Shown: positions 1-64,000 of the stretch, piece by piece
Layout: every line of letters starts with the position of its first letter
Position numbering within the stretch: the first letter of the stretch is position 1
Position numbers and translations under genes: made by a program
Notes under the pieces: generated by a model
Databases searched by the model: none
What the model was told of the DNA's origin: nothing
Seen by the model: only the letters and a program-made list of their open reading frames with translations
From: Chitinophaga sp. 180180018-3
GTDB lineage: Bacteria; Bacteroidota; Bacteroidia; Chitinophagales; Chitinophagaceae
Length of the DNA: 64,000 bases
Direction: 5' to 3'
Assembly: GCF_037893185.1 (NCBI RefSeq)
Contig: NZ_CP140772.1
Span: forward strand, 3,534,001 to 3,598,000

Positions 1-870
1 CAAATTGATGAAATACAGGGTAGTGCTGCAATGATACCGGTAGTAATCGGCACTGATTCGGCGATAACACCCGATGAATTGCTAAGTGACCTGTTTGTTT
101 ACAATGGTTCGGGAAAATCCTTTCCCGTAAAGTCATTCGTCAGCATCACTGATGAATACGACTATAAATACATTACCGGCGGTGCACAGGGTTTGTATTA
201 TCCTATTGATGTCAGTACGCCTGATCCCGGAAAGGAATTAAGATTACTAAGGCCGCTCATAAAAAAGTATCCACCTCCGACCCTGGAAGTAAAAGGCAGC
301 TATTTTTACAATCAGCAGCTGGTCCGCGAATTAGGGTTTATTCTCCTTATCTCTGTTCTGTTACTCTATTTCATTCTGGCGGCCCAGTTCGAGTCACTGC
401 TACAACCAGTGATCATTTTGGTGGAACTCCCGTTGGATATGGCCGGAGCAGTACTACTGCTTTATGTTACCGGCTCCAGTATTAACCTGATGTCGATGAT
501 AGGACTGATAGTAATGTGCGGGATCATTATCAATGATTCTATCCTGAAAATCGATGCTATTAACCAGCTGGTTAATAGCGGAGTTGCGCTTGACAGTGCT
601 ATTCATACCGCCGGGAAGAAAAGATTGCATTCAATTGTAATGATCACCTTAACCACCACGGGCACCTTATTACCCACACTTTTTATGCGTGATCCGGGTA
701 GTCTGTTGCAGCAACCATTGGTAATTGCCTTAATCGGCGGAATGATCCCCGGTATGTTTGTGAGCCTGCTGGTGATCCCTATGTTATACCGTTTCTTTTA
801 TCTCCGGAAAAACCGGCATCACATCACTCTTAAAAAAATCAATATACCAGATGAAGTGGCTTCACTATAG
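1..870 (+). CDS. RND efflux transporter, inner-membrane pump subunit (3' part only)
   Basis: C-terminal 289 residues of a proton-driven RND pump; the frame is open to the left window edge, so the gene begins outside. The visible part has a periplasmic porter segment, then closely spaced membrane helices beginning at a stretch reading ELGFILLISVLLLYFILAAQ. The typical helix motif GIIINDSILKIDAINQ follows, which corresponds to the GIVVNNAILLVD signature of AcrB/CusA-type pumps. It overlaps the downstream TolC-family gene by 20 bases, so the two are probably translated together. The substrate cannot be told from this fragment. Family assignment is firm, subfamily (multidrug or metal) is not. Confidence 0.88.
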   Translation, partial: QIDEIQGSAAMIPVVIGTDSAITPDELLSDLFVYNGSGKSFPVKSFVSITDEYDYKYITGGAQGLYYPIDVSTPDPGKELRLLRPLIKKYPPPTLEVKGSYFYNQQLVRELGFILLISVLLLYFILAAQFESLLQPVIILVELPLDMAGAVLLLYVTGSSINLMSMIGLIVMCGIIINDSILKIDAINQLVNSGVALDSAIHTAGKKRLHSIVMITLTTTGTLLPTLFMRDPGSLLQQPLVIALIGGMIPGMFVSLLVIPMLYRFFYLRKNRHHITLKKINIPDEVASL

Positions 871-2329
871 AAATTGGCTATTCTTTTTTTTCGGTATCCT
901 CAGCCTGCAGCTGAATGCCCAGCAGGGTATTGCCACCATGGATCTGAAAGACGCCATTAATACTGCCCGGCAATACTCCCTGGATTACCAGGCAGCAAGA
1001 CAGGCCTATGAATATAGCTATGTAGATTATAAAAGTTTTATTAGCAGCCGGTATCCCAATCTCAGTATGAGCGGCACCTTTCCTAACTATACCCGCGCTA
1101 TAGGGCTGATTACACTTCCAAACGGAGAGCCTTATTTCGTGGGACAGGATCAGGCAGTCAGTAATCTGTCTTTAAACCTGTCGCAACCGGTGTTACCAAC
1201 CGGCGGTACATTTACGCTCTCCTCTTCACTGAACAGAGCAGATGTATTTGGTAAAAACCGCAGCACTACTTATTCATCCGTGCCTGTTACCATTTCCTAC
1301 ATGCAAAATATGGTGGGCTACAATGCTTATAAATGGCAGCAGAAAACGGCACTGGCCAGGGTTGAAACTGCTGAGAAGAGTTTGTTGGAACAGGGAGAAG
1401 ATATCAGCCTTAAAACGGTAGGCTACTATTTTGAAATGCTTCAGATACAATCTGCATTACACCTGGCTATACAAAACTACGCTAATGCCGATACACTCTA
1501 TAAAATCTCCCAGCAACGATTTACACTGGGCACCGTCAGTAAGAGTGAGCTGCTGCAGTTACAACTCAATCTGTTAAATGTAAAAAACGAGTTATTGCAG
1601 GATAGCATTAACTATACGATGACTACAAAACGTTTCCTGGAATACCTTGTGTTACCGCCAGGCACTCCCGTGCAACTACGTATGCCTGATGATGTTCACT
1701 TTTTCCAGATAGATGTACAAACTGCGCTGCAACAAAGCCATAACAACAACAGATCTGTTTTTGATGCCCGTCAGATGGAGCTGGAGGCAGCCCAGCAGCT
1801 GGCGCAGGCAAGAGCTCAAAACAGCGTATACTTCAATATTAATGCGAACTTAGGGTTTACCCGTACAGCCAACGCTTTCAAGAGTTTGTATAGCGATCTG
1901 GAGCAACAACGCAACCTGGGTGTTTCATTCAACATCCCAATTATTAACTGGGGATACAATCGTCTGCAAAAACAAAAATTTATTACCAATCTGGCAATGG
2001 TAAAAACGCGCAATCGACAAACCCAGATCGCTATGGAACAGGAAGTATTCAACAGCGTTTCCCGATGGAACTTTCAGCAGCAGCTACTCTCTGCAGCTAT
2101 CGTTGCCCGTGAAATTGCTGTTCAGCGATATGAGCTGGAGAAAACAAGATATCTCTCCGGCAACATCTCTCTGAACGACTTTAATATCGCGCAGCAGCAA
2201 AAGGATGAAGCGAGCAGCCGTTATGTACAGGTATTAAAAATCTATTGGGAACTATATTATTCCCTGAGAAAACTGACCCTGTATGATTTCGCCGCGAACA
2301 ACCAGTTAAAACTAAGCATCCGCGATTAA
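851..2329 (+). CDS. TolC-family outer-membrane efflux channel
   Basis: 492-residue outer-membrane factor that would form the exit duct for the RND pump encoded just upstream. The N-terminus has a signal peptide (FFFFGILSLQLNAQ, cleavage near residue 24). The body consists of long helical, Gln/Ala-rich repeats (about 165-265 and 395-480) around two beta segments, as in the OEP/TolC fold. Length is normal for Bacteroidota members. The ATG lies inside the 3' end of the pump gene, so expression is likely coupled. It ends 10 bases from the convergent thioredoxin-like gene with no strong terminator in between. Confidence 0.88.
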   Translation: MKWLHYRNWLFFFFGILSLQLNAQQGIATMDLKDAINTARQYSLDYQAARQAYEYSYVDYKSFISSRYPNLSMSGTFPNYTRAIGLITLPNGEPYFVGQDQAVSNLSLNLSQPVLPTGGTFTLSSSLNRADVFGKNRSTTYSSVPVTISYMQNMVGYNAYKWQQKTALARVETAEKSLLEQGEDISLKTVGYYFEMLQIQSALHLAIQNYANADTLYKISQQRFTLGTVSKSELLQLQLNLLNVKNELLQDSINYTMTTKRFLEYLVLPPGTPVQLRMPDDVHFFQIDVQTALQQSHNNNRSVFDARQMELEAAQQLAQARAQNSVYFNINANLGFTRTANAFKSLYSDLEQQRNLGVSFNIPIINWGYNRLQKQKFITNLAMVKTRNRQTQIAMEQEVFNSVSRWNFQQQLLSAAIVAREIAVQRYELEKTRYLSGNISLNDFNIAQQQKDEASSRYVQVLKIYWELYYSLRKLTLYDFAANNQLKLSIRD

Positions 2330-2339
2330 GCAAATATGC

Positions 2340-2891
2340 TTAATGCGTTGTCGCAATCTTACTGAACCGTTCCCGGATAGCATCCAGCTCTGAGCGTTTC
2401 ATGCGGGACGTTTTTTCGAGGATCCCTAAGAAATAGTCCACTTCCTCTTTTTGAGCCGGGCAGCCTACATTCTGTAATTTTCCCGTAGGACTTTTCATGC
2501 GGCTATCGGCCAGCAATGCCCCTTTGCTGTCTAATACCAGCCAGAACGGAATACCTTCCTGATCGCCATGATATTTGGCTAACAAATCGCCACCACCGGG
2601 GTTTTCGAGTGATTTTTTCGCACCGTTCTCCAATACCGTAATGTGGCGGATCTCATAATTGTTGTTAAACGCTTTTTTACAGGCAGCGTCATTCATGGCA
2701 GTGTCCATCCGATGGCACCAGCCACACCAGGAAGCATGGAAAATCACGAATACTTTTTTGTTGTTACCGGCAGCCTTTGTGCAGGCGTCCTGTACGATCT
2801 GTTCAGCAGCAGGCGGCGCATCCTGGGCTTTTAATGCGGTAAATGTACATGCTGACAATAAAAACGATAAGGTTACTACTAATGGGCGCAT
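2340..2891 (-). CDS. secreted thioredoxin-like protein with WCGWC active site
   Basis: About 183 residues. The first ATG (end 2891) is chosen over an upstream in-frame TTG. The N-terminus MRPLVVTLSFLLSACTFTALKAQ is an export signal; LLSAC could also be a lipobox, so it is either periplasmic or a lipoprotein. A thioredoxin-fold domain follows, with FHASWCGWCHRMD holding the CxxC redox pair, and further on a GIPFWLVLD strand with the cis-Pro region. This resembles Bacteroidota thioredoxin_7/DUF255-like proteins used in periplasmic thiol reduction or cytochrome maturation. The C-terminal helix is charged. The partner is unknown. It lies downstream of lepA on the same strand, but a terminator separates them. 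Confidence 0.8.
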   Translation of the reverse strand: MRPLVVTLSFLLSACTFTALKAQDAPPAAEQIVQDACTKAAGNNKKVFVIFHASWCGWCHRMDTAMNDAACKKAFNNNYEIRHITVLENGAKKSLENPGGGDLLAKYHGDQEGIPFWLVLDSKGALLADSRMKSPTGKLQNVGCPAQKEEVDYFLGILEKTSRMKRSELDAIRERFSKIATTH

Positions 2892-2969
2892 AATGATTGG
2901 TTTTATCAAATGTAATGATCATTTCCCTATAAATTACCCGGACACTGATGAGTGGAGATATCCGGGGAT

Positions 2970-3000
2970 AAAAAAAGGAAGAGCATTTGCTCTTCCTTTT
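2970..3000 (-). terminator. intrinsic terminator of lepA
   Basis: A 12-bp perfect stem (AAAAGGAAGAGC / GCTCTTCCTTTT) with an ATTT loop. On the minus strand it is followed by a run of seven T, directly after the lepA stop codon. It separates lepA from the thioredoxin-like gene. Confidence 0.85.
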
Positions 3001-3021
3001 ACTGTATGGTATTGAAAAAAC

Positions 3022-4815
3022 TTAATCATCGAGTTTGAGTACTGCGAGGAAGGCTTCCTGTGGTACTTCCACGTTACCGATCTGGCGCATACGTTTTTTA
3101 CCTTCTTTCTGTTTCTCGAGGAGTTTACGTTTACGGGAGATATCACCGCCATAACATTTAGCAGTTACATCTTTACGCATAGCACTGATGTTTTCGCGGG
3201 CGAGGATCTTAGCACCAACAGCGGCCTGAATAGCGATCAGGAATTGCTGGCGTGGCAGCAGTTCTTTGAGTTTCTCGCAGAGTTTGCGGCCAAAATCCTG
3301 TGCGCGACTGCGGTGGATCAGGGCACTGAGTGCATCCACTTTATCGCCGTTCAGGAGGATATCCATTTTAACAATGTCGCTATCACGGAAGCCAATTGGC
3401 GTATAGTCGAACGACGCATAACCGCGGGTCTGGCTCTTCAGCTTGTCATAGAAGTCAAACACAATCTCTGTCAGCGGCATTTCAAACATCAGTTCCACGC
3501 GGGTAGTAGTCAGATAGCTCTGGTTAAGGAGTATCCCGCGTTTACCGAGGCAAAGAGTCATGATGTTGCCGATATATTCCGGCTTGGTAATGATTTGTGC
3601 CCGGATAAATGGTTCCTCGATCCTGTCTAATGTAGTAGGATCGGGCATTTCGCTCGGGTTGTTCACATTAATCACTCCTTCGCGGGTAGTATGTGCGATA
3701 AAACCTACGTTTGGTACAGTAGTGATCACAGTTTGATTGAACTCCCTTTCCAGGCGCTCCTGGATGATTTCCATGTGCAACATGCCGAGGAAGCCGCAAC
3801 GGAAGCCGAAGCCCAGTGCCTGGGAGGTTTCCAGTTCGTAGGTAAGTGAAGCATCGTTCAGCTGGAGTTTGTCCATACAATCTCTCAGCTCTTCAAAGTC
3901 CTCTGTTACCACGGGGAATATACCTGCGAACACCATTGGTTTTACTTCCTGGAAACCGTTGATTCCTTCTTCACAGGGGTTATTAGCCAGGGTGATTGTA
4001 TCCCCTACTTTTACTTCTTTGGCGCTTTTGATACCAGTGATAATATATCCTACGTCGCCGGTAGTCACTTCCTTGCGGGGTTCCAGTCCCAGCTTCAGGA
4101 TGCCTACCTCATCTGCCTCGTATTCGTCGCCGGTGTTCACAAATTTGATCTTATCACCCTTTTTGAGCGTACCGTTAAATACGCGGAAATAGGCGATAAT
4201 ACCACGGAAAGAATTGAAAACGCTGTCAAATATCAATGCCTGAAGCGGAGCCTCATTGCTGCCTTGCGGAGCGGGGATGCGGCTTACGATAGCTTCGAGG
4301 ATTTCTTCGATACCGATCCCGGTTTTTCCGGATGCCAGCAGGATCTCTTCTTCCTTCACCCCTATCAGGTCAATGATCTGGTCTTTTACTTCTTCGATCA
4401 TGGCGCCCGGCATATCAATTTTATTGATAACGGGGATGATCTCGAGGTCATTTTCCAGGGCCAGGTAAAGGTTGGAAATGGTTTGCGCCTGGATCCCCTG
4501 GGCGGCATCCACCAGCAACAGGGCGCCTTCGCAGGCAGCCAGGGCGCGGGAAACTTCGTAGGAAAAGTCAACGTGACCGGGAGTATCGATCAGGTTAAAT
4601 TTATATTTCTCACCATTCTTAGCGTTATAATCCATCTGGATGGCATGGCTCTTAATGGTGATACCTTTTTCACGTTCGAGGTCCATGTCGTCCAGTACCT
4701 GGGCCTGCATATCCCGGTCCGAAATAGTCTTGGTAAATTCCAGCAAACGGTCAGCCAGGGTACTTTTACCATGGTCAATATGGGCAATGATACAAAAATT
4801 GCGAATATTCTTCAT
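3022..4815 (-). CDS. lepA: elongation factor 4 (LepA), translational GTPase
   Basis: 597 residues, the normal LepA length, starting at [19 protein letters not shown]. An upstream in-frame ATG would add 18 residues unlike the family, so it was rejected. LepA binds ribosomes and back-translocates or remodels stalled or mis-translocated complexes. Seen in the sequence: P-loop AHIDHGKST (about 10-18), switch [10 protein letters not shown], the NKID guanine-specificity motif, EF-G-like domains II, III and V, and the LepA-specific C-terminal region with many basic residues ([16 protein letters not shown]). It is followed by a clear terminator. No oddities. Confidence 0.97.
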
Positions 4816-4910
4816 ATGATGTTTTACAAATCCCAGGTGGCATGTATATCCAACCTTTTCAGCCGGCAAAGGTACTGAAATTAGTTTGTTCTTTGATATA
4901 TTGCTTCCAA

Positions 4911-4975
4911 AGAATTAAGAATTGGGAATATAGAATTAAGAAATAAGGAGAAGATATTAGCGAATGATAGTGAAG
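4911..4975. repeat. half copy of the intergenic hairpin element
   Basis: AT-rich stretch with GAATTAAGAA units followed by GAGAAGATATTAGCG. The same series, inverted, recurs at 5397-5425 on the other side of the acyl-CoA-binding protein gene. It looks like one arm of the element family seen complete at 8931, 15990 and 44876. It lies in the 269-base gap between divergent lepA and the next gene. The rest of that gap holds TACATTTG at 5027-5034, a good Bacteroidota -7 box, but no convincing -33 box at the right spacing. Confidence 0.5.
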
Positions 4976-5084
4976 GGCTTAGTTAATAAGCATAAAATTG
5001 ATATAAGCCTGATTATTGATATAAGGTACATTTGTAAATCAGGGGGCACACCAGCCCTTTTTGTTAACTAAAAAATAACCGGAC

Positions 5085-5342
5085 ATGGAATTAAAAGATC
5101 AGTTTGAACAGGCGGTAGCAGCCAGTAAGACATTAGCCGAAAAGCCATCCAATGAGGTACTGTTGCAGTTGTATTCTTTGTACAAACAAGGTACTACGGG
5201 AGATGTTGACAGTGATCCTCCTGCCAATCCATTCGATTTTGTGGCAAAGGCGAAGCATGAAGCCTGGGCGGGTTTGAAAGGAAAAACGAAAGAAGCTGCG
5301 ATGCAGGAGTACATTGCATTGGTGGAAAGATTGAAGAATTGA
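5085..5342 (+). CDS. acyl-CoA-binding protein
   Basis: 85 residues, the exact size of a single ACBP domain. It binds long-chain acyl-CoA esters in the cytosol and buffers or carries them. The family signature is visible: LYSLYKQGTTGDV (helix 2 and ligand-binding Tyr/Lys), then KHEAWAGLKGKTKEAAMQEYIALVERL, which covers the KWxAWxxLKG-type motif. ACBP is mainly eukaryotic but is widespread in Bacteroidota. The gene is single-cistron-like: an element-type hairpin follows directly and rocD starts 112 bases later. Confidence 0.92.
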   Translation: MELKDQFEQAVAASKTLAEKPSNEVLLQLYSLYKQGTTGDVDSDPPANPFDFVAKAKHEAWAGLKGKTKEAAMQEYIALVERLKN

Positions 5343-5344
5343 GC

Positions 5345-5446
5345 ATTAAGAATGAAAGCAAAAATGTTATCGATTGAATACTTAAAGATGTAATAACCGC
5401 TAAGATCTTCGCTTTCATTCTTAATTCTTCATTCCTTATTCTTAAC
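5345..5446. repeat. intergenic hairpin element, probable terminator
   Basis: Perfect 15-bp inverted arms ATTAAGAATGAAAGC (5345-5359) and GCTTTCATTCTTAAT (5411-5425) enclose CGCTAAGATCTTCGC. More TTCTTAA/TTCATT units continue to 5446. The right arm is an inverted relative of the 4911-4975 stretch. It probably acts as a terminator between the acyl-CoA-binding gene and rocD. Confidence 0.6.
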
Positions 5447-5454
5447 TTTGATTC

Positions 5455-6696
5455 ATGGTACCTTCATATACAATTAGCGAAAAGACACAACATTACCTGG
5501 CACTGGAAGAGCAGTTTGGAGCCCACAACTATCACCCGTTACCAGTGGTGCTGGATCGCGGAGAGGGTGTTTATTTATGGGATGTAGACGGTAAGCGTTA
5601 TTATGATTTTTTATCAGGATATTCTGCTGTTAATCAGGGGCATTGCCATCCGAGGATCATTGAAACGCTGATAGCACAGGCGCAGCGGCTGACACTTACT
5701 TCCAGGGCTTTTTATAATGATATCCTGGGAGAATATGCACAATATATTACTTCCTATTTCGGATACGATAAAGTATTACCGATGAACACCGGTGTGGAAG
5801 CGGTGGAAACAGCGTTGAAACTATGCCGGCACTGGGCTTATATTGTCAAGGGTATTCCGGAAAACAAAGCAAAGATTATTGTTTGCGCCAATAACTTCCA
5901 CGGACGTACGCTGAATGTTATTTCCTTCAGTAACGATCCGCAGGCCCGTAATAATTTCGGTCCTTATATGCCGGGGTATGAAATCATCCCTTATAACAGT
6001 TTGACTGCGCTGGAACAGGCGTTGCAGGACAAGAATGTGGCGGGTTTCCTGGTAGAACCTATTCAGGGGGAAGCGGGTGTGATGGTACCGGACGAAGGTT
6101 ACCTGTCGAAAGCCCGTCAGTATTGCCTCGACGCTAACGTGTTGTTCATCGCCGACGAGATACAGACTGGCCTGGCGCGTACGGGAAAAATGCTGGCATG
6201 TGATCATGAACAGGTGCGCCCTGATATCCTGATCCTTGGAAAAGCCTTATCCGGCGGTACATTGCCGGTAAGTGCCGTGCTGGCCGATGATGAAATTATG
6301 CTGACCATTAAACCAGGTGAGCATGGTTCTACTTACGGGGGTAATCCACTTGCATGTAAGGTAGCTATTACTTCCCTGCAGATATTGAAAGATGAAAAGA
6401 TGGCAGAAAATGCCGCTGCTATGGGCCAGCTACTGCGCAGAGGACTGGAGGAACTTCATTCTCCTTATATCACCACAGTTCGGGGCAAAGGCTTGCTGAA
6501 TGCCATTGTTATCAAACATAAAGATCCTGAAGCAGCATGGGATCTTTGCCTCACGCTGAAAGAAAACGGTTTGCTTGCCAAGCCAACTCACGGAGATAAG
6601 ATCAGGTTTGCGCCTCCCTTATCTATCAATGAGGTGCAGATCAACGAATGTGTGCAGATCATTAAAAAAAGCCTGGAACAGGCATTCAGTTACTGA
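5455..6696 (+). CDS. rocD: ornithine aminotransferase
   Basis: 413-residue class III PLP aminotransferase converting ornithine plus 2-oxoglutarate to glutamate semialdehyde plus glutamate (arginine/ornithine breakdown, proline supply). Seen: substrate and cofactor contacts [36 protein letters not shown], the acidic [16 protein letters not shown], and the Schiff-base lysine in ILGKALSGG (Lys263). The OAT-type features and length match RocD better than acetylornithine aminotransferase, although ArgD-like use cannot be excluded. The VIT-type gene follows after 8 bases, so they are probably co-transcribed. Confidence 0.92.
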
Positions 6697-6704
6697 ATCA
6701 GTGT

Positions 6705-7355
6705 ATGATCACCTCCCATAAAGCCATTCGCAGTTCCGGCTGGAAAACCGACTTTATCATCGGCTTCCCCGATGGATTATTCCTTGTGTTTTTTACGACA
6801 CAGGTATTACAGACATTTCCCATGGAAGTGCAAACCTTCTATAATATACACCTTGCGTTGCTCGGCCTGGGCTCTCTGTTGGTTATGTACAGCGCCTTCC
6901 AGGCTAATAAGGGAGATATGCAACACGACAGTCCCCTCTTATCTGATAAGGAAAGAGGGAAGCTGCAGCAGTTGGATATTAATGCTCCTACCATTGCACA
7001 TATTGAAGAAGAGATGAAAAAAGATGCTGCCACCTGGGAGCAAACGCTGGAGACAGAACAGGTAAGGGAAACAAATTTCAGCTTAGTGAAGGCGATACGA
7101 AGCGGATTGTTTACCGGTATTTTCTTTCTCGTTGGCGGCGCCATATCACTCGGTCCCTACCTGGCCAATGAAAATTTCGGCGCTGCTTCGCAAACCAGTA
7201 TACTATTGGTATTCCTTAGTTTAACGGCATTCAGCTTTATTAAATCCCGGATCACGGCGCAACGCCCGCTGCCTGTCGTACTCCGGTATTGGGCCATGGG
7301 AGCAGCTATACTGGTTGTTGCATGGATACTTCACCGTACCATACATCCTGCATAG
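6705..7355 (+). CDS. VIT1/CCC1-family membrane transporter
   Basis: 216 residues with the VIT-type opening SGWKTDFIIGFPDGLFLVFFTT, a second helix with LGLGSLLVMYSA, a central charged helix pair (EEEMKKDAATWEQTLETEQ) resembling the cytoplasmic metal-binding helices of VIT1, and three C-terminal helices. Family members move Fe2+ or Mn2+ out of the cytosol by proton antiport. The first helix reads FPDGLFLVF where the classic form is more strongly DGLxxPFA-like, so the substrate is uncertain. It follows rocD with an 8-base gap and ends 28 bases from a convergent gene. Confidence 0.72.
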   Translation: MITSHKAIRSSGWKTDFIIGFPDGLFLVFFTTQVLQTFPMEVQTFYNIHLALLGLGSLLVMYSAFQANKGDMQHDSPLLSDKERGKLQQLDINAPTIAHIEEEMKKDAATWEQTLETEQVRETNFSLVKAIRSGLFTGIFFLVGGAISLGPYLANENFGAASQTSILLVFLSLTAFSFIKSRITAQRPLPVVLRYWAMGAAILVVAWILHRTIHPA

Positions 7356-7383
7356 ATTTTCCAACAGCAACAAGGGCACCCTA

Positions 7384-8250
7384 CTAACGTCGACGGGCAC
7401 ACGCTACCCGGTAAAATTCATATCCTTTTTCAGAACGTTCCGGCAGATACCTGTTGCGGTATTCATCTGCCCCCAGATCTTCTGTTAACATAAACTCATA
7501 TTGCTGCAGATAAGCCGGCAGTTCGGCCGGGTCAAAACCAAAGGTCCATTTTTCTTCCAGGCCGGCTACATCCTGCAATAATTTTTCTCCACCGAAAAAT
7601 ACGCCCGGATTATCCAGCACCTGTTGGTGTACATACGTAAAGATCACCGTGGATCCGGCGGCAAAGCGCTGCAGAAATGCAAAGGTGTTATCTATGGCGG
7701 CGGCATCAAGATAATTTGTTACACCTTCCCAGATAATAGCTGCCGGTAAGGAGAAATCGAAATGATGGAGTGTACTGAGCTGATCCAGGCTTTGTTTATT
7801 GAAATCGATCTGATAATACAGTAAGCGTGGTGGAATTTTCAGGTCGCTTAACTTTTCAAGTTTATAGGCAGCTGTATTCGGATGGTCTATTTCTATCACC
7901 CTGATATTTTCCAGAAATGGCAGTCGCAGGCCACGCGTATCAAAGCCTGCCCCCAGGATAAATACCTGCCTGGCGCCGTTCTTAACAGCCTTTTCCAGGA
8001 GTTCGTCGATGTAACGGGTGCGGGCAATACCGGATGATAAAGCACCTGGGATTTTTTTCCGGATAATATTCTCTGCAATACCTTTCCAACCGGGCACCCT
8101 GCACAACCATACTCCCAGTTTCAGACCGGTGTCGAGAAAGCGGGCTGCAAAGGGATCAGTGAAAAGGCGGCTGTTGGCGGAACGGGTTGTTTCCAATGCT
8201 CTGAAAAGGGCCATATATTGAGCAGTTCTGCTGGTGGTGTTAGCCTTCAT
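7384..8250 (-). CDS. SAM-dependent methyltransferase, leucine carboxyl methyltransferase-like (TIGR00027 type)
   Basis: 288 residues from the preferred ATG (end 8250, MKANTTSRTAQYMALFRALET); a start 10 codons upstream is possible. The sequence order is typical of the TIGR00027/PF04072 group: TRYIDELLEKAVKNGARQ, then the SAM-binding VFILGAGFDTRGLRL, the acidic VIEIDHP, and IIWEGVTNYLD. Members methylate carboxyl or hydroxyl groups of small metabolites; the substrate here is unknown. It is divergent from the Lrp-type regulator at 8443, with 192 bases between the two starts. Confidence 0.82.
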   Translation of the reverse strand: MKANTTSRTAQYMALFRALETTRSANSRLFTDPFAARFLDTGLKLGVWLCRVPGWKGIAENIIRKKIPGALSSGIARTRYIDELLEKAVKNGARQVFILGAGFDTRGLRLPFLENIRVIEIDHPNTAAYKLEKLSDLKIPPRLLYYQIDFNKQSLDQLSTLHHFDFSLPAAIIWEGVTNYLDAAAIDNTFAFLQRFAAGSTVIFTYVHQQVLDNPGVFFGGEKLLQDVAGLEEKWTFGFDPAELPAYLQQYEFMLTEDLGADEYRNRYLPERSEKGYEFYRVACARRR

Positions 8251-8382
8251 AGAGATATATTGATCACTAAATTTAACCAAAAAAAGTCTACTATTGGTAC
8301 GGGATTACGTATGTACATCACCGTAGTCGCAACTGCGATGTTTTTTCCGCGTGACAACTCCGGATTTCTGGAAAGTACATTT

Positions 8383-8429
8383 TTTGCGATTATTTCAAAA
8401 AAATACCTAATTTTAGAAAATATTCTAAA
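8383..8429 (+). promoter_or_regulatory. promoter and likely self-operator of the Lrp/AsnC gene
   Basis: TTTG (8383-8386), a 21-base spacer and TAATTTTA (8408-8415) fit the Bacteroidota -33/-7 pattern. Overlapping the -7 box is a perfect inverted repeat, TTTAGAA-AATA-TTCTAAA (8412-8429). It closely resembles the YAGHAWATTWTDCTR-type site of Lrp proteins. It sits 14 bases before the regulator's ATG, a position that suggests autorepression. Confidence 0.6.
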
Positions 8430-8442
8430 TCAACCAAGAAAA

Positions 8443-8922
8443 ATGAGTCACTCATTAAATATTGACAAATTAGACTTACAGATTATATCAGAGATGTCCA
8501 ATGATGCGAGTATCTCTTATGCAGAACTAGGTAAGAAGCTGTTTGTATCAGGCGGAACTATTCATGTACGTATCAAGAAATTACATGAAATGGGAGTAAT
8601 CAAGGGAACCCGGTTGCAGGTTAATCTCCGGGCCATTGGCTATGATGTGCTGGCATTCATCGGCATATACCTGGAAAAAAGCTCCCTGTATGAAAACGTG
8701 GCGAAGCAGCTGCTAAAGATCCCGCAGATTGTGCGATTGAATTATACCACTGGTTCGTACAGTATGTTCGCGGAAATCATTTGCCGCGACAGTAGTGAGT
8801 TACGTAAGATATTGCAGGATGATCTGCAGCATATTAAAGGGATAGAAAGAACTGAAACTATTATATCGCTGGAAGAATCTTTTTCAAGACCGATAAATGT
8901 GAGTGAAGCTATTAGCCTTTAG
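8443..8922 (+). CDS. Lrp/AsnC-family transcriptional regulator
   Basis: 159 residues from MSHSLNIDKLDLQIISEM; the open frame extends 75 codons further up, but that part is the promoter region. An N-terminal winged helix-turn-helix (LDLQIISEMSNDASISYAEL, then GGTIHVRIKKLHEMGVI) is followed by the RAM/AsnC ligand-binding domain (about 65-150: GIYLEKSSLYENVAKQLL, YTTGSYSMFAEI). Such proteins sense amino acids and form octamers on DNA. The operator-like repeat before it suggests self-control. Neither neighbour is an obvious amino-acid gene, so the regulon is unknown. Confidence 0.88.
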   Translation: MSHSLNIDKLDLQIISEMSNDASISYAELGKKLFVSGGTIHVRIKKLHEMGVIKGTRLQVNLRAIGYDVLAFIGIYLEKSSLYENVAKQLLKIPQIVRLNYTTGSYSMFAEIICRDSSELRKILQDDLQHIKGIERTETIISLEESFSRPINVSEAISL

Positions 8923-8930
8923 TCTTTAGC

Positions 8931-8982
8931 AAAATGCAGCGAAGATTAGCAGGTATGTATTTGCTAATCTTCGCTGCATTTT
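8931..8982. terminator. bidirectional terminator, hairpin-element copy
   Basis: A perfect 21-bp stem runs from AAAATGCAGCGAAGATTAGC (8931-8950, plus one further pair) to its complement at 8962-8982, with a 10-base loop. A-rich and T-rich ends serve both convergent genes. The AAAATGCAGCG(A/G)AGAT core recurs in the element at 15990-16112. Confidence 0.85.
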
Positions 8983-8986
8983 ATTA

Positions 8987-10159
8987 TTAAAGATTATTCT
9001 TCGCCCTCGATCCAGCATAGAGTTCATATTCGAGGAGTCGGCAGTCGATGGTACTATTGTAAAATTCAATTCTTCGTTTGGCTTTGAGGCCTATCTTTTT
9101 AGCCAGTTCCAGATTACCGGTAAATATATAGCCGAAATATCCTTTGCATTGCTGTTTCATGAAATCACCAATACGGCCATAAGTTTCTTCCAGCTCCTGT
9201 ATTTCCCCGAGGCGTAGTCCGTATTCGGGGTTCATATATACAACGCCATCTCCATTTTCGGGTACTTCGGTACGTGCAAAGTCGCATACACGAAACTCTA
9301 TGATATCTGCTACACCGGCAGCTCTTGCATTCTTTTTCGCATTGTTTACAGCAGCGTCGCTGAGGTCGGTGGCAATGATCCGGAGCCCGGGTACTTCTTT
9401 GATTTGCTTCTCCAGCAGCCCTCTTTCTGTGAGGTATACCTCTTCGTTATAGCCCTGCAAATGCATAAAGGCGTAGTTATCCCGGAAAAGGCCTGGCCGG
9501 CTGTTAGTGGCGATGAGAGCTGCTTCAATGGCTACGGTTCCTGAACCGCACATCGGGTTGATGAAAGGCGCTTTCCGGTCCCAACGCGTGGCGAGGATGG
9601 TAGCCGCAGCGAGTGCTTCCAGCATAGGTGCGCGGCCTGGTATTTTCCTGTAGCCGTGGCGCGCCAGTGAATCGCCACTGGTATCTACGAAAACCTCGGC
9701 CTGTTCATTTTTCCAGAAGAGATGGATTACTGCGCCGGTCAGCTCAGCGCCCGTAGATGGCCGTTTGCCGGTTTTATCGCGGAGCCGGTCTACAATCGCA
9801 TCTTTCACGCGCAGGTTGGCGAACATGCTGTTGTTAATCGTTTCGTTCTGCACGTTGCTCGTAATAGAGAAATAACCATTCTCTTCAAGAATGGTTTCCC
9901 AGGGATAATTCCGTAGATGCTGGTAAACGGCATCGCCATCGGCAGCTTCAAACTGTTTCAGGCTGTATAGTACCTGGCTGGCGCAGCGCAGGTTCAGATT
10001 AAGGCGGATACATTCGTTGATGGAAGCGTTCAGGCGCACCCCTGTTATAAACGTTTCTTCTATTACAAATCCAAGCTCTTTCACCTCCTCTTCCAAAAAA
10101 GGTGTGAGGCGTTTATTGCAGGTGATGGTTACGTTTCCTTTTGTTGTATATAGCGACAT
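8987..10159 (-). CDS. THUMP-domain class I RNA methyltransferase (RlmL N-terminal-half type)
   Basis: 390 residues: an N-terminal ferredoxin-like/THUMP region (about 1-155, ending TGKRPSTGAELTGAVIHLFW) for RNA binding, then a Rossmann methyltransferase domain with NPMCGSGTVAIEAA (SAM loop), IIATDLSDAAVNNAKKNA, and VVYMNPEYGLRLGE. The last motif is the N-P-x-Y-like catalytic motif of N2-guanine methyltransferases. It corresponds to the m2G2445 half of RlmL or the YpsC/YcbY family, probably modifying 23S rRNA. NPEYG differs slightly from the usual NPPYG. It is convergent with the Lrp-type gene across a shared terminator. Confidence 0.88.
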   Translation of the reverse strand: MSLYTTKGNVTITCNKRLTPFLEEEVKELGFVIEETFITGVRLNASINECIRLNLNLRCASQVLYSLKQFEAADGDAVYQHLRNYPWETILEENGYFSITSNVQNETINNSMFANLRVKDAIVDRLRDKTGKRPSTGAELTGAVIHLFWKNEQAEVFVDTSGDSLARHGYRKIPGRAPMLEALAAATILATRWDRKAPFINPMCGSGTVAIEAALIATNSRPGLFRDNYAFMHLQGYNEEVYLTERGLLEKQIKEVPGLRIIATDLSDAAVNNAKKNARAAGVADIIEFRVCDFARTEVPENGDGVVYMNPEYGLRLGEIQELEETYGRIGDFMKQQCKGYFGYIFTGNLELAKKIGLKAKRRIEFYNSTIDCRLLEYELYAGSRAKNNL

Positions 10160-10236
10160 AAGGCCGCAAAGTTACCAATCATTTATGAGAATCGCTGGCG
10201 ATTCCTTATTTTAACGGCTCACTTACCCTTGTATTT

Positions 10237-11259
10237 ATGAAAGCATATACGATCCTGTTAGTACTGGCCAGTTTGGGAGTGCAGGCACAGCACAGTGCAA
10301 AACTGATACACAGCGAACTGGTGATGCCCGTAGCCGTCACCCGCTCCAGTCATGCTTCCACCATTGTTGCCTTACCCGGTGGACGGATGATGAGTGCCTG
10401 GTTTGGCGGCGACGAAGAAGGCGCCAGTAATGTGGAGATATGGGCCTCCCTGTACAGCGGTAAATGGCAGCAGCCGGTAAAGCTGGCGGATGGCGTGGTG
10501 AGCGACACAAAGCGCTATCCCTGCTGGAACCCGGTACTGTTCCGTACGCGGGCCGGATTGCTATGCCTGTTTTATAAAGTAGGCCCTAATCCACGGGAGT
10601 GGTGGGGCATGGCCCGCTATTCCAAGGATGACGGTCTGACCTGGTCATCTCCCGAAAAATTACCTGATGGCTTTTTAGGCCCCATTAAAAACAAATGTAT
10701 TCAACTACCCGATGGGCGGTTGTTACATCCTTCCAGCACAGAAAGTGTGAAAGGCAATGAATGGGTATCCCATATAGAGATCAGCGACAGTACTGGTCAT
10801 CAGTGGCAGCGTGTTGCTATCAACTCCGACAGCTTCAGCGTTATACAGCCTACTATACTCACACATAAAAACGGAAAGTTGCAGCTGTTGTTCCGCAGCA
10901 AACAACATGTGATTGCACAAAGCTGGTCGGACGATAACGGCGCCAGCTGGACGAAAGTAAGCCCTACTTCCCTGCCTAATCCTAACTCCGGCATTGATGC
11001 GGTGACCACTCCTCAGGGCAGGATGGTGCTGGTATATAATCCTACTAAGGGAGGTAACCAATGGTGGGATGGAAGAAATGAATTAAGGGTAGCAGTGTCC
11101 GACGACGGAGAGCATTGGAAGGATGTTTATCAGCTGGAAAAAAGAAAAGGTGGCGAATTCAGCTATCCTGCTATTATCGCCACCGAAAATGGGTTAGTGC
11201 ATATTACGTATACCCATGACCGTAAGAACATCCGGGCAGTCACTTTACAACTGCCCTAA
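10237..11259 (+). CDS. secreted sialidase-like six-bladed propeller protein (BNR/Asp-box)
   Basis: 340 residues with signal peptide MKAYTILLVLASLGVQAQ. At least three Asp-boxes are visible (YSKDDGLTWSS, WSDDNGASWTK, VSDDGEHWKDV), plus the N-terminal strand GGRMMSAWFGGDEEGASNVE typical of the PF13088 exo-sialidase-like group (COG4409). These proteins release or bind terminal sugars outside the cytoplasm. No sialic-acid transport or breakdown genes are in the window, so true sialidase activity is unproven; another exo-glycosidase specificity is equally possible. It is divergent from the RNA methyltransferase gene and convergent with map, the stops being 3 bases apart. Confidence 0.75.
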   Translation: MKAYTILLVLASLGVQAQHSAKLIHSELVMPVAVTRSSHASTIVALPGGRMMSAWFGGDEEGASNVEIWASLYSGKWQQPVKLADGVVSDTKRYPCWNPVLFRTRAGLLCLFYKVGPNPREWWGMARYSKDDGLTWSSPEKLPDGFLGPIKNKCIQLPDGRLLHPSSTESVKGNEWVSHIEISDSTGHQWQRVAINSDSFSVIQPTILTHKNGKLQLLFRSKQHVIAQSWSDDNGASWTKVSPTSLPNPNSGIDAVTTPQGRMVLVYNPTKGGNQWWDGRNELRVAVSDDGEHWKDVYQLEKRKGGEFSYPAIIATENGLVHITYTHDRKNIRAVTLQLP

Positions 11260-11262
11260 GGT

Positions 11263-12027
11263 TCAGTTCCATATTTCATTTGCAGCCGTTAGTATCACAG
11301 GCGCTCCGTCGGTTACAACGATGGTATGCTCGTGTTGTGCTACAAAGCCGCCGCTGTTGCCTATGAGCGTCCATCCATCCTTGCTTTCGGAAGCAAAGGA
11401 AGAGCTGGTGGAGATAAAAGTTTCCACTGCCACCACCGCATTTTTTTTGAAACGGTTACGGTTGTAGCGTACATAGCAGTTCAGGATATCATCGGGGGCT
11501 TCATGTAAGCTGCGGCCCACGCCATGTCCTGCGAGGTTACGGATCACAGTGAATCCGGATTTGTTTGCCTCTGCTTCAATCAGGCGGCCGATATCTGCGA
11601 TGCGAGTACCGGTTTGGATGTTGTGAATAGCTTTGTGCAGGATTGCTTTTGAGGCATTCACGAGCTTTTGGTGGCCGTGAATATCTTCTCCTAATACGAA
11701 GGAACCTCCGTTATCGGCCCAGAAGCCATCGAGTTCTGCAGAAACATCTACATTCACCAGATCACCTTCCTGTAATATTTTTCCGGCAGATGGGATACCA
11801 TGAGCTATCTCACTGTTCACACTGATACAGGTCCATCCGGGGAAGCCATAGGTAAGCCGCGGCGCTGATTTTGCACCCAGTTTGTTCAATATCTTCCCAC
11901 CAAATTCATCCAGTTCTTTAGCTGTCATACCAGGACGGGCATGGTTCCTCATCTCTTTCAGTGTAAGCGCAACAGCTTCGCTGACCTTCTTCATGCCTGT
12001 CATTTCGGATTCTGTAGTAATAGACAT
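11263..12027 (-). CDS. map: methionine aminopeptidase, type I
   Basis: 254-residue metallo-aminopeptidase removing the initiator methionine. Metal and active-site residues are visible in order: His of NSEIAHGIPS, Asp of VNVDVSAEL, Asp of FWADNGGSF, His of GHGVGRSLHEAP, Glu of AVVAVETFIS and Glu of AQHEHTIVVTD. FADNGGSF and VETF are slightly off the standard DTSxTF and IEP forms, so this may be a second, non-ribosomal-operon copy rather than the main map gene. It lies 54 bases downstream of kptA on the same strand and could be the last gene of that cassette. Confidence 0.92.
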   Translation of the reverse strand: MSITTESEMTGMKKVSEAVALTLKEMRNHARPGMTAKELDEFGGKILNKLGAKSAPRLTYGFPGWTCISVNSEIAHGIPSAGKILQEGDLVNVDVSAELDGFWADNGGSFVLGEDIHGHQKLVNASKAILHKAIHNIQTGTRIADIGRLIEAEANKSGFTVIRNLAGHGVGRSLHEAPDDILNCYVRYNRNRFKKNAVVAVETFISTSSSFASESKDGWTLIGNSGGFVAQHEHTIVVTDGAPVILTAANEIWN

Positions 12028-12081
12028 GTTTATAATTTTCTATAAAAGTAGTGTAAAATCAGCTAGAAAGTGCAGGATGGA

Positions 12082-12615
12082 TTATTGGATGTAAACCGAA
12101 GGCACATGATCAGTTAACCACACGCCGTTTTCAGACAAGAAGAAATGCATTCCGTTGCGGTGCATCTCTCCACTGCGTACGGTGAGTATCACCGGCACTC
12201 CCCTCCTGCTTCCTACTTTCTCTGCCGTTTTCCGGTTATCTGTCAGATGTACATGCTGACGGCTCATTTTGAGCAATCCGTTTTCCCTGATCAGGGATAC
12301 GAACTTTCCGACGGTGCCATGATAGAGGAATTCCGGCGGAGCAACGGGCAGCAGATCCAGTTCTACCGTAATAGAATGTCCCTGGTTGGCCCTGATCCGG
12401 GTTTTGTCGTCACTGAAAGCGAAACGCTGTTTATCGCTTTCTGCCACCACTGTTTCCAGCTGCTCCAGCGTAAAACGTTTCCCATGTTGCTGTGCCTGTT
12501 TCAGCAACTCATTTACATTAGCCCAGCCATGGGCATCCAGCTGTAATTGTATAGATGCCGGATCATGCCGGAGAACATAACTTAAAAATTTACTGATCGA
12601 TTTATTCTTATCCAT
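12082..12615 (-). CDS. kptA: RNA 2'-phosphotransferase Tpt1/KptA
   Basis: 177 residues. The enzyme transfers an internal RNA 2'-phosphate to NAD+, giving ADP-ribose 1'',2''-cyclic phosphate and nicotinamide. Seen: the N-terminal winged-helix part SKFLSYVLRHDP (Arg16-His17), AHGWANVNELL, then the NAD-binding part with IRANQGHS, LYHGT and VHLTDN, which supply the conserved Arg-His-Arg-Arg set. Bacteria rarely have the RNA-splicing reaction this enzyme serves in yeast, so its role here is open; RNA repair or ADP-ribosyl chemistry are possible. The ATG overlaps the NADAR stop by 8 bases (ATGGATAA), so translation is coupled. Confidence 0.93.
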   Translation of the reverse strand: MDKNKSISKFLSYVLRHDPASIQLQLDAHGWANVNELLKQAQQHGKRFTLEQLETVVAESDKQRFAFSDDKTRIRANQGHSITVELDLLPVAPPEFLYHGTVGKFVSLIRENGLLKMSRQHVHLTDNRKTAEKVGSRRGVPVILTVRSGEMHRNGMHFFLSENGVWLTDHVPSVYIQ

Positions 12616-13162
12616 TTTGATTCAATTGATCCCGTGCCTCCATCAGGGCATAACCTAAGAGGTTTTGTCCCCGCCAGAGCAAAGGGTTTTCGGCGTGCTC
12701 GTTCTTCTCGCCCAGTCCGATTCCCCAGATACGATCGAGCGGACTGGCTTCTACCAAAACGCGGTCGCCGGTGTTTAATAAAAAAGTTTTCAATTCGGGG
12801 TGCTGGCCAAATTTGTGAATGTTTCCATCTCTTACGAGGCTGAATTTATTAGCATCCCATACCGCAGCATCGAATCCTTTCACCTGGCGGCCGAGTTTCT
12901 TTACTTCCGCAGGCGTAGCTGCTCCCAGTATTTTAGCGAGTACGGCATTGTCGTTAAACATACTGGCTTTCCCAGCCATCATCCAGTGTTCGGCCGTTTT
13001 GTAGCTAACCCCGTTGACCGTAAAATTGGTGTAAGCCCATTGACTGAAACAACTTTTAGTGACACTGCCATCAGTGGATGGCTGGTGCCCCCAGAAGAAG
13101 ACAAATTTTATTTTCTCGCCGGCTCTGTACTTTGCCATGAGCCATTCGTTATTATACTTCAT
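12608..13162 (-). CDS. NADAR-family N-glycosidase (YbiA/DUF1768 type)
   Basis: 184 residues from ATG 13162 (MKYNNEWL); an upstream TTG would add three. Family features: KFVFFWGHQP, CFSQWAYTNFTVNGVSYKTAEHWMMAGKA (with the conserved E-H-W-M), and the C-terminal DRIWGIGLGEKNEHAENPLLWRGQNLLG. Known NADAR enzymes hydrolyse N-glycosidic bonds of riboflavin intermediates (YbiA) or remove ADP-ribose from guanine in DNA. Its neighbour KptA releases an ADP-ribose derivative, and the ORF fragment overlapping its start looks like a poly-ADP-ribose glycohydrolase-type tail, so an ADP-ribose substrate is the more likely reading. That is inference from context. Confidence 0.88.
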   Translation of the reverse strand: MKYNNEWLMAKYRAGEKIKFVFFWGHQPSTDGSVTKSCFSQWAYTNFTVNGVSYKTAEHWMMAGKASMFNDNAVLAKILGAATPAEVKKLGRQVKGFDAAVWDANKFSLVRDGNIHKFGQHPELKTFLLNTGDRVLVEASPLDRIWGIGLGEKNEHAENPLLWRGQNLLGYALMEARDQLNQNG

Positions 13163-13301
13163 GATATTCAAATTTATGCTGAAATGCTTTTTTGTTCACC
13201 TGTTTTTCTGAGCTGTCGTGTACTGCGAACACCACCTGGCGGAAGGCTTGTTTGAAAAGCGGATGTTCCAGCAGATAGCTGGCAAACCAGGCGGCGATAA
13301 G
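13152..13301 (-). pseudogene. 3' remnant of a TIGR02452/PARG-like (macro-domain) gene
   Basis: A 49-codon reading frame with no start, preceded in frame by TGA TAG at 13307-13302. It encodes IAAWFASYLLEHPLFKQAF, then RQVVFAVHDSS and NKKAFQHKF, and overlaps the NADAR start by 11 bases (ATGAAGTATAA). The spacing and residues of ...F..VVFAV.D.S....N..AF...F match the usual C-terminus of TIGR02452 proteins, bacterial macro-domain relatives of poly(ADP-ribose) glycohydrolase. The rest of the gene is gone. Assignment is by eye from a short stretch. Confidence 0.5.
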
Positions 13302-13411
13302 CTATCACGGTTCTCTTACTCTTGTTCATAATTTTAGTTTTTGACCTGTCCGTGAAATGCAGCTGGGATTAACAAATTCATGAAACAGGTAAAGGGTTAT
13401 TAATTTGATTA

Positions 13412-13455
13412 CGTCATTATGACGCAAAGTAAAGACATATTTATTGATCTACCAA
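13412..13455 (-). promoter_or_regulatory. possible promoter and operator of the NADAR/kptA cassette
   Basis: Reading on the minus strand: TTG (13455-13453), a 21-base spacer, TACTTTGC-like -7 box near 13431-13424, and directly after it the palindrome CGTCAT-T-ATGACG (13412-13424). The arrangement would let a dimeric repressor block the start. The rest of 13302-13576 shows nothing coding. Confidence 0.35.
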
Positions 13456-13576
13456 GTTTTTCAGAAAAGGATGATGAGGGAGACAGGAAAGGCGGCCATT
13501 TGACAGAGTCTGCAAATGAATGGCAGTGCCTTTCCTGCTGATTGGTATAACCATACCCTTCATCTTCCTAAAAAAA

Positions 13577-13608
13577 TTTGGTTTTAAATTGTACACAATT
13601 TAATTTTA
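13577..13608 (+). promoter_or_regulatory. ohr promoter with OhrR-type operator
   Basis: TTTG (13577-13580), a 20-base spacer and TAATTTTA (13601-13608) form a Bacteroidota promoter. The perfect inverted repeat TTAAATTGT-AC-ACAATTTAA (13584-13603) fills the space between the boxes. It resembles the AT-rich ACAATT/AATTGT operators of OhrR repressors, and both ohr and a cysteine-bearing MarR gene follow. Confidence 0.7.
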
Positions 13609-13627
13609 CACTATTAAAATAAATAAC

Positions 13628-14053
13628 ATGGAGCAATTAACAGTTTTATACACCGCCCATGCAACGGCCACAGGCGGTAGAAATGGCCACATCACTTCAT
13701 CCGACAACGTATTAGACCTCGATGTACGCATGCCCCGGGAACTGGGCGGCAGCGGCGGCGCCTACACCAATCCTGAACAATTGTTTGCAGCAGGTTACGC
13801 TGCTTGTTTCGACAGCGCACTTAATCATATCATCAGATTAGAACGAGCTCAGACGGGCAATACCAGTGTTACAGCCAGCGTCAGCATTAACAAAAACGAT
13901 GAAGGCGGGTTTGCGCTGGCAGTTAAACTGCAGGTAGCTATTCCGGACACGGACCTGTCGCTGGCGCAATCGCTGATGGAGAAAGCACATCAGGTTTGCC
14001 CTTATTCCAACGCCACTCGTGGAAATATTGATGTGATACTCGAATTGCTGTAG
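13628..14053 (+). CDS. ohr: organic hydroperoxide resistance protein Ohr
   Basis: 141 residues, full length for Ohr. It reduces fatty-acid and other organic hydroperoxides through two cysteines, Cys60 in AACFDSAL and Cys124 in VCPYSNATRGN. Arg and Glu of the active site lie in VRMPRELGG and NPEQLFAAGYAAC. Electrons normally come from lipoylated proteins. The promoter before it carries an OhrR-like operator and the regulator gene follows after 62 bases, the classic ohr-ohrR arrangement. Confidence 0.95.
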   Translation: MEQLTVLYTAHATATGGRNGHITSSDNVLDLDVRMPRELGGSGGAYTNPEQLFAAGYAACFDSALNHIIRLERAQTGNTSVTASVSINKNDEGGFALAVKLQVAIPDTDLSLAQSLMEKAHQVCPYSNATRGNIDVILELL

Positions 14054-14115
14054 GAATCAGTAATGTGGGTATTCATTGAAACATAGCGTAATTTTATGCG
14101 GCTAAATCAATTACC

Positions 14116-14547
14116 TTGAAACCACTGAAATTATCTGATCAGCTCTGCTTTTCTGTTTATGCGGTGTCGCGGCTCATCACGTCGCAATACCAGCCTATAC
14201 TGGCTGCGCTGGACCTTACCTATCCGCAGTACCTGGTGATGTTGCTATTGTGGGAACATCAGAAGCAATCGGTAAAAGAGCTGGGCCAACAGTTACTGCT
14301 TGATTCCGGTACCCTCACTCCCCTGCTGAAAAGACTGGAAGCCAAGCATCTCATCAGGCGGCAGAGGAGTAAGGAAGATGAACGTATTGTCAATATCGTT
14401 CTGACAACAGCCGGGCAGCAGCTGCAGCAACAGGCCGCAGATGTTCCCGAGCAAATAGCCTGCAGCATGGGCTTTTCGGAGAAAGAATACAAGACGTTGA
14501 AACCGATGATGGATCGGATTATAGAGAGAGTTACGAAAGAAGAATAG
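14116..14547 (+). CDS. ohrR: MarR-family peroxide sensor OhrR
   Basis: 143 residues starting at a TTG; no ATG is available upstream, and the start is needed to keep the sensing cysteine, Cys11 in LSDQLCFSVYAVSR, which aligns with the single redox cysteine of OhrR. The winged helix is seen in QSVKELGQQLLLDSGTLTPLLKRLEAKHLIRRQRSKEDERIV. On oxidation by organic peroxides it should leave DNA and free the ohr promoter at 13577. A terminator follows directly. Confidence 0.9.
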   Translation: MKPLKLSDQLCFSVYAVSRLITSQYQPILAALDLTYPQYLVMLLLWEHQKQSVKELGQQLLLDSGTLTPLLKRLEAKHLIRRQRSKEDERIVNIVLTTAGQQLQQQAADVPEQIACSMGFSEKEYKTLKPMMDRIIERVTKEE

Positions 14548-14589
14548 GAAATCAGCATTATATGCGAATAATCATATAGTGCTGATTTC
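14548..14589. terminator. terminator after ohrR
   Basis: Inverted arms GAAATCAGCA (14548-14557) and TGCTGATTTC (14580-14589), extended inward by TATATG/CATATA, begin directly after the ohrR stop and end in TTC-rich sequence. It separates ohrR from the Gfo/Idh gene at 14633. Confidence 0.75.
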
Positions 14590-14632
14590 TTCATTCATAA
14601 TTCGTAACTTGTATCTACTCATTATTCCACGT

Positions 14633-15991
14633 ATGGACAACTTTTCCATCAACCGCCGCCGGTTCCTGAAGGGAGCTACGACTACATTGGCACTTTCTGC
14701 GCTGGGCGCAAGTGCGCTCGACTTCATCAATCCTCCTAAACCCTTTCGGGTGGGGCTTATCGGTACCGGCTGGTATGGTAAGAGCGATCTATTCCGGCTC
14801 ATGCAGGTGGCACCAATTACAGTGGTGTCTCTTTGTGATGTAGATAAACATCAGCTGGAAGAGGCTGCGGAAATGGTCAGGAAACGGCAATCGACCGGTG
14901 CTAAGCCCAGGTTGTACACCGACTACCGTAAAATGCTACACGAAAATGAGCTGGATATTGTACTGGTAGGTACACCTGATCACTGGCATGCGTTAACAGC
15001 CATAGAAGCCCTTAAAACCGGTGCTAATGTATATGTACAGAAACCTATCAGCGTGGATGTACTGGAAGGAGAAGCCATGGTGGCCGCTGCCCGGAAGTAT
15101 AACCGGGTGGTGCAAGTGGGCACACAAAGAAAAAGCACGCCTCATTTGATAGATGCCAGGAAGAATATTGTGGATGCCGGATTACTCGGTAAGATTTCAC
15201 ATGTTGAAATGTGTTGCTACTATCATATGCGTAACAACGGTAACCCACCAGTGCAGGCTGTGCCTGACTATTTCGATTACGAAATGTGGACTGGCCCCGC
15301 ACCGATGCGGCCCTACGATGGTATTCCGCATATACGCTGGTGGCGTACTTTCATGGAATATGGCAACGGGATCATGGGCGATATGTGTATCCACATGTTC
15401 GACACGGTGCGCTGGATGCTTCAGCTGGGCTGGCCTAAACGTATCAGCTCTACCGGCGGTATTTATGTACAGAAAGAAGGAAAGTCGAATATCGCCGATA
15501 CACAAACAGCAGTTTTTGAGTATGATGAGCTCAATTGCGTGTGGCAGCACCGGACCTGGGGCGCACCGGCTGATCCGAAATATCCGTGGGCATTTAAATT
15601 ATACGGGGAAAAAGGTACGCTGGTCGCAAGTACGATGTCGTACGACTTCATCCCCGAAGGCAACGGCACGCCGATTCATAAAGATGTAGTGTATGAAAGG
15701 GAAAAGTACCCCGAGGATCTGACGGAACCAGCCATAGAGCTCAATGCAGCTCCCGCTACCCGCCTGCATATGATCAATTTCCTGGGCGCCATTAAAAATG
15801 GCGGCAAACCGGTAGCGGATATTGAAGAGGGGCATATCTCTACTGCCAGCTGTATACTGGCAAATATTTCCATGCAACTTGGCCGGCCACTGATTTATGA
15901 TCCTGTAAAGAAAATTATTCCGGGTGACCCCGCAGCCACAGCGCTTTTGAAACGTCCGTACCGGGGGCCATGGGAACATCCCTGGATGTAA
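14633..15991 (+). CDS. exported Gfo/Idh/MocA-family oxidoreductase (Tat signal)
   Basis: 452 residues from MDNFSINRRRFLKGATTT, a twin-arginine signal (RRRFLKG plus a hydrophobic run to about residue 35), so the enzyme is folded with its cofactor and then exported. The N-terminal Rossmann fold reads FRVGLIGTGWYGKSDL; the catalytic-lysine motif is YVQKPIS; the C-terminal domain has GNGIMGDMCIHMFDTVRWML. Exported relatives act as glycoside hydrolases (GH109-like) or 3-keto-sugar dehydrogenases using tightly bound NAD(P). It stands alone on the plus strand facing the rhamnose locus. Its final stop codon overlaps the start of a long hairpin element. Substrate unknown. Confidence 0.88.
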   Translation: MDNFSINRRRFLKGATTTLALSALGASALDFINPPKPFRVGLIGTGWYGKSDLFRLMQVAPITVVSLCDVDKHQLEEAAEMVRKRQSTGAKPRLYTDYRKMLHENELDIVLVGTPDHWHALTAIEALKTGANVYVQKPISVDVLEGEAMVAAARKYNRVVQVGTQRKSTPHLIDARKNIVDAGLLGKISHVEMCCYYHMRNNGNPPVQAVPDYFDYEMWTGPAPMRPYDGIPHIRWWRTFMEYGNGIMGDMCIHMFDTVRWMLQLGWPKRISSTGGIYVQKEGKSNIADTQTAVFEYDELNCVWQHRTWGAPADPKYPWAFKLYGEKGTLVASTMSYDFIPEGNGTPIHKDVVYEREKYPEDLTEPAIELNAAPATRLHMINFLGAIKNGGKPVADIEEGHISTASCILANISMQLGRPLIYDPVKKIIPGDPAATALLKRPYRGPWEHPWM

Positions 15992-16112
15992 TTAAGAATA
16001 TAGAATGAAGAATGAAGAAAATGCAGCGGAGATAGTAGCGAATTCGCGTTTACTATCTCCGCTGCATTTTCTTCATTCTTCATTCTTCATTCTTCATTCT
16101 ATATTCTTAATT
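15990..16112. repeat. long intergenic hairpin element between convergent genes
   Basis: Near-perfect inverted repeat of about 48 bp per arm. The left arm starts AATTAAGAATATAGAATGAA at 15990, the core is AAAATGCAGCGGAGATAGTA, and the loop region contains GCGAATTCGCG. The right arm carries two extra TTCATTC units and ends in TTCTTAATT at 16112. It must fold into a very stable RNA hairpin in either direction and so serves as a terminator. It covers the stop codons of both flanking genes. Confidence 0.85.
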
Positions 16113-17857
16113 ATCTTCACTTCCTTCGGCGCCTTTATCTCCGATTGTATTTTTCCGTTAGGAAGACGGGTATGCTTAATTTTCACCACTCCATAAGGCG
16201 TAGGGAAAGTACCTTCTGCAAATTTCAAATCGCCCAGGTGGGGTGTTACCCTGATCACTTTACAACCGGGTGCTACTACCGACACTCCCAGTACATGCTC
16301 AGTAAGCCAGGGCGTGGGGCCTGAAGCCCAGCCATGGCAGAGGCTATGACGATATCCTTTGTAGCAGTATGCACCATAATCGGCATGAATATCTTTCTGG
16401 CCGGGCTGAACCAGCGCATCTATCCTGGAAGCACCTGAGAGCCAGTCCATATTGAAGTCTTCCCAGAATGTAGTGGCTCCCAAGCCAAGCATCGCTCCCC
16501 AATAAGTGCGAATATCGTTTAGCCCTCCCTGATAGTCGCCCGCTTTGGCTTTAGCCTGCAACATATAATAACCATAGAAGGTAGAATAGTCTTTTACGCC
16601 TCCTACTGAAATCACTTCCTCATTGATCTTCTTTGCCGGCACCAGTTCCGACAATGCCAGCAATGCTGCCGCTTGTTTAGAGCCTCCCGCATCGGGTACA
16701 TTTTTCTTCAACCGCGCAATGGCTTCTTCACATTTCTTCGCGGTATTTTCATCTTTTAATATCCTGCACAATTCTGCGCCGGCATTCAGTGTCATCACCA
16801 TCATTGCCTGCAACCCTGCGTGGATAGCGGGCTTATTTTCGCTGGATGGCCAATCCAGGAAACGGGTGCCATCATTCAGTGCTTCGCTGTTATCAGCATC
16901 TATTTTTTCCACGAAATGCTCCAGCAGACCACGAAGATAGGTTCCCTGCTGCTGCAGATATCCGAGGTTACCGGTATGCATGTACCAGTCGCGCTGTATC
17001 AACACCCACCACATAGAATACGATACCATGCCATTCATATATTGCGGCAATGGCGTGATATCCTTCGACAAATCCAGGCTTTTGGGCACTACTTCATTAT
17101 AGCCGAAAACAGCGCTGATAGTAGACGTTTCCGGATGCATGTCGCCAATCCATACGAGACGATCGCGCTTGATTCCATCCCAGAGATAATCCTGCATGTT
17201 GAGCTGTACGGTATAAGCGCCGGTCAGCCAGATTTTATTCAGGAGCTCATCGCTGCAATGAAAAGAGCCGAGGTATGGCATATCTCTGTAAACGAAGATG
17301 GCGCGCACTTCTTTAAGTTGCAGTTCTTTATCGTCGTCTAACAGATCTACCCTTACAAAGCGAAAACCGGTATTTCCTACCTCGAGCTTTCCCAGCCAGG
17401 GCACCTCTACGATCATATCTCTGATGGCATGGTCGTTGGTGGCGTTTTTTGAAGGCTCTATGTCACTCATTGCTTCACTTACGGATTCACCGAAGCGAAT
17501 CCTTAGTTTCACCGGTTTGCCGCTTTTATACATGCCGGTTACAAGTTGCAGTCCACCGTGCAGCTCTTTACCGAAGTCGAACAGGATGGCGGGATGTTCT
17601 GATGCCGTACTTTTCAATACACACATATTCTGATTAGCCAGATCGGCCTGTCCGTTTCCTGGTAACAGGAAACGAACTGCGTTATTGATATTGCCTGTTT
17701 GCCATATTATTTTTTCGGGAGACAGGTAACGCCGCACTGTTGGCGTTGACTGGACCGAAGCCATGCGACTGCTGTCGAACACAGGTGGCAGCTGCGCAAA
17801 AGCGGATGTACCTGCGAGTAATAATGCACCTAAACAGAATAGCTTCATATGAATCAT
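16094..17857 (-). CDS. secreted GH78-like alpha-L-rhamnosidase (six-hairpin glycosidase)
   Basis: 587 residues, signal peptide near the second ATG (MKLFCLGALLLAGTSAFAQ, start 17848 is also possible). A jelly-roll part (about 60-190) precedes an (alpha/alpha)6 barrel with DYLWDGIKRDRLVWIGDMHPE, comparable to the acidic catalytic segment of GH78, and a C-terminal beta domain (VAPGCKVIRVTPHLGDLKFAEG). It would cleave terminal alpha-L-rhamnose in the periplasm. It is shorter than many GH78 proteins. Its ATG follows the GH106 stop with no gap (TAA ATG), so it is the last gene of the rhamnose operon. The last residues IIKNIE and the stop are encoded by the hairpin element. Confidence 0.8.
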   Translation of the reverse strand: MIHMKLFCLGALLLAGTSAFAQLPPVFDSSRMASVQSTPTVRRYLSPEKIIWQTGNINNAVRFLLPGNGQADLANQNMCVLKSTASEHPAILFDFGKELHGGLQLVTGMYKSGKPVKLRIRFGESVSEAMSDIEPSKNATNDHAIRDMIVEVPWLGKLEVGNTGFRFVRVDLLDDDKELQLKEVRAIFVYRDMPYLGSFHCSDELLNKIWLTGAYTVQLNMQDYLWDGIKRDRLVWIGDMHPETSTISAVFGYNEVVPKSLDLSKDITPLPQYMNGMVSYSMWWVLIQRDWYMHTGNLGYLQQQGTYLRGLLEHFVEKIDADNSEALNDGTRFLDWPSSENKPAIHAGLQAMMVMTLNAGAELCRILKDENTAKKCEEAIARLKKNVPDAGGSKQAAALLALSELVPAKKINEEVISVGGVKDYSTFYGYYMLQAKAKAGDYQGGLNDIRTYWGAMLGLGATTFWEDFNMDWLSGASRIDALVQPGQKDIHADYGAYCYKGYRHSLCHGWASGPTPWLTEHVLGVSVVAPGCKVIRVTPHLGDLKFAEGTFPTPYGVVKIKHTRLPNGKIQSEIKAPKEVKIIKNIE

Positions 17858-20800
17858 TTAATACTTAATGCTAATAATTTGTACAGGGCCCAGTAATCCG
17901 GCGGGCTGATATTCACTTTTCGGCGTATATGGGTTCACGTTACTCCACACCTTACGCTCACCGGCAGGTAGTTTGCTGTCGCCGATCATGCGGTTTACCC
18001 AGGTGTTCACCACCTCTACTTTTAGTATGTTCTTTCCTTTCTTCAACGCGTCTTTTACATTCACTCTCCAGGGAGCAGTCCACACAGTGCCCAGGTCTTT
18101 ACCATTCAGATTTACGCTGGCAATGGCACTTACGTTGCCCAGATCCAGGTATGATGTTTCGTCGCCGCCCGGCAGTGCTGTCATTTCAAAGGATGTGGTA
18201 TATACGGCGGTGCCTGAATAATCGCGGATCTGTTCGTTGCTATGGTGGCTCCAGTCGGTGAGCTGTTCAAACACTACCGGTTGTGCGGGGCCACGCTGGG
18301 CTGCGTCGAACTGAACGTTCCAGGGAGCGCTGAGCTGTTGTTTGATAGCTGGTTGCGGGAAATTTTTCTTTGTTCCTGCTACACCGGTGATTGTTTTTCC
18401 GAATACCACAAAGCCACTCTGATAAGGAGCTAACGTTAACGGCACTACGGTTTTATTGTCCTGCATATTGAATTCTGGTAATTCGCGCGTATCCCCGGTT
18501 ACCGCATCCCACCATTCAGGCTGCCGTCCGGCTACCCGGAAGGCCGGTGAAAGGGAAACAGTTTCAGCGGATTGATTAGTGATGAAGTACAATTCACCGG
18601 TTGGGGTGCTGCGATGCGTATACAGTATATGCTCCGGCAGCTGCGCTACATCAGGCTGCAGTTCAATCTGATCGAGGGCCTGTTGCATGGCCATACCACT
18701 AAGCACCATACCTGCGCCGTATTTATGCGTTTGTTCGTTTCCGTTACCCCAGAGCTGGGCGGCCAGCTGCTGCACTTTTGTATCTGCCTGCGGATAATGC
18801 TGTAAGCTGGGAGAGCGTTTGGGCGCGGGTCCGAGTATGATAGCGCCCTGGTGTACCAGCGATGAAATTTTTTCCAGCAGCTCCGGACGTATGGTTTGCA
18901 GCTGCGGCAGCACCATCATACGATAGCTCATACCATCCGGCAGTACGAGGCGGCCGTTTGCCACCTGTAACCTTTCCAGGATCACTTCTGCATTGATATA
19001 ATCGTAAGAATAACCTTTCGGTAACTCCGGATCTCTTACACCCGTCATTTTCGGCGCATCCTCACCTATAAAGTAAGCAACGTCATTCACCGGTTTCCCT
19101 TGCTGCAGCAGGAAGTTACAGCGTCTGATATAGTCTACAAATGATTTGCCTTTATAAAACCAGGTATTCTTCCGGTTGAACTCTGTTCCAAATCCGGCAT
19201 TCACACCAGGGTTCCTGTCGTCGTAGGGCTGCTCTATGAATACATGTAACAAGGTATGATTGATCCCTTCTGTGAACGACCAGTCGCCCCTACGCTTGAG
19301 CAGCGCCGGATATCTCACATAAGCCAGGCCCCCGGCGGTAAATGATTCTGCCGCCACGCGGGTTTTGCCATAAATATGTGCGGCAGAAGAAGCCGCTCTG
19401 CATTCGATATTTCCCAGTGTTCCCTCATTCCAGAACTCGCCGGCTATTTCATCTGACTGACCGCCATACTTCAGGAACTCAGACGGGAAGCCCCAGTGGC
19501 CATAGTTTTCCAGCCATAGCCGGAGGCCGTCTTTATGACTGGCTTTGCGCAGACCGGCTACATACTTATATGCCACGCGATCTGCAATGAGGCGGCGGAG
19601 ATCCCATAGGAAGCGGTCCGACTGATCAGGTGAACCTACTACCCTGCCGGTAAGTACCGGCAGCCAGGGCAAAGGGTCGTAACCATACTGACGCTGGAAA
19701 TCGGTGGCCATATCGTCGGTCCAGTTTTGCGATCCTGTTTCGTAGCTATCAGCCACCACCCATTTAAGCGCAGTACGTTCTGCTTCGGGAATGCTTTTCC
19801 GGATGCGGCCTACAAAGGAATCGTAGTGGTATTGCGACCAGGCATCATTCAGTTTATCTATTTCCAGCCCCATACCTTCCGGAGAAGCCGGGGCATTGGT
19901 TACGCCGGTAGGCAGCATGCCGAAACATACCACTATCCATTTACCGGAGGGTACGTTCCAGGTTAGTTTGCCGTCGGCGGAAACATTTTTTGTGAGGTTG
20001 ACAGCTTTGGCAGGATCTATTATCATCCCGGAGCCCTTTACCTCCACCTGTTGCGGCCATTGATACTCATTCCACAAAGGTAGTGGTGTCTGGAACATCT
20101 TGGCCAGCTGTTTTTCTTCAAATCGCTCCATGCGCGGAGCTGTCAGCAACCGGATCTCTGCCAGTGCAGGCTGCCCTTCGCTGATCAGTATGCGGAAAGC
20201 TTTTCCGGTTGCGGCGTTAAAGGAAACCGCTACCGGCGCAAAAGGTTTGAAACCCACATTGGGCTGAGGATTACTGCGATCCACTTCAAAGGTTTTCACC
20301 GGTTGCCAGTTATCGCCCTGCTTTACCTGTAGTTCGAACCGGGCTTTGAAAGGCCTGGCAGCCGGGTAAATGATCAGGCTTCTGGCGGTGAAGTTTTCTT
20401 TTACGGTGAAGTTGATATCGACGGCTGCCTGTTTATCGGCTGGTGCAGACAGGGTTGCTTCCTTCTCCGTATTTCCGTCCACCAGTGCGTGGATATCGGT
20501 AAATGCTGCGCCGGAAGTTATCTCCGGTTGATGTTTACCTATATCATCTCCATCAGCAACAGGCTCCGGGAAGGCAATTACCGCCACACGCTGGAAATCC
20601 GCTGGTGGCGCAGGTAACGCCTGATTATATTTTACGGGGCCTTTCACCACAAATTCCTGCCCGGCGAGATAGCGCATAGATTGTGACGGTTTAATCCATG
20701 GGCCGCCACTCTGGCTCCAGCCGGGGCTGTTGAATAAACCTATGTCAACTCCCTTTTCCGAGGCCTTGCTGATGGCTGCACGGGTAACGCGCCACCATTC

Positions 20801-21085
20801 GTCGGAAAATAGTTTCACGTTTCCATAAGGCACTTCTTCTTTCGGGTACCCGATATTCCCTATGAAAGCGCGGCCAATGCCAATTTCAGCCATCGCTTCA
20901 ATATCTTTCTTCACTCCTTCCTGCGATATATTATCGCTCATCCAATACCAGTAAACACTTGGCTTTACGCTATCGGGCGGTATAACGAAACCGTTTCTGA
21001 ATGGCTGTTCCTGGGCGCGGGCTATCATAGCCGCTGCCAGCAGGCATGTTACGCCAACGACTTTCTTTGTGATCAGATAACTCAT
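17858..21085 (-). CDS. secreted GH106 alpha-L-rhamnosidase
   Basis: 1075 residues with signal peptide MSYLITKKVVGVTCLLAAAMIARAQ. The opening PSVYWYWMSDNISQEGVKKDIEAM and FNSPGWSQSGGPWIKPSQSM are hallmarks of GH106 (PF17132), followed by the barrel with VVADSYETGSQNWT and GEFWNEGTLGNIECRAASSAAH, and C-terminal beta-sandwich domains (YLDLGNVSAIASVNLNGKDLG). GH106 enzymes invert and remove alpha-L-rhamnose from plant glycans such as rhamnogalacturonans. It is in the rhamnose operon; a 76-base spacer divides it from the kinase gene, with widely spaced GCGGCAA/TTGCCGC arms inside that may be a processing or attenuation structure. Confidence 0.92.
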   Translation of the reverse strand: MSYLITKKVVGVTCLLAAAMIARAQEQPFRNGFVIPPDSVKPSVYWYWMSDNISQEGVKKDIEAMAEIGIGRAFIGNIGYPKEEVPYGNVKLFSDEWWRVTRAAISKASEKGVDIGLFNSPGWSQSGGPWIKPSQSMRYLAGQEFVVKGPVKYNQALPAPPADFQRVAVIAFPEPVADGDDIGKHQPEITSGAAFTDIHALVDGNTEKEATLSAPADKQAAVDINFTVKENFTARSLIIYPAARPFKARFELQVKQGDNWQPVKTFEVDRSNPQPNVGFKPFAPVAVSFNAATGKAFRILISEGQPALAEIRLLTAPRMERFEEKQLAKMFQTPLPLWNEYQWPQQVEVKGSGMIIDPAKAVNLTKNVSADGKLTWNVPSGKWIVVCFGMLPTGVTNAPASPEGMGLEIDKLNDAWSQYHYDSFVGRIRKSIPEAERTALKWVVADSYETGSQNWTDDMATDFQRQYGYDPLPWLPVLTGRVVGSPDQSDRFLWDLRRLIADRVAYKYVAGLRKASHKDGLRLWLENYGHWGFPSEFLKYGGQSDEIAGEFWNEGTLGNIECRAASSAAHIYGKTRVAAESFTAGGLAYVRYPALLKRRGDWSFTEGINHTLLHVFIEQPYDDRNPGVNAGFGTEFNRKNTWFYKGKSFVDYIRRCNFLLQQGKPVNDVAYFIGEDAPKMTGVRDPELPKGYSYDYINAEVILERLQVANGRLVLPDGMSYRMMVLPQLQTIRPELLEKISSLVHQGAIILGPAPKRSPSLQHYPQADTKVQQLAAQLWGNGNEQTHKYGAGMVLSGMAMQQALDQIELQPDVAQLPEHILYTHRSTPTGELYFITNQSAETVSLSPAFRVAGRQPEWWDAVTGDTRELPEFNMQDNKTVVPLTLAPYQSGFVVFGKTITGVAGTKKNFPQPAIKQQLSAPWNVQFDAAQRGPAQPVVFEQLTDWSHHSNEQIRDYSGTAVYTTSFEMTALPGGDETSYLDLGNVSAIASVNLNGKDLGTVWTAPWRVNVKDALKKGKNILKVEVVNTWVNRMIGDSKLPAGERKVWSNVNPYTPKSEYQPAGLLGPVQIISIKY

Positions 21086-21161
21086 GTGGAATGTATTGTA
21101 TATTCAGCGGCAAGGGCGCGTGAAAAATTCGTTGGTACGTATCAGTTATACAGGTTGCCGC

Positions 21162-22556
21162 TTACAGCGTAGCGCTGTGAGTGGCAGCATAATATTTCAG
21201 TGCTATAAGATCATTGGGCATGGGCTTGCTGTTCCATACGTGATGTACTGCCAGCGCCGCTCCCATGGCGGTTGCCTGCGCCATGGAGGCAGCAAATATT
21301 TCTATATCCGGGAACATAGCGGCCAGCAGATTCATATAGATGGCATTTTTGCTGAATCCACCGTCAACGAATATACGTTTAACCGCAGCTCCTTTCAATA
21401 CCCGGCTGGTAGCAATATATTGCTGCGTGGCAATATCCAGCATCAGCTGGTGATAGGCTTCGGTATCGTTGGCGAAAGAGGCCAGATCCCGCTGTCCGAA
21501 CGGCGAGCTTTGCAGCTGCTTCTCCTGCTGTTGCCATGCAACCTCCTTTTTATTCCGCTCCTGGAGCTGTCTGATCAGCGCTTCATCATATTCAATGTTA
21601 CGGTATTTACCGGTGTGCTGATGAAAATGATCGGCTATTCTTTTTACCTGCTGTTCATGTTCGTAGCCGGCAAATAAGCGGGAAGCTTTTACCGGTTTAC
21701 CATGAAACGACAAATAGCAAAGGCAGTCGGCTTCCAGCTCTTCATTCGACAGCGGCGTGTCATTGAATGGATTCAGGCTGATGCACCAGGTACCGGTGGA
21801 GATCAATACAAATGGTTCGTGGAAATTAACCAGGTATGGAATCAGCGCGGCGGAGCTGTCGTGCAGCCCGGTGCCAACAGAGTAGTTATTCCCGGGGAAT
21901 GCCGCTGGTACTACTTCCGCTGCAGAAGAAAGAGGCGCCAGCTTTTCCAGCACCCCTTCCCTTATTACCCACGTATGATAACTGTTTTTTTGAAAGTCCC
22001 ATAAATTAGTATGACAGCCAATGCTCGTGATGTCCGAGCATGCCACGCCCGACAGCAGGTAGCTCATATACTGCGGCAGATGTAGTGAATACCTGATCTG
22101 TTCAAATATATCCGGGCGTTCATACTTCAGCCGATAGAGCTGCATACCGGAGTTAAGGCTACCCAGTACAGGTGATGCTGTTTGTACGGAGAAAGCTGTT
22201 TTCCCTCCGTAGGTATTATAGAATTGCTCGCTGAGCGTTTCCGGATATTCCTTGAGATAATTGTAAAGCGGTGTCAGTGGCCGTCCATCTTCATCAATAT
22301 GTACCAGGCTGGCGCCATAGGCGGAGAAGTTGATTGCTTTTACAGCAACATCTTTCCGTCTGAATACTTCTCTTAATGAGTCGAACACCGATAGCCGGAG
22401 GCTTTCCAGGTTCTCACAGGTATCTCCATCTTCATCTATTGTTTCTGTGAAGCGGGCAGTTCGTTCAAAAATAATCCGGTACTGTTCATCAAACAGGAAC
22501 AGTTTCTTGTTGGTTTTACCAACATCAAAAACAGCTATAACGGGAATTTCACTCAT
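21162..22556 (-). CDS. FGGY-family L-rhamnulokinase
   Basis: 464 residues. N-terminal actin-like fold VIAVFDVGKTNKKLFLFDEQ (phosphate-1 loop), a second domain with IDGGFSKNA-type sequence FVDGGFSKNAIYMNLLAAMF and the ATP-region ISTGTWCISLNPF. It phosphorylates L-rhamnulose at O1, the second step after the isomerase encoded just upstream. This is the Bacteroidota type, divergent from E. coli RhaB, which is why no symbol is given. It is 13 bases downstream of the isomerase stop. Context makes the substrate quite certain. Confidence 0.88.
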   Translation of the reverse strand: MSEIPVIAVFDVGKTNKKLFLFDEQYRIIFERTARFTETIDEDGDTCENLESLRLSVFDSLREVFRRKDVAVKAINFSAYGASLVHIDEDGRPLTPLYNYLKEYPETLSEQFYNTYGGKTAFSVQTASPVLGSLNSGMQLYRLKYERPDIFEQIRYSLHLPQYMSYLLSGVACSDITSIGCHTNLWDFQKNSYHTWVIREGVLEKLAPLSSAAEVVPAAFPGNNYSVGTGLHDSSAALIPYLVNFHEPFVLISTGTWCISLNPFNDTPLSNEELEADCLCYLSFHGKPVKASRLFAGYEHEQQVKRIADHFHQHTGKYRNIEYDEALIRQLQERNKKEVAWQQQEKQLQSSPFGQRDLASFANDTEAYHQLMLDIATQQYIATSRVLKGAAVKRIFVDGGFSKNAIYMNLLAAMFPDIEIFAASMAQATAMGAALAVHHVWNSKPMPNDLIALKYYAATHSATL

Positions 22557-22569
22557 GATGTTCTTTTAA

Positions 22570-23844
22570 TTACAAACCGGTAGCGAAGGTTTTCATACCT
22601 CGTTCCCGGATAAGGTGCTCCCGTACTTTTTCGGAGCGGTAAACAGCCAGTGGGTTCAATGCACCACCTGCCTGTATTCTTGCAGCGGCTACAAGTGGCC
22701 GTACATCGGTGCGGAATGCCTGTTGCAGCACTTCCTGTGCAGTCACAACATCGTTCTGCTGCTGTGCGGCGTATAGTTTTTTACGATCTACCAGCAGGGC
22801 CTGCGCATATGCGATCATGATAGCTTCAACAGATTGTAGCAGGTCTTCCAGCGGATCTTTCACATTATGCGACGCATCGATCATCCAGCCGAGGCCGGTA
22901 GCGTGGTTTAAGCCCCGTGCATCCATGCCATCTATCAGTTCGTTGAAGATGAGGAACAATTGATAGGGCTTGACGCTGCCTACCGTCAGATCGTCGTCAC
23001 CGTACTTGGAATCATTGAAATGGAAACCTCCCAGCTTACCTTCCATCAGCAGCAATGCAACGATCTGTTCGATGTTGGCATTGGGCAGGTGATGTCCCAG
23101 ATCTACCAGGGTATAGGCTTTGGGCCCAAGTTTGGAGGTAAAGAGGAGTGATTGTCCCCAATCGCCTACGGTAGTAGAATAAAAGTTAGGTTCTGCTGCT
23201 TTGTATTCCACGAACATTTTCCAGTGTTCGGGTAAGGCCGCATATATTTCTTCCAGGCTTTCCAGCGTATGCTGGAAGGCCTGGCGGAAATTGAGCTGGC
23301 CCGGGAAACAGGAGCCATCTGCCAGCCATACGGTCAGGGCATCAGAGCCGAGTGCAATACCATGACGGATGACTTCTATATTATGTTCGATCGCCTGCTG
23401 CCGTATCTCTTTTTTCACATGCTGCAGCGAGCCGAACTTATAGCTGAGTGGTTGTCCGGGTTGATCCTGGAATGTATTGGAGTTCATCGCATCGAAGCGG
23501 AGTCCGTGTTGGGCGGCTACTGCTTTGATATGAGCGGGGCTCGACGGAATATCCCAGGGGATATGCAGTGAGATGGCGCCGCTCGACTGGTTCAGTTGAT
23601 GCAGCAGGCCTATGTCCTCGATTTTTTCTTCGAGGCTGCGGGGCTCACCACCGCCGGGAAAACGGCCGAAGCGGGTACCGCCGGTTCCCAGTGCCCAGCT
23701 GGGAATGCCCACCTGGAATGCGATCAGCTTTTCCAGTATTTCGGGTACATGCTTTATTTCTCCGGAAAGGAATTCAAAAGCATGTTGGTGTGCGGCCAGC
23801 CCGGCGTTATTATGTTCATCTATTTTATACTTCTCTATACGCAT
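22570..23844 (-). CDS. rhaI: L-rhamnose isomerase (Pseudomonas RhaI type)
   Basis: 424-residue TIM-barrel isomerase converting L-rhamnose to L-rhamnulose. Typical sequence of the RhaI/YulE type: PSWALGTGGTRFGRFPGGGEP, the metal and substrate residues in MFVEYKAAEPNFYSTTVGDWG, LVDLGHHLPNANIEQ and GGFHFNDSKYGDDDLTVG. Two metal ions (often Mn2+) are bound by the Glu/Asp/His of these strands. It lies between the kinase and the aldolase/dehydrogenase with short gaps, so it belongs to the same transcript. Confidence 0.95.
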   Translation of the reverse strand: MRIEKYKIDEHNNAGLAAHQHAFEFLSGEIKHVPEILEKLIAFQVGIPSWALGTGGTRFGRFPGGGEPRSLEEKIEDIGLLHQLNQSSGAISLHIPWDIPSSPAHIKAVAAQHGLRFDAMNSNTFQDQPGQPLSYKFGSLQHVKKEIRQQAIEHNIEVIRHGIALGSDALTVWLADGSCFPGQLNFRQAFQHTLESLEEIYAALPEHWKMFVEYKAAEPNFYSTTVGDWGQSLLFTSKLGPKAYTLVDLGHHLPNANIEQIVALLLMEGKLGGFHFNDSKYGDDDLTVGSVKPYQLFLIFNELIDGMDARGLNHATGLGWMIDASHNVKDPLEDLLQSVEAIMIAYAQALLVDRKKLYAAQQQNDVVTAQEVLQQAFRTDVRPLVAAARIQAGGALNPLAVYRSEKVREHLIRERGMKTFATGL

Positions 23845-23878
23845 AGTGGTTGTTTTAGCAAGACATAAAATACGGTAT

Positions 23879-26005
23879 TTATCTCACAAAAGCCATTGCC
23901 ACACCTCCATCTACATTCAGCACATTTCCGGTAGCCTTGTTCAGGAGCCCGCCTACAAAGGCGTAACAGGCATTGGCGATATCTTCCGGAACAATCACCT
24001 CATTCAGCAAGGTGCGTTTGGCGTAGAAGGCAGGCAGTTCTTCCACGGTTACGCCATATGCTTTGGCGCGGCCTTCAGCCCAGGCTCCGGCCCAGATCTT
24101 ACTGTCGGAGATCACTGCATCCGGGTTTACAACGTTAACGCGTATACGATCTTTTCCCAGCTCGGCGGCATTGAGTCTGCTCAGATGCAACTGAGCTGCT
24201 TTAGCTGAGCCATAGGCGGCGTTATTAGGCCCGGATACCAATGCGTTCTTGCTGACGATATTCAGTATATCACCGCCTGAATCCTGTTTGCGCATGATAT
24301 CCACACCAATCTGCGTTACCAGGAACTGTCCTTTCACGAGTACATCGTATAACAGGTCCCAGTCTTTTTCCGTATGATCTTCCAGGGGTTTGGAGATAGA
24401 AAGGCCGGCGCAGTTTACTACAATATCTACTCCTCCGAAGGCCAGTATGGCGGCCTCGTAGGTTTTGCGGATAGAAGCGGCGTCTGTTACATCCAGCACC
24501 TCAGCAGCGAATCCGTCTTTGCCGAATGATTTACCGAATTCTTCCTTCGCAGATGCCAGTCGTTGTGCATCGTTATCATTAATCATTACCACAGCGCCTT
24601 CTTCTGCAAATTTCCTGGCGATAGCTTTGCCAATACCGCCGGCACTACCGGTTACCAGCGCCACACGACCGGTGAGGGCCTTAGGCTTAGGCATACGCTG
24701 GAGTTTTGCTTCTTCCAGTAACCAGTATTCAATATTGAACGCCTCCTGCCGGGGCAGTGCAGTGTATTCCGACACAGCTTCCGCACCGCGCATTACGTTG
24801 ATCGCGTTGATATAAAATTCAGCGGCCACACGTGCAGTTTGTTTATCTTTTGCAAAGGTGAACATACCTACTCCCGGGTAAAGGATCACCACAGGGTTAG
24901 GATCACGCATAGCCGGACTATTCGGATGTTTGCAGCTGTTGTAGTATTCTTCATACATCGCACGGTAGCTGGTAAACAGTGGCGCCAGGGATGCTTTAAC
25001 AGCGGCGGTATCTTTCAGGTCCGCATCCGGTGCCAGGTTCAGCACCAGCGGACTGATCTTGGTACGCAGGAAGTGATCAGGACAGCTGGTACCCAATGGC
25101 GCCAGGCGATCGAGGTCATTGGAGTTGATGAAATCTAATACACGCTGATCATCGGTGAAATGTCCTATCATTCTCTGGCGGGAGGAGCAGCAACCACGTA
25201 AAACAGGCGCCAGTGCAGCAGCCTGTTTAAGGCGTTGATCAGCGGGCAGTGCATTGAGTTTAACGCCGCCAAAAACCGGTTTACTTTTACCTGTATGCTC
25301 TTCAAGGTAAGCAGCACAACGTTCAATCACTTCCAGGGTATTGATATAGCTTTCATATGCAGTATCGCCCCAGGTGAAAAGGCCGTGCGAACCCAGCATA
25401 ATACCGCGGATACCGGGGTTCTCGTCCAGGCATTGTTTCAATTGTAATCCCAGATCAAAACCGGGCTTTTGCCAGGGTACCCATCCTATTGTGCCGTTGA
25501 ACAGTTCCTGTGTGATCTTCTTCCCATCTTTCGCAGCAGCGATGGCAATGGCTGCATCCGGATGCAGGTGATCGATATGTTTAAAAGGCAGAAAACCATG
25601 CAGGGGCGTATCAATGGACGGCGCTTTGGAACTGAGGTCATAAATACAGTGATTAAACAGCTCCACCATCTCATCTTCATGCTCAATTCCTCTGTATATA
25701 TTCTTCAGGCTACGCAGCCGGTCCACATAAAGAGCGGCCAGTCCGCTTTTTTTGAGTGTGCCCAGATCGCCACCTGATCCTTTTACCCACATCACTTCCA
25801 CCGGTTCGCCTGTCAACGGATCTTTTGCCATGGCCTTGCAGGATGTATTACCTCCACCGTAGTTAGTAAGACGGAGATCAGCGCCCAACAAATTGGAACG
25901 ATATATGAGCAGGGCTACTTCATCACCAGCCATACCGGCTGCCGTTGCTTCATCCCATAAATAACTGACATGCCTGAATTGTGCAGTAGTTCCATCTAAA
26001 GACAT
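23879..26005 (-). CDS. bifunctional rhamnulose-1-phosphate aldolase / lactaldehyde dehydrogenase
   Basis: 708 residues, two fused enzymes. The N-terminal class II aldolase part (about 1-420) has the zinc ligands in FKHIDHLHPDA and MLGSHGLFTWGD and splits L-rhamnulose-1-phosphate into DHAP and L-lactaldehyde. The C-terminal short-chain dehydrogenase (about 445-708) has ALVTGSAGGIGKAIARKF, an NxxG-type IVVNCAGLS, Ser and the YGSAK catalytic pair, and oxidises lactaldehyde. This fused form (TIGR02632) is typical of Bacillus, Bacteroidota and rhizobia. It keeps the reactive aldehyde within one protein. Both domains look intact. Confidence 0.95.
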   Translation of the reverse strand: MSLDGTTAQFRHVSYLWDEATAAGMAGDEVALLIYRSNLLGADLRLTNYGGGNTSCKAMAKDPLTGEPVEVMWVKGSGGDLGTLKKSGLAALYVDRLRSLKNIYRGIEHEDEMVELFNHCIYDLSSKAPSIDTPLHGFLPFKHIDHLHPDAAIAIAAAKDGKKITQELFNGTIGWVPWQKPGFDLGLQLKQCLDENPGIRGIMLGSHGLFTWGDTAYESYINTLEVIERCAAYLEEHTGKSKPVFGGVKLNALPADQRLKQAAALAPVLRGCCSSRQRMIGHFTDDQRVLDFINSNDLDRLAPLGTSCPDHFLRTKISPLVLNLAPDADLKDTAAVKASLAPLFTSYRAMYEEYYNSCKHPNSPAMRDPNPVVILYPGVGMFTFAKDKQTARVAAEFYINAINVMRGAEAVSEYTALPRQEAFNIEYWLLEEAKLQRMPKPKALTGRVALVTGSAGGIGKAIARKFAEEGAVVMINDNDAQRLASAKEEFGKSFGKDGFAAEVLDVTDAASIRKTYEAAILAFGGVDIVVNCAGLSISKPLEDHTEKDWDLLYDVLVKGQFLVTQIGVDIMRKQDSGGDILNIVSKNALVSGPNNAAYGSAKAAQLHLSRLNAAELGKDRIRVNVVNPDAVISDSKIWAGAWAEGRAKAYGVTVEELPAFYAKRTLLNEVIVPEDIANACYAFVGGLLNKATGNVLNVDGGVAMAFVR

Positions 26006-26047
26006 ACTCTATAATTTTAACGTTTTAAATTGCGATAATGCAGTGGG

Positions 26048-27103
26048 TTAATTTTCTAATGAATTGCCATAGCCCACCAGGATAACAGACAGAATAATTG
26101 TAAATATACCCAGGGAGATAGTGGCGAATGTTTTCTTACTGGCATTTTTCCATTCCTTCAACACAAAACCCCACATACCCGAAATCAGAATGATGAAAGC
26201 CATATGAAGGATCCAGGAACTGGCATCATTGCCGAGTTTACTTTCTCCCATACCATAGAAAAAGAATTGAAGGAACCAGGTAGTTCCTGCGATAGCAGCG
26301 AACAGGTAATTCTTCACCAGTGGGGTTTGCTTATTCGTATAATCGTTAAACGACCGGTTCCTGGTATTCAGGATCATGCACCAGATAAAATTGGTGGTTA
26401 AACCACCGAGCATGATCACTACAAAAATAACATTGTTTCTGAACAAAGGGTTCGCGTTATTGGCTTCAGCAGCCTTTCCCATACTGTTGCCAGCCGAGAT
26501 GGCAAAGCTCATGCAGGCACTCAGTATGCCGGAAATAATGGCAACCACCAGGCCTTTACGCAGATTGAACTCCTGTATGCTTTCTGTTTTCTGTTCCTCA
26601 CTCAGCTCCTTTTCCTTCATCATACCAGCTTTTCCGCAAATGGCGATCCCGGCAAGACAAACACCCACTCCCAACAGCACATATAAGCCTCTGGGACTGT
26701 GCAGCATAGCAGTAAAGTTATTGGGATCCGTACTGAAAAACTCCCGGTATATGGGTGGAATCAGCGCTCCGAAAGCAGAGCAGAATCCAAGCGCCACCGC
26801 CATTCCGAGCGACATGCCCAGGTAGCGCATCGATAATCCGAAAGTTAATCCGCCGATGCCCCACAGTACGCCGAGGAACCAGGTCCAGAAAAGCACCTGA
26901 CCGTTGGTAGTGCTGATAATATCCATAAAGCCGGGCACTGTAAGCCAGGCTGCCACCAATGGAACCACCAGCCAGGAAAATATTCCTCCTACGATCCAGT
27001 AACTTTCCCAACTCCATCCTCTTACTTTCTTGTAGGGAATATAAAAACTACCGGAGGCAAAACCGCCTAAAAAATGAAACAAAACGCCTAGTAAAGCCTG
27101 CAT
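26048..27103 (-). CDS. rhaT: L-rhamnose/proton symporter RhaT
   Basis: 351 residues, about ten membrane helices. The characteristic RhaT opening HFLGGFASGSFYIPYKKVRGWSWESYW is complete, followed by LWGIGGLTFGLSMRYLGMSLGMAVALG. It imports L-rhamnose across the inner membrane. It is the first gene of the six-gene rhamnose operon. The 172-base gap to the divergent GntR gene holds a direct repeat that is the likely operator. Confidence 0.95.
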   Translation of the reverse strand: MQALLGVLFHFLGGFASGSFYIPYKKVRGWSWESYWIVGGIFSWLVVPLVAAWLTVPGFMDIISTTNGQVLFWTWFLGVLWGIGGLTFGLSMRYLGMSLGMAVALGFCSAFGALIPPIYREFFSTDPNNFTAMLHSPRGLYVLLGVGVCLAGIAICGKAGMMKEKELSEEQKTESIQEFNLRKGLVVAIISGILSACMSFAISAGNSMGKAAEANNANPLFRNNVIFVVIMLGGLTTNFIWCMILNTRNRSFNDYTNKQTPLVKNYLFAAIAGTTWFLQFFFYGMGESKLGNDASSWILHMAFIILISGMWGFVLKEWKNASKKTFATISLGIFTIILSVILVGYGNSLEN

Positions 27104-27168
27104 AATGAATCTCTAGTTGTAACGTGGAAAATGAATGTTACATAAAAGTAAAACATGTATATTTTTCA

Positions 27169-27187
27169 ACTGTCATGCACTGTCATG
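27169..27187. promoter_or_regulatory. candidate operator of the rhamnose locus
   Basis: Two exact copies of ACTGTCATG spaced 10 bp (27169-27177 and 27179-27187), one helical turn apart, in the gap between rhaT and its divergent GntR regulator. A TACTTTTA sequence on the minus strand (27141-27150 region) could be the rhaT -7 box, but the nearest TTG is about 3 bases too close. Confidence 0.5.
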
Positions 27188-27275
27188 GTTAGTATTCATC
27201 TGGCTATATTGACTAAAAATTATTATCATTGCTGCTCCGATATATCTATTCCACGGGCGACCAAACAACCAGATC

Positions 27276-28307
27276 ATGAAGCTACATCCGATATTTAAGT
27301 ACCTTTTCATCGATGATTTCTCTGCCACGCCTAAGTATTACCAGCTGGCCAATTCCATTATCAAAGCCATTGTTGACAAGAAAGTACAGCAAGACGATAT
27401 TCTGCCTTCTATCAACGAAGTAAGCTATGCGTTTGAAATATCGCGCGATACCGCAGAAAAAGCCTATAAATACCTGAAAAGCCTGGGCATACTGGGCTCT
27501 GTACCGGGTAAAGGTTATTATGTACAGCAAGTGAACCTCGACCGTCAGTTTAAGATCCTGCTACTGTTCAACAAATTGAGCGAGCATAAAAAGATCATCT
27601 ATGATTCTTTTGCCGATACGCTGGGAGAACAGGCCAGCATCGATTTCTATATATACAACAGTGATTTCAGTTTGTTCAAAAAACTGTTGTCCCAGAATCT
27701 TAATGAATACACACATGTGGTGATCCTGCCGCATTTCAGGGAGCGCTGGGAACATGTGGATGAAGTCATTAATACCATTCCGAAAGAAAAACTGGTATTG
27801 CTGGATAAGAAGCTGAAAGGAGTTACGGGAGAATATGGCGCAGTGTATGAGAACTTCCAGGAGGATATTTACGGCGCACTCGAGCAGGCCAAAAACAAAC
27901 TGCAGCAATATCACACTCTGAAAATCATCTATCCCGAAAATACCTACTATCCTGAAGAAATCTATGAAGGCTTTGCCCAGTTCTGCCAGAACTATGCCTT
28001 CAACAGTAAAAAAGTGAATGAGATTACGGAAGAAGACATACGCCCCGGAGATGTATACATCAATCTGCGCGAAAACGACCTCGTGTCGCTGATAGAAAGG
28101 ATCATATCGCTGGATTTGAAGATAGGTAAAGATGTAGGGGTTATTTCGTACAATGAAACCCCGCTCAAGAAGTACATCCTGAACGGTATTACCACTATTT
28201 CTACCGACTTCCGGTCGATGGGAGAAATGGCGGCGCGCCTGATACTGGACCAGTCTACCGCACAGATCGAAGTCCCTTTTCATGTGACCATGCGGGCATC
28301 TTTGTAA
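27276..28307 (+). CDS. GntR-family regulator with periplasmic-binding-protein-like sensor domain, likely rhamnose regulator
   Basis: 343 residues. An N-terminal GntR winged helix (about 20-85: YQLANSIIKAIVDKKVQQDD, ILPSINEVSYAFEISRDTAEKAYKYLKSLG, GSVPGKGYYV) is joined to a LacI/sugar-binding-protein-like domain (about 95-343: FKILLLFNKLSEHKKIIYDSF, GDVYINLREND, GKDVGVISYNETPLKKYILNG, ISTDFRSMGEMAARLIL). It should bind a rhamnose-pathway sugar and control the divergent operon through the repeat at 27169. Bacteroides uses an AraC-type protein for this, so the regulator has been replaced in this lineage. Rhamnose as ligand is inferred from position. Confidence 0.85.
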   Translation: MKLHPIFKYLFIDDFSATPKYYQLANSIIKAIVDKKVQQDDILPSINEVSYAFEISRDTAEKAYKYLKSLGILGSVPGKGYYVQQVNLDRQFKILLLFNKLSEHKKIIYDSFADTLGEQASIDFYIYNSDFSLFKKLLSQNLNEYTHVVILPHFRERWEHVDEVINTIPKEKLVLLDKKLKGVTGEYGAVYENFQEDIYGALEQAKNKLQQYHTLKIIYPENTYYPEEIYEGFAQFCQNYAFNSKKVNEITEEDIRPGDVYINLRENDLVSLIERIISLDLKIGKDVGVISYNETPLKKYILNGITTISTDFRSMGEMAARLILDQSTAQIEVPFHVTMRASL

Positions 28308-28310
28308 AAC

Positions 28311-28381
28311 TGTCCGCATGCGGACAATCATGCTATAAAAGCGGACAATTCCGTTGAATTATCAATTTATTATAAATTGAT
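28311..28381 (+). promoter_or_regulatory. two-palindrome regulatory module before the FtsX-type permease
   Basis: Perfect palindrome TGTCCG-CATG-CGGACA (28311-28326), a further CGGACA at 28342-28347, then the inverted repeat ATCAATTTAT-T-ATAAATTGAT (28361-28381). The same three parts occur before the other FtsX-type gene (57089-57169). It begins 4 bases after the GntR stop. Confidence 0.6.
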
Positions 28382-28445
28382 AATCATATATTTAGTTTAT
28401 GGTCTCTCGTTAGTGGTAGCAGGCTGCACTTGTAATTGCTCATTC

Positions 28446-30803
28446 ATGATCAGTAGCTATATCAAAACCGCCTCCAGAAACCTTTTACGGAACATTGGTT
28501 ATTCTATCCTCAATATATCCGGCCTGACTATCAGCATTGCCGCCTGCCTGCTGATATTCCTCATTGTGAAAAATGAACTGAACTACGATAGCTGGCATAA
28601 AAAAGCCGACCGTATTTACCGGGTTACTATGAACGGGCTGGATTTTAATCCCAGTGTTTCGATGGCGGTAACGGAAGCGTTGAAGAATGATTTTCCTGAG
28701 CTGGAAAACGTATCACAGTACTGGTACCAGACCAACGGGCTGATAACTATCGGCGATACCAGGTACAATGAAGGGGGATATGCTTATGCAGATGAATACT
28801 TTCCCCGGGTCTTTGATCACCGGTGGCTGGCCGGGGATCCCCGTACGGCGCTGAGTGAGCCAGACGAAGTGGTACTCACGGAAAGTATTGCCAGAAAGTA
28901 CTTCGGCTCTAAAGACCCACTCGGGGAAATGATCAACCTCAACAATCAGTTGAACCTGAAAGTAACCGGCGTGGTGGCCGATCCGCCACAGAACAGCAGC
29001 CAGCCTTTTATCTTCCTGGTTTCCTTTGCTACTGTAAAGAAAGATATACTGGCACATGTACAGTTCTTTAGCATCAATGGGGGTCATACCTATATTGTGC
29101 TTCCGGAACATTACAATCCGGCGCGACTGACAGCCCGCCTGCCTGATTTCATTTCCCGTAACTGGGGGGCCGATGTGGCCAAAGAAACCAAACTGCTGCT
29201 ACAGCCTTTAAAAGAGATACACTTTGATCAGCGCTATCTCGGTAATCCTGTTCATACTACTACCAGTCGTGAAACATACTGGGGGCTTTCTGCGATTGCG
29301 CTCCTGATCATCATCACTGCCAGTATCAATTTCATCAATATGGCCACGGCGCAGGCTATACGCCGGGCCAAAGAAGTGGGCGTACGCAAGGTACTGGGTG
29401 CTTACAAAGGGCAGCTGATCGGGCAGTTTCTCATCGAAACCACGGTATTGGTAGTAATAGCAGTAATGCTGGGTACATTGCTGGCCGCCACTACCCTGCC
29501 GCTGATCAACACCTGGATGGGTATGAAGATCAGCGCTGCGCAATTCTGGCAACCGGCTATAATGGGCTTACTGGGAGGCATTACCGTTGTTGTTATATTG
29601 CTGGCGGGGTTGTATCCTGCTTTTGTTCAATCTGCTTTCCAGCCCGCCCTTTCTTTAAAAGCCAATACAGGAATAAAGATCAAAGGACTGGGTATCCGCA
29701 AGATACTGGTATCATCGCAGTTTGGTATTTCGCAGGTGCTGATCGCCTGTACCCTGATTGTTGGCTACCAGATGGATTTCCTGCAGAACAAAGACCTGGG
29801 CTTTGATAAAAATGCCGTGCTTTCCTTCAACATACCCAATGATAATAAAAGAGAGCTGCTGCGGGAGCAGTTATCGTTACTCCCGGGCGTACGCCAGGTG
29901 AGCATCGCTAATGGCGCTCCTGTAGGCCCAAGTGGCTTTGCAGCATTCAATTGCCCGGAGGCAGGTCTTGTAAAAAATGATGTAACAGAAATAAAAGCAG
30001 TAGATGAGCATTATATGGACATGTTCTCACTCAGGTTGCTGGCCGGAGAGCCTATCCGGAAACGTGGTGCCAACGACACATTACGGCGTGTAGTCGTGAA
30101 CGAAATTATGCTGCACAAGCTGGGTATCCGGGATCCTGACCAGGCGCCGGGAAAGCGTTTCTACATCAACAATGCCCCGGTAACCATTATGGGCGTGGTA
30201 AAAGATTATCAGAGTGAATCCAGGCATAAGAAAAGAAGACCCTGTGTATTGGAATATGACCCGAATCACTTTGGCATGGCGGCGGTGAGGCTGGCTGCCA
30301 CCGATATGCCTAACACCATTGCCCGTATAGATAAGCTGTGGTCTGGTATGTTCCCGGATTACCGGTTTGAGTATGAATTCCTGGACGATCGCATCGCCGG
30401 CATGTATAAGCAGGAGCAGAAAGTATATACGGCGTTTAAATTGTTTTCTTCGCTCGCCATCCTGATTGGTTGTCTGGGACTATATGGCCTTGTTGCATTT
30501 GCTGCTGCACAGCGAACCCGGGAAATTGGTATCCGCAAGATACTTGGTGCAGGACTTCCCCAGATTGTAAGTTTGTTCGCCCGGGAATTCATCCTGTTGA
30601 TCTTTATTGCTTTTTGCATAGCGGGCCCGCTGGCCTGGTATACCATGCATCGATGGCTCGGTCATTTTGCTTATCAAACCAGCATTGGTGGTGGTACTTT
30701 CCTGATTGCCATCGGCATATCACTGCTGATAGCAGGGATTACTATCAGCTATCAGGCGGTTAAAGCTGGTCTTGCCGATCCGGTGAGGAGCTTGAGGAAT
30801 TAG
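28446..30803 (+). CDS. orphan FtsX/MacB-type ABC permease, duplicated-domain form
   Basis: 785 residues from MISSYIKTASRNLLRNIGYS; an upstream TTG would put 23 extra residues in front, and these look like leader sequence. It has two MacB-like periplasmic domains, each followed by FtsX membrane helices: a first helix near 20-40, three helices about 280-420, a further helix near 430-450, then three at the C-terminus (about 670-780). The motifs RRAKEVGVRKVLGAYKGQL and QRTREIGIRKILGAGLPQI are the paired coupling segments. No ATPase is encoded nearby. Such orphan permeases are abundant in Bacteroidota and may export peptides or act in envelope stress. It shares about the whole architecture and the upstream module with 57208-59610. 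Confidence 0.85.
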   Translation: MISSYIKTASRNLLRNIGYSILNISGLTISIAACLLIFLIVKNELNYDSWHKKADRIYRVTMNGLDFNPSVSMAVTEALKNDFPELENVSQYWYQTNGLITIGDTRYNEGGYAYADEYFPRVFDHRWLAGDPRTALSEPDEVVLTESIARKYFGSKDPLGEMINLNNQLNLKVTGVVADPPQNSSQPFIFLVSFATVKKDILAHVQFFSINGGHTYIVLPEHYNPARLTARLPDFISRNWGADVAKETKLLLQPLKEIHFDQRYLGNPVHTTTSRETYWGLSAIALLIIITASINFINMATAQAIRRAKEVGVRKVLGAYKGQLIGQFLIETTVLVVIAVMLGTLLAATTLPLINTWMGMKISAAQFWQPAIMGLLGGITVVVILLAGLYPAFVQSAFQPALSLKANTGIKIKGLGIRKILVSSQFGISQVLIACTLIVGYQMDFLQNKDLGFDKNAVLSFNIPNDNKRELLREQLSLLPGVRQVSIANGAPVGPSGFAAFNCPEAGLVKNDVTEIKAVDEHYMDMFSLRLLAGEPIRKRGANDTLRRVVVNEIMLHKLGIRDPDQAPGKRFYINNAPVTIMGVVKDYQSESRHKKRRPCVLEYDPNHFGMAAVRLAATDMPNTIARIDKLWSGMFPDYRFEYEFLDDRIAGMYKQEQKVYTAFKLFSSLAILIGCLGLYGLVAFAAAQRTREIGIRKILGAGLPQIVSLFAREFILLIFIAFCIAGPLAWYTMHRWLGHFAYQTSIGGGTFLIAIGISLLIAGITISYQAVKAGLADPVRSLRN

Positions 30804-30814
30804 TTATCAGCTAT

Positions 30815-30845
30815 AAAAAACATCCCGGAATACTCCGGGATGCTT
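30815..30845. terminator. terminator after the FtsX-type permease
   Basis: AAAAAA, stem CATCCCGGA (30821-30829), loop ATAC, stem TCCGGGATG (30834-30842), then CTTT. A second hairpin TTAACGC-GCCT-GCGTTAA (30845-30862) follows. Works mainly on the plus strand. Confidence 0.8.
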
Positions 30846-30862
30846 TAACGCGCCTGCGTTAA

Positions 30863-31104
30863 CGAACGTCTCATGGAGCCGACCGGGTTAAATCAGTGCT
30901 TAACCTCAGGTGTCCATGCATATGTCGTAGATAACATGAATACCTCCTTTTTTTTGGTGAACCATGAATTTACGGCAAAAAAAATATTCCCGCGTGAAAA
31001 TTACATATTGCAGCAGCTGTACTATATAATTACCTGTTATTATTTTTGTTTTATATAGCAAGATGCCGTATCAGCAGTTGTTTCAGCAAAAAGATCAGGC
31101 CCCA
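30863..31104. other. AT-rich gap between convergent genes, no gene seen
   Basis: Contains a small GGTTAA/TTAACC repeat near 30888-30906, several A and T runs and TATTTTTG at 31041-31048, which resembles a -7 box but has no -33 partner and no plus-strand gene after it. No coding potential or structured RNA could be supported. Confidence 0.4.
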
Positions 31105-31857
31105 TTACTTCTTCTTCAAAGCAGCTGCAATGGCTTTCTCCGCCAATGGCCCCATTACCAGGTAACCTGCCTTGTTAGGATGTACGCCATCGTAAGTAAA
31201 ATCAGCTTTAAGGCCTTTCCGTTCATCCACCATAGCGGTATAATAATCGAGATATACGCAACCGCTGGCAACAGCATATTTTTTGAGCCGCTGATTAAGG
31301 TCAGCTATTTTCTCTATCGGCTGCAGTCCTTTTCTCCAGGGGTAATCATATACCGGCAATACAGAGCTGATTACCACCCTGATACCGTTGGCTTTAGCCA
31401 GTTCCGCCATGGAAACCAGATTGCCGAAAATAGTTTCCACTGATGTATATCCGGTGTTACCGGCAATATCATTAGTACCTGCCAGCATCACTACTACCTT
31501 AGGTTTGAGATTGATTACATCCGGGCGGAAACGGATCAGCATCTGCGGTGTAGTTTGCCCGCTGATACCACGATTAATATAAGGCTTACCTTCAAAAAAT
31601 TCCGGATTAAGATTCCCCCATCCTATCGTAATCGAATTACCCATGAACACAACGCGCTGTTCACCAGCCTTGGGAGGTGCCACCTGTGTATTTGCCTCCT
31701 GGAAACATTTCAAACAGGCCCAGTCCTGTTTCATCAGTTCTTCCTGTTGCTTCTTTTGCTTAGCTGCTTCATCGGTATCATTCGTTTGCGCGAAGGTTGT
31801 TGTTCCTGCGAGGGAAAGCATCACCAGTAATGTAAATCGGAGCATTGAGTAGTTCAT
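31105..31857 (-). CDS. secreted SGNH/GDSL hydrolase
   Basis: 250 residues with signal peptide MNYSMLRFTLLVMLSLAGTTTFAQ. All SGNH blocks are present: catalytic Ser in VVFMGNSITIGWG, Gly in YINRGISGQTTPQ, Asn in MLAGTNDIAGNT and the Asp-His pair in YDGVHPNKAGY. Family members remove acetyl groups from plant polysaccharides or act on lipids. A short Cys-rich stretch (DWACLKCFQEA) before the domain is unusual and may form a disulfide. It is divergent from the SusC gene at 32072 and shares the 214-base control region, so a role in the same glycan pathway is likely. Confidence 0.87.
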   Translation of the reverse strand: MNYSMLRFTLLVMLSLAGTTTFAQTNDTDEAAKQKKQQEELMKQDWACLKCFQEANTQVAPPKAGEQRVVFMGNSITIGWGNLNPEFFEGKPYINRGISGQTTPQMLIRFRPDVINLKPKVVVMLAGTNDIAGNTGYTSVETIFGNLVSMAELAKANGIRVVISSVLPVYDYPWRKGLQPIEKIADLNQRLKKYAVASGCVYLDYYTAMVDERKGLKADFTYDGVHPNKAGYLVMGPLAEKAIAAALKKK

Positions 31858-31938
31858 TGGATTAATTATTAAAGATCAGAAAGTTAATATTTTTTTCTGC
31901 AGCGTTTTTAGAAAAATATATACAGGTTGTTTGCTGTA

Positions 31939-31994
31939 ACAGGAATTGATGTTCCGTAACAGGACAGTACAGGACAGTACAGGACGCAACAGGA
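31939..31994. promoter_or_regulatory. helically phased ACAGGA array before the SusC operon
   Basis: ACAGGA occurs at 31939, 31959, 31969, 31979 and 31989, that is on a strict 10-bp register with one position skipped. The last four form the run GTAACAGGACA, GTACAGGACA, GTACAGGAC, GCAACAGGATA. It lies between the divergent SGNH hydrolase and SusC genes. All copies face the same side of the helix, as expected for cooperative activator binding. No clear -33/-7 pair was found beside it. Confidence 0.55.
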
Positions 31995-32071
31995 TAGGAA
32001 TGTATGATTCTTCTATTAAATTTAAAACCACAAAGAATCGCCGTTTTATCACCTCTAAAATTCCACTTGTT

Positions 32072-35000
32072 ATGATTAAAGTTTTCCATCTTTATCATAA
32101 GGCACGTACCTGTATTGTAACGTACGGATTTACACTAGCACTTTTATTATTGTCGAAGAGTACTGTAGCACAAAAGGCCAACATTAGCGGACAGGTAACC
32201 GATGCCGCAACCGGCGGTGGACTTCTCAGTGTAACCGTTGGCGTTAAAGGGAGCAGCACAGGTACATTTTCCGATGCCAATGGCCGCTACACTATTTCAG
32301 CAGCGCCATCCGATTCACTGGTATTCAGTATGATCGGCTATCTTACGCGCACTGTTCATGTAGGCAGCCGGAACAAAATCAGTATTACACTGGAATCCAG
32401 CAACAAACAGCTGAACCAGGTAGTAGTGGTGGGTTATGGTACCCAGCAAAAGAAAGATGTAACCGGTTCCGTAGGACTGGTTACGATGAAGAACATCAAG
32501 GATATGCCTATTGCAGGTCCGGACCAGGCCTTAGCCGGTCAGATTGCGGGTATACAGGTAAGCACTTCCAACGGTATCCCCGGTGGCGGACCACAGGTAC
32601 AGGTGCGCGGCATCGGTGCTGTGGGCGCCGGTAGTCAGCCATTATATGTGGTGGACGGGTTTCCGCTGGGTTCCACCTCCGACCAGGTGAACGACCCGAT
32701 GAACGCGATTAATCCGCAGGACATTGAATCAATGGCAGTACTGAAAGACGCGTCTGCAACTGCCATCTACGGTTCCAGAGGCGCTAATGGCGTAGTGTTG
32801 ATCACTACCAAAAGAGGTAGTTCCGGTATACCGAAAATACAATTGTCTGCCAACTACGGTATTCAGTCCATTCCACAGAAAGGCCGCCCGAACCTTATGA
32901 ACGGACAGGAGTTTGCTCAGTTCAGAAAAGAGGCCATAGAAGATAATATCCGCTTTACACAGCATCGCGAGCCAACACTCGATGATATTCCCGAGATATA
33001 CCGTTATCCTGAAAAAATAGGAAAAGGTACCAACTGGTTCGATGCCGTTACAAGAGTAGCACCCATGCAGGATATCAACCTTTCGCTGAGCGGAGGTACC
33101 GAAAAACTGCGCACTTATATTTCCGCAGGATATTTCAACCAGGACGGTGTAATGATCAACACCGGCTATCAGCGCTTCAGCGTTAGAGCCAATGTAGACG
33201 CTACCCTGACCGATCGCTTCAAGGTAGGTTTCAACATCGCTCCCTCCTACACCCTTCGTAAAGGTGGTTTTCTTGGAGAAGGAAGAGGGGAAAATTTTGG
33301 TATTGCCAGCCCTATAGAACCTATCTATAAGCCAGACGGTTCCTATAACGCTTACATACAAAGCCCTGGAACATTCGGTTTGCCTAACCCGGTGATGGTG
33401 ATGAAAGAAACCACCAACAAGAGCAAAAGCAGCCGTATCCTCTTCAATGTGTACGGTGAATGGGAAATTATCAAAAACCTGAAATTCAAGTCTACCTTTA
33501 ACGTAGATTATCAACAAGGCAGCAATGAGTATTTCCGGCCCTCTACGCTGGCTAACGTAAACGCTGCGCCACCAAGCATTCCGTCGGGCAGCTACAACTC
33601 AGGAGAGTACCTGAACTGGCTGAATGAAAATACTTTGACGTATCAGTACAACACCAGCAACGGACATTCCTTCACTGGTCTGCTCGGTTACACCGTGCAA
33701 TCACAACGCGAAAACTACGCTTCGTTCAATGGCGCGAACTACCCTGATGATGATATCAAAACACTCAATGCTGCTGCTACCATTACCGGTGGTACAGATA
33801 TTACCGACTGGGCGCTGTTGTCGTATCTGGCCAGGATCAACTATGGTTATAAAGACAAATACCTCGTTACCGCTACAGTGAGAAGTGATGGTTCATCCAG
33901 GTTTGGTCCCAAGAACCGGTGGGGAACCTTCCCTTCTGTTGCTTTGGGCTGGAGGATTTCACAGGAAGAATTCATGAAAAATTCTGCGCTGATAAGCGAT
34001 CTTAAACTGAGGGTATCTTATGGTTTCACCGGTAACTTCAACATTGGTAACTATTCGTATATGAGCAATATCGGAACCAGCAATTATGTGTTCAATGGAA
34101 GCCTTGTTGGAGGCCGTGTGATGAACACCCTCGGTAACCCGGTACTGGGATGGGAAAAAATGCGCGAGTTGAATATTGGTCTTGACCTGGGATTATGGAA
34201 AGACAGGGTTTACCTCACTGCCGATCTCTATAAACGTAATACGCAGGATTTGTTGCTGAATGTAGAGATCCCGCAGTCCAGCGGCTTCGGCAACGTTACT
34301 GAAAACCGCGGTGATATGGAAAACAGGGGACTTGAAATCGGTATATCCTCCCGTAACATAGAAACTAAACAGTTTAGCTGGACCACCAGTTTCAACATCG
34401 CCTTCAACCGCAATAAAGTGTTGAAACTGGGTACTGACAATGCACCTATCTACTCCGGTAACAGTAGCGAGGGTAACCCCACCAATATCACTATGGTAGG
34501 CAAGCCGCTGGCCATGCTGTTCGGGTATGTATTCGACGGGATCTATCAGAACCAGGCAGAAGTGGATAAGGGCCCTGCATTCCCCGGTGCTATCCCCGGT
34601 AATATCCGCTACAAGGATATCAACGGAAATGGTGTAATCAACCCGGTGGAAGACTTTGCCATCATCGGCAATCCTTATCCGAAATTCAACTGGGGCATGA
34701 CCAACACCCTCACTTATAAGAACCTGGATCTGCGCGTGCTGGTAGTGGGTTCTATGGGAGCCGACAGGATACATGCTACCAACGACTATAACGGAAATAT
34801 AGATGGTGTATTCAACGTACGTAAAGATGTAGCCTACAGGTGGAGGTCTGAATCTAATCCGGGTAACGGAAAGGTGCCTACCACTAATGGTTCCGGACGA
34901 GGTAGAGTAATGTACAGAGATGTAAGCTCACTGACTGTTCAGAAAAACGATTACGCCTGGGTAAAGAATATCACATTGGGTTATACTTTCCCAAGCAAGA

Positions 35001-35194
35001 GTAAAGGATTCCTGCAAAGCGCCAGGGTATACGCCAGCATTCAGAACGCTATCCTGTTCACTAAATATGATGGCAACCCTGAAGTGACTAACTACATTGG
35101 CAAAGGCGGTAGTGGCGCACTGGTTCCGGGAGTTGATTATTCTAACTACCCTGTACCGAGAATCTTCTCACTGGGCACCAATCTTACATTTTAA
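32072..35194 (+). CDS. SusC/RagA-type TonB-dependent outer-membrane transporter
   Basis: 1040 residues from MIKVFHLYHKARTCIVTYGF, chosen because it gives a standard signal peptide ending STVAQ; the frame stays open 42 codons upstream across part of the repeat array. A CarboxypepD_reg-like domain (ISGQVTDAATGGGLLSVTV, about 36-110) is followed by the SusC signature LNQVVVVGYGTQQKKDVTGSV, the plug (GPDQALAGQIAGIQVS, LYVVDGFPL, AVLKDASATAIYGSRGANGVV) and a 22-strand barrel ending in the aromatic IFSLGTNLTF. It imports an oligosaccharide or glycoside with the SusD lipoprotein that follows after 23 bases. Confidence 0.95.
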   Translation: MIKVFHLYHKARTCIVTYGFTLALLLLSKSTVAQKANISGQVTDAATGGGLLSVTVGVKGSSTGTFSDANGRYTISAAPSDSLVFSMIGYLTRTVHVGSRNKISITLESSNKQLNQVVVVGYGTQQKKDVTGSVGLVTMKNIKDMPIAGPDQALAGQIAGIQVSTSNGIPGGGPQVQVRGIGAVGAGSQPLYVVDGFPLGSTSDQVNDPMNAINPQDIESMAVLKDASATAIYGSRGANGVVLITTKRGSSGIPKIQLSANYGIQSIPQKGRPNLMNGQEFAQFRKEAIEDNIRFTQHREPTLDDIPEIYRYPEKIGKGTNWFDAVTRVAPMQDINLSLSGGTEKLRTYISAGYFNQDGVMINTGYQRFSVRANVDATLTDRFKVGFNIAPSYTLRKGGFLGEGRGENFGIASPIEPIYKPDGSYNAYIQSPGTFGLPNPVMVMKETTNKSKSSRILFNVYGEWEIIKNLKFKSTFNVDYQQGSNEYFRPSTLANVNAAPPSIPSGSYNSGEYLNWLNENTLTYQYNTSNGHSFTGLLGYTVQSQRENYASFNGANYPDDDIKTLNAAATITGGTDITDWALLSYLARINYGYKDKYLVTATVRSDGSSRFGPKNRWGTFPSVALGWRISQEEFMKNSALISDLKLRVSYGFTGNFNIGNYSYMSNIGTSNYVFNGSLVGGRVMNTLGNPVLGWEKMRELNIGLDLGLWKDRVYLTADLYKRNTQDLLLNVEIPQSSGFGNVTENRGDMENRGLEIGISSRNIETKQFSWTTSFNIAFNRNKVLKLGTDNAPIYSGNSSEGNPTNITMVGKPLAMLFGYVFDGIYQNQAEVDKGPAFPGAIPGNIRYKDINGNGVINPVEDFAIIGNPYPKFNWGMTNTLTYKNLDLRVLVVGSMGADRIHATNDYNGNIDGVFNVRKDVAYRWRSESNPGNGKVPTTNGSGRGRVMYRDVSSLTVQKNDYAWVKNITLGYTFPSKSKGFLQSARVYASIQNAILFTKYDGNPEVTNYIGKGGSGALVPGVDYSNYPVPRIFSLGTNLTF

Positions 35195-35217
35195 TTCAGC
35201 ACCAAAAAAACTGAGAC

Positions 35218-36699
35218 ATGAAAAAAATCTTTTCTTCTATCATATTCGCGGGATTGACACTGAGCAGCTGCAACCATATGCTTGATGTAAAACCCAATTC
35301 GTTCTCCAGCGGTAACAACTATTATAACACGGAAGCTCAGATACTGCGGGCGGTAAATGGCTGCTATGGCGTGTTAAAGAATCTTTATACAAGCGACTAC
35401 TGGGCCATGTCCGAAATGCGGGCAGACAACACCAATTACCAGTACGATGAAAGTGACCGTGGTGCACAGCAACGCGAAGAAATCGATGAATTCCTGATCA
35501 CTACTACCAACAACTACGTTAATGCTGTATGGAGTCAGCTGTACAGAAACATACAGCAGTCGAATGTAATTGTAAGTCGTATTGACGGTGTAAAATTCTC
35601 CAATGACGCAACTAAAAAACAATACCTCGGTGAAGCCAAATTCCTCCGTGCGCTCTATTATTTTCATCTCGTTCGCCTTTTCGGTGGTGTGCCACTGATC
35701 GTGAAAGAAGTGACAGGCCCGGAGGAGGCTATCACCCCCAAGAAAGCTACTCCGGAAGAAGTATATGCGCAGATCATTGCAGATGCTTCTGAAGCGGCAG
35801 CTAATCTGCCGGCCACCTACGCTGCATCGGAAACAGGCAGGGCTACCAAAGGCGCCGCCCTCACGCTGCTCGGTGATGTATACATGACTATGAAAGATTT
35901 CCCGAAAGCAGTCAGCACATTGCAACAGGTTGTCGGGCTTAACTATGCCCTGGTAGGGAACTATGCCGATAACTTCGATCCGGCAAAGAAAAATAATTCA
36001 GAATCTGTTTTCGCTGTACAATTCGACGCCGGGCTGGAAGGACAATTCAGCAATTATATTTTCGTATTCGGACCAAGAAACGGGAAGAAAGATCTGACAG
36101 GTTTCAATGGCAACCTCGGTGGATGTAATATTCCTACACCCAGCATTGTAAATGCCTACGAAGCAAACGACAAAAGAAAAGATGCATCCATCGCTATGTA
36201 CGACAGCCCCACCAATGCAGCTTTCCAGGAATCAGTAGCATTCGGTGGCAAGATGCCATTCATCAGGAAATTTTATCACCCGCCATACGCGCTGGACGGA
36301 CGCGCCAACGAAAACTGGCCGGTGTACCGCTATTCACAGGTACTATTAATGCTAGCTGAAGCGATCAATGAAACCGGCAATGGAGACCCGCTGCAGTATA
36401 TCAATCCTGTGCGCCAACGTGCCGGTCTTTCTCCACTGGGCGCCTTAAGCCAGGCAGCATTCAGAGATACAGTTTTTCATGAACAACGGGTAGAACTGGC
36501 CTTCGAAGATCAACGCTGGTATCAGCTGTTGCGTACCGGAAAAGCCGTATCCGTAATGACAGCACATGGCATTGAAGAAAAGAAAAGGCTATCAAGACTA
36601 AGTGCTGCGTCTTATAACATACAACCATATATGCTGCTGTATCCTATTCCTGAAAGGGAAGTACGGTTGAATAAATTTGGTCAGAATCCCGGTTGGTAA
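35218..36699 (+). CDS. SusD/RagB-type glycan-binding lipoprotein
   Basis: 493 residues; lipobox LTLSSC with Cys18. N-terminal DVKPNSFSSGNNYYNTEAQILRAVNGCY and the helical TPR-like part (KKQYLGEAKFLRALYYFHLVRLFGGVPLI, then TPEEVYAQIIADASEAAANLPA) are typical of SusD_3 and SusD_RagB. The C-terminus has VYRYSQVLLMLAEAINE, NPVRQRAGL and FHEQRVELAFEDQRWYQLLRTGKA. It closes over the SusC barrel and holds the ligand. It is the second gene of the operon; a 103-base gap follows before the oxidoreductase gene. Confidence 0.95.
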   Translation: MKKIFSSIIFAGLTLSSCNHMLDVKPNSFSSGNNYYNTEAQILRAVNGCYGVLKNLYTSDYWAMSEMRADNTNYQYDESDRGAQQREEIDEFLITTTNNYVNAVWSQLYRNIQQSNVIVSRIDGVKFSNDATKKQYLGEAKFLRALYYFHLVRLFGGVPLIVKEVTGPEEAITPKKATPEEVYAQIIADASEAAANLPATYAASETGRATKGAALTLLGDVYMTMKDFPKAVSTLQQVVGLNYALVGNYADNFDPAKKNNSESVFAVQFDAGLEGQFSNYIFVFGPRNGKKDLTGFNGNLGGCNIPTPSIVNAYEANDKRKDASIAMYDSPTNAAFQESVAFGGKMPFIRKFYHPPYALDGRANENWPVYRYSQVLLMLAEAINETGNGDPLQYINPVRQRAGLSPLGALSQAAFRDTVFHEQRVELAFEDQRWYQLLRTGKAVSVMTAHGIEEKKRLSRLSAASYNIQPYMLLYPIPEREVRLNKFGQNPGW

Positions 36700-36802
36700 A
36701 AAAAATGCAGAAAACGGGAAAACGTTTGCTATATTACTACTGCTATAGTGACCGCGACCCTTACCAACTGTATCATCCAGCAAATATTCAAGTATATATA
36801 TT

Positions 36803-39493
36803 ATGACCACGTTAAAAAAGAAACCATTCAGGCTACTATTGCTCTTTTCCGCTGTTATCGCTGCGGGAGTTGCATGCAATAACGGAAACGAATCAACGTC
36901 GAAGAAAACGACCGGAAACCCGAAAATAGATGCCCTCAAACTGCCGGAAGGTTTCCATGCTGAACGGCTGTATAGTCCGGGCGACAATAAACAGGGCTCC
37001 TGGGTATCCATGACCTTCGATGATAAAGGCCGGATGATCGTATCCGATCAGTACGGATACCTTTACCGCTTAACGCTGCCCGCTGTCGGAGAAGACTCTG
37101 CCAAACTTAAAATCGAGCAGCTGATTATTGGCAGGGATACTTCCACCCAGCATGTATCGATGGGATATGCGCAAGGCCTGCTGTATGCCTTCAACAGCCT
37201 GTATGTGATGGTGAATCACAACAGCGATGACCGCTTTAACAAAGGCAGCGGCCTGTATCGCCTGCAGGACACAGATGGCGATGATCAATTCGATAAGATC
37301 ACGCTGATCAAGGCGCTGGAAGGTGAAGGCGAGCATGGCCCCCACAGTATCGTACTGGCGCCGGATAAGAAATCCATCTATGTGATCGCGGGAAACTTTA
37401 CCAAAATCCCGGAGATGAACAGTTATCGCGTACCTCCATCCTGGAACAACGACAACGTTTTTCCATTTATCAAGGATCCTAACGGTCACGATAATACGGT
37501 GAATACACATGGCGGCTGGATTGCGCACCTGGACTCTCTGGGCACCAACTGGGAGCTGATCAGCTCCGGTTATCGCAATCCTTTCGATATGGCGTTCAAT
37601 GATGAGGGTGATCTCTTCACGTACGATTCAGACATGGAATGGGACATAGGCACGCCCTGGTATCGTCCGACCCGCATTTGTCAGGTAACAAGCGGCAGCG
37701 AATATGGCTGGCGCCCCGGAACAGAGAAATGGTCGCCCGCATATCCGGATAACCTCCCTCCGTTGCTGAATATCGGACAAGGCTCTCCTACCAACGTGAT
37801 CTATGGCGGCAAAGCACGCTTCCCCGAAAAATACCGCAAAGCACTGTTTGCATTCGACTGGAGCTTCGGTATTATTTATGCGGTATCGTTGCAACCAGAA
37901 GGTGCTTCGTATAAAGCCTCCGCAGAGGAATTCCTTTCCGGCTCTCCCCTGCCGCTCACCGATGGCGCCATTGGTCCGGATGGTGCGCTGTACTTCCTTA
38001 CAGGCGGACGCAGGCTGGAATCAGATCTTTACCGTGTGTACTATAAAGACAACAACGAAAGCAACGAACCACTGGCTGTTGCTGCGCCAACTGAAGAAGC
38101 AAAGCTGCGGAAACAACTGGAAGAATATCATGGTGGTGCCAAAGCGGGTGCAGTGGATTTTGCATGGCCTAAGCTGAATCACGCCGATCGCTTCATTCGT
38201 TTCGCTGCCAGGGTGGCGATAGAAAATCAACCCGTAAATCAGTGGCAGAGCAAAGTGCTACAGGAGAAAGATCCGGTAACACTGATTCAGGGCGCTATTG
38301 CGCTGGCGCGTCAGGGTAAGGAAGATGTAAAGAAACAACTGCTGCCGCAGCTCATGACGATCGACTATACGAAGTTATCTGCTGATCAGCAGATCGATCT
38401 GTTGCGCGCCATTGAACTGGTGCTGGTACGCATGGGTAAACCCGACGCTGCACTCAATGCACAACTGGCGGCTTACCTCGATGCACATTACCCGGCGCCT
38501 ACCAATGATCTCAACCGCTCCCTGAGCAAACTGCTGGTATACCTCGACGCACCTAAGTCAGTGGAAAAAACCATGGCATTGCTCGCCAGCGCAAAAGACG
38601 ACACTGCCGCCAACAAAACGGCCATGCAATCGGCCGACCTGATACTCCGCAATCCTCAATACGGGCTGGATATCGCCGGCATGCTGGCTAAGATGCCTCC
38701 GCTGCAGCAAACCTGGTACGCCACCGTGTTAAGCCAGGCAAAGAATGGCTGGACCCCGGCATTGCAGGATGAGTACTTCAAATGGTTCTATCATGCATTC
38801 ACTTTCAAAGGCGGACATAGTTTCATAGGTTTCATCAACAGTGCGAGAAAGAATGCATTGGCCAATGTACCTAAAAATGAATTCGCTCACTTTAACCAGA
38901 TCTCCGGTGACTCACTTGCCAACAACGGCGGTAACCTTGCCCAGGGCTTCGCTCAGCCTAAAGGCCCGGGACGCAACTGGAAAGTGGAGGAAGCGCTGAA
39001 AGTGGTAGACAGCGGGTTAACCAACCGCAACTTCGAACAGGGCCGCGCGATGTTTGCTACTTCGCTGTGCAGCTCCTGCCATGGTATGCGTGGGGAAGGC
39101 GGCGTAGCCGGACCAGATCTAACGCAGCTGGGTACACGTTTTTCCAACAAAGACATCCTGGAATCTATTATAGATCCGAGCAAAACCATCTCCGACCAAT
39201 ATGCTGCTACCGTTTTCACATTGAAGAATGGCAGCTCCGTACTGGGCCGGCTGGTAAGCCAGGATAAAGACAAGTATGTCATCTCCCAGAATCCTTTTGC
39301 ACCGCAGGAACACCGTGAACTGCCCAAGAAAGACGTTGCGGCTACAAAAGTATCTACTGTGTCCGTAATGTTGCCCGGGCTCATTAACCGGTTAAATCCT
39401 GAAGAGTTGAAAGACCTGATGGCTTACCTGAAATCCGGTGGTAACAAACAGGATTCCATGTTTATCGCATCCAAACAACTTAGCGCTAAATAA
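36803..39493 (+). CDS. beta-propeller dehydrogenase-like lipoprotein with C-terminal cytochrome c domain
   Basis: 896 residues. Lipoprotein signal ending GVAC (Cys25). Residues about 45-425 form a glucose/sorbosone-dehydrogenase-like propeller (LPEGFHAERLY, YAFNSLYVMVNHNSDDRFN, GEHGPHSIVLAPDKKSIYVI, SSGYRNPFDMAFNDEGDLFTYDSDMEW, LPLTDGAIGPDGALYFLTGG). A helical HEAT-like middle (about 435-720) follows, then a heme c domain with CSSCHG at about residue 756 and a candidate Met ligand further on. Such propeller-heme proteins (common in Planctomycetes and Bacteroidota) pass electrons from sugar oxidation to the respiratory chain. Here it would oxidise sugars in the periplasm. Whether the propeller binds PQQ is unknown. 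Confidence 0.85.
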   Translation: MTTLKKKPFRLLLLFSAVIAAGVACNNGNESTSKKTTGNPKIDALKLPEGFHAERLYSPGDNKQGSWVSMTFDDKGRMIVSDQYGYLYRLTLPAVGEDSAKLKIEQLIIGRDTSTQHVSMGYAQGLLYAFNSLYVMVNHNSDDRFNKGSGLYRLQDTDGDDQFDKITLIKALEGEGEHGPHSIVLAPDKKSIYVIAGNFTKIPEMNSYRVPPSWNNDNVFPFIKDPNGHDNTVNTHGGWIAHLDSLGTNWELISSGYRNPFDMAFNDEGDLFTYDSDMEWDIGTPWYRPTRICQVTSGSEYGWRPGTEKWSPAYPDNLPPLLNIGQGSPTNVIYGGKARFPEKYRKALFAFDWSFGIIYAVSLQPEGASYKASAEEFLSGSPLPLTDGAIGPDGALYFLTGGRRLESDLYRVYYKDNNESNEPLAVAAPTEEAKLRKQLEEYHGGAKAGAVDFAWPKLNHADRFIRFAARVAIENQPVNQWQSKVLQEKDPVTLIQGAIALARQGKEDVKKQLLPQLMTIDYTKLSADQQIDLLRAIELVLVRMGKPDAALNAQLAAYLDAHYPAPTNDLNRSLSKLLVYLDAPKSVEKTMALLASAKDDTAANKTAMQSADLILRNPQYGLDIAGMLAKMPPLQQTWYATVLSQAKNGWTPALQDEYFKWFYHAFTFKGGHSFIGFINSARKNALANVPKNEFAHFNQISGDSLANNGGNLAQGFAQPKGPGRNWKVEEALKVVDSGLTNRNFEQGRAMFATSLCSSCHGMRGEGGVAGPDLTQLGTRFSNKDILESIIDPSKTISDQYAATVFTLKNGSSVLGRLVSQDKDKYVISQNPFAPQEHRELPKKDVAATKVSTVSVMLPGLINRLNPEELKDLMAYLKSGGNKQDSMFIASKQLSAK

Positions 39494-39519
39494 TTTTCCG
39501 GTACAACAAACGAACAGGG

Positions 39520-40569
39520 ATGACTTGGGAAAATAAAATAGGCACGCATACACAACTAGGCGGTATTGAAACGGCTATACTGGATAATGGTCCCGGCAGG
39601 GGCACCCGTATAGCCTGGATCAATACCGGTACTGGTCTGAGATATAAAGTGGTCATCGACCGGGCTATGGACATCGTGGATGCTTTTTATCAGCAGCATA
39701 GTCTGGCCTGGCTGAGTCACACCGGGATTACGTTCCCCAATCACCACGCTGATAGAGGTCTGGAGTGGCTCCGGACCTTTGGCGGTGGTTTGATGACCAC
39801 CTGTGGTCTGATGCATGTGGGCGGCCCGGAAACAGATGAATTCGGAGAGCGCGGCCTGCATGGACCCATCAGTAACACATCTGCCGAAATAATATCCATT
39901 ATTCAGCCAGATCCGCTGGCAGGCAGCATGGAAATGAGTATTACCGGCATCATGCAGCAGGTAAGTGTACTGGGGCCAAAACTCGTGCTTAAACGTACGA
40001 TATCCGGCCGCCTCGGTGAAGCGGTCATAAAGGTGCACGACGAAGTGATCAACCGCGGCAACACCACTGCACCGCACATGTTGTTGTATCATTTCAACTT
40101 TGGCTGGCCGCTGGTGGATGAAGGAGCAGACATCTGCTGGAAAGGCAGCTGGGTTTCCCGCGAAGGCAATCCGGATCACCTTTTCAGAGAAGGACATCCT
40201 TACAAAAAATGCATGGCGCCGATGGACAGCCACGCCGGCGGCGGAGAAGAAGCGGCCATCATTGATCCGGTAGCAGATACCGATGGATGGTGTGCCTGCG
40301 GCGTACACAATGCAGCATTGTCAATTGCTGTGTCGCTCCGCTTCCGTAAAGACCAGCTGCCGGTATTAACCAACTGGCAACACTGGGGCAAACAGGAATA
40401 CGTGATGGGCCTGGAACCGGGCACCCATCCGCCTACCGGGCAGGCCAAAGCCCGCCGGGAAGGCACGCTGCTTTTCCTGCAACCAGGCGAAAGCAGGCAG
40501 TATGAGCTGGAAATAGCCGTGCTGCACACGAGTGAAAAAATCAAACAATTTATTACTGATCTTTTATAA
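39520..40569 (+). CDS. DUF4432 family, aldose-1-epimerase-like protein
   Basis: 349 residues without a signal peptide, so cytosolic. Galactose-mutarotase-like fold: VVIDRAMDIVDAFYQQHSLAWLSHTGI, TFGGGLMTTCGLMHVGGP, ERGLHGPISNTSAEI and a central HMLLYHFNFGWPLVDEG, the His residues being candidates for the mutarotase acid/base pair. DUF4432 proteins usually accompany sugar catabolic genes and are thought to interconvert anomers or epimers of unusual sugars. It starts 26 bases after the heme lipoprotein and is followed after 18 bases by the cupin-like gene. Exact reaction unknown. Confidence 0.82.
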   Translation: MTWENKIGTHTQLGGIETAILDNGPGRGTRIAWINTGTGLRYKVVIDRAMDIVDAFYQQHSLAWLSHTGITFPNHHADRGLEWLRTFGGGLMTTCGLMHVGGPETDEFGERGLHGPISNTSAEIISIIQPDPLAGSMEMSITGIMQQVSVLGPKLVLKRTISGRLGEAVIKVHDEVINRGNTTAPHMLLYHFNFGWPLVDEGADICWKGSWVSREGNPDHLFREGHPYKKCMAPMDSHAGGGEEAAIIDPVADTDGWCACGVHNAALSIAVSLRFRKDQLPVLTNWQHWGKQEYVMGLEPGTHPPTGQAKARREGTLLFLQPGESRQYELEIAVLHTSEKIKQFITDLL

Positions 40570-40587
40570 CCCACATTATTCAAGCCC

Positions 40588-41787
40588 ATGGAAAAACAAA
40601 GTTTAGCAGCAAAAGCATTTGAGCAGGGACAAGGGATACTCCGACTGGCGCCTAACTGGGTGCCCAGATCTTTCTGCGTGCCGGGAAGACGGATCAAACT
40701 GCATCCTGATGATTATTATGTCCTGGGAGGTGAACGTGGCGGCATCGATGAACGTTGGCTGTCGTCGACCACACCTGCAAAGAATGGTCCGCTGACCGGC
40801 GAAAATGAAGGGATGAGCATGGTAGTAGCAGACGACAATGGCCAAACCCGGCAGCTACTGCTGAAAGACGCCATCAGCGAATTAAAAGATAAACTAATCG
40901 GGAAACGGCTGTGGGACGCTTACGGCGCATGGCCCATGTATTCCAAATTCTTTGATAACATGGGGCCACTCCCCCATCATATTCATCATAACGATGAAAA
41001 GGCAGCACTGATCGGGCAGGCCGGCAAACCGGAAGCCTATTACTTTCCGCCACAGCTGAATAACCATGGCGGCGATTTCCCGTATACTTTTATGGGCATC
41101 GCACCTGGCACTACCCGTGAGCAGATCAAAGAATGTCTGATGAATTTTACCAAAGGTGATAACAAGATCACCAACTATTCACAGGCCTTCCGCCTGGAAC
41201 CCGGCACAGGATGGGATGTTCCGCCGGGCTTACTCCACGCGCCCGGAAGTATGTGCACTTATGAACCTCAGAAAGCCTCTGATGTGTTTGCAATGTATCA
41301 GTCGCTCGTAAACGAGGCCATCATACCTGAAGAACTGCTCTGGAAAGGCACTCCGCAGGAAAGCATTGGCGACTATGATGCCCTGATGGATGTGATCGAC
41401 TGGGACCTGAATGTAGATCCGCTTTTATTTCAGCACCGGTACATGCCTCCTATACCGGCAGCTAACGGAGAAGGATATACGGAAACATGGGTATGTTATA
41501 AATCTGATGCCTTCAGTGCAAAAGAGCTTACGATAGCACCCGGAGCTACTGTAATTATCAAAGATGCCGCTGCTTACGGAATGATTATGATGCAGGGCCA
41601 TGGCAAGATGGGAGTATGGGATGTGGAAACTCCGGCGCTCATCCGTTACGGGCAGCTGACTCATGACGAATATTTCGTCAGCGAACAGGCTGCAGTAGCC
41701 GGCGTGAAGATAGTAAACACTTCAGCAACAGATCCTATTGTGATGCTGAAACATTTTGGTCCGGGTAACCCCGACCTCGTGCTCTAA
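40588..41787 (+). CDS. cupin/phosphomannose-isomerase-like protein, function unknown
   Basis: 399 residues, cytosolic. A metal-site-like motif LPHHIHHNDEKAAL (about 128-142), a later Glu-rich strand, and DVPPGLLHAPGSMCTYEPQ (third His) resemble the H-x-H, E and H ligands of type I mannose-6-phosphate isomerase, with two barrels (the second about 300-395, including GATVIIKDAAAYGMIMMQGHGKM). The match to true ManA is weak, so it is probably an isomerase for a keto or uronic sugar rather than mannose-6-phosphate. Tight spacing with its neighbours places it in the same pathway. Confidence 0.65.
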   Translation: MEKQSLAAKAFEQGQGILRLAPNWVPRSFCVPGRRIKLHPDDYYVLGGERGGIDERWLSSTTPAKNGPLTGENEGMSMVVADDNGQTRQLLLKDAISELKDKLIGKRLWDAYGAWPMYSKFFDNMGPLPHHIHHNDEKAALIGQAGKPEAYYFPPQLNNHGGDFPYTFMGIAPGTTREQIKECLMNFTKGDNKITNYSQAFRLEPGTGWDVPPGLLHAPGSMCTYEPQKASDVFAMYQSLVNEAIIPEELLWKGTPQESIGDYDALMDVIDWDLNVDPLLFQHRYMPPIPAANGEGYTETWVCYKSDAFSAKELTIAPGATVIIKDAAAYGMIMMQGHGKMGVWDVETPALIRYGQLTHDEYFVSEQAAVAGVKIVNTSATDPIVMLKHFGPGNPDLVL

Positions 41788-41813
41788 TCCATTTCTGACC
41801 TAAAACCCGCGTT

Positions 41814-42854
41814 ATGACAGAAAATAATTATCCAAAGCTACACAATGCCACCTGGCCGGGAATCGTAGGCAAGGGCGGCGATGCAGAGCCAATCATTTCT
41901 TTCGATACGCTGTTGCAGATGACTGCAGCAGCAGAAGTTGATGGCATGAAGTTCGACGGCATTGATATCGGACTATTCGATCCGCATGTACCGGTAGGCA
42001 GCAGTGATGACGACCTGAAAGAGCTGGCGGATAAAGTAGCGGCTCATCAGCTGGAAATTGGCAGCCTGGTTGCGCCTATCTGGCCTCCGGAAGGCGGCTC
42101 AGCGATGGGCAGCAAAGAAGAGCGCGCCCGTTTTGTAGAGCAGGTACGCAAGGCCTGCCATGTAGGTAAGCGGCTGCGTGAAATAGGCATACGGCCCAAT
42201 GGGGTGATCCGCATCGACTCAGCCACTAATCCCGAAAGCTGGGCGAAAGATCCGGCGGGCAATACTAAACTCATTGCACAAACCTTCCGTGAAGCCTGCG
42301 ACGTAGCAGCAGACTACGGCGAGAAACTGGCGGCCGAAGGGGAAATCTGCTGGGGAGGCATGCACAGCTGGAAAACCATGCTGGATACATTAGAAGCAGT
42401 AGACCGTTCCAATATCGGGTTCCAGGCCGATATGTCGCATACTTTCCTTTATCTGCTGGGATACAATCGTCCGGAAGACCGGATACTGCCGGCCAACTTC
42501 GAATGGAGCGACCGCGAAGCACTGGTGAATGGCCTGAAGCAACTCACCCATGCACTCCGTCCATGGACGATGGATTTCCATGTGGCGCAGAACGATGGCA
42601 CCGTGCATGGCAGTGGGTCTCACGATAAAACCGGACGTCACTGCCTGGCTACCGATCCCAATGGCAAGCTGAACATCGCTACCGATGCGGGATTCTGGCT
42701 GCGCGACGATAAAGGAGCGTTGACGAAAGCATTCCGCCATATCTGTTGGGATGGATGTATGTTTCCCAACGAAGTGATGACCAAAGCACAAACCTGGAAT
42801 GATATACTGGCGGCCATGATAGCAGTAAGAAGGCAACATGGATGGCGGGAATAG
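41814..42854 (+). CDS. xylose-isomerase-like TIM-barrel sugar isomerase/epimerase
   Basis: 346 residues. AP-endonuclease-2/xylose-isomerase-like barrel: [30 protein letters not shown] (strand 1), [42 protein letters not shown] (metal Glu), [14 protein letters not shown] (metal Asp and His), [27 protein letters not shown] and a final WDGCMFPNE. Relatives isomerise or epimerise unmodified or 3-keto sugars with Mn2+ or Co2+. It sits 26 bases after the cupin-like gene and 27 bases before the Gfo/Idh gene. Substrate unknown. Confidence 0.85.
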
Positions 42855-42881
42855 TATACTCATCCACAAATACCAAGAACT

Positions 42882-44033
42882 ATGACTAATAAGAAAGCTT
42901 TAAGAATAGGATTGATAGGATGTGGCTTTATGGGCAGAACACATTCCAACGGCTACCTGCGGGTTAAGAATTTTTTTCCTGAACTGGCTTACCAGCCTGT
43001 ATTGAAAGCAGTTTGTTCCCGCACAGAAAGCAAGGCCAGGGCCTTTGCAGAACAATGGGGCTATGAATCCGTTGAAACCGACTGGAAAGCGCTGATCGCC
43101 AGAGAGGATATAGATGCTGTTGACATTTGTACACCCAATGATAAGCATGCAGAGATTGCCATTGCAGCAGCAGCTGCCGGTAAAATGATCCTTTGTGAGA
43201 AACCGCTGGCACGCACACTGGCAGAGTCGGAAGGAATGGTAACCGCCATTGAAAAAGCGGGCGTGCCGAATACCGTCTGGTATAACTACCGGCGCTTGCC
43301 GGCAGTGACCCTTGCGAAACAAATTATCGACTCGGGGAAACTGGGCCGGATATTTCACTACCGTGCTAACTTCCTGCAAGACTGGACCATCAACGCCAAC
43401 CTTCCGCAGGGTGGCGAAGGCCTGTGGCGGATGGATGCAGATGTGGCTGGTTCCGGCGTACTGGGCGACCTGCTCTCCCATTGCATTGATACCGCTTTAT
43501 GGCTGAATGGCAGCATCGCCACCGTATCGGCGATGACAGAAACGTTTGTAAAAGAACGTATGCATCAGCTTACCGGTAAAGTCGAGAAGGTAAATATCGA
43601 CGATGCCTGTTCCTTTATGTGCCGCTTCAGCAATGGGTCATTGGGGCTTTTTGAATCAACACGTTATGCCCGTGGACATAAAGCATTATATACATTTGAA
43701 ATCAACGGTGAAAATGCCTCCATACGCTGGGATCTGCACGATCTGAACCGCCTGGAATACTTTGATAACGCCGACGCCTCTACGGTAAAAGGATGGCGCT
43801 CCATACATGTTACAGACGGTGATCAGCCATATATGAATAAATGGTGGGTACCGGGCCTGGGCATCGGCTACGAGCATTCATTTGTGCACCAGGTAGCGGA
43901 TTTCCTGAAAAGCCTGGAAACCGGCGGTGTCTGCTCTCCTTCGTTCAGAGAAGCGCTGGAAACACAGAAAGTGTGTCAGGCTGTACAGGACTCCGCCAAT
44001 ACGGGTACCTGGAAGGAAACACATGCATCCTAA
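42882..44033 (+). CDS. cytosolic Gfo/Idh/MocA-family dehydrogenase
   Basis: 383 residues, no export signal, unlike the homologue at 14633. Rossmann motif [36 protein letters not shown], catalytic lysine in LCEKPLART, and the C-terminal substrate motif [18 protein letters not shown] with the His-Asp pair. Members oxidise a hydroxyl of a sugar, inositol or glycoside with NAD(P). Beside DUF1080 and TIM-barrel proteins, C3 oxidation of a glycoside is the most attractive reaction. The DUF1080 gene starts 80 bases downstream. Confidence 0.9.
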
Positions 44034-44113
44034 CGGTGAAGGTCACACGAAGATTGTTTACCAGCACAGGTAAAACGGTGACGTCTAAACGAAAAAACAA
44101 CAAAACATTATTT

Positions 44114-44875
44114 ATGCTGAAAAGATCCGGCGCTCTTTCTTTATCTCTTGTAGCGGCTTCGCTGCTGTTTACAGGAACCAGTTGCCAGACAGGTAACGGA
44201 ATGAGTAACAACAATGGCTTCATTAAAATCTTTGATGGCAAAACCCTCCAGGGCTGGGAAGGCGACTCCGTTCACTGGCGGGCAGAAAATGGTATACTGA
44301 TCGGAGAAGTAACACCTTCTACCCTGCTGAAAACCAATAATTTTCTGATCTGGAAAGGCGGTCAGCCTGCCAACTTTGAGCTGACCTGCGAATTCAGGAT
44401 CACTGAAGGAGGTAATAGCGGCATCAACTACCGCAGCGTGCGGGTAGAAAACGTACCTCATGCACTCAAGGGTTACCAGGCAGATATCGATGGCGCGAAT
44501 CACTACACCGGTCAGAACTACGAAGAACGCGGCCGTACCACTCTTGCTTACCGTGGTCAGAAAACCACCATCCCTCCTACTAAATTAAGTTTGCAGGAAG
44601 GCGTGAAAAATAATGCATGGAGCGCGGCAGTTGTTACGGGTTCTCTCGGAAGTTCCGACTCGTTGCAAACGCTTATCAAAAAAGAAGACTGGAACAAATG
44701 CCGCCTCGTTATCCGTGGCAATCGTCTTCAACACTACATCAACGGTATTCTGATGAGCGACGTAACCGACAACGACAAAGTAAACGGCAAAGCCCTGGGC
44801 CTGCTCGGATTGCAGTGCCATGTAGGCCCGCCGATGAAGGTCGAATACCGGAATATGCTGCTGAGGAAATTATAA
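44114..44875 (+). CDS. DUF1080 (3-keto-disaccharide hydrolase family) lipoprotein
   Basis: 253 residues from MLKRSGALSLSLVAAS; the longer open frame upstream overlaps the Gfo/Idh gene and is not real. Lipobox FTGTSC (Cys24). A concanavalin-like jelly roll follows: FIKIFDGKTLQGWEGDSVHWRAENGILIGE, FELTCEFRITEGGNSGINYRS, RLVIRGNRLQHYINGILMSDVTD, and LGLLGLQCHVGPPMKVEYRNMLLR. This family cleaves the bond of 3-keto-glycosides and keto-disaccharides. It is the last gene of the operon and would act in the periplasm on material oxidised at C3. A hairpin element follows its stop at once. Confidence 0.9.
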   Translation: MLKRSGALSLSLVAASLLFTGTSCQTGNGMSNNNGFIKIFDGKTLQGWEGDSVHWRAENGILIGEVTPSTLLKTNNFLIWKGGQPANFELTCEFRITEGGNSGINYRSVRVENVPHALKGYQADIDGANHYTGQNYEERGRTTLAYRGQKTTIPPTKLSLQEGVKNNAWSAAVVTGSLGSSDSLQTLIKKEDWNKCRLVIRGNRLQHYINGILMSDVTDNDKVNGKALGLLGLQCHVGPPMKVEYRNMLLRKL

Positions 44876-44973
44876 GTTGACAATTGGTTGTTAGGGATCA
44901 GAGGGAAGATAATTGCGAAGAAATTCTTCGTGTTTATTATCTTCGCTTTGATCCTTAATTGTTAATTGTCAAC
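44876..44973. repeat. intergenic hairpin element, terminator of the SusC operon
   Basis: Outer arms GTTGACAATT (44876-44885) and AATTGTCAAC (44964-44973), then GGGATCA/TGATCC, and an inner part GAAGATAATTGCGAAGAA/TTCTTCG...ATTATCTTC. Same GCGAAGATAAT-type core as the copies at 4911, 5345, 8931 and 15990, but with different outer flanks. Confidence 0.75.
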
Positions 44974-44987
44974 TCATAATTTTTTCT

Positions 44988-45512
44988 ATGTTATCTATAG
45001 CCATCGACATGGACGAAACCATTGCAGATCCTATCAGGAAAGCCCGGGAATGGTATTACAGGGACTACGGAAAAACATTCACCACAGAAGACCTTCATGG
45101 AAAAACCTTATCTGACGTACTTCCACCCGAACATAAGGATAAAGTAAAAGAATACCTCAACACACCGGGATTTTTCCGCGACCTGGAAATCTTTCCTCAT
45201 GCGCAGGAAGTGCTGAAAGCGCTGAATAAAAAGTATCAATTGTATATTGTATCCGCAGCAACGGAATTCCCTGCTTCACTAAAAGATAAATACGATTGGC
45301 TGCAGGAGTTTTTCCCTTTTCTGAATTGGCGTCAGTATTGTTTTTGCGGCGATAAATCCATTGTACAGGCGGATATTATGATAGATGATCTGGCTCGCAA
45401 TTTCACCAATTTCAAAGGTAAGCCATACCTGTATCATGGGCATCACAATGTACATGTAGAAGGTTATGAGCGGATATTGAACTGGGAAGATGCGGCTGTA
45501 AAGCTCCTGTAA
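44988..45512 (+). CDS. 5'(3')-deoxyribonucleotidase, NT5C type (HAD superfamily)
   Basis: 174 residues. HAD motif I DMDETIADP with nucleophile Asp7, Asp9 and Thr11; motif II in YIVSAATEFPAS; lysine and motif III in FCGDKSIVQADIMIDDLARNF. The length and IDDLARNF ending match the NT5C family, which removes phosphate from pyrimidine (deoxy)nucleoside monophosphates in the cytosol. It begins 14 bases after the hairpin element and is convergent with the ATPase gene (stops 3 bases apart). Confidence 0.88.
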   Translation: MLSIAIDMDETIADPIRKAREWYYRDYGKTFTTEDLHGKTLSDVLPPEHKDKVKEYLNTPGFFRDLEIFPHAQEVLKALNKKYQLYIVSAATEFPASLKDKYDWLQEFFPFLNWRQYCFCGDKSIVQADIMIDDLARNFTNFKGKPYLYHGHHNVHVEGYERILNWEDAAVKLL

Positions 45513-45514
45513 GG

Positions 45515-46195
45515 TTAATGCCGGATAATATGTCCGTCTTCCATTTCAATAATACGTTGGGTATGTTCTGCAAACTCCAGGTCGTGCGTAACAATAAGGA
45601 GAGTTTGCTGATATTGTGTTGCCAGCTCCTGGAAGATGTCAAAAACGATCTGTCCGTTCTTTTTATCGAGATTACCGGTAGGCTCATCTCCCATAATGAT
45701 AGCCGGGTCGTTGATCAGCGCGCGGGCAATGGCAACACGCTGTTTCTGGCCACCGGAAAGCTGATTGGCGCTCTTTAATGCAAGTTCATCGATATGCAGC
45801 GTTTTCAGTCTTTCCATTGCACGGTGTTCTACTTCCTGTTCCGAATATTTATTCAGCTTTAACCCCGGCAGCATTACATTCCGTAATACGCTGAATTCGT
45901 TTAGCAGATAATGGAACTGGAATACAAAGCCGATCTTTTCATTGCGGATGCGCGCCAGTTGCTTTTCTTTTTTATTGGTTACAAGCTCCTGCTCTATCCA
46001 CAGCTCCCCATCGTAATCCGTATCCATAGTGGAAAGTATGTACAGCAAAGTGGATTTGCCACAACCCGATTTCCCTACCACCGCTACGAATTCTCCTTTA
46101 TTGACAGACAGGCTCAGATCGTTCAGTACCGGTACTGTTACCGGATCATGAAACGATTTAGAGATATGTTTTGCCTCCAGTATAATGTTGCTCAT
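45515..46195 (-). CDS. ABC transporter ATP-binding subunit, MacB/LolD type
   Basis: 226 residues. Walker [15 protein letters not shown]-loop [12 protein letters not shown], signature [15 protein letters not shown], Walker [18 protein letters not shown] and H-loop LLIVTHD. It powers the permease encoded one base upstream and the HlyD-type adaptor before that. Together they resemble MacAB or LolCDE systems that act on periplasmic substrates by mechanotransmission rather than true import. ATG follows the permease stop almost without gap, so translation is coupled. Confidence 0.93.
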
Positions 46196-46196
46196 A

Positions 46197-47459
46197 TTAT
46201 TTTCCTCTGATAATAACGACCGGGTCTACCCGGCTTGCTTTTCTGGCCGGGAAATAGCCGGCGAAATAAGTGGTAACCAGTGAAAATACTGCTCCGATCA
46301 GATAGAAGACCGGATTATAATTCACCGGAAATGTGCTGATAGTAGGCAGGGCTGCTGTTTTGAAAGGGATGTGATTGATCACCACCGACAATCCGAATCC
46401 AAGCACCAGTCCTACCAGTCCGCCGAACCAGCCGATGCTCAATGCAATCACAATAAAAATGCGGTTTACATCTGTACCCGCGAAGCCGGTTGCTTTCATG
46501 ATGGCGATGGCATCCATTTTCTCATAGATCATCATGTTCAGGATGTTATAGATCCCGAATCCGGCCACGATCAGCAGGGTAATGCCTACCGAATACGAGA
46601 TCAGCGTACGGATAAAGCTCCCTGTTTCAAATTGGGAATTGGCGGTTTGTATATCCTCTGTATCCGCCTGGAACAGGTTTGCGTATTCCCGGGCTACTGC
46701 GGGCGCCGTGTTAAGATCTTTCAGTTTGATCTGAATATCAGTGATGTAATTATTAGGCTTGCCCAGCAACTTCTGTGCGGTATTGATAGAAGCATAGCAT
46801 TGCACCTTGTCGAAGTCCTGTAAGCCCGACTGGAAATAGCCTACTACTTTGAGAGGCATAATATCGCCTCTGGACGTGGTGACCTGCACTACATCACCCG
46901 GGTCCGCCATTAGTTTCTCTGCGACGCCTTTTCCGAGGATAATGCTGTTAGGTATATTCTGCAGGTCGATGGAATTGCCGGTAACAATGTAGTCATTAAA
47001 ATGAAACAGGCGGCTCTCTTGCTGCACATCGATACCATTTACCACGCCAGTGATATCCACCGTGCCGGCATTGAAGAAAACGGGAGCGATGATCTTCGGG
47101 GCAATCCCCAGCACCCGGTCATCATGTTTCAGGTAGTCGATGATAGCCGTGCTGTTATAGATTTCCTCACGACCGGTAGCCGACTTAATGGACCTGATAA
47201 AATTATGCCCGGAATCTCCTTCCTTGGCAGCGAGGTTTACTGGCTGATGTTTGCTGGGTTTAATATCGTTGTAGATGCGAACATGTGGTGTTCTGTTTAG
47301 TATAAGACCATCCAGCAGGCCATTCAAACCACTCATGAAACTCAGTAATGCAATGAACATCGTTATGCTGAAGGTAACGCCAATAGCAGCCACCAGTGTT
47401 TGTCTCCAGCGGGCCCTCATCAGGGAAAGCGATATGCTGAAAATCAGTTTGTAGTTCAT
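46197..47459 (-). CDS. ABC permease, LolC/MacB type (FtsX family)
   Basis: 420 residues: N-terminal helix (SLMRARWRQTLVAAIGVTFSITMFIALL), a MacB periplasmic domain of about 230 residues (DRVLGIAPKIIAPVFFNAGTVDITGVVN and onward), then three C-terminal helices with the coupling segment YEKMDAIAIMKATGFAGTDV and FAGYFPARKASRVDPVVIIRGK. Its ATG overlaps the adaptor gene stop by 4 bases (ATGA). Unlike the FtsX-type genes at 28446 and 57208, this one has its ATPase and adaptor in the same operon, which is a useful contrast. Confidence 0.9.
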   Translation of the reverse strand: MNYKLIFSISLSLMRARWRQTLVAAIGVTFSITMFIALLSFMSGLNGLLDGLILNRTPHVRIYNDIKPSKHQPVNLAAKEGDSGHNFIRSIKSATGREEIYNSTAIIDYLKHDDRVLGIAPKIIAPVFFNAGTVDITGVVNGIDVQQESRLFHFNDYIVTGNSIDLQNIPNSIILGKGVAEKLMADPGDVVQVTTSRGDIMPLKVVGYFQSGLQDFDKVQCYASINTAQKLLGKPNNYITDIQIKLKDLNTAPAVAREYANLFQADTEDIQTANSQFETGSFIRTLISYSVGITLLIVAGFGIYNILNMMIYEKMDAIAIMKATGFAGTDVNRIFIVIALSIGWFGGLVGLVLGFGLSVVINHIPFKTAALPTISTFPVNYNPVFYLIGAVFSLVTTYFAGYFPARKASRVDPVVIIRGK

Positions 47460-48535
47460 GGCGCTGGTTTAATGATCACATCGGCGGCGGTTAAACCATC
47501 AACAATCTCCACCTGTTGATAATCTTTCAGCCCGGTAGTTACTTTCCTTTTTTGTTTGTTTTCCAACATTACATAGTCGCCTTCCTGCAGATAACTGCGG
47601 GGGATAGTCAATGCTTTTTCTTTTGTTTGAATAACAATATTGGCTTCCAGCGTGAGGTTAGGGTATATTACCGGAGGTTGCTTCACAAATCCTGCATCAA
47701 TGGTAAATGAGCGGGATTTTTCATTCATGATCGGATAGATCTTTTCAACAACCGCTTCAAATGCCCGCCCGCGGTAGCTGTCGAGCGTAACGAATACCGG
47801 CTGCCCGACACGGATACGCGCAATATCGTATTCATCGGCCTGCAGCTCCAGGTAAAAATGGTGAGCATCACCAATTACAGCCAACGGAGTTTGTGTATTC
47901 GCCATTTCCCCGGTCTTTTTAGCGATACTGTATACCTTTCCATCGATGTCGCTGCGTATCACATAATCGTTTCGTTGGGTAGTGCTGATCTGCAGGCTTT
48001 TACCGGATTGCTTTTCGGCAAAGCGCAGTTGCTTTTGCAGATCTCTGTACTTATAGATGGTGGTGTTATAAGCGGTTTGCGAGTTTTCAAATGCCAGTCG
48101 CGCCTGTTCCAACTGTTGCTCGCTTCCGATACGCTGCTCCCATAGCCTGCGTTGCCGGGCCAGTAACAGGGAATCATTGCTAAGTTTAAGCTGTGCCATA
48201 TTAACGCTTACCCTCCCTTCATCCAGTTTCTCAGCGTTGGCGTTCACCGCATTATAGGAAGCTGCCAGCGCAGCATTTTCCGCACTAAGCCGGGCCGTTT
48301 CATTGAGTATATAAATAATGGGATCGTTCGCCCGGACTGTATCGCCTTCCTTAACCGGTATGCTGACGATAACACCATTCACTTTGGGGAACACCTGGTA
48401 TTGATGTCGGCTTTTTACAATGCCGGAAGCATAAACAGATTCGGTAATTTTGCCGACTGCCGGATGTGTCTTTTCTGATCTACTCTTGCAGGAAGATAAT
48501 AATGAGAGTAGCAATAAGAATTTAATGGCCTTCAT
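47456..48535 (-). CDS. HlyD/MacA-type periplasmic adaptor, lipoprotein
   Basis: 359 residues. Lipobox LLSSC (Cys16). Membrane-fusion architecture: beta-barrel and lipoyl half (VSIPVKEGDTVRANDPIIYI), long coiled-coil hairpin (about 75-165, rich in LEQARLAFENSQTAYN), second lipoyl half (YVIRSDIDGKVYSIAKKTGEMANTQTPLAVIGD) and C-terminal barrel. It bridges the inner-membrane permease and an outer-membrane channel not encoded here. It is the first gene of the operon and overlaps the permease by 4 bases. Confidence 0.9.
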   Translation of the reverse strand: MKAIKFLLLLSLLSSCKSRSEKTHPAVGKITESVYASGIVKSRHQYQVFPKVNGVIVSIPVKEGDTVRANDPIIYILNETARLSAENAALAASYNAVNANAEKLDEGRVSVNMAQLKLSNDSLLLARQRRLWEQRIGSEQQLEQARLAFENSQTAYNTTIYKYRDLQKQLRFAEKQSGKSLQISTTQRNDYVIRSDIDGKVYSIAKKTGEMANTQTPLAVIGDAHHFYLELQADEYDIARIRVGQPVFVTLDSYRGRAFEAVVEKIYPIMNEKSRSFTIDAGFVKQPPVIYPNLTLEANIVIQTKEKALTIPRSYLQEGDYVMLENKQKRKVTTGLKDYQQVEIVDGLTAADVIIKPAP

Positions 48536-48583
48536 GCGATCTTTTTTCCGCCTGCATTAGCCGGCAGTGCTTCATGATTTTGT

Positions 48584-48614
48584 TAAATTTACGCCATCAT
48601 TCATAAACAATCAA
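48584..48614 (-). promoter_or_regulatory. probable promoter of the MacA/MacB-like operon
   Basis: Minus strand TTG (48614-48612), 20-base spacer, TAAATTTA (48591-48584). The pattern fits the Bacteroidota TTG-N20-TAnnTTT(G) form except for the last base. It lies about 50 bases before the adaptor ATG. Confidence 0.45.
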
Positions 48615-48638
48615 TGATACTAATCATTCTTTTCGAAG

Positions 48639-49112
48639 ATGAAATCAATATCTTCGGGGCCAAATATGCAGGAATATATGGAAACAACATTAGCACCGGA
48701 GATAGAACAAAGAGTCAGAGAGAGTTTTAGCAGACAACGGTTAATGGCTTTGTATGAAGCAACGATAACCGGTATGGGGAAAGGATATTTTGAGATCAGT
48801 ATGCCCCCTTCGGAGCTGTTACTGCGGCCCTCGGGCATTTTCCAGGGAGGTGTTATTGCGGGTGTGGCAGATACGGTGGCAGGTTATTGCGCCAGCACGA
48901 TTCCGGTGGAAGATCCTTATTTTGTGACGGTAGAATTCAAGATCAATTTTCTGCATCAGGCAAAAGGTGAGCTGTTGATTGGCCGTGGTAAAGCAATTAA
49001 AGCCGGATCTACACTAACAATAGTACAAACTGATATATACACCCGGACCGCCGGAGAAGAAACGCATGTGGCTACGGCGCTGGTAACGATGATGAGGGTC
49101 AGGAAGCGGTAA
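48639..49112 (+). CDS. PaaI-family hotdog thioesterase
   Basis: 157 residues (an alternative ATG at 48666, MQEYMETTL, may be the true start). Hotdog fold with the long helix FQGGVIAGVADTVAGYCAST carrying the catalytic Gly/Asp pattern, then TVEFKINFLHQAKGELLIGRGKAIKAG. Members cleave small acyl-CoA thioesters such as phenylacetyl-CoA. No phenylacetate genes are nearby. It is divergent from the MacA-like operon. Directly behind its stop begins a remnant resembling a PNPOx protein. Confidence 0.87.
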   Translation: MKSISSGPNMQEYMETTLAPEIEQRVRESFSRQRLMALYEATITGMGKGYFEISMPPSELLLRPSGIFQGGVIAGVADTVAGYCASTIPVEDPYFVTVEFKINFLHQAKGELLIGRGKAIKAGSTLTIVQTDIYTRTAGEETHVATALVTMMRVRKR

Positions 49113-49248
49113 GGCCCGTACGATATTGCCGGATCATGAGGAATGGGCAACATTGCAGACATTGTTTCCGGATACGCTGCCGGCTATACGACAGATTATT
49201 GTGGCTGATGCTATTATACCGGCACCCGCCGCACAGCACGCTGTTTGA
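49096..49248 (+). pseudogene. fragment resembling a pyridoxamine-phosphate-oxidase-like protein
   Basis: A start-less frame after TGA at 49093 that reads GKARTILPDHEEWATLQTLF, then PAIRQIIVADAI. The pattern ...ar.l.....W..L...F....R.IIv.d matches the middle of PNPOx-like flavoproteins of the small family found in Bacteroidota, where it is normally followed by SCGYGVP; that motif is absent here. The last part overlaps the HxlR gene. Short and judged by eye. Confidence 0.35.
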
Positions 49249-49603
49249 CAACCTGCCGGTGTTGTTGTCCCCATCTTCTTAAAGCCTCTATTACTTCGTA
49301 CAACGTTTCGCTGTAGGTTGTTAGCCGGTATTCCACTGTTGCAGGTGTGGTGTTTAATACGCGGCGTTCCGCAAAACCGTTCAGCTCCAGTTCTTTCAGT
49401 TCATGCGATAATACCCTGGCTGAAATCCCATTCAGCTTACGTTGCAGCTCATTAAAACGCATCGGGCCATCGATCAGGGCGGCAATAATTCGCAATTTCC
49501 ATTTCCCACCAATGGCATACAAAGCGTCATCTACCGAGTGGATCCTGGAGGAACACTCTTTCTCAGTAAGTTTATTGCTGTTCTCAGCTGTTGTGTATTG
49601 CAT
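49214..49603 (-). CDS. HxlR-family transcriptional regulator
   Basis: 129 residues. HxlR winged helix: CSSRIHSVDDALYAIGGKWKLRIIAALIDG, MRFNELQRKLNGISARVLSHELKELELNGFAERRV, YRLTTYSETLYEVIEALRRWGQQH. A cysteine before the domain could sense thiol-reactive agents as in several HxlR members. Two similar 14-base sites lie upstream (49669-49700). The target is unclear because the nearest rightward gene is 234 bases away, so autoregulation is most likely. Confidence 0.88.
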   Translation of the reverse strand: MQYTTAENSNKLTEKECSSRIHSVDDALYAIGGKWKLRIIAALIDGPMRFNELQRKLNGISARVLSHELKELELNGFAERRVLNTTPATVEYRLTTYSETLYEVIEALRRWGQQHRQVVKQRAVRRVPV

Positions 49604-49668
49604 AAGCAGATGCTAACTTTTTGATAGCAAAGATAGCCCGTTTCCGCAGGCGGTTATAGCAGATGCGA

Positions 49669-49700
49669 TTACCTGCAAGTAAGCAGTAACCTGGAGGTAA
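49669..49700. promoter_or_regulatory. paired candidate HxlR sites
   Basis: TTACCTGCAAGTAA (49669-49682) and TAACCTGGAGGTAA (49687-49700) differ at three bases, have partial dyad symmetry and start 18 bp apart, upstream of the hxlR-type gene. The TTAC-N6-GTAA form is like known HxlR-type sites. Confidence 0.4.
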
Positions 49701-49786
49701 GCGCTATTACAGGACTTTTTTCTTGTTAAATCAAAGGTCATGATCTGCTACGCAATAGATATGCGCAGTAAAAAAAACAAAATAAA

Positions 49787-49818
49787 TTTTTATTTATGTA
49801 GTCAACTACGTAGTTTTA
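49787..49818 (+). promoter_or_regulatory. candidate promoter with MarR-type operator
   Basis: TTTT (49787-49790), 20-base spacer, TAGTTTTA (49811-49818). The spacer holds GTAGT-CA-ACTAC (49798-49809), immediately followed by GTAGTT, so that AACTACGTAGTT (49804-49815) is itself a palindrome. The MarR gene two genes down is a plausible binder. Confidence 0.45.
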
Positions 49819-49836
49819 TACAATAAATGTATATAG

Positions 49837-50337
49837 ATGAGTGTAAATGTAGATTTAAAAAGAATTTATAATGATCAGTGCAAAGCTGTAGTAGACCTGA
49901 TACTGCCTATACAGCAGCAGGAATTCAATGTACCTGTTACGCTGGCCGACCAGCCCGATCTGCTGGACATAGAGAAAAACTATCATCAGACGGGTGGCGG
50001 CTTCTGGGGAGCTTTCGTAGACGGACAGCTGGCGGGTACCATCGCGCTTATCCATATCGCGTCGCATAGTGGTGCTATCCGCAAAATGTTTGTCAGGAAA
50101 GAGTTCCGGGGCAAAGAGCTGAGCCTGGCACAACGGCTGCTGGATCATCTTGTGGCGCATTCCAGGCAAACAGGAATAACGGATATCTACCTGGGAACGG
50201 TTGACAGTATGGCGGCTGCTCATCGGTTCTATGAAAGGAATCAGTTCAGGAAAATCAAAAAAACAGATCTACCTTCCTATTTTCCACTTATGCATGTAGA
50301 TACTGTTTTCTATCATCTGCACCTGAAAAATGAATAG
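49837..50337 (+). CDS. GNAT-family N-acetyltransferase
   Basis: 166 residues with the GNAT core: GGFWGAFVDGQLAGTIALIHI (strands 2-3), AIRKMFVRKEFRGKELSLAQRLLDHLV (acetyl-CoA loop, in which RGKEL replaces the usual RGxGxG/A), DIYLGTVDSMAAAHRFYERNQF. Substrate unknown. It overlaps the downstream MarR gene by 8 bases (ATGAATAG), so the two are a coupled pair, as in some drug- or stress-response cassettes where the acetyltransferase inactivates the inducer. Confidence 0.83.
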   Translation: MSVNVDLKRIYNDQCKAVVDLILPIQQQEFNVPVTLADQPDLLDIEKNYHQTGGGFWGAFVDGQLAGTIALIHIASHSGAIRKMFVRKEFRGKELSLAQRLLDHLVAHSRQTGITDIYLGTVDSMAAAHRFYERNQFRKIKKTDLPSYFPLMHVDTVFYHLHLKNE

Positions 50338-50812
50338 TGATATGACCAATGTAATCGAAGCATCCGGTATACTGGCTATTGCCACGCGGCTACAGCGTTT
50401 GAGTGACCAGCTACGGAAAGACGGGCTGCTGATTTATAAGGCTAATGGTATTGACTTTGAGCCAAAGTGGTTTCCGGTGATTTATACGCTTCATCATAAA
50501 CCCCTACTCAGTGTGGTGGAAATAGCAGCCGAGATTGGTTACGCTCACCCTTCTACCATCAGTCTGCTGAAGGAGCTGGAAAAGCAAAAGCTCATCCGTT
50601 CCAGGAAAGACAAGCTGGATGAGCGGAAACGTTTGATAGTATTGACGGAGAAAGGAAAAGACCTGGTATTGCAAATGCAACCGGTGTGGAAGAAAATGGA
50701 AGCAGCGCTGAGCGCGTTAACAGATACGAAGCACAACCTGATGAAAGCTATAGAACAGGCAGAGGCCGGGTTGCGCGTACAGAGTTTTTATGAACGGGCA
50801 CTGCAATTGTGA
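50330..50812 (+). CDS. MarR-family transcriptional regulator
   Basis: 160 residues. Winged helix LSVVEIAAEIGYAHPSTISLLKELEKQKLIRSRKDKLDERKRLIVLTEKG with long dimerisation helices before and after. No cysteine near the N-terminus like the OhrR at 14116, so it is a different type. It is coupled to the acetyltransferase gene and may control it through the GTAGT palindromes at 49798-49815. Its stop abuts the convergent stop of the next gene. Confidence 0.85.
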   Translation: MNSDMTNVIEASGILAIATRLQRLSDQLRKDGLLIYKANGIDFEPKWFPVIYTLHHKPLLSVVEIAAEIGYAHPSTISLLKELEKQKLIRSRKDKLDERKRLIVLTEKGKDLVLQMQPVWKKMEAALSALTDTKHNLMKAIEQAEAGLRVQSFYERALQL

Positions 50813-51424
50813 TCATTCAGACAATAAGCCTTTTACCAATGCCTTCCATTGCAAATTGGCGATACTGGAAACACCAGATGCTGCTGCATTCCGGACCTTA
50901 TCACCAGCATGGGTGGCCTGCGTATTGGGTAATTCATTGCGCCCGAAAACGGCTGCAGTTACCCATACCCCGTTCCTGACCAACGCAAAGGTACTGCTGG
51001 CTTCTTTACGCAGAAAATGTGCGATGCCTGCGCTCTTCTGTATCGGATGTTCTGATGGCCGTGCCCGGATAAAAAACACTTCCTGATGTGGATTCAGCAT
51101 CACATGTTCCTTCTGTTCTATCTTCACCCAGTCGAACCCCAGGCCAGCCTTTGTACCGGGCCCGGCAATGTCGATCCTGATATACATACCGGTTTCTGCA
51201 AGTCCCGTTGCGGGCTTGCCTGCCAGGTCGGTCAGCTGAAAAGCAGCGGGTAACAAACCATCACTCATAGTTGCCCAGCTATTCACATTCACCAGCCGTT
51301 CCATGACAACTTTAAAAAACACAGCTGCCTCTTCTTCCTGTGTTAATTCCCTGCTTTCCAAAATGTTAGTTGCTTCCCCTGTGTATTGCGCCGGAATGAA
51401 CGGCGATGCAATATTCTCGGCCAT
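50813..51424 (-). CDS. conserved-looking protein of unknown function
   Basis: 203 residues from MAENIASPF (an upstream in-frame start would add 19). I do not recognise a family. Charged and mixed alpha/beta, no signal peptide or membrane helix, no cysteine. Notable stretches are GFDWVKIEQKEHVMLNPHQEVFFIRARPSEHPI and FALVRNGVWVTAAVFGRNELPN. Codon use is like the neighbours. It is convergent with the MarR gene (stops adjacent) and divergent from the lipoprotein gene at 51611. Confidence 0.7.
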   Translation of the reverse strand: MAENIASPFIPAQYTGEATNILESRELTQEEEAAVFFKVVMERLVNVNSWATMSDGLLPAAFQLTDLAGKPATGLAETGMYIRIDIAGPGTKAGLGFDWVKIEQKEHVMLNPHQEVFFIRARPSEHPIQKSAGIAHFLRKEASSTFALVRNGVWVTAAVFGRNELPNTQATHAGDKVRNAAASGVSSIANLQWKALVKGLLSE

Positions 51425-51471
51425 GACGATTCTTTTTACTGGTGATAAAATACCGTTGAACATCAAAAAAG

Positions 51472-51502
51472 CTTGCTGCAAGGCTATATTGCGCTACCTT
51501 TG
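51472..51502 (+). promoter_or_regulatory. promoter of the small lipoprotein gene
   Basis: TTG (51473-51475), 19-base spacer and TACCTTTG (51495-51502), an exact Bacteroidota -7 consensus. Predicts a leader of about 100 bases before the ATG at 51611. Confidence 0.6.
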
Positions 51503-51610
51503 AGTAAAATAAACCGGACTACGCATGCTGATTCGGACCAGGTAACCATCGGGGATATAACATTCCTGCAATAATAAAATCCGGATCGATTTACTGTAAA
51601 GATACACGAT

Positions 51611-52027
51611 ATGAGCCACCTATACGCATTCGTACTTGCATTCATAATTAACCTTGGCTGTACCAACCTGCCCTCAGAGCAGAACAACGGTAATATCGCC
51701 GGCAAATGGATGCCGGTAAGGTCGGTTATGAGCGCGACAGAAAACGGCGAAAAATCGTACGAGAAAACGGATACCTCATTTAGCTCCATTGATCTGATGC
51801 ACTTTAAACCAAACGGAGAACTGGAAGACGGAGGCCAACGATATGAAGGTTATACTTATAACAGACAAACCAAAGAGTTGACGCTTCATGAATCTAATGG
51901 TGATGGTATCACCTTTCTGGTGCGTACCCTTACTTCCCAACAGATGATAATTGTCCGGGAAGATGAGGAACAATATAACAATAAACGCCGCCACATGAAA
52001 CTCGAAATCTATTTCAAAAAGAGATAG
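51611..52027 (+). CDS. small lipocalin-like lipoprotein, function unknown
   Basis: 138 residues. Short signal with lipobox INLGC (Cys17). NIAGKWMPVRS near the start and alternating strands to the end (MHFKPNGELEDGGQRYEGYTYNRQTKELTLHE) give the look of the lipocalin-like/DUF family of small Bacteroidota lipoproteins. Single gene with its own promoter and a shared terminator. Role not known. Confidence 0.75.
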   Translation: MSHLYAFVLAFIINLGCTNLPSEQNNGNIAGKWMPVRSVMSATENGEKSYEKTDTSFSSIDLMHFKPNGELEDGGQRYEGYTYNRQTKELTLHESNGDGITFLVRTLTSQQMIIVREDEEQYNNKRRHMKLEIYFKKR

Positions 52028-52034
52028 CTATTTC

Positions 52035-52067
52035 AATACCGGGAACATGGTAAATGTTCCCGGTATT
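52035..52067. terminator. bidirectional terminator between lipoprotein and SusD genes
   Basis: 14-bp perfect stem AATACCGGGAACAT / ATGTTCCCGGTATT with loop GGTAA, followed by TTTG on the plus strand and preceded by a less T-rich run on the minus strand. Serves both convergent genes. Confidence 0.8.
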
Positions 52068-52076
52068 TTGTTACTA

Positions 52077-53549
52077 TCATGGATTCTGCGGGAAATTAAC
52101 CGGATCATTATGAATATCAATTTCGCTCTGCGGAATGGGAAACAGCAACCGGGCAGGTGTTAGTACCGGTGAAGCCAGGTTGTACTCATTCTTCAGATGC
52201 GCCTGCATGATCGCCAATCCTTTGGTATAACGGATCAGATCAAACCAGCGGTTGTTCTCAAATGCCAGCTCTACTCTCCTTTCAGCAAACACCGCGTCGC
52301 GGAACGACGACTGATCAGGAAGATCCACCGGTCGTTTATCCGCCAGTCCTGCCCTTTGCCTTACCTGATTCAGAAAATAAAATGCGGTGCCCGAGCCGGT
52401 AGCAGCGCTGTAGCCTTGTTCATTGAGCGCTTCGGCCTGCAGTAAAAGGATATCGGCATAACGCAGTACGGGAAAGCTGCTGCCTCCATCGCCGGTAGCC
52501 CCGGGTGGATCCAGGTATTTTTTCACATAATTGCCCGGCTGCTTCGTAGCTGCATCGCGGTACGATACCGTATCCATAGAGGCAGGCAGGCGCTTGTCGC
52601 CCCCTTCATAGGCAGCCACCATATCATGTGTGGGCCGGTTGTTATTGGATCCCCCATAGGCGACACCGTTATAGTAGAAAGAAAACGGCACCATATCAGT
52701 GAAATAAGTATTGCCTTCAGAAGGACTTAACCCTTTCTTAAATCGTACTGTAAACAGGATTTCGCTGTTGACGGCGTTTGCCGGATTAAACAACGCGGCA
52801 TAATCTGTCAGCAACGTATATCCGTTCACGTTTTTGAGTGAGGCACTGGCCTCCGCCCATTTCTTTTCTGTAACATATACTTTACCCAGCAAACCATTGG
52901 CGGAGCCGGCAGTCACCCTTCCGTAATCATTAGCATTCGTATATACTGCAGGCAGCAAGCCTGCTGCGGCCTGCAGGTCTTTTTCGATCTGGGCATATAT
53001 TTCCGTCACGTCATTGCGCTTGTCTTTCAACGCTTCTGTAGTGGTTTCTGTTTTGATTACCAGCGGTACTTTGCCGTACAACCGCACCAGGTCGAAATAC
53101 GTAAATGCTCTCAGGAAAAGGGCCTCTCCTTTGAATTGTTTTTTTGACGAATCGGGTATGGCGGCAGCATCTATCTGGTCCAGTACGGCATTGGCCCTGG
53201 AGATGGTTACATACCCTCCCGCATATACGTCGGTCAGGAACGGATTGGTGGTGGTTTCCGTGAAAAGGTCTATCTGAGAAGCAACTCCGCCCAATGCGCC
53301 TCTATCCAGTATATCTGTGTTATCGCTTCTTACTTCCATCAGGTAATAGGCAGATTTACCATAGCTACGGGCATTCTGTAATCCGTCGTAAATAGCATTT
53401 ACACCCTGCTGGAAATCGCTGGTGGTTTTAAAGAACGTGGCAGTGGTTTGATTGGATACCGGAGCCAGGTTAATGAAATCCTTGCTGCAGGAAGATATTA
53501 CTGTTACCAGCCACAAGCCTGCTATTGCTTTTGTGATATGTGTAGTCAT
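52077..53549 (-). CDS. SusD/RagB-type lipoprotein (second pair)
   Basis: 490 residues; lipobox VISSC (Cys21). SusD features: DFINLAPVSNQTTATFFKTTSDFQQGVNAIYDG, KKQFKGEALFLRAFTYFDLVRLYGKVPLV, FPVLRYADILLLQAEALNEQ, LNQVRQRAGLADKR and FAERRVELAFENNRWFDLIRYTKG. It binds the nutrient carried by the SusC protein encoded 12 bases upstream. No glycoside hydrolase, sulfatase or peptidase accompanies the pair, so the ligand cannot be inferred. Confidence 0.95.
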   Translation of the reverse strand: MTTHITKAIAGLWLVTVISSCSKDFINLAPVSNQTTATFFKTTSDFQQGVNAIYDGLQNARSYGKSAYYLMEVRSDNTDILDRGALGGVASQIDLFTETTTNPFLTDVYAGGYVTISRANAVLDQIDAAAIPDSSKKQFKGEALFLRAFTYFDLVRLYGKVPLVIKTETTTEALKDKRNDVTEIYAQIEKDLQAAAGLLPAVYTNANDYGRVTAGSANGLLGKVYVTEKKWAEASASLKNVNGYTLLTDYAALFNPANAVNSEILFTVRFKKGLSPSEGNTYFTDMVPFSFYYNGVAYGGSNNNRPTHDMVAAYEGGDKRLPASMDTVSYRDAATKQPGNYVKKYLDPPGATGDGGSSFPVLRYADILLLQAEALNEQGYSAATGSGTAFYFLNQVRQRAGLADKRPVDLPDQSSFRDAVFAERRVELAFENNRWFDLIRYTKGLAIMQAHLKNEYNLASPVLTPARLLFPIPQSEIDIHNDPVNFPQNP

Positions 53550-53561
53550 CAGTTCCTGGTT

Positions 53562-56500
53562 TTAAAATGAAAGATTGATACCGGCTGTAAACGTTCTCGG
53601 AAGCGGGTAAGTACCATAGTCTTCTCCCTGTGATAAAGGAGCATCCGGCCTGGCATTTACTTCGGGATTATAACCGGTATAACGGGTCCATGTATAGATA
53701 TTCTGACCGGAGAGATATATCCTCAGGCCTTGTATTTTATTGTGCAGCATGCGCTGATTGAATGTATATCCCAACGTGATATTACGTAAACGCACATACG
53801 AACCATCTTCCACAAAGAAAGAGCTGGGCTGGGTGCTGTTGCCGGTGGTTACCCTGTTAGGACGCATGGTGTTGCCATCTCCGGGATCTGTGGGCGATTT
53901 CCAGTACCCCATTTCTTCTATCATCTGATTAGCATTTCCTTCGCTATTATACAGGAAGCGACGTTGCAGGTTCATGATCTTGTTTCCATGTGATGCCTGT
54001 AGTGCTACAGTGAGGTCAAATCCCTTGTAACGGAATTCATTACTGAGCCCCCAGATGAACTTTGGAAAGTAACTGCCAATGTCGGTTCTGTCGTTCGCAT
54101 CGATCTTTTTGTCTCCATTCACATCAATGAATTTCCGGTCGCCCGGCTTAGTGCTTGCATAGTGAGGATAAGCATCTATCTCCGCCTGATTCCTGAAAAC
54201 GCCTCCATTTACATAGCCATAGTAGCTACCGATGGGCGCTCCTACTTTGGTGATGTACAACTGGGAAATGGTACCGTTTCCTCCGTCGGAAATAATCGGT
54301 GCATTGTTGGCGCCCAATTGCAGTACTTCGTTCTTATTGGATGAAATATTAAAGGCAGTGTTCCACACAAATGGTCCGGTAAGGTTGCGGGTATTTAGCG
54401 CAAATTCCACCCCGGAGTTCCTCACTTTGCCAATATTCTTTAATGCCACACCGAAGCCGGAACTCCAGGGCACGGGCACATTCAGCAGCAGGTCCGACGT
54501 GGTAGCCCGGTAGTAGTCGGCGCTGAGGTAAATCCGGTTGGAGAACAAACCCAGGTCAATACCGGCGTTCAGCTGTACAGTTTTCTCCCAGGTAAGATCA
54601 GGGTTAGCCGGCTGTGATATGCCTACGCCATTCACGGCTGTTCCTGTTCCGGGGCCCAGTACATATCCGTTGGAAGACAGCAGATCATAGGAAGCATAAT
54701 TGGCGATCTGGAAATTACCGGAGGTACCGTAGCTCACTCTTGCTTTCAGTTCCGAAACAGGTTTTACCTTAAAGAAGGATTCGTTGCTCACCAGCCAGGC
54801 GCCTGATACAGCGGGGAAATATCCCCATTTATTGTTGGCCCCAAAGCGGGAAGATCCGTCTGCACGAATGCTGGCCGAGAGGAAATACCTGTCGGCATAA
54901 TTGTAGTTTGCCCGGCCCAGGTAAGAAATCAGCGACCATTGCGATTCCGTAGAGGTACCACTGGTAATAGTAGCAGCATTCAGCGTTTGTACGGCATCGT
55001 TAGGGAAGCCGGTGCCATATGTTTCAGTAGCCCTGGTGGTATTCTTCTGGGATGTATACCCGGCGAGTACATCGAAATGATGTTTGCTGCCAAGTGCGAA
55101 CTGGTAGTTCAGGGTGTTTTCCCAAAGCCAGTTCAGTGACAATGCCGTTTGTGCAGCACCTTTCGGTATGGTGGGAGCCGCCTGCTGTACCGGCTTGTAG
55201 GAGCCTAACACAGAGGGTCTGAAATAATTGCGGCTGAAATGATTGATATCTGTTCCGAAAAAAGTTTTGAACTTCAGTCCCTTTATGATCTCATATTCCC
55301 CCCAAACACTTCCCAGGGTACGGATATGATCCAGCTTATCTTTTATTTTCAGCGCCAGTGCTACAGGATTTTCTCCGCCTGAGTATCCGTAAGCCCAAAC
55401 GTTTTGCCGGTTTGTAGCAAGAGAGCCATCCGCATTATACACCGGGAATACCGGGGCTGCTTTCAGCGCATTGCTGAGCACCCCGTCGAAGGTCCACGGT
55501 CCTTCACTGTTGATCAGATCGTAATGATCAAACGTTGGATTTACGGTAACGCCTATATGAAATTTTGGAGCCAGTTCAGCGTTCAGGTTGGCCCTTACGC
55601 CATAGCGCTTATATCCGGAATTGATAATGATCCCTTGTTGATCAAGATAATTACCCGAGATATAGTATTGAAATTTCTCGCTGCCGCCGGAAGCGTATAC
55701 CGTATGACTCTGTACAGGCGCTGTTCTGAACAGGGCATCCTGCCAGTCGGTGTTGGTCAGACCGGATTGTCCGGCCAGGTAAGGCAATATTTCCGGAGCA
55801 ATCTGAAAGTTTGGATTTCCACGCGTAGCGTTGTCGTCTGTAATACTACCATTGGGTTTAGCATCAAGATAGGCGTTATTCTTTGCATCAAAGCTATACT
55901 TGGCCCACTGGTATGCGTCCATCAGTTTTATCTTTTTGCTCACCTGCTGGAAACCTGCGTACATACTGTAACCGAATGAAGGCGGGCCGGCAGACTTTCC
56001 TTTTTTAGTAGTGATCATCACCACGCCGTTAGACGCGCGTGAGCCGTAAATGGCTGCAGAGGACGCATCTTTCAGGATATCGATGGAGGCAATGTCGTCG
56101 CTGTTCAGGGTACTGAGCGGATCAGGTGATTTCTGGAAGGACGCCTGTCCGGCTATATTGACCATATCCGTAGCTCCCTGTAAATTTTTCAGATCGTTGG
56201 AAAGCGGGATGCCGTCTACCACATAAAGCGGCTCTGTGCCTGCCGAAATGGAGTTCAGTCCGCGGATACGTACACTGATGCTCCCTCCCGGGGCGCCGGT
56301 ATTCTGTAGCACCTGTACGCCGGGTACCTTACCCGCCATCGCCTGTTCGAAACTGCTGACCGGCTGATCTTTCAGATCGGCAGCACGGATAGAAGCCACC
56401 GCACCGGTTATTTCCTTGCGGCGCTGTACGCCGTATCCCACTACCACTACCTGGTTCAGCGAAGAGGTGGATTCTTTCAGCACAGCATTCACCTGACGCG

Positions 56501-56822
56501 GCTGACCAGCTTCCAGGATAATGTTAATTACCTGAGCCGGTTCAAACCCGATAGAAGTGAACTGAAAGCTATAAGGACCGCCAACAGGCAGATTACTGAA
56601 ACGAAAGCCTCCGCCGGACCCCGTTTGTGCAGCTGCAGTAGCGCCTGTAGTCTCGTTCCTGGCAACTACCGATACTCCCGGCACTCCTTCGTGCCGTTCG
56701 TTCTGAACTATACCGGTAACGGCTGTACGTTTTTCCTGCGCCTGCAGGAACAATGGAAAAAGCAATGCAAGACATAGCATTACGCTCCTCCACTTTTTGC
56801 TGAGAGAGTAAAAAGTATCCAT
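53562..56822 (-). CDS. SusC/RagA-type TonB-dependent transporter (second pair)
   Basis: 1086 residues from MDTFYSLSKKWRSVMLCLALLF, which gives a normal signal ending FLQAQ; an ATG at 56891 would prepend 23 unlikely residues. CarboxypepD_reg domain (VTGIVQNERHEGVPGVSVV), signature LNQVVVVGYGVQRRKEITGAV, plug FEQAMAGKVPGVQVLQ and ILKDASSAAIYGSRASNGVVMITTKKG, and a barrel ending TFTAGINLSF. First gene of a two-gene unit. Two TGTCCG repeats lie in its leader (56875-56887) and a consensus promoter lies at 56970. Confidence 0.94.
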   Translation of the reverse strand: MDTFYSLSKKWRSVMLCLALLFPLFLQAQEKRTAVTGIVQNERHEGVPGVSVVARNETTGATAAAQTGSGGGFRFSNLPVGGPYSFQFTSIGFEPAQVINIILEAGQPRQVNAVLKESTSSLNQVVVVGYGVQRRKEITGAVASIRAADLKDQPVSSFEQAMAGKVPGVQVLQNTGAPGGSISVRIRGLNSISAGTEPLYVVDGIPLSNDLKNLQGATDMVNIAGQASFQKSPDPLSTLNSDDIASIDILKDASSAAIYGSRASNGVVMITTKKGKSAGPPSFGYSMYAGFQQVSKKIKLMDAYQWAKYSFDAKNNAYLDAKPNGSITDDNATRGNPNFQIAPEILPYLAGQSGLTNTDWQDALFRTAPVQSHTVYASGGSEKFQYYISGNYLDQQGIIINSGYKRYGVRANLNAELAPKFHIGVTVNPTFDHYDLINSEGPWTFDGVLSNALKAAPVFPVYNADGSLATNRQNVWAYGYSGGENPVALALKIKDKLDHIRTLGSVWGEYEIIKGLKFKTFFGTDINHFSRNYFRPSVLGSYKPVQQAAPTIPKGAAQTALSLNWLWENTLNYQFALGSKHHFDVLAGYTSQKNTTRATETYGTGFPNDAVQTLNAATITSGTSTESQWSLISYLGRANYNYADRYFLSASIRADGSSRFGANNKWGYFPAVSGAWLVSNESFFKVKPVSELKARVSYGTSGNFQIANYASYDLLSSNGYVLGPGTGTAVNGVGISQPANPDLTWEKTVQLNAGIDLGLFSNRIYLSADYYRATTSDLLLNVPVPWSSGFGVALKNIGKVRNSGVEFALNTRNLTGPFVWNTAFNISSNKNEVLQLGANNAPIISDGGNGTISQLYITKVGAPIGSYYGYVNGGVFRNQAEIDAYPHYASTKPGDRKFIDVNGDKKIDANDRTDIGSYFPKFIWGLSNEFRYKGFDLTVALQASHGNKIMNLQRRFLYNSEGNANQMIEEMGYWKSPTDPGDGNTMRPNRVTTGNSTQPSSFFVEDGSYVRLRNITLGYTFNQRMLHNKIQGLRIYLSGQNIYTWTRYTGYNPEVNARPDAPLSQGEDYGTYPLPRTFTAGINLSF

Positions 56823-56969
56823 AGGTGATTTTTGAGGCCCGCCAGGCTTTGCCATGCCTGGATAAGTGACAACCTGTCCGCTGTCCGACATTATTCCGGG
56901 GCCAGTTTAAAAAACTATTAGCAACTGATTCAGGTCAATAAAAGCGATCTTAGATTTTAATTATAGCGT

Positions 56970-57001
56970 CAAAAGTAATAACTAGTTTTTAGTCCACCAA
57001 A
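56970..57001 (-). promoter_or_regulatory. consensus promoter of the second SusC/SusD pair
   Basis: Minus strand TTTG (57001-56998), exactly 20 bases, TACTTTTG (56977-56970): a full match to the Bacteroidota TTTG-N20-TAnnTTTG pattern. The transcript would begin near 56963, giving a leader of about 140 bases that contains the hairpin CCAGGC/GCCTGG (56842-56861) and the sequence TGTCCGCTGTCCGACA (56875-56890, plus-strand reading). Confidence 0.75.
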
Positions 57002-57088
57002 CCAATAGACTAATATAAATACTGGTAGATAAATTTACCGGTTGCATTTTAGGTGGAAGCGGGAAATTATTTGTACGGTAAATTACAC

Positions 57089-57169
57089 TGTCCGGAACCG
57101 GACACACGATAACAAAAGCGGACAAACAGATACCAGATTACTCTTTAAAAATCAATTATTTATAAATTG
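57089..57169 (+). promoter_or_regulatory. two-palindrome regulatory module before the second FtsX-type permease
   Basis: TGTCCG-GAAC-CGGACA (57089-57104), CGGACA again at 57119-57124, and an AT-rich inverted repeat CAATT-N7-AATTG (57153-57169, imperfect outside). Same order as at 28311-28381. The remaining bases of the 56892-57207 gap hold the SusC promoter and nothing else recognised. Confidence 0.6.
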
Positions 57170-57207
57170 GCATCTGGTTAGTCGATCTGCTTACACATCA
57201 ATGCCAT

Positions 57208-59610
57208 ATGATTAGAAATCTATTAATAGTTTCCTGGCGGAATTTCCGCAAGCATACGGGGCATAGTCTGTTGAACCTTGCGGGGCTTATCATGGGGCTT
57301 ACCTGTTGTTTCTTCATTGCGATATACATAAATGACGAAAACAGTTACGACCGCTGGGTACCGGAACACGAAAGGGTTTTCAGGATATCTGCATCAATAA
57401 AAACACAGGACAATGACCGGATCAATTTTGCGCTGACGCCGGGTACGCTGTTTCAGGCGTTCAAAGCATTTCCGGAGGTAGCTTCGTGTGTGCGCATTTT
57501 CGACTATGGCAGCAGTGCAGTGATCAGCACCGGCGATCAGAAAAAGATTGCTGAAAAGGCAGTTTACTATACCGACAGCACGCTGCTAACCGTACTCTCC
57601 TACCCGCTGGCCGCCGGAGATCCTCATACAGCAATGAACAGCGCGGATGGTATCATGCTGACAGAAGAAAAGGCGCAAAAGTATTTCGGTAAACAAAGCA
57701 ATTCAGCAGACTACCTGAACAGATTGTTAGATATAAATGGCACAAAATACCGTGTTACCGGTGTGCTGAAAAATATTCCATTCAACACTTATTTCCGGCC
57801 GGATTTCGTTGTTTCTACGGTGGGTATTCTGAACAAAGATTGGTTTAAGGATATAGCCGGCAACTGGCATGGTACAGCAGTACATACTTTTGTAAAGCTG
57901 GGTTCCGGCGTATCCGGAGAAACCTTTGGCAGCAAAATACGTTTCCTGGCCTACCAGTATGTAGGCGATGAAATAAAGGCTAACGGTCAGGAATATACGT
58001 ATGTTACGCAGCCACTGGCGGATATACATCTGCATTCCAATTTCCGTTATGAGCTCAGTAAGAACACTGATATCATGTACGTGCGTACACTTTCCTTCAT
58101 TGCAATTTTCATTCTGATTATCGCGGGGATCAACTTTGTGAATCTTACTACTGCCAAAGCTGCCGGCAGGGCAAAGGAAGTGAGTGTCAGGAAAGTGATC
58201 GGTGCACGACGTGGACAGCTGATGCTGCAATTCCTGACAGAGGCCCTGATCATGTCGGGACTGGCATTTTTGGGTACCGTCGTATTGATTGCAGCGTTTC
58301 TGCCATTGTTCAATAACCTGGCGGACAAACACTTCGCGGTGGCACAACTGCTGGCGCCCCGTACGGTCATGAGCGGGATAGGGATTAGTCTTGCTATCGG
58401 CCTGCTCTCAGGCATTTATCCGGCTGTTGTTCTATCCGACTTCCATGTTTCCCGTATTGTTCAGCGTCATCACCTGCGGAAGCAGGGTACCTCACTCCGG
58501 AATGTATTGGTGGTTACACAGTTCTCTATTTCCATCCTGCTAATTATTGCTACAATAGTGGTATATAATCAACTCCGGTTTATGCAGCAGCATGATCTCG
58601 GCTTTGATCAGTCGCAGGTATTGGTGCTCCCTGTTAACGGAAAAGATGCAGCAGGTAGCGTACCAGCTTTGCTGGAGCGCTTCAAAACAACAGCAGGCGT
58701 TATGTCGGTTACCGCCTCCAGCTCCGTTCCTGGCGGGGAATTCGGCAACAACCTGATACCGTTGAAAGGCGATCATAGTAAGCAAACCGATACACGATTA
58801 TTATCCGCCGATGATCAGTTTCTGCGCACCTATAATATTCAACTGCTGGCAGGCAGGCAATACAGTATGAAGCTCGACACAGGCCGGTGGATAAGTGATG
58901 TCATGATTAATGAAGCTGCATTACCTTTTTTCGGATGGAAAACACCGGAAGAAGCCATTGGCAAGGAGTTCGACTGGGGCTGGGGAAGGGTTTGCGGGGT
59001 ATACCGAAATTTTAATTTTACTTCCCTGCAGCGTGGTGTAACTCCGCTGGCTATATTCTACAAACCAGGCTGGATAAATTATATCAGCGTTAAAATGAAT
59101 ACGCGCAATGCGTCCGGAATATTAACCCAACTGGAGAAAACCTGGCAACAAACAGTTCCTTCCATGTCGTTCAATTACTTTTTCCTGGACGATGAATTCA
59201 ATCAGCAATACCGCGCGGAACAGCGGCTGGGTAAGCTATTCATACTATTCTCCATATTTGCCATTGCTATCGCCTGTCTCGGATTATTCGGACTTGCGTC
59301 CTTTACAACCGAGCAACGCACCAAAGAAATTGGTATCCGCAAAGTACTCGGGGCCAGTGTTACGGGCATTACCTGGTTGTTGTCGGGTGATTTCCTGAAG
59401 CTGGTATTATGGTCATTCGCCATAGCATTTCCGGTGTCCTGGTGGGCCATGAGCCGGTGGTTGCAGGATTTTGCATACCGGGTATCATTGAGTGCGTGGA
59501 TATTTATTGTTGCCGGAGCCGGCGCCATCGTAATAGCGCTGCTTACAGTGAGTGTACAGGCAATTAAGGCTGCACTGGCTAATCCGGTTAATAGTTTGAG
59601 ATCGGAGTAA
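57208..59610 (+). CDS. orphan FtsX/MacB-type ABC permease, duplicated-domain form (second copy)
   Basis: 800 residues, same layout as 28446-30803: first helix HTGHSLLNLAGLIMGLTCCFFIAIYI, MacB-like periplasmic part, helices at about 295-440 with GRAKEVSVRKVIGARRGQLMLQFL, a second periplasmic part, and final helices with EQRTKEIGIRKVLGASVTGITWLL. No ATPase gene is near. The two copies are diverged but share the same upstream sites, so they probably answer the same signal. The neighbouring SusC/SusD pair runs the other way. Confidence 0.87.
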   Translation: MIRNLLIVSWRNFRKHTGHSLLNLAGLIMGLTCCFFIAIYINDENSYDRWVPEHERVFRISASIKTQDNDRINFALTPGTLFQAFKAFPEVASCVRIFDYGSSAVISTGDQKKIAEKAVYYTDSTLLTVLSYPLAAGDPHTAMNSADGIMLTEEKAQKYFGKQSNSADYLNRLLDINGTKYRVTGVLKNIPFNTYFRPDFVVSTVGILNKDWFKDIAGNWHGTAVHTFVKLGSGVSGETFGSKIRFLAYQYVGDEIKANGQEYTYVTQPLADIHLHSNFRYELSKNTDIMYVRTLSFIAIFILIIAGINFVNLTTAKAAGRAKEVSVRKVIGARRGQLMLQFLTEALIMSGLAFLGTVVLIAAFLPLFNNLADKHFAVAQLLAPRTVMSGIGISLAIGLLSGIYPAVVLSDFHVSRIVQRHHLRKQGTSLRNVLVVTQFSISILLIIATIVVYNQLRFMQQHDLGFDQSQVLVLPVNGKDAAGSVPALLERFKTTAGVMSVTASSSVPGGEFGNNLIPLKGDHSKQTDTRLLSADDQFLRTYNIQLLAGRQYSMKLDTGRWISDVMINEAALPFFGWKTPEEAIGKEFDWGWGRVCGVYRNFNFTSLQRGVTPLAIFYKPGWINYISVKMNTRNASGILTQLEKTWQQTVPSMSFNYFFLDDEFNQQYRAEQRLGKLFILFSIFAIAIACLGLFGLASFTTEQRTKEIGIRKVLGASVTGITWLLSGDFLKLVLWSFAIAFPVSWWAMSRWLQDFAYRVSLSAWIFIVAGAGAIVIALLTVSVQAIKAALANPVNSLRSE

Positions 59611-59656
59611 AAAAGAATAGCCGCCAGCGTTTAATTAAAAACTGGCGGCTATTCTT
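59611..59656. terminator. terminator after the second FtsX-type permease
   Basis: Stem AAGAATAGCCGCCAG (59613-59627) pairs with CTGGCGGCTATTCTT (59642-59656) across an AT-rich loop. Starts directly at the stop codon. Works for both convergent genes. Confidence 0.82.
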
Positions 59657-59668
59657 CATTTGTAATAC

Positions 59669-59971
59669 CTATTTCATAAAAATCACCACATCATCTCCTT
59701 CCGGCTCTGCATCAGCAAGAGATTCTTCCCAACCGTTGTGCAGCTTGAAGAATTGTGGCAATCCGCCGAGTAGTTCAAGCCACCCGCTCATTTCATCGGA
59801 AACCTCCAGCACATCTCCCTCACTGGTTTGAAATACGAGGAAAATCACTTCACCGGGATACGCATAAACTTTATATCCTGAAATACGAGTCACCTTTTCC
59901 CAGTAAAGGGTATCGTCGATGTCTTCATCATATTTAACAGAAAGCTCCTGTTCGTCAAATTGTATATCCAT
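59669..59971 (-). CDS. small acidic protein of unknown function
   Basis: 100 residues, strongly acidic (many Glu/Asp; near the end LADAEPEGDDVVIFMK). No signal peptide, membrane helix or recognised motif. RISGYKVYAYPGEVIFLVFQTSEGDVLEVSDEMSGWLELL and LHNGWEES give an alpha/beta pattern seen in some small immunity-like proteins, but I cannot name the family. Codon use and spacing look like a real gene. It lies 12 bases from the terminator and upstream of an SGNH gene on the same strand. Confidence 0.65.
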   Translation of the reverse strand: MDIQFDEQELSVKYDEDIDDTLYWEKVTRISGYKVYAYPGEVIFLVFQTSEGDVLEVSDEMSGWLELLGGLPQFFKLHNGWEESLADAEPEGDDVVIFMK

Positions 59972-60012
59972 ATCCCAAAGGTATGAGTTTTATGACCATG
60001 AAACGCCAGCAG

Positions 60013-60783
60013 CTATTTCAGCCGGCTGAGCACATCTTTGATGGCTTTGGCCCAGTCGTTTCCCAGTGCTGTGGCTCCTTCCACGTTCGGATGCAGCTGG
60101 AAAATGCCTGACTTACCATGCTCCTGTGCAAATAGTTCAGGATGCTTTTTAAAATAACGGAATCCGCCGGTATAACCAGTGAACACCTGTCCCGGGTGGC
60201 TGCGATGGTAGGCGGCTACGATATTGTTGAGCACCGGGTAATAAGTCTGCAATCTCGCAAGGCCTTCCGCCAGATAGCGGGCGCCGTTATGCGTGTTGGG
60301 GCTATACCAGATCGGGTGATGCAGTATTACAATACAGCCCGGATAGGCAGCCAGCAATTTGTCTACGATCGTAGTAACATTTGTTCTGTAATTTTCAGGC
60401 GATACAGGTGCACCATTAGGCCCTTCGATGGCGCTGTCGTTGGTGCCCAGCACCATAGAAAATACCAGGGTAGCATCTTTCGTCTGCTTAAATACATCAG
60501 CGGCCTTTATAACGTTATTGAATAAACGATTAGTAGCCGGCAGGAAATCTACCGTAGTGGAGCCACTCACTCCCTGATTGCTGAAGTCGAATGTTACGGC
60601 GGGCATTGCCTGTTTCAGCCATTCCGCAGCCCTCACAGGCGGAGCTTCCTGCAACGGGTGAGGCAATCCGGCTCCCTGGGTAATACTGTTCCCGATAAAA
60701 ATGATGTTCGCCTTTCTGAGCTGAGCGTTGGTTAGTCCGGGTAACAACAACGCCAAACAAACCACGATAAAGTTGTTTTTCAT
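60013..60783 (-). CDS. secreted SGNH/GDSL hydrolase
   Basis: 256 residues from MKNNFIVVCLALLLPGLTNAQ (signal peptide; the longer frame upstream is rejected). Ser block IIFIGNSITQGAGLP, Gly block FSNQGVSGSTTVD, Asn block VLGTNDSAIEG and the Asp/His region near LHPNVEGATALGNDW. It resembles carbohydrate esterases and acyl-hydrolases of the SGNH group, but differs from the 31105 copy in length and linker. No sugar locus adjoins it, so the substrate is open. Confidence 0.85.
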   Translation of the reverse strand: MKNNFIVVCLALLLPGLTNAQLRKANIIFIGNSITQGAGLPHPLQEAPPVRAAEWLKQAMPAVTFDFSNQGVSGSTTVDFLPATNRLFNNVIKAADVFKQTKDATLVFSMVLGTNDSAIEGPNGAPVSPENYRTNVTTIVDKLLAAYPGCIVILHHPIWYSPNTHNGARYLAEGLARLQTYYPVLNNIVAAYHRSHPGQVFTGYTGGFRYFKKHPELFAQEHGKSGIFQLHPNVEGATALGNDWAKAIKDVLSRLK

Positions 60784-60926
60784 TGCAACGTGTAATTGAG
60801 GAACGTAAAATAATATCTTCAACATTATTTTTCTCCGGAAAAATTTTTACAAAACCATTTGGTTATATATATTTGTAGCCGAATGGTAGCCAGCCATTCC
60901 ATCTTCATCATTAAAAACAAATTACC

Positions 60927-61361
60927 ATGAGCAACAAACCACTGGTCATTGAACGTACGCTTGATGCACCTGTAAAGGCGGTATGGGAAGCTATTACCGA
61001 CAAAAACAAGATGAAGCAATGGTACTTTGATCTTGCTGCCTTTCAACCTGTAGTGGGGTTTGAATTCAGCTTCTTAGCCGGTTCGCCGGAAAAACAATAT
61101 CTGCATCTCTGCAGGATCACGGCAGTTATACCTGAAGAAAAGCTCAGTTATACCTGGCGTTATGACGGGTATCCGGGCAGTTCAGATGTAACGTGGGAGC
61201 TGTTTCCGGAAGGTGACCGGACAAGACTGGTACTTACCCATACAGGTCTGGAAAGCTTTCCTTCCGGGGAAGATGCAGCATTTGGCGTGGAAAGCTTTAC
61301 CAAAGGCTGGACTTATATCATCGGTACGAGCCTGATGGAATACCTGACCGCCAAAAGCTAA
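60927..61361 (+). CDS. SRPBCC/AHSA1-family protein
   Basis: 144 residues with the standard AHSA1 layout: LVIERTLDAPVKAVWEAITDKNKMKQWYFD, VGFEFSFLAGSPEKQYLHLCRITAVIPEEKLSYTWRYDGYPG, TRLVLTHTGLESF and KGWTYIIGTSLMEYL. It holds a hydrophobic ligand or acts as a stress co-chaperone-like protein. No ArsR partner is nearby, although one is often found beside such genes. Its stop overlaps the stop of the next convergent gene by 4 bases. Confidence 0.85.
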   Translation: MSNKPLVIERTLDAPVKAVWEAITDKNKMKQWYFDLAAFQPVVGFEFSFLAGSPEKQYLHLCRITAVIPEEKLSYTWRYDGYPGSSDVTWELFPEGDRTRLVLTHTGLESFPSGEDAAFGVESFTKGWTYIIGTSLMEYLTAKS

Positions 61362-62026
61362 AGACTGTCTACAGTTACCAGTGCCGGAGATTCGAACATA
61401 CTAATCGGGGAAATAATTTTTTCAGATAGCGGAATATTGTTTCCGTAGATCTTTTTCATTTGTGCTTTTACTTCGGGGCTTTTCAGGTCGAAATCCCGCA
61501 GTTCCTGCAGTTTCCCTATTTCCAGTCCGGTGGCGGATTTATATATTTTCCAGACAAGTTCTGAACAATAGACACGCTCATCCGACCAGCCAAAGTAGAA
61601 ATCGTAGTCTTTCCCTTTAAATTGTTCCCCTGTTTTTTTCATGCGGCTAATGACATCCGGTGTTAATACTGCAGTAGCATTGCGTAATCTTTTGATCACA
61701 TAATGTCCGTTCTTTCCCCGGGCAATCCATTGCTGCAAGGGAGTATAGCATACCGGCTGGATAGCTTCATAGACATACCATTCATTATCCCGTTTAAAAA
61801 TTATTCCGCAATGACTATATTTGGAGTGTGTTGCGAGCTGAATAGCCTTACTCAAATCAGAAGTGGATATCTGGAAAATAATATCGCCTTCCTGAACGTC
61901 AGGAATCAGGCGTAGTGGTTGTTTAATAGTCTGTATATGTGGCAGCAACCTTTTTCCGGCCAGTATTCCACCAGAAGTAAGTATAACTGCAGTAATAGTA
62001 ATGAGTATCCTTTTCGCCAACGACAT
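61358..62026 (-). CDS. YiiX/YebB-like permuted papain-fold (NlpC/P60-related) hydrolase
   Basis: 222 residues from MSLAKRILITITAVILTSGG, a single N-terminal signal or anchor. The permuted order is visible: VQEGDIIFQISTSDLSKAIQLATHSKYSHCGIIF (His side) first, then VYCSELVWKIYKSATG (catalytic Cys side). Family members act on amide or ester bonds of cell-wall or lipid molecules. A conserved-looking FYFGWSDERVYCSELV matches YiiX. It is divergent from the acetyltransferase at 62075. Substrate not known. Confidence 0.83.
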   Translation of the reverse strand: MSLAKRILITITAVILTSGGILAGKRLLPHIQTIKQPLRLIPDVQEGDIIFQISTSDLSKAIQLATHSKYSHCGIIFKRDNEWYVYEAIQPVCYTPLQQWIARGKNGHYVIKRLRNATAVLTPDVISRMKKTGEQFKGKDYDFYFGWSDERVYCSELVWKIYKSATGLEIGKLQELRDFDLKSPEVKAQMKKIYGNNIPLSEKIISPISMFESPALVTVDSL

Positions 62027-62074
62027 AACCCTGTTTTTGAGTAAAAGTATCAAAATATATATAACCCGTAAAAA

Positions 62075-62599
62075 ATGAATGAAGTTCTAATTGTACCCGC
62101 CATTGTTGCGGAGGCAGAAATGTTACAACAAATAGCCCGGCAGACGTTCCTGGAGAGTTTTGCGGAAAGCAACACCGAGGAAAATATGAAAATGTACATA
62201 CAGGAAAGCTTTGCTATCCCTAAGCTGGCTGCGGAGCTGAACAACCCGGATTCCGAGTTTTACTTTGCAATGCTGAAAAATCAGCCAATCGGTTATATGA
62301 AAGTTAACCTGCGCGGAGCGCAAACAGAACTTTATAACAGCCGGGCGGTAGAACTGGAACGCATATACGTATTAAAATCACATCAGGGTCAGAAGATTGG
62401 TCAGCAGCTGTTTTCCAAAGCGTTGGATATTGCGCGGGAAGCCAAGGCGCCTTTCCTCTGGCTTGGCGTATGGGAACATAATACCAATGCTATCGGCTTT
62501 TACAAACGACAAGGGTTCACTGAATTCGACTCACACCAGTTCAAACTCGGTGGCGATATACAAACCGATATCATCATGCGACTGGATTTGCCGGCATAG
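62075..62599 (+). CDS. GNAT-family N-acetyltransferase
   Basis: 174 residues. EFYFAMLKNQPIGYMKVNLRGAQ, LERIYVLKSHQGQKIGQQLFSKALDIAREA (Q-x-x-G-x-G/A-type acetyl-CoA loop HQGQKIG) and LWLGVWEHNTNAIGFYKRQGFTEF. This resembles the YjgM/PaiA-like group that acetylates polyamines or protein N-termini. Single gene. Immediately after its stop begins the remnant of a transpeptidase on the other strand. Confidence 0.87.
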   Translation: MNEVLIVPAIVAEAEMLQQIARQTFLESFAESNTEENMKMYIQESFAIPKLAAELNNPDSEFYFAMLKNQPIGYMKVNLRGAQTELYNSRAVELERIYVLKSHQGQKIGQQLFSKALDIAREAKAPFLWLGVWEHNTNAIGFYKRQGFTEFDSHQFKLGGDIQTDIIMRLDLPA

Positions 62600-62603
62600 T
62601 GAA

Positions 62604-62753
62604 TCAGCGATAGATCGACAATAATACGGGTCGTTCTGCCTTATCGATATATGGTTGTATTGTAGCGAAATAATCAGGATTCAGGGTGGGGCAACCATCG
62701 CTGCGGCATATCCCCACCTCCTGCGCTGCAGCGGGAACGCAGGCATTACTGGA
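62604..62753 (-). pseudogene. 3' remnant of an L,D-transpeptidase-like gene
   Basis: Right after the SMP-30 stop the same minus-strand frame continues for 48 codons to TGA at 62606-62604, with no start. It contains GICRSDGCPTLNPDYFATI and ends ERPVLLSIYR. The S-x-GCP motif with its cysteine is the active-site signature of YkuD-type transpeptidases, and the C-terminal tail fits the murein L,D-transpeptidase catalytic family in Bacteroidota. The first two thirds of that protein are missing. Confidence 0.5.
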
Positions 62754-63653
62754 TCATTCTCCGCCTTTCACTTTCATCTGCAGCGTATATATCGCTTTTT
62801 TGGCGGTGATAAAAAGAATATCATTGTTCTTACCCCCAAAACACGCGTTGGCTGTCCATTCTTCGGGAACAGGTATAAAGCCAATCTGGCGGCCTTTCGG
62901 GCTTACGACGGTAATTCCGTTACCACACAAATAAATATTTCCTTTCTCATCGAGCGCAAGGCCATCCACTGTTTTTTCCGCCATCAGTCGTTTCGCGGAT
63001 AAGGTACCATCTTTGTTTACCCGGTAGGCATATACCTTATTATCGCCTATATCGGCAACGTATACACGCTTTCCGTCGCGTGTGCCGATAATGCCATTCG
63101 GTTTTTTGATGTCATCTGCAGCGATGACAGGTTCTTTGGCGCCCGGAGCCAGGTAATAGACTCTCTGCTCTTTGATATCGGGCTGCGTGCGGGTCCAATA
63201 GTCGCGCTGGTAATACGGGTCCGTGAAATAGATCCCTCCATTCGGAGCTATCCATACATCATTGGGGCCGTTCAGCAATTGCCCCTTGAAATTATTAACC
63301 AGTACATTTACTTCTCCTTTGGGAGATATGAGCCACAGCTGGTCTTTCTCATCTGCGCATGCTACCAGGTTTCCCTTACGGTCCATATACAGCCCGTTAG
63401 CGCGACCGGCTTTATCCATAAAAACGGATAAACGGCCTTCCGTATCATATTTCCATATTTTGTTTTCGGGCTGGTCAGTAAAATAAACATTCCCTTCTTT
63501 ATCGGCAGCAGGACCTTCTGTAAAAGAGAATTGTTTTGAAACCAGCTCCACCCGTGCACTATCGGCCACAGTCGGAGGCAGGCCCTCCTGCGCTATTATA
63601 GGCGTGCAATACGAGTATAGCATCACTAACATGGAATAGATCCTGAATCGCAT
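62754..63653 (-). CDS. secreted SMP-30/gluconolactonase/LRE-family protein
   Basis: 299 residues, signal peptide MRFRIYSMLVMLYSYCTPIIAQ. Six-bladed propeller with the family's metal and loop motifs: EGPAADKEGNVYFTDQPENKIWKYD, NGLYMDRKGNLVACAD, LNGPNDVWIAPNGGIYFTDPYYQR, KPNGIIGTRDGKRVYVAD and DGLALDEKGNIYLCGNGI. It hydrolyses sugar lactones or related esters in the periplasm, which would suit the product of a sugar dehydrogenase, though none is adjacent. An inverted repeat overlaps the region directly before the start codon. Confidence 0.87.
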   Translation of the reverse strand: MRFRIYSMLVMLYSYCTPIIAQEGLPPTVADSARVELVSKQFSFTEGPAADKEGNVYFTDQPENKIWKYDTEGRLSVFMDKAGRANGLYMDRKGNLVACADEKDQLWLISPKGEVNVLVNNFKGQLLNGPNDVWIAPNGGIYFTDPYYQRDYWTRTQPDIKEQRVYYLAPGAKEPVIAADDIKKPNGIIGTRDGKRVYVADIGDNKVYAYRVNKDGTLSAKRLMAEKTVDGLALDEKGNIYLCGNGITVVSPKGRQIGFIPVPEEWTANACFGGKNNDILFITAKKAIYTLQMKVKGGE

Positions 63654-63655
63654 AT

Positions 63656-63681
63656 TGTACCATTATTTTCACAATGGTACA
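63656..63681 (-). promoter_or_regulatory. inverted repeat next to the SMP-30 start codon
   Basis: TGTACCAT (63656-63663) and ATGGTACA (63674-63681), exact complements 10 bases apart, three bases upstream of the ATG. The site can act as an operator, or as an RNA hairpin that would hide the ribosome-binding region. Confidence 0.5.
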
Positions 63682-63715
63682 CAATCCGGCGGTAAATTTT
63701 TTCTAAAATAAGTAA

Positions 63716-63745
63716 AAGGGCAAACGCCGCGCAGCGTTTACCCTT
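63716..63745 (-). terminator. possible minus-strand terminator
   Basis: AAGGGCAAACGC / GCGTTTACCCTT with a CGCGCA loop; the one mismatch becomes a G-U pair in the minus-strand transcript, which then runs into TTTTACTTAT. It would end a transcript coming from beyond the right window edge. Confidence 0.5.
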
Positions 63746-64000
63746 CCGGTTATTGGTTTCTTCCATACAAAAAACCAAGATATGTCGGTCATGAAAATAA
63801 CCGGCCCCATTAGCTATGCTTATGTCTTGGGGATAAACAGAATCGAGAATAAATTTTAGATATTGGTTGATGACAAATGGTAAAGAGTGTATAATACAGT
63901 GTGACAGTTGTGTAACTGCATAAGGTTGATAGTTTTCGTTGTGCTTAGTACATGTTAAAGCCCCGCGACAGATTGGCTGTCGACAGGACATTGGTTCGTA
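63746..64000. other. non-coding right end of the window
   Basis: No convincing gene. Two small dyads are seen: CCAAGATAT (63774-63782) with ATGTCTTGG (about 63824-63832), enclosing CGGT/ACCG, and the perfect hairpin CGACAG-ATTGG-CTGTCG (63966-63982). Either could belong to a leader or an untranslated region of the next gene. Confidence 0.35.

Follow-up and report, generated by a model that had tools for sequence, protein, structure and literature searches.

A conserved gene cassette of Bacteroidota with a possible role in keto-sugar metabolism and its co-occurrence with the ebo operon

Background

The 3-keto-glycoside pathway of Bacteroides (BT2156-BT2160) comprises a DUF1080 protein, a Gfo/Idh oxidoreductase and a TIM barrel. 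BT2157 is also mentioned in PMC9007349, which presents the LacABC and DUF1080 lactose route of Caulobacter and Pedobacter: oxidation is periplasmic, the DUF1080 protein bears a signal, and epimerases and a reductase are encoded nearby. The DUF1080 family also includes endo-xanthanase/lichenase according to the same source. In the levoglucosan pathway, LgdA, LgdB1, LgdB2 and LgdC carry out oxidation, elimination, hydration and reduction (PMC7676230). PQQ sugar dehydrogenases provide a further comparison: sGDH acts on C1 of free sugars and not on C3 of glycosides (PMC6881810), and CcPDH also bears a heme domain, with heme b (PMC6881789). In Nostoc, finally, Ebo genes are required for a cytoplasmic molecule to reach an oxidase in the periplasm (PMC6282210).

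Results and discussion

Gene content of the cassette

The window, by which we mean the whole stretch of 64,000 nucleotides analysed, covers positions 3,534,001-3,598,000 of the 8.13 Mb single-contig genome of Chitinophaga sp. 180180018-3, and its best matches among named proteins belong to Chitinophaga. It contains eight colinear genes separated by gaps of 18-103 bases, with a divergent SGNH gene beside them, and the reading frames and families are those named in the initial annotation. The SusC outer-membrane transporter (32072..35194, plus strand; TIGR04056, 868 bits) and the SusD lipoprotein (35218..36699, plus strand; PF07980 and PF14322) form the pair that is the hallmark of polysaccharide utilisation loci. 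These are followed, all on the plus strand, by PropCyt (36803..39493; TIGR02603 and predicted fold), which has a lipoprotein-like start, a propeller, HEAT-like helices and a C-terminal c-type heme domain; DUF4432 (39520..40569; PF14486, 324 bits; PDB 3ty1); CupL (40588..41787), which resembles type I phosphomannose isomerase (PMI) by a weak match to 1zx5 and by invariant residues; TIM, a xylose-isomerase-like barrel (41814..42854; PF01261 and model); a levoglucosan-dehydrogenase-like Gfo/Idh/MocA oxidoreductase (42882..44033; profile and PDB matches); and DUF1080, a 3-keto-disaccharide hydrolase domain protein with a lipoprotein-like start (44114..44875; PF06439). DUF4432, CupL, TIM and Gfo/Idh are without signal peptides. 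Two start positions of the initial annotation are revised here: the SusC frame opens at 31946 and its start is probably the ATG at 32072, and DUF1080 most likely starts at the ATG at 44114, past the end of gfo.

The divergent SGNH/GDSL esterase (31105..31857, minus strand; PF13472, 100 bits) has a signal-like N-terminus. It is found in five of the seven isolate loci of Chitinophaga (L001-L007) and in none of the remaining loci among the 80 described below, many of which have this position outside the fetched flank. A GntR-type regulator with a periplasmic-binding-like sensor domain (27276..28307, plus strand; PF00392 and PF13377) is a possible regulator of the cassette, and a MacB-type gene sits between the two in the window. 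Because orthologues stand directly before SusC in C. vietnamensis (L002, 683 bits) and C. chungangae (L007, 611 bits), the regulator is probably part of the cassette; weaker orthologues occur at L063, L050 and L009. The ten window proteins scanned gave no match to any glycoside hydrolase or polysaccharide lyase family, in agreement with the earlier observation that a classical glycoside hydrolase is lacking, and the window's cassette showed no gene for an importer.

Like the Bacteroides pathway, the cassette combines DUF1080, Gfo/Idh and a PF01261 barrel and follows a keto-sugar logic; unlike it, the cassette has a Gfo/Idh that lacks a signal and scores far below the cut-offs of BT_2158 (32.1 bits, cut-off 750) and BT_2159 (36.1 bits, cut-off 650), and it adds PropCyt, DUF4432 and CupL. 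The initial proposal of 3-keto-glycoside use is partly supported, in so far as DUF1080 occurs with a conserved Gfo/Idh, a PF01261 barrel and SusC/D, whereas equating the Gfo/Idh with the Bacteroides enzymes is not. With the LacABC route the cassette shares, by prediction, periplasmic oxidation, an exported DUF1080 and neighbouring epimerases and a reductase; it differs in that the ten proteins scanned include no GMC-type LacA and that a heme-bearing propeller of quinoprotein type is the candidate oxidant. The passages of PMC9007349 considered here do not mention CupL or DUF4432 for the LacABC route. Since LacABC with DUF1080 has been published there, the pairing of DUF1080 with a respiratory oxidant has, in principle, a precedent. 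Among the papers listed by searches of an open-licence library, none appears to describe the cassette or its Ebo link.

Conservation among relatives

Scanning GTDB species genomes with CupL gave at least 595 candidate stretches, at least 590 of which are relatives, and the best 80 were kept. These best 80 of the at least 590 relatives are, judged by their record titles, from Bacteroidota, except for two 'uncultured bacterium' records (L030 and L058). In 57 of the 80 loci about 10 kb was available on either side, and this full-flank set, drawn from the best 80 relatives, contains CupL, TIM and Gfo/Idh in every case (57/57). DUF4432 is present in 56 of the 57, being absent from L063, and all 56 full-flank loci holding the four genes keep the order DUF4432-CupL-TIM-Gfo on a single strand. 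This core order is conserved beyond chance and is kept far beyond one strain; the proposal therefore survives the question of strain specificity that the initial annotation had posed against it.

The cassette core is constant and its periphery is variable. Within 10 kb, DUF1080 is found in 55 of the 57 full-flank loci and PropCyt in 41, the two occurring together in 40; of the 16 loci without PropCyt, 15 retain DUF1080. Other peripheral genes of this set encode SusC with SusD (27/57), a monosaccharide-type ABC permease (16/57) and ThuA (19/57).

Predicted compartments and the candidate oxidant

Export signals were called over the family members with a hydropathy heuristic at a looser and a stricter threshold. 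By this heuristic, signals are carried by 59 of 63 PropCyt proteins at the looser threshold (57/63 at the stricter) and by 66 of 66 DUF1080 proteins (57/66), whereas the corresponding counts are 5/79 and 0/79 for Gfo/Idh, 1/83 and 0/83 for DUF4432, and zero at both thresholds for CupL (0/84) and TIM (0/74). The few Gfo signals at the looser threshold may reflect the first strand of the nucleotide-binding fold, which is hydrophobic. Export is thus predicted for PropCyt and DUF1080 but for none of the four core enzymes. If the heuristic is right, Gfo/Idh and DUF1080 lie in different compartments, so that Gfo/Idh cannot feed DUF1080, whose oxidant must itself be an exported enzyme. Two candidate oxidants had been offered initially, the heme protein and Gfo/Idh; the former is, like DUF1080, predicted to be exported and is kept, and the signal counts speak against the latter. 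PropCyt is the better candidate oxidant for DUF1080 because it would share the compartment of DUF1080 and has a predicted propeller of the PQQ sugar dehydrogenase type. DUF1080 itself matches PF06439 with 119.4 bits (cut-off 26.8). The window protein matches PDB chains named 3-keto-disaccharide hydrolase domain with just 27.8 bits over residues 33-111, and its top PDB match is a putative glycosyl hydrolase.

The PropCyt propeller spans approximately residues 43-417 of the predicted fold and matches solved PQQ enzymes (sGDH/Asd/AA12 fold), with a small Z margin over unrelated propellers; the AA12 entries (Z 17.8-18.4) fall among unrelated propellers in the ranking, and no PQQ enzyme is found among its 44 PDB sequence matches. 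The C-terminal c-type heme domain contains CSSCH at 756-760 and Met856 and matches TIGR02603 with 97 bits, and the match to TIGR02604 (67.7 bits) is under the cut-off of 122.2. H178, R258 and N259 are kept in 59 of 59 members. We take H178 and R258-N259 to be the candidate catalytic His and Arg-Asn, by motif comparison with the sGDH sequence rather than by superposition. In a by-eye alignment with the same sequence, the sGDH PQQ contacts Lys377, Arg406 and Arg408 presumably correspond to S354, P384 and T386, and so look changed. PropCyt resembles sGDH, Asd and the AA12 pyranose dehydrogenase in its predicted propeller, which offers candidate positions for the His, the Arg-Asn pair and the Ca ligands, and differs from them in its HEAT-like domain and its c-type heme at the C-terminal end. 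No PqqE over the cut-off was found in the genome, for which PQQ uptake is a possible explanation.

It is also conceivable that a GMC/LacABC-type dehydrogenase encoded elsewhere makes the 3-keto-glycoside and that PropCyt oxidises another carbon, for instance C1 to a lactone. Six GMC C-domain matches elsewhere in the genome and the loci that retain DUF1080 without PropCyt (15 of 16 in the full-flank set) are consistent with this, as are the published pairing of LacABC with DUF1080 (PMC9007349) and the C1 activity of sGDH, which docking suggests for TrAA12 as well (PMC6881810). However, none of the ten window proteins scanned matches a GMC family, and PropCyt and DUF1080 occur together in 40 of the 57 full-flank loci; we consider this arrangement rather unlikely. 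Of all the steps in the proposed function, the assignment of the oxidation to PropCyt, a heme protein of quinoprotein type that is predicted to be exported, has the best support.

Cytoplasmic enzymes

CupL matches no Pfam or NCBIfam family, and database records often name it class I mannose-6-phosphate isomerase. Its sole PDB match at E <=1 is the PMI-like 1zx5 (E 0.089), and H131, H133, E149 and H217 are conserved throughout, in all 84 close relatives and in all 9 that are more distant. These four residues presumably form a metal site, which would match the PMI ligand pattern (Gln/His, His, Glu, His), and it is on this motif and the 1zx5 match that the resemblance of CupL to PMI rests. Eight CupL relatives at 35-39% identity occupy other gene settings, and in the two tested (L091 and L097) the relative shares its gene run with a kinase that exceeds the XylB cut-off, an arrangement consistent with a role in aldose-ketose isomerisation. 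DUF4432 is single-copy in the genome and has one PDB sequence relative, the hypothetical aldose 1-epimerase 3ty1 (94.5 bits). TIM is 346 residues long, with E175, E177, D206, H256 and D313 invariant. The fold neighbours of its predicted model (pLDDT 81.8) include IolE, IolI, ketose 3-epimerases and AtHYD, with scores too close to choose, and the modelled fold does not separate epimerase, dehydratase and hydratase.

In Gfo/Idh, K107, D196 and H200 are invariant. The nearest curated model is levoglucosan dehydrogenase NF052479 (336.9 bits, cut-off 650), and the best PDB matches are 4h3v (329 bits, uncharacterised by name) and the levoglucosan dehydrogenase 6a3f (274 bits). Assignment as an equivalog of the Bacteroides glycoside/disaccharide 3-dehydrogenases or of levoglucosan dehydrogenase was rejected, all curated cut-offs being missed.

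The cassette and the levoglucosan pathway have related Gfo/Idh and PF01261 enzymes, and the cassette could accordingly be imagined to work on an imported anhydrosugar or cyclitol, which Gfo/Idh would oxidise in the cytoplasm and TIM would open, with DUF1080 and PropCyt serving other substrates. That NF052479 is the best curated NCBIfam match (337 bits), that 6a3f ranks second among the PDB matches and that some relatives have a monosaccharide-type ABC importer would fit such a scheme. The NF052479 cut-off is missed, however, and an exported DUF1080, retained in 55 of the 57 full-flank loci, and PropCyt stand alongside. Moreover, the ten proteins include a single Gfo/Idh, whereas B. smithii has both lgdA and lgdC (PMC7676230), and LgdB1, at about 275 residues (PMC10066097), is shorter than TIM. 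We regard the levoglucosan-like scheme as very doubtful.

Association with the ebo operon

The association of the cassette with Ebo is the surprising part of our findings, and shared ancestry enters its counts. We searched 395 genomes of the phylum for close CupL (at least 73% identity) and, of the ebo operon, for EboE alone. EboE is present in all ten genomes with close CupL, the window's own included, as opposed to 31 of 395 overall (hypergeometric P 2e-12, a value that ignores the tree and shared ancestry); counted by genus, it is present in 9 of 9 with close CupL versus 19 of 171 overall (P 3e-10, again ignoring the tree). A strong DUF4432 match (E <1e-80) marks the same ten genomes and one more, G200. 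EboE is absent from all nine genomes with more distant CupL, namely G200 (CupL 51%) and eight still more distant, and is present in one of ten having only a weak DUF4432. A second, class-wide draw gave 7/7 versus 21/379, all seven being already in the first draw. The converse relation is looser, since 21 of the 31 EboE genomes are without close CupL. In addition, 40 of the 80 loci were judged from their record titles to be from isolates, and EboE was over the cut-off in each of the 39 isolate genomes searched (39/39), a set that may overlap the 395-genome sample and shares ancestry.

The two gene groups are contiguous in a minority of cases. Around EboE, the cassette is nearby in 4 of the 39 isolates, all Cyclobacterium, and ebo is a separate locus in the other 35; among the 80 loci, examined with limited flanks, linkage is seen in five. 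In Cyclobacterium (L038, L055, L056 and L057) the ebo genes lie directly 3' of gfo. Cyclobacterium proteins were confirmed as members of the EboA, EboC, EboD-like and EboE families, and EboB and EboF were assigned by place and similarity only; the EboB frame of L055 was missed by the ORF filter. The fifth case, a Candidatus Sphingobacterium MAG contig (L062), has twelve genes on one strand, from PropCyt, which is cut by the contig end, through DUF4432, CupL, TIM, Gfo and DUF1080 to EboA-EboF. Its Ebo proteins match those of Cyclobacterium no better than do the proteins of many unlinked genomes, which argues against one recent event. In the window genome the operon is separate, with EboABCDEF at about 64.2-71.2 kb of the contig (C1) and the cassette at about 3.57 Mb. 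A Gfo/Idh gene lies downstream of ebo in all eight Chitinophaga (the window's own and seven others); the one product scanned has a twin-arginine-like signal by eye and is BT_2158-like, with a score of 139 bits that lies under the cut-off of 750.

The co-occurrence suggests that Ebo may be needed by, or serve, the cassette route. More specifically, Ebo might supply a molecule essential to a periplasmic keto-sugar route, although we think this decidedly unlikely; the molecule could be a carrier made of a sugar or cyclitol linked to lipid, or else a redox cofactor used by propeller dehydrogenases of the PropCyt type. With regard to the cofactor version, the genome is the one without PqqE over the cut-off. 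If this reading were true, close cassettes would occur only where Ebo exists, as they do in the sampled genomes, and the general role of Ebo would be to serve periplasmic oxidation.

The dependence could also run the other way, with the cassette working with the Ebo product instead of an external glycoside: the cytoplasmic enzymes would produce or recycle a sugar or cyclitol, Ebo would move this compound or link it to lipid, and PropCyt and DUF1080 would act on it in the periplasm, much as is proposed for ScyE and the scytonemin monomer. The 10/10 and 39/39 counts, the lack of EboE with distant CupL and its near lack with weak DUF4432, the one-strand run of L062, the contiguity in four Cyclobacterium loci and the Nostoc precedent (PMC6282210) all point in this direction. 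On the other hand, most EboE genomes do without close CupL, linkage is confined to 5/80 loci and 4/39 isolates, the counts carry shared ancestry and habitat, and SusC/D and binding-protein ABC importers suggest uptake. An Ebo-product role is, in our estimate, somewhat unlikely.

Proposed route and significance

The reading we prefer is two-compartment glycoside use through keto-sugars. SusC/D would carry a small glycoside into the periplasm, where PropCyt, judging from its predicted fold and candidate residues, may oxidise one of the ring hydroxyls, with C3 as the likeliest position, and pass electrons to the respiratory chain. In the same compartment DUF1080, as its family suggests, would cleave the keto-glycoside by hydrolysis or elimination. 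The freed keto-sugar or 3-keto-glycal would then cross the inner membrane, possibly by the ribose-type ABC importer in some relatives. In the cytoplasm, DUF4432 (mutarotase-like), TIM (of epimerase or hydratase type), CupL (of aldose-ketose isomerase type) and Gfo/Idh (by NAD(P)-linked reduction) would jointly turn the keto-sugar back into a normal hexose, and Ebo of the same genome may be needed by or serve the route. The C1 site of sGDH, the absence of PropCyt from 16 of the 57 full-flank loci, the missed TIGR02604 cut-off and the small Z margin count against it. The keto-sugar function of the cassette is reasonable though unproven, and the route as a whole, with its Ebo link, is put forward tentatively, at slightly short of even confidence.

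If so, the cassette would be a widespread and strongly conserved two-compartment variant of the recently recognised keto-sugar routes, one that brings a new candidate for a respiratory oxidant together with an isomerase-like family that has no name. Co-occurrence also ties it to Ebo in culturable heterotrophs, where a growth phenotype could reveal the role of Ebo.

Gene neighborhood of the cassette and of CupL relatives

The cassette locus in the window is bordered by transporter genes: a MacB-type permease lies in its upstream flank (window positions 28377-30803) and an ABC/MacB/HlyD set in its downstream flank (45515-48535). A second, larger DUF7133/cytochrome c protein is often encoded close to the cassette, as in locus L102 (12946-16056), and the same cluster occurs in 15 of the 57 loci with about 10 kb on both sides, drawn from the best 80 of at least 590 relatives of CupL, the phosphomannose isomerase-like protein of the cassette; ThuA and an additional TIM barrel are its common companions. 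In one genome, a RhaD aldolase/dehydrogenase and a short frame of 260 residues occur among the cassette genes (L098:4978-8070); by eye, the short frame resembles part of a sugar kinase.

The genome of the window also contains a six-gene ebo operon (G000:C1, about 64.2-71.2 kb; L124:8242-15204). The Gfo/Idh protein encoded downstream of it resembles BT_2158, a Gfo/Idh of the Bacteroides 3-keto-glycoside pathway, and has a twin-arginine-like start, as judged by eye. All eight Chitinophaga examined encode a Gfo/Idh downstream of ebo.

Distant CupL relatives and taxonomic range

A second, distant CupL clade is found inside large gene runs of similar composition (L091, L092, L093, L094, L096 and L097). 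An aldo-keto reductase was confirmed in the L092 run, and L091 and L097 each contain a kinase above the curated XylB cut-off. The CupL family seems to extend outside Bacteroidota, since P0123, P0136 and P0238, relatives near the type in G200 (a genome with a CupL of 51% identity), have names that point to Ignavibacteriaceae, Candidatus Sulfotelmatobacter and Alistipes.
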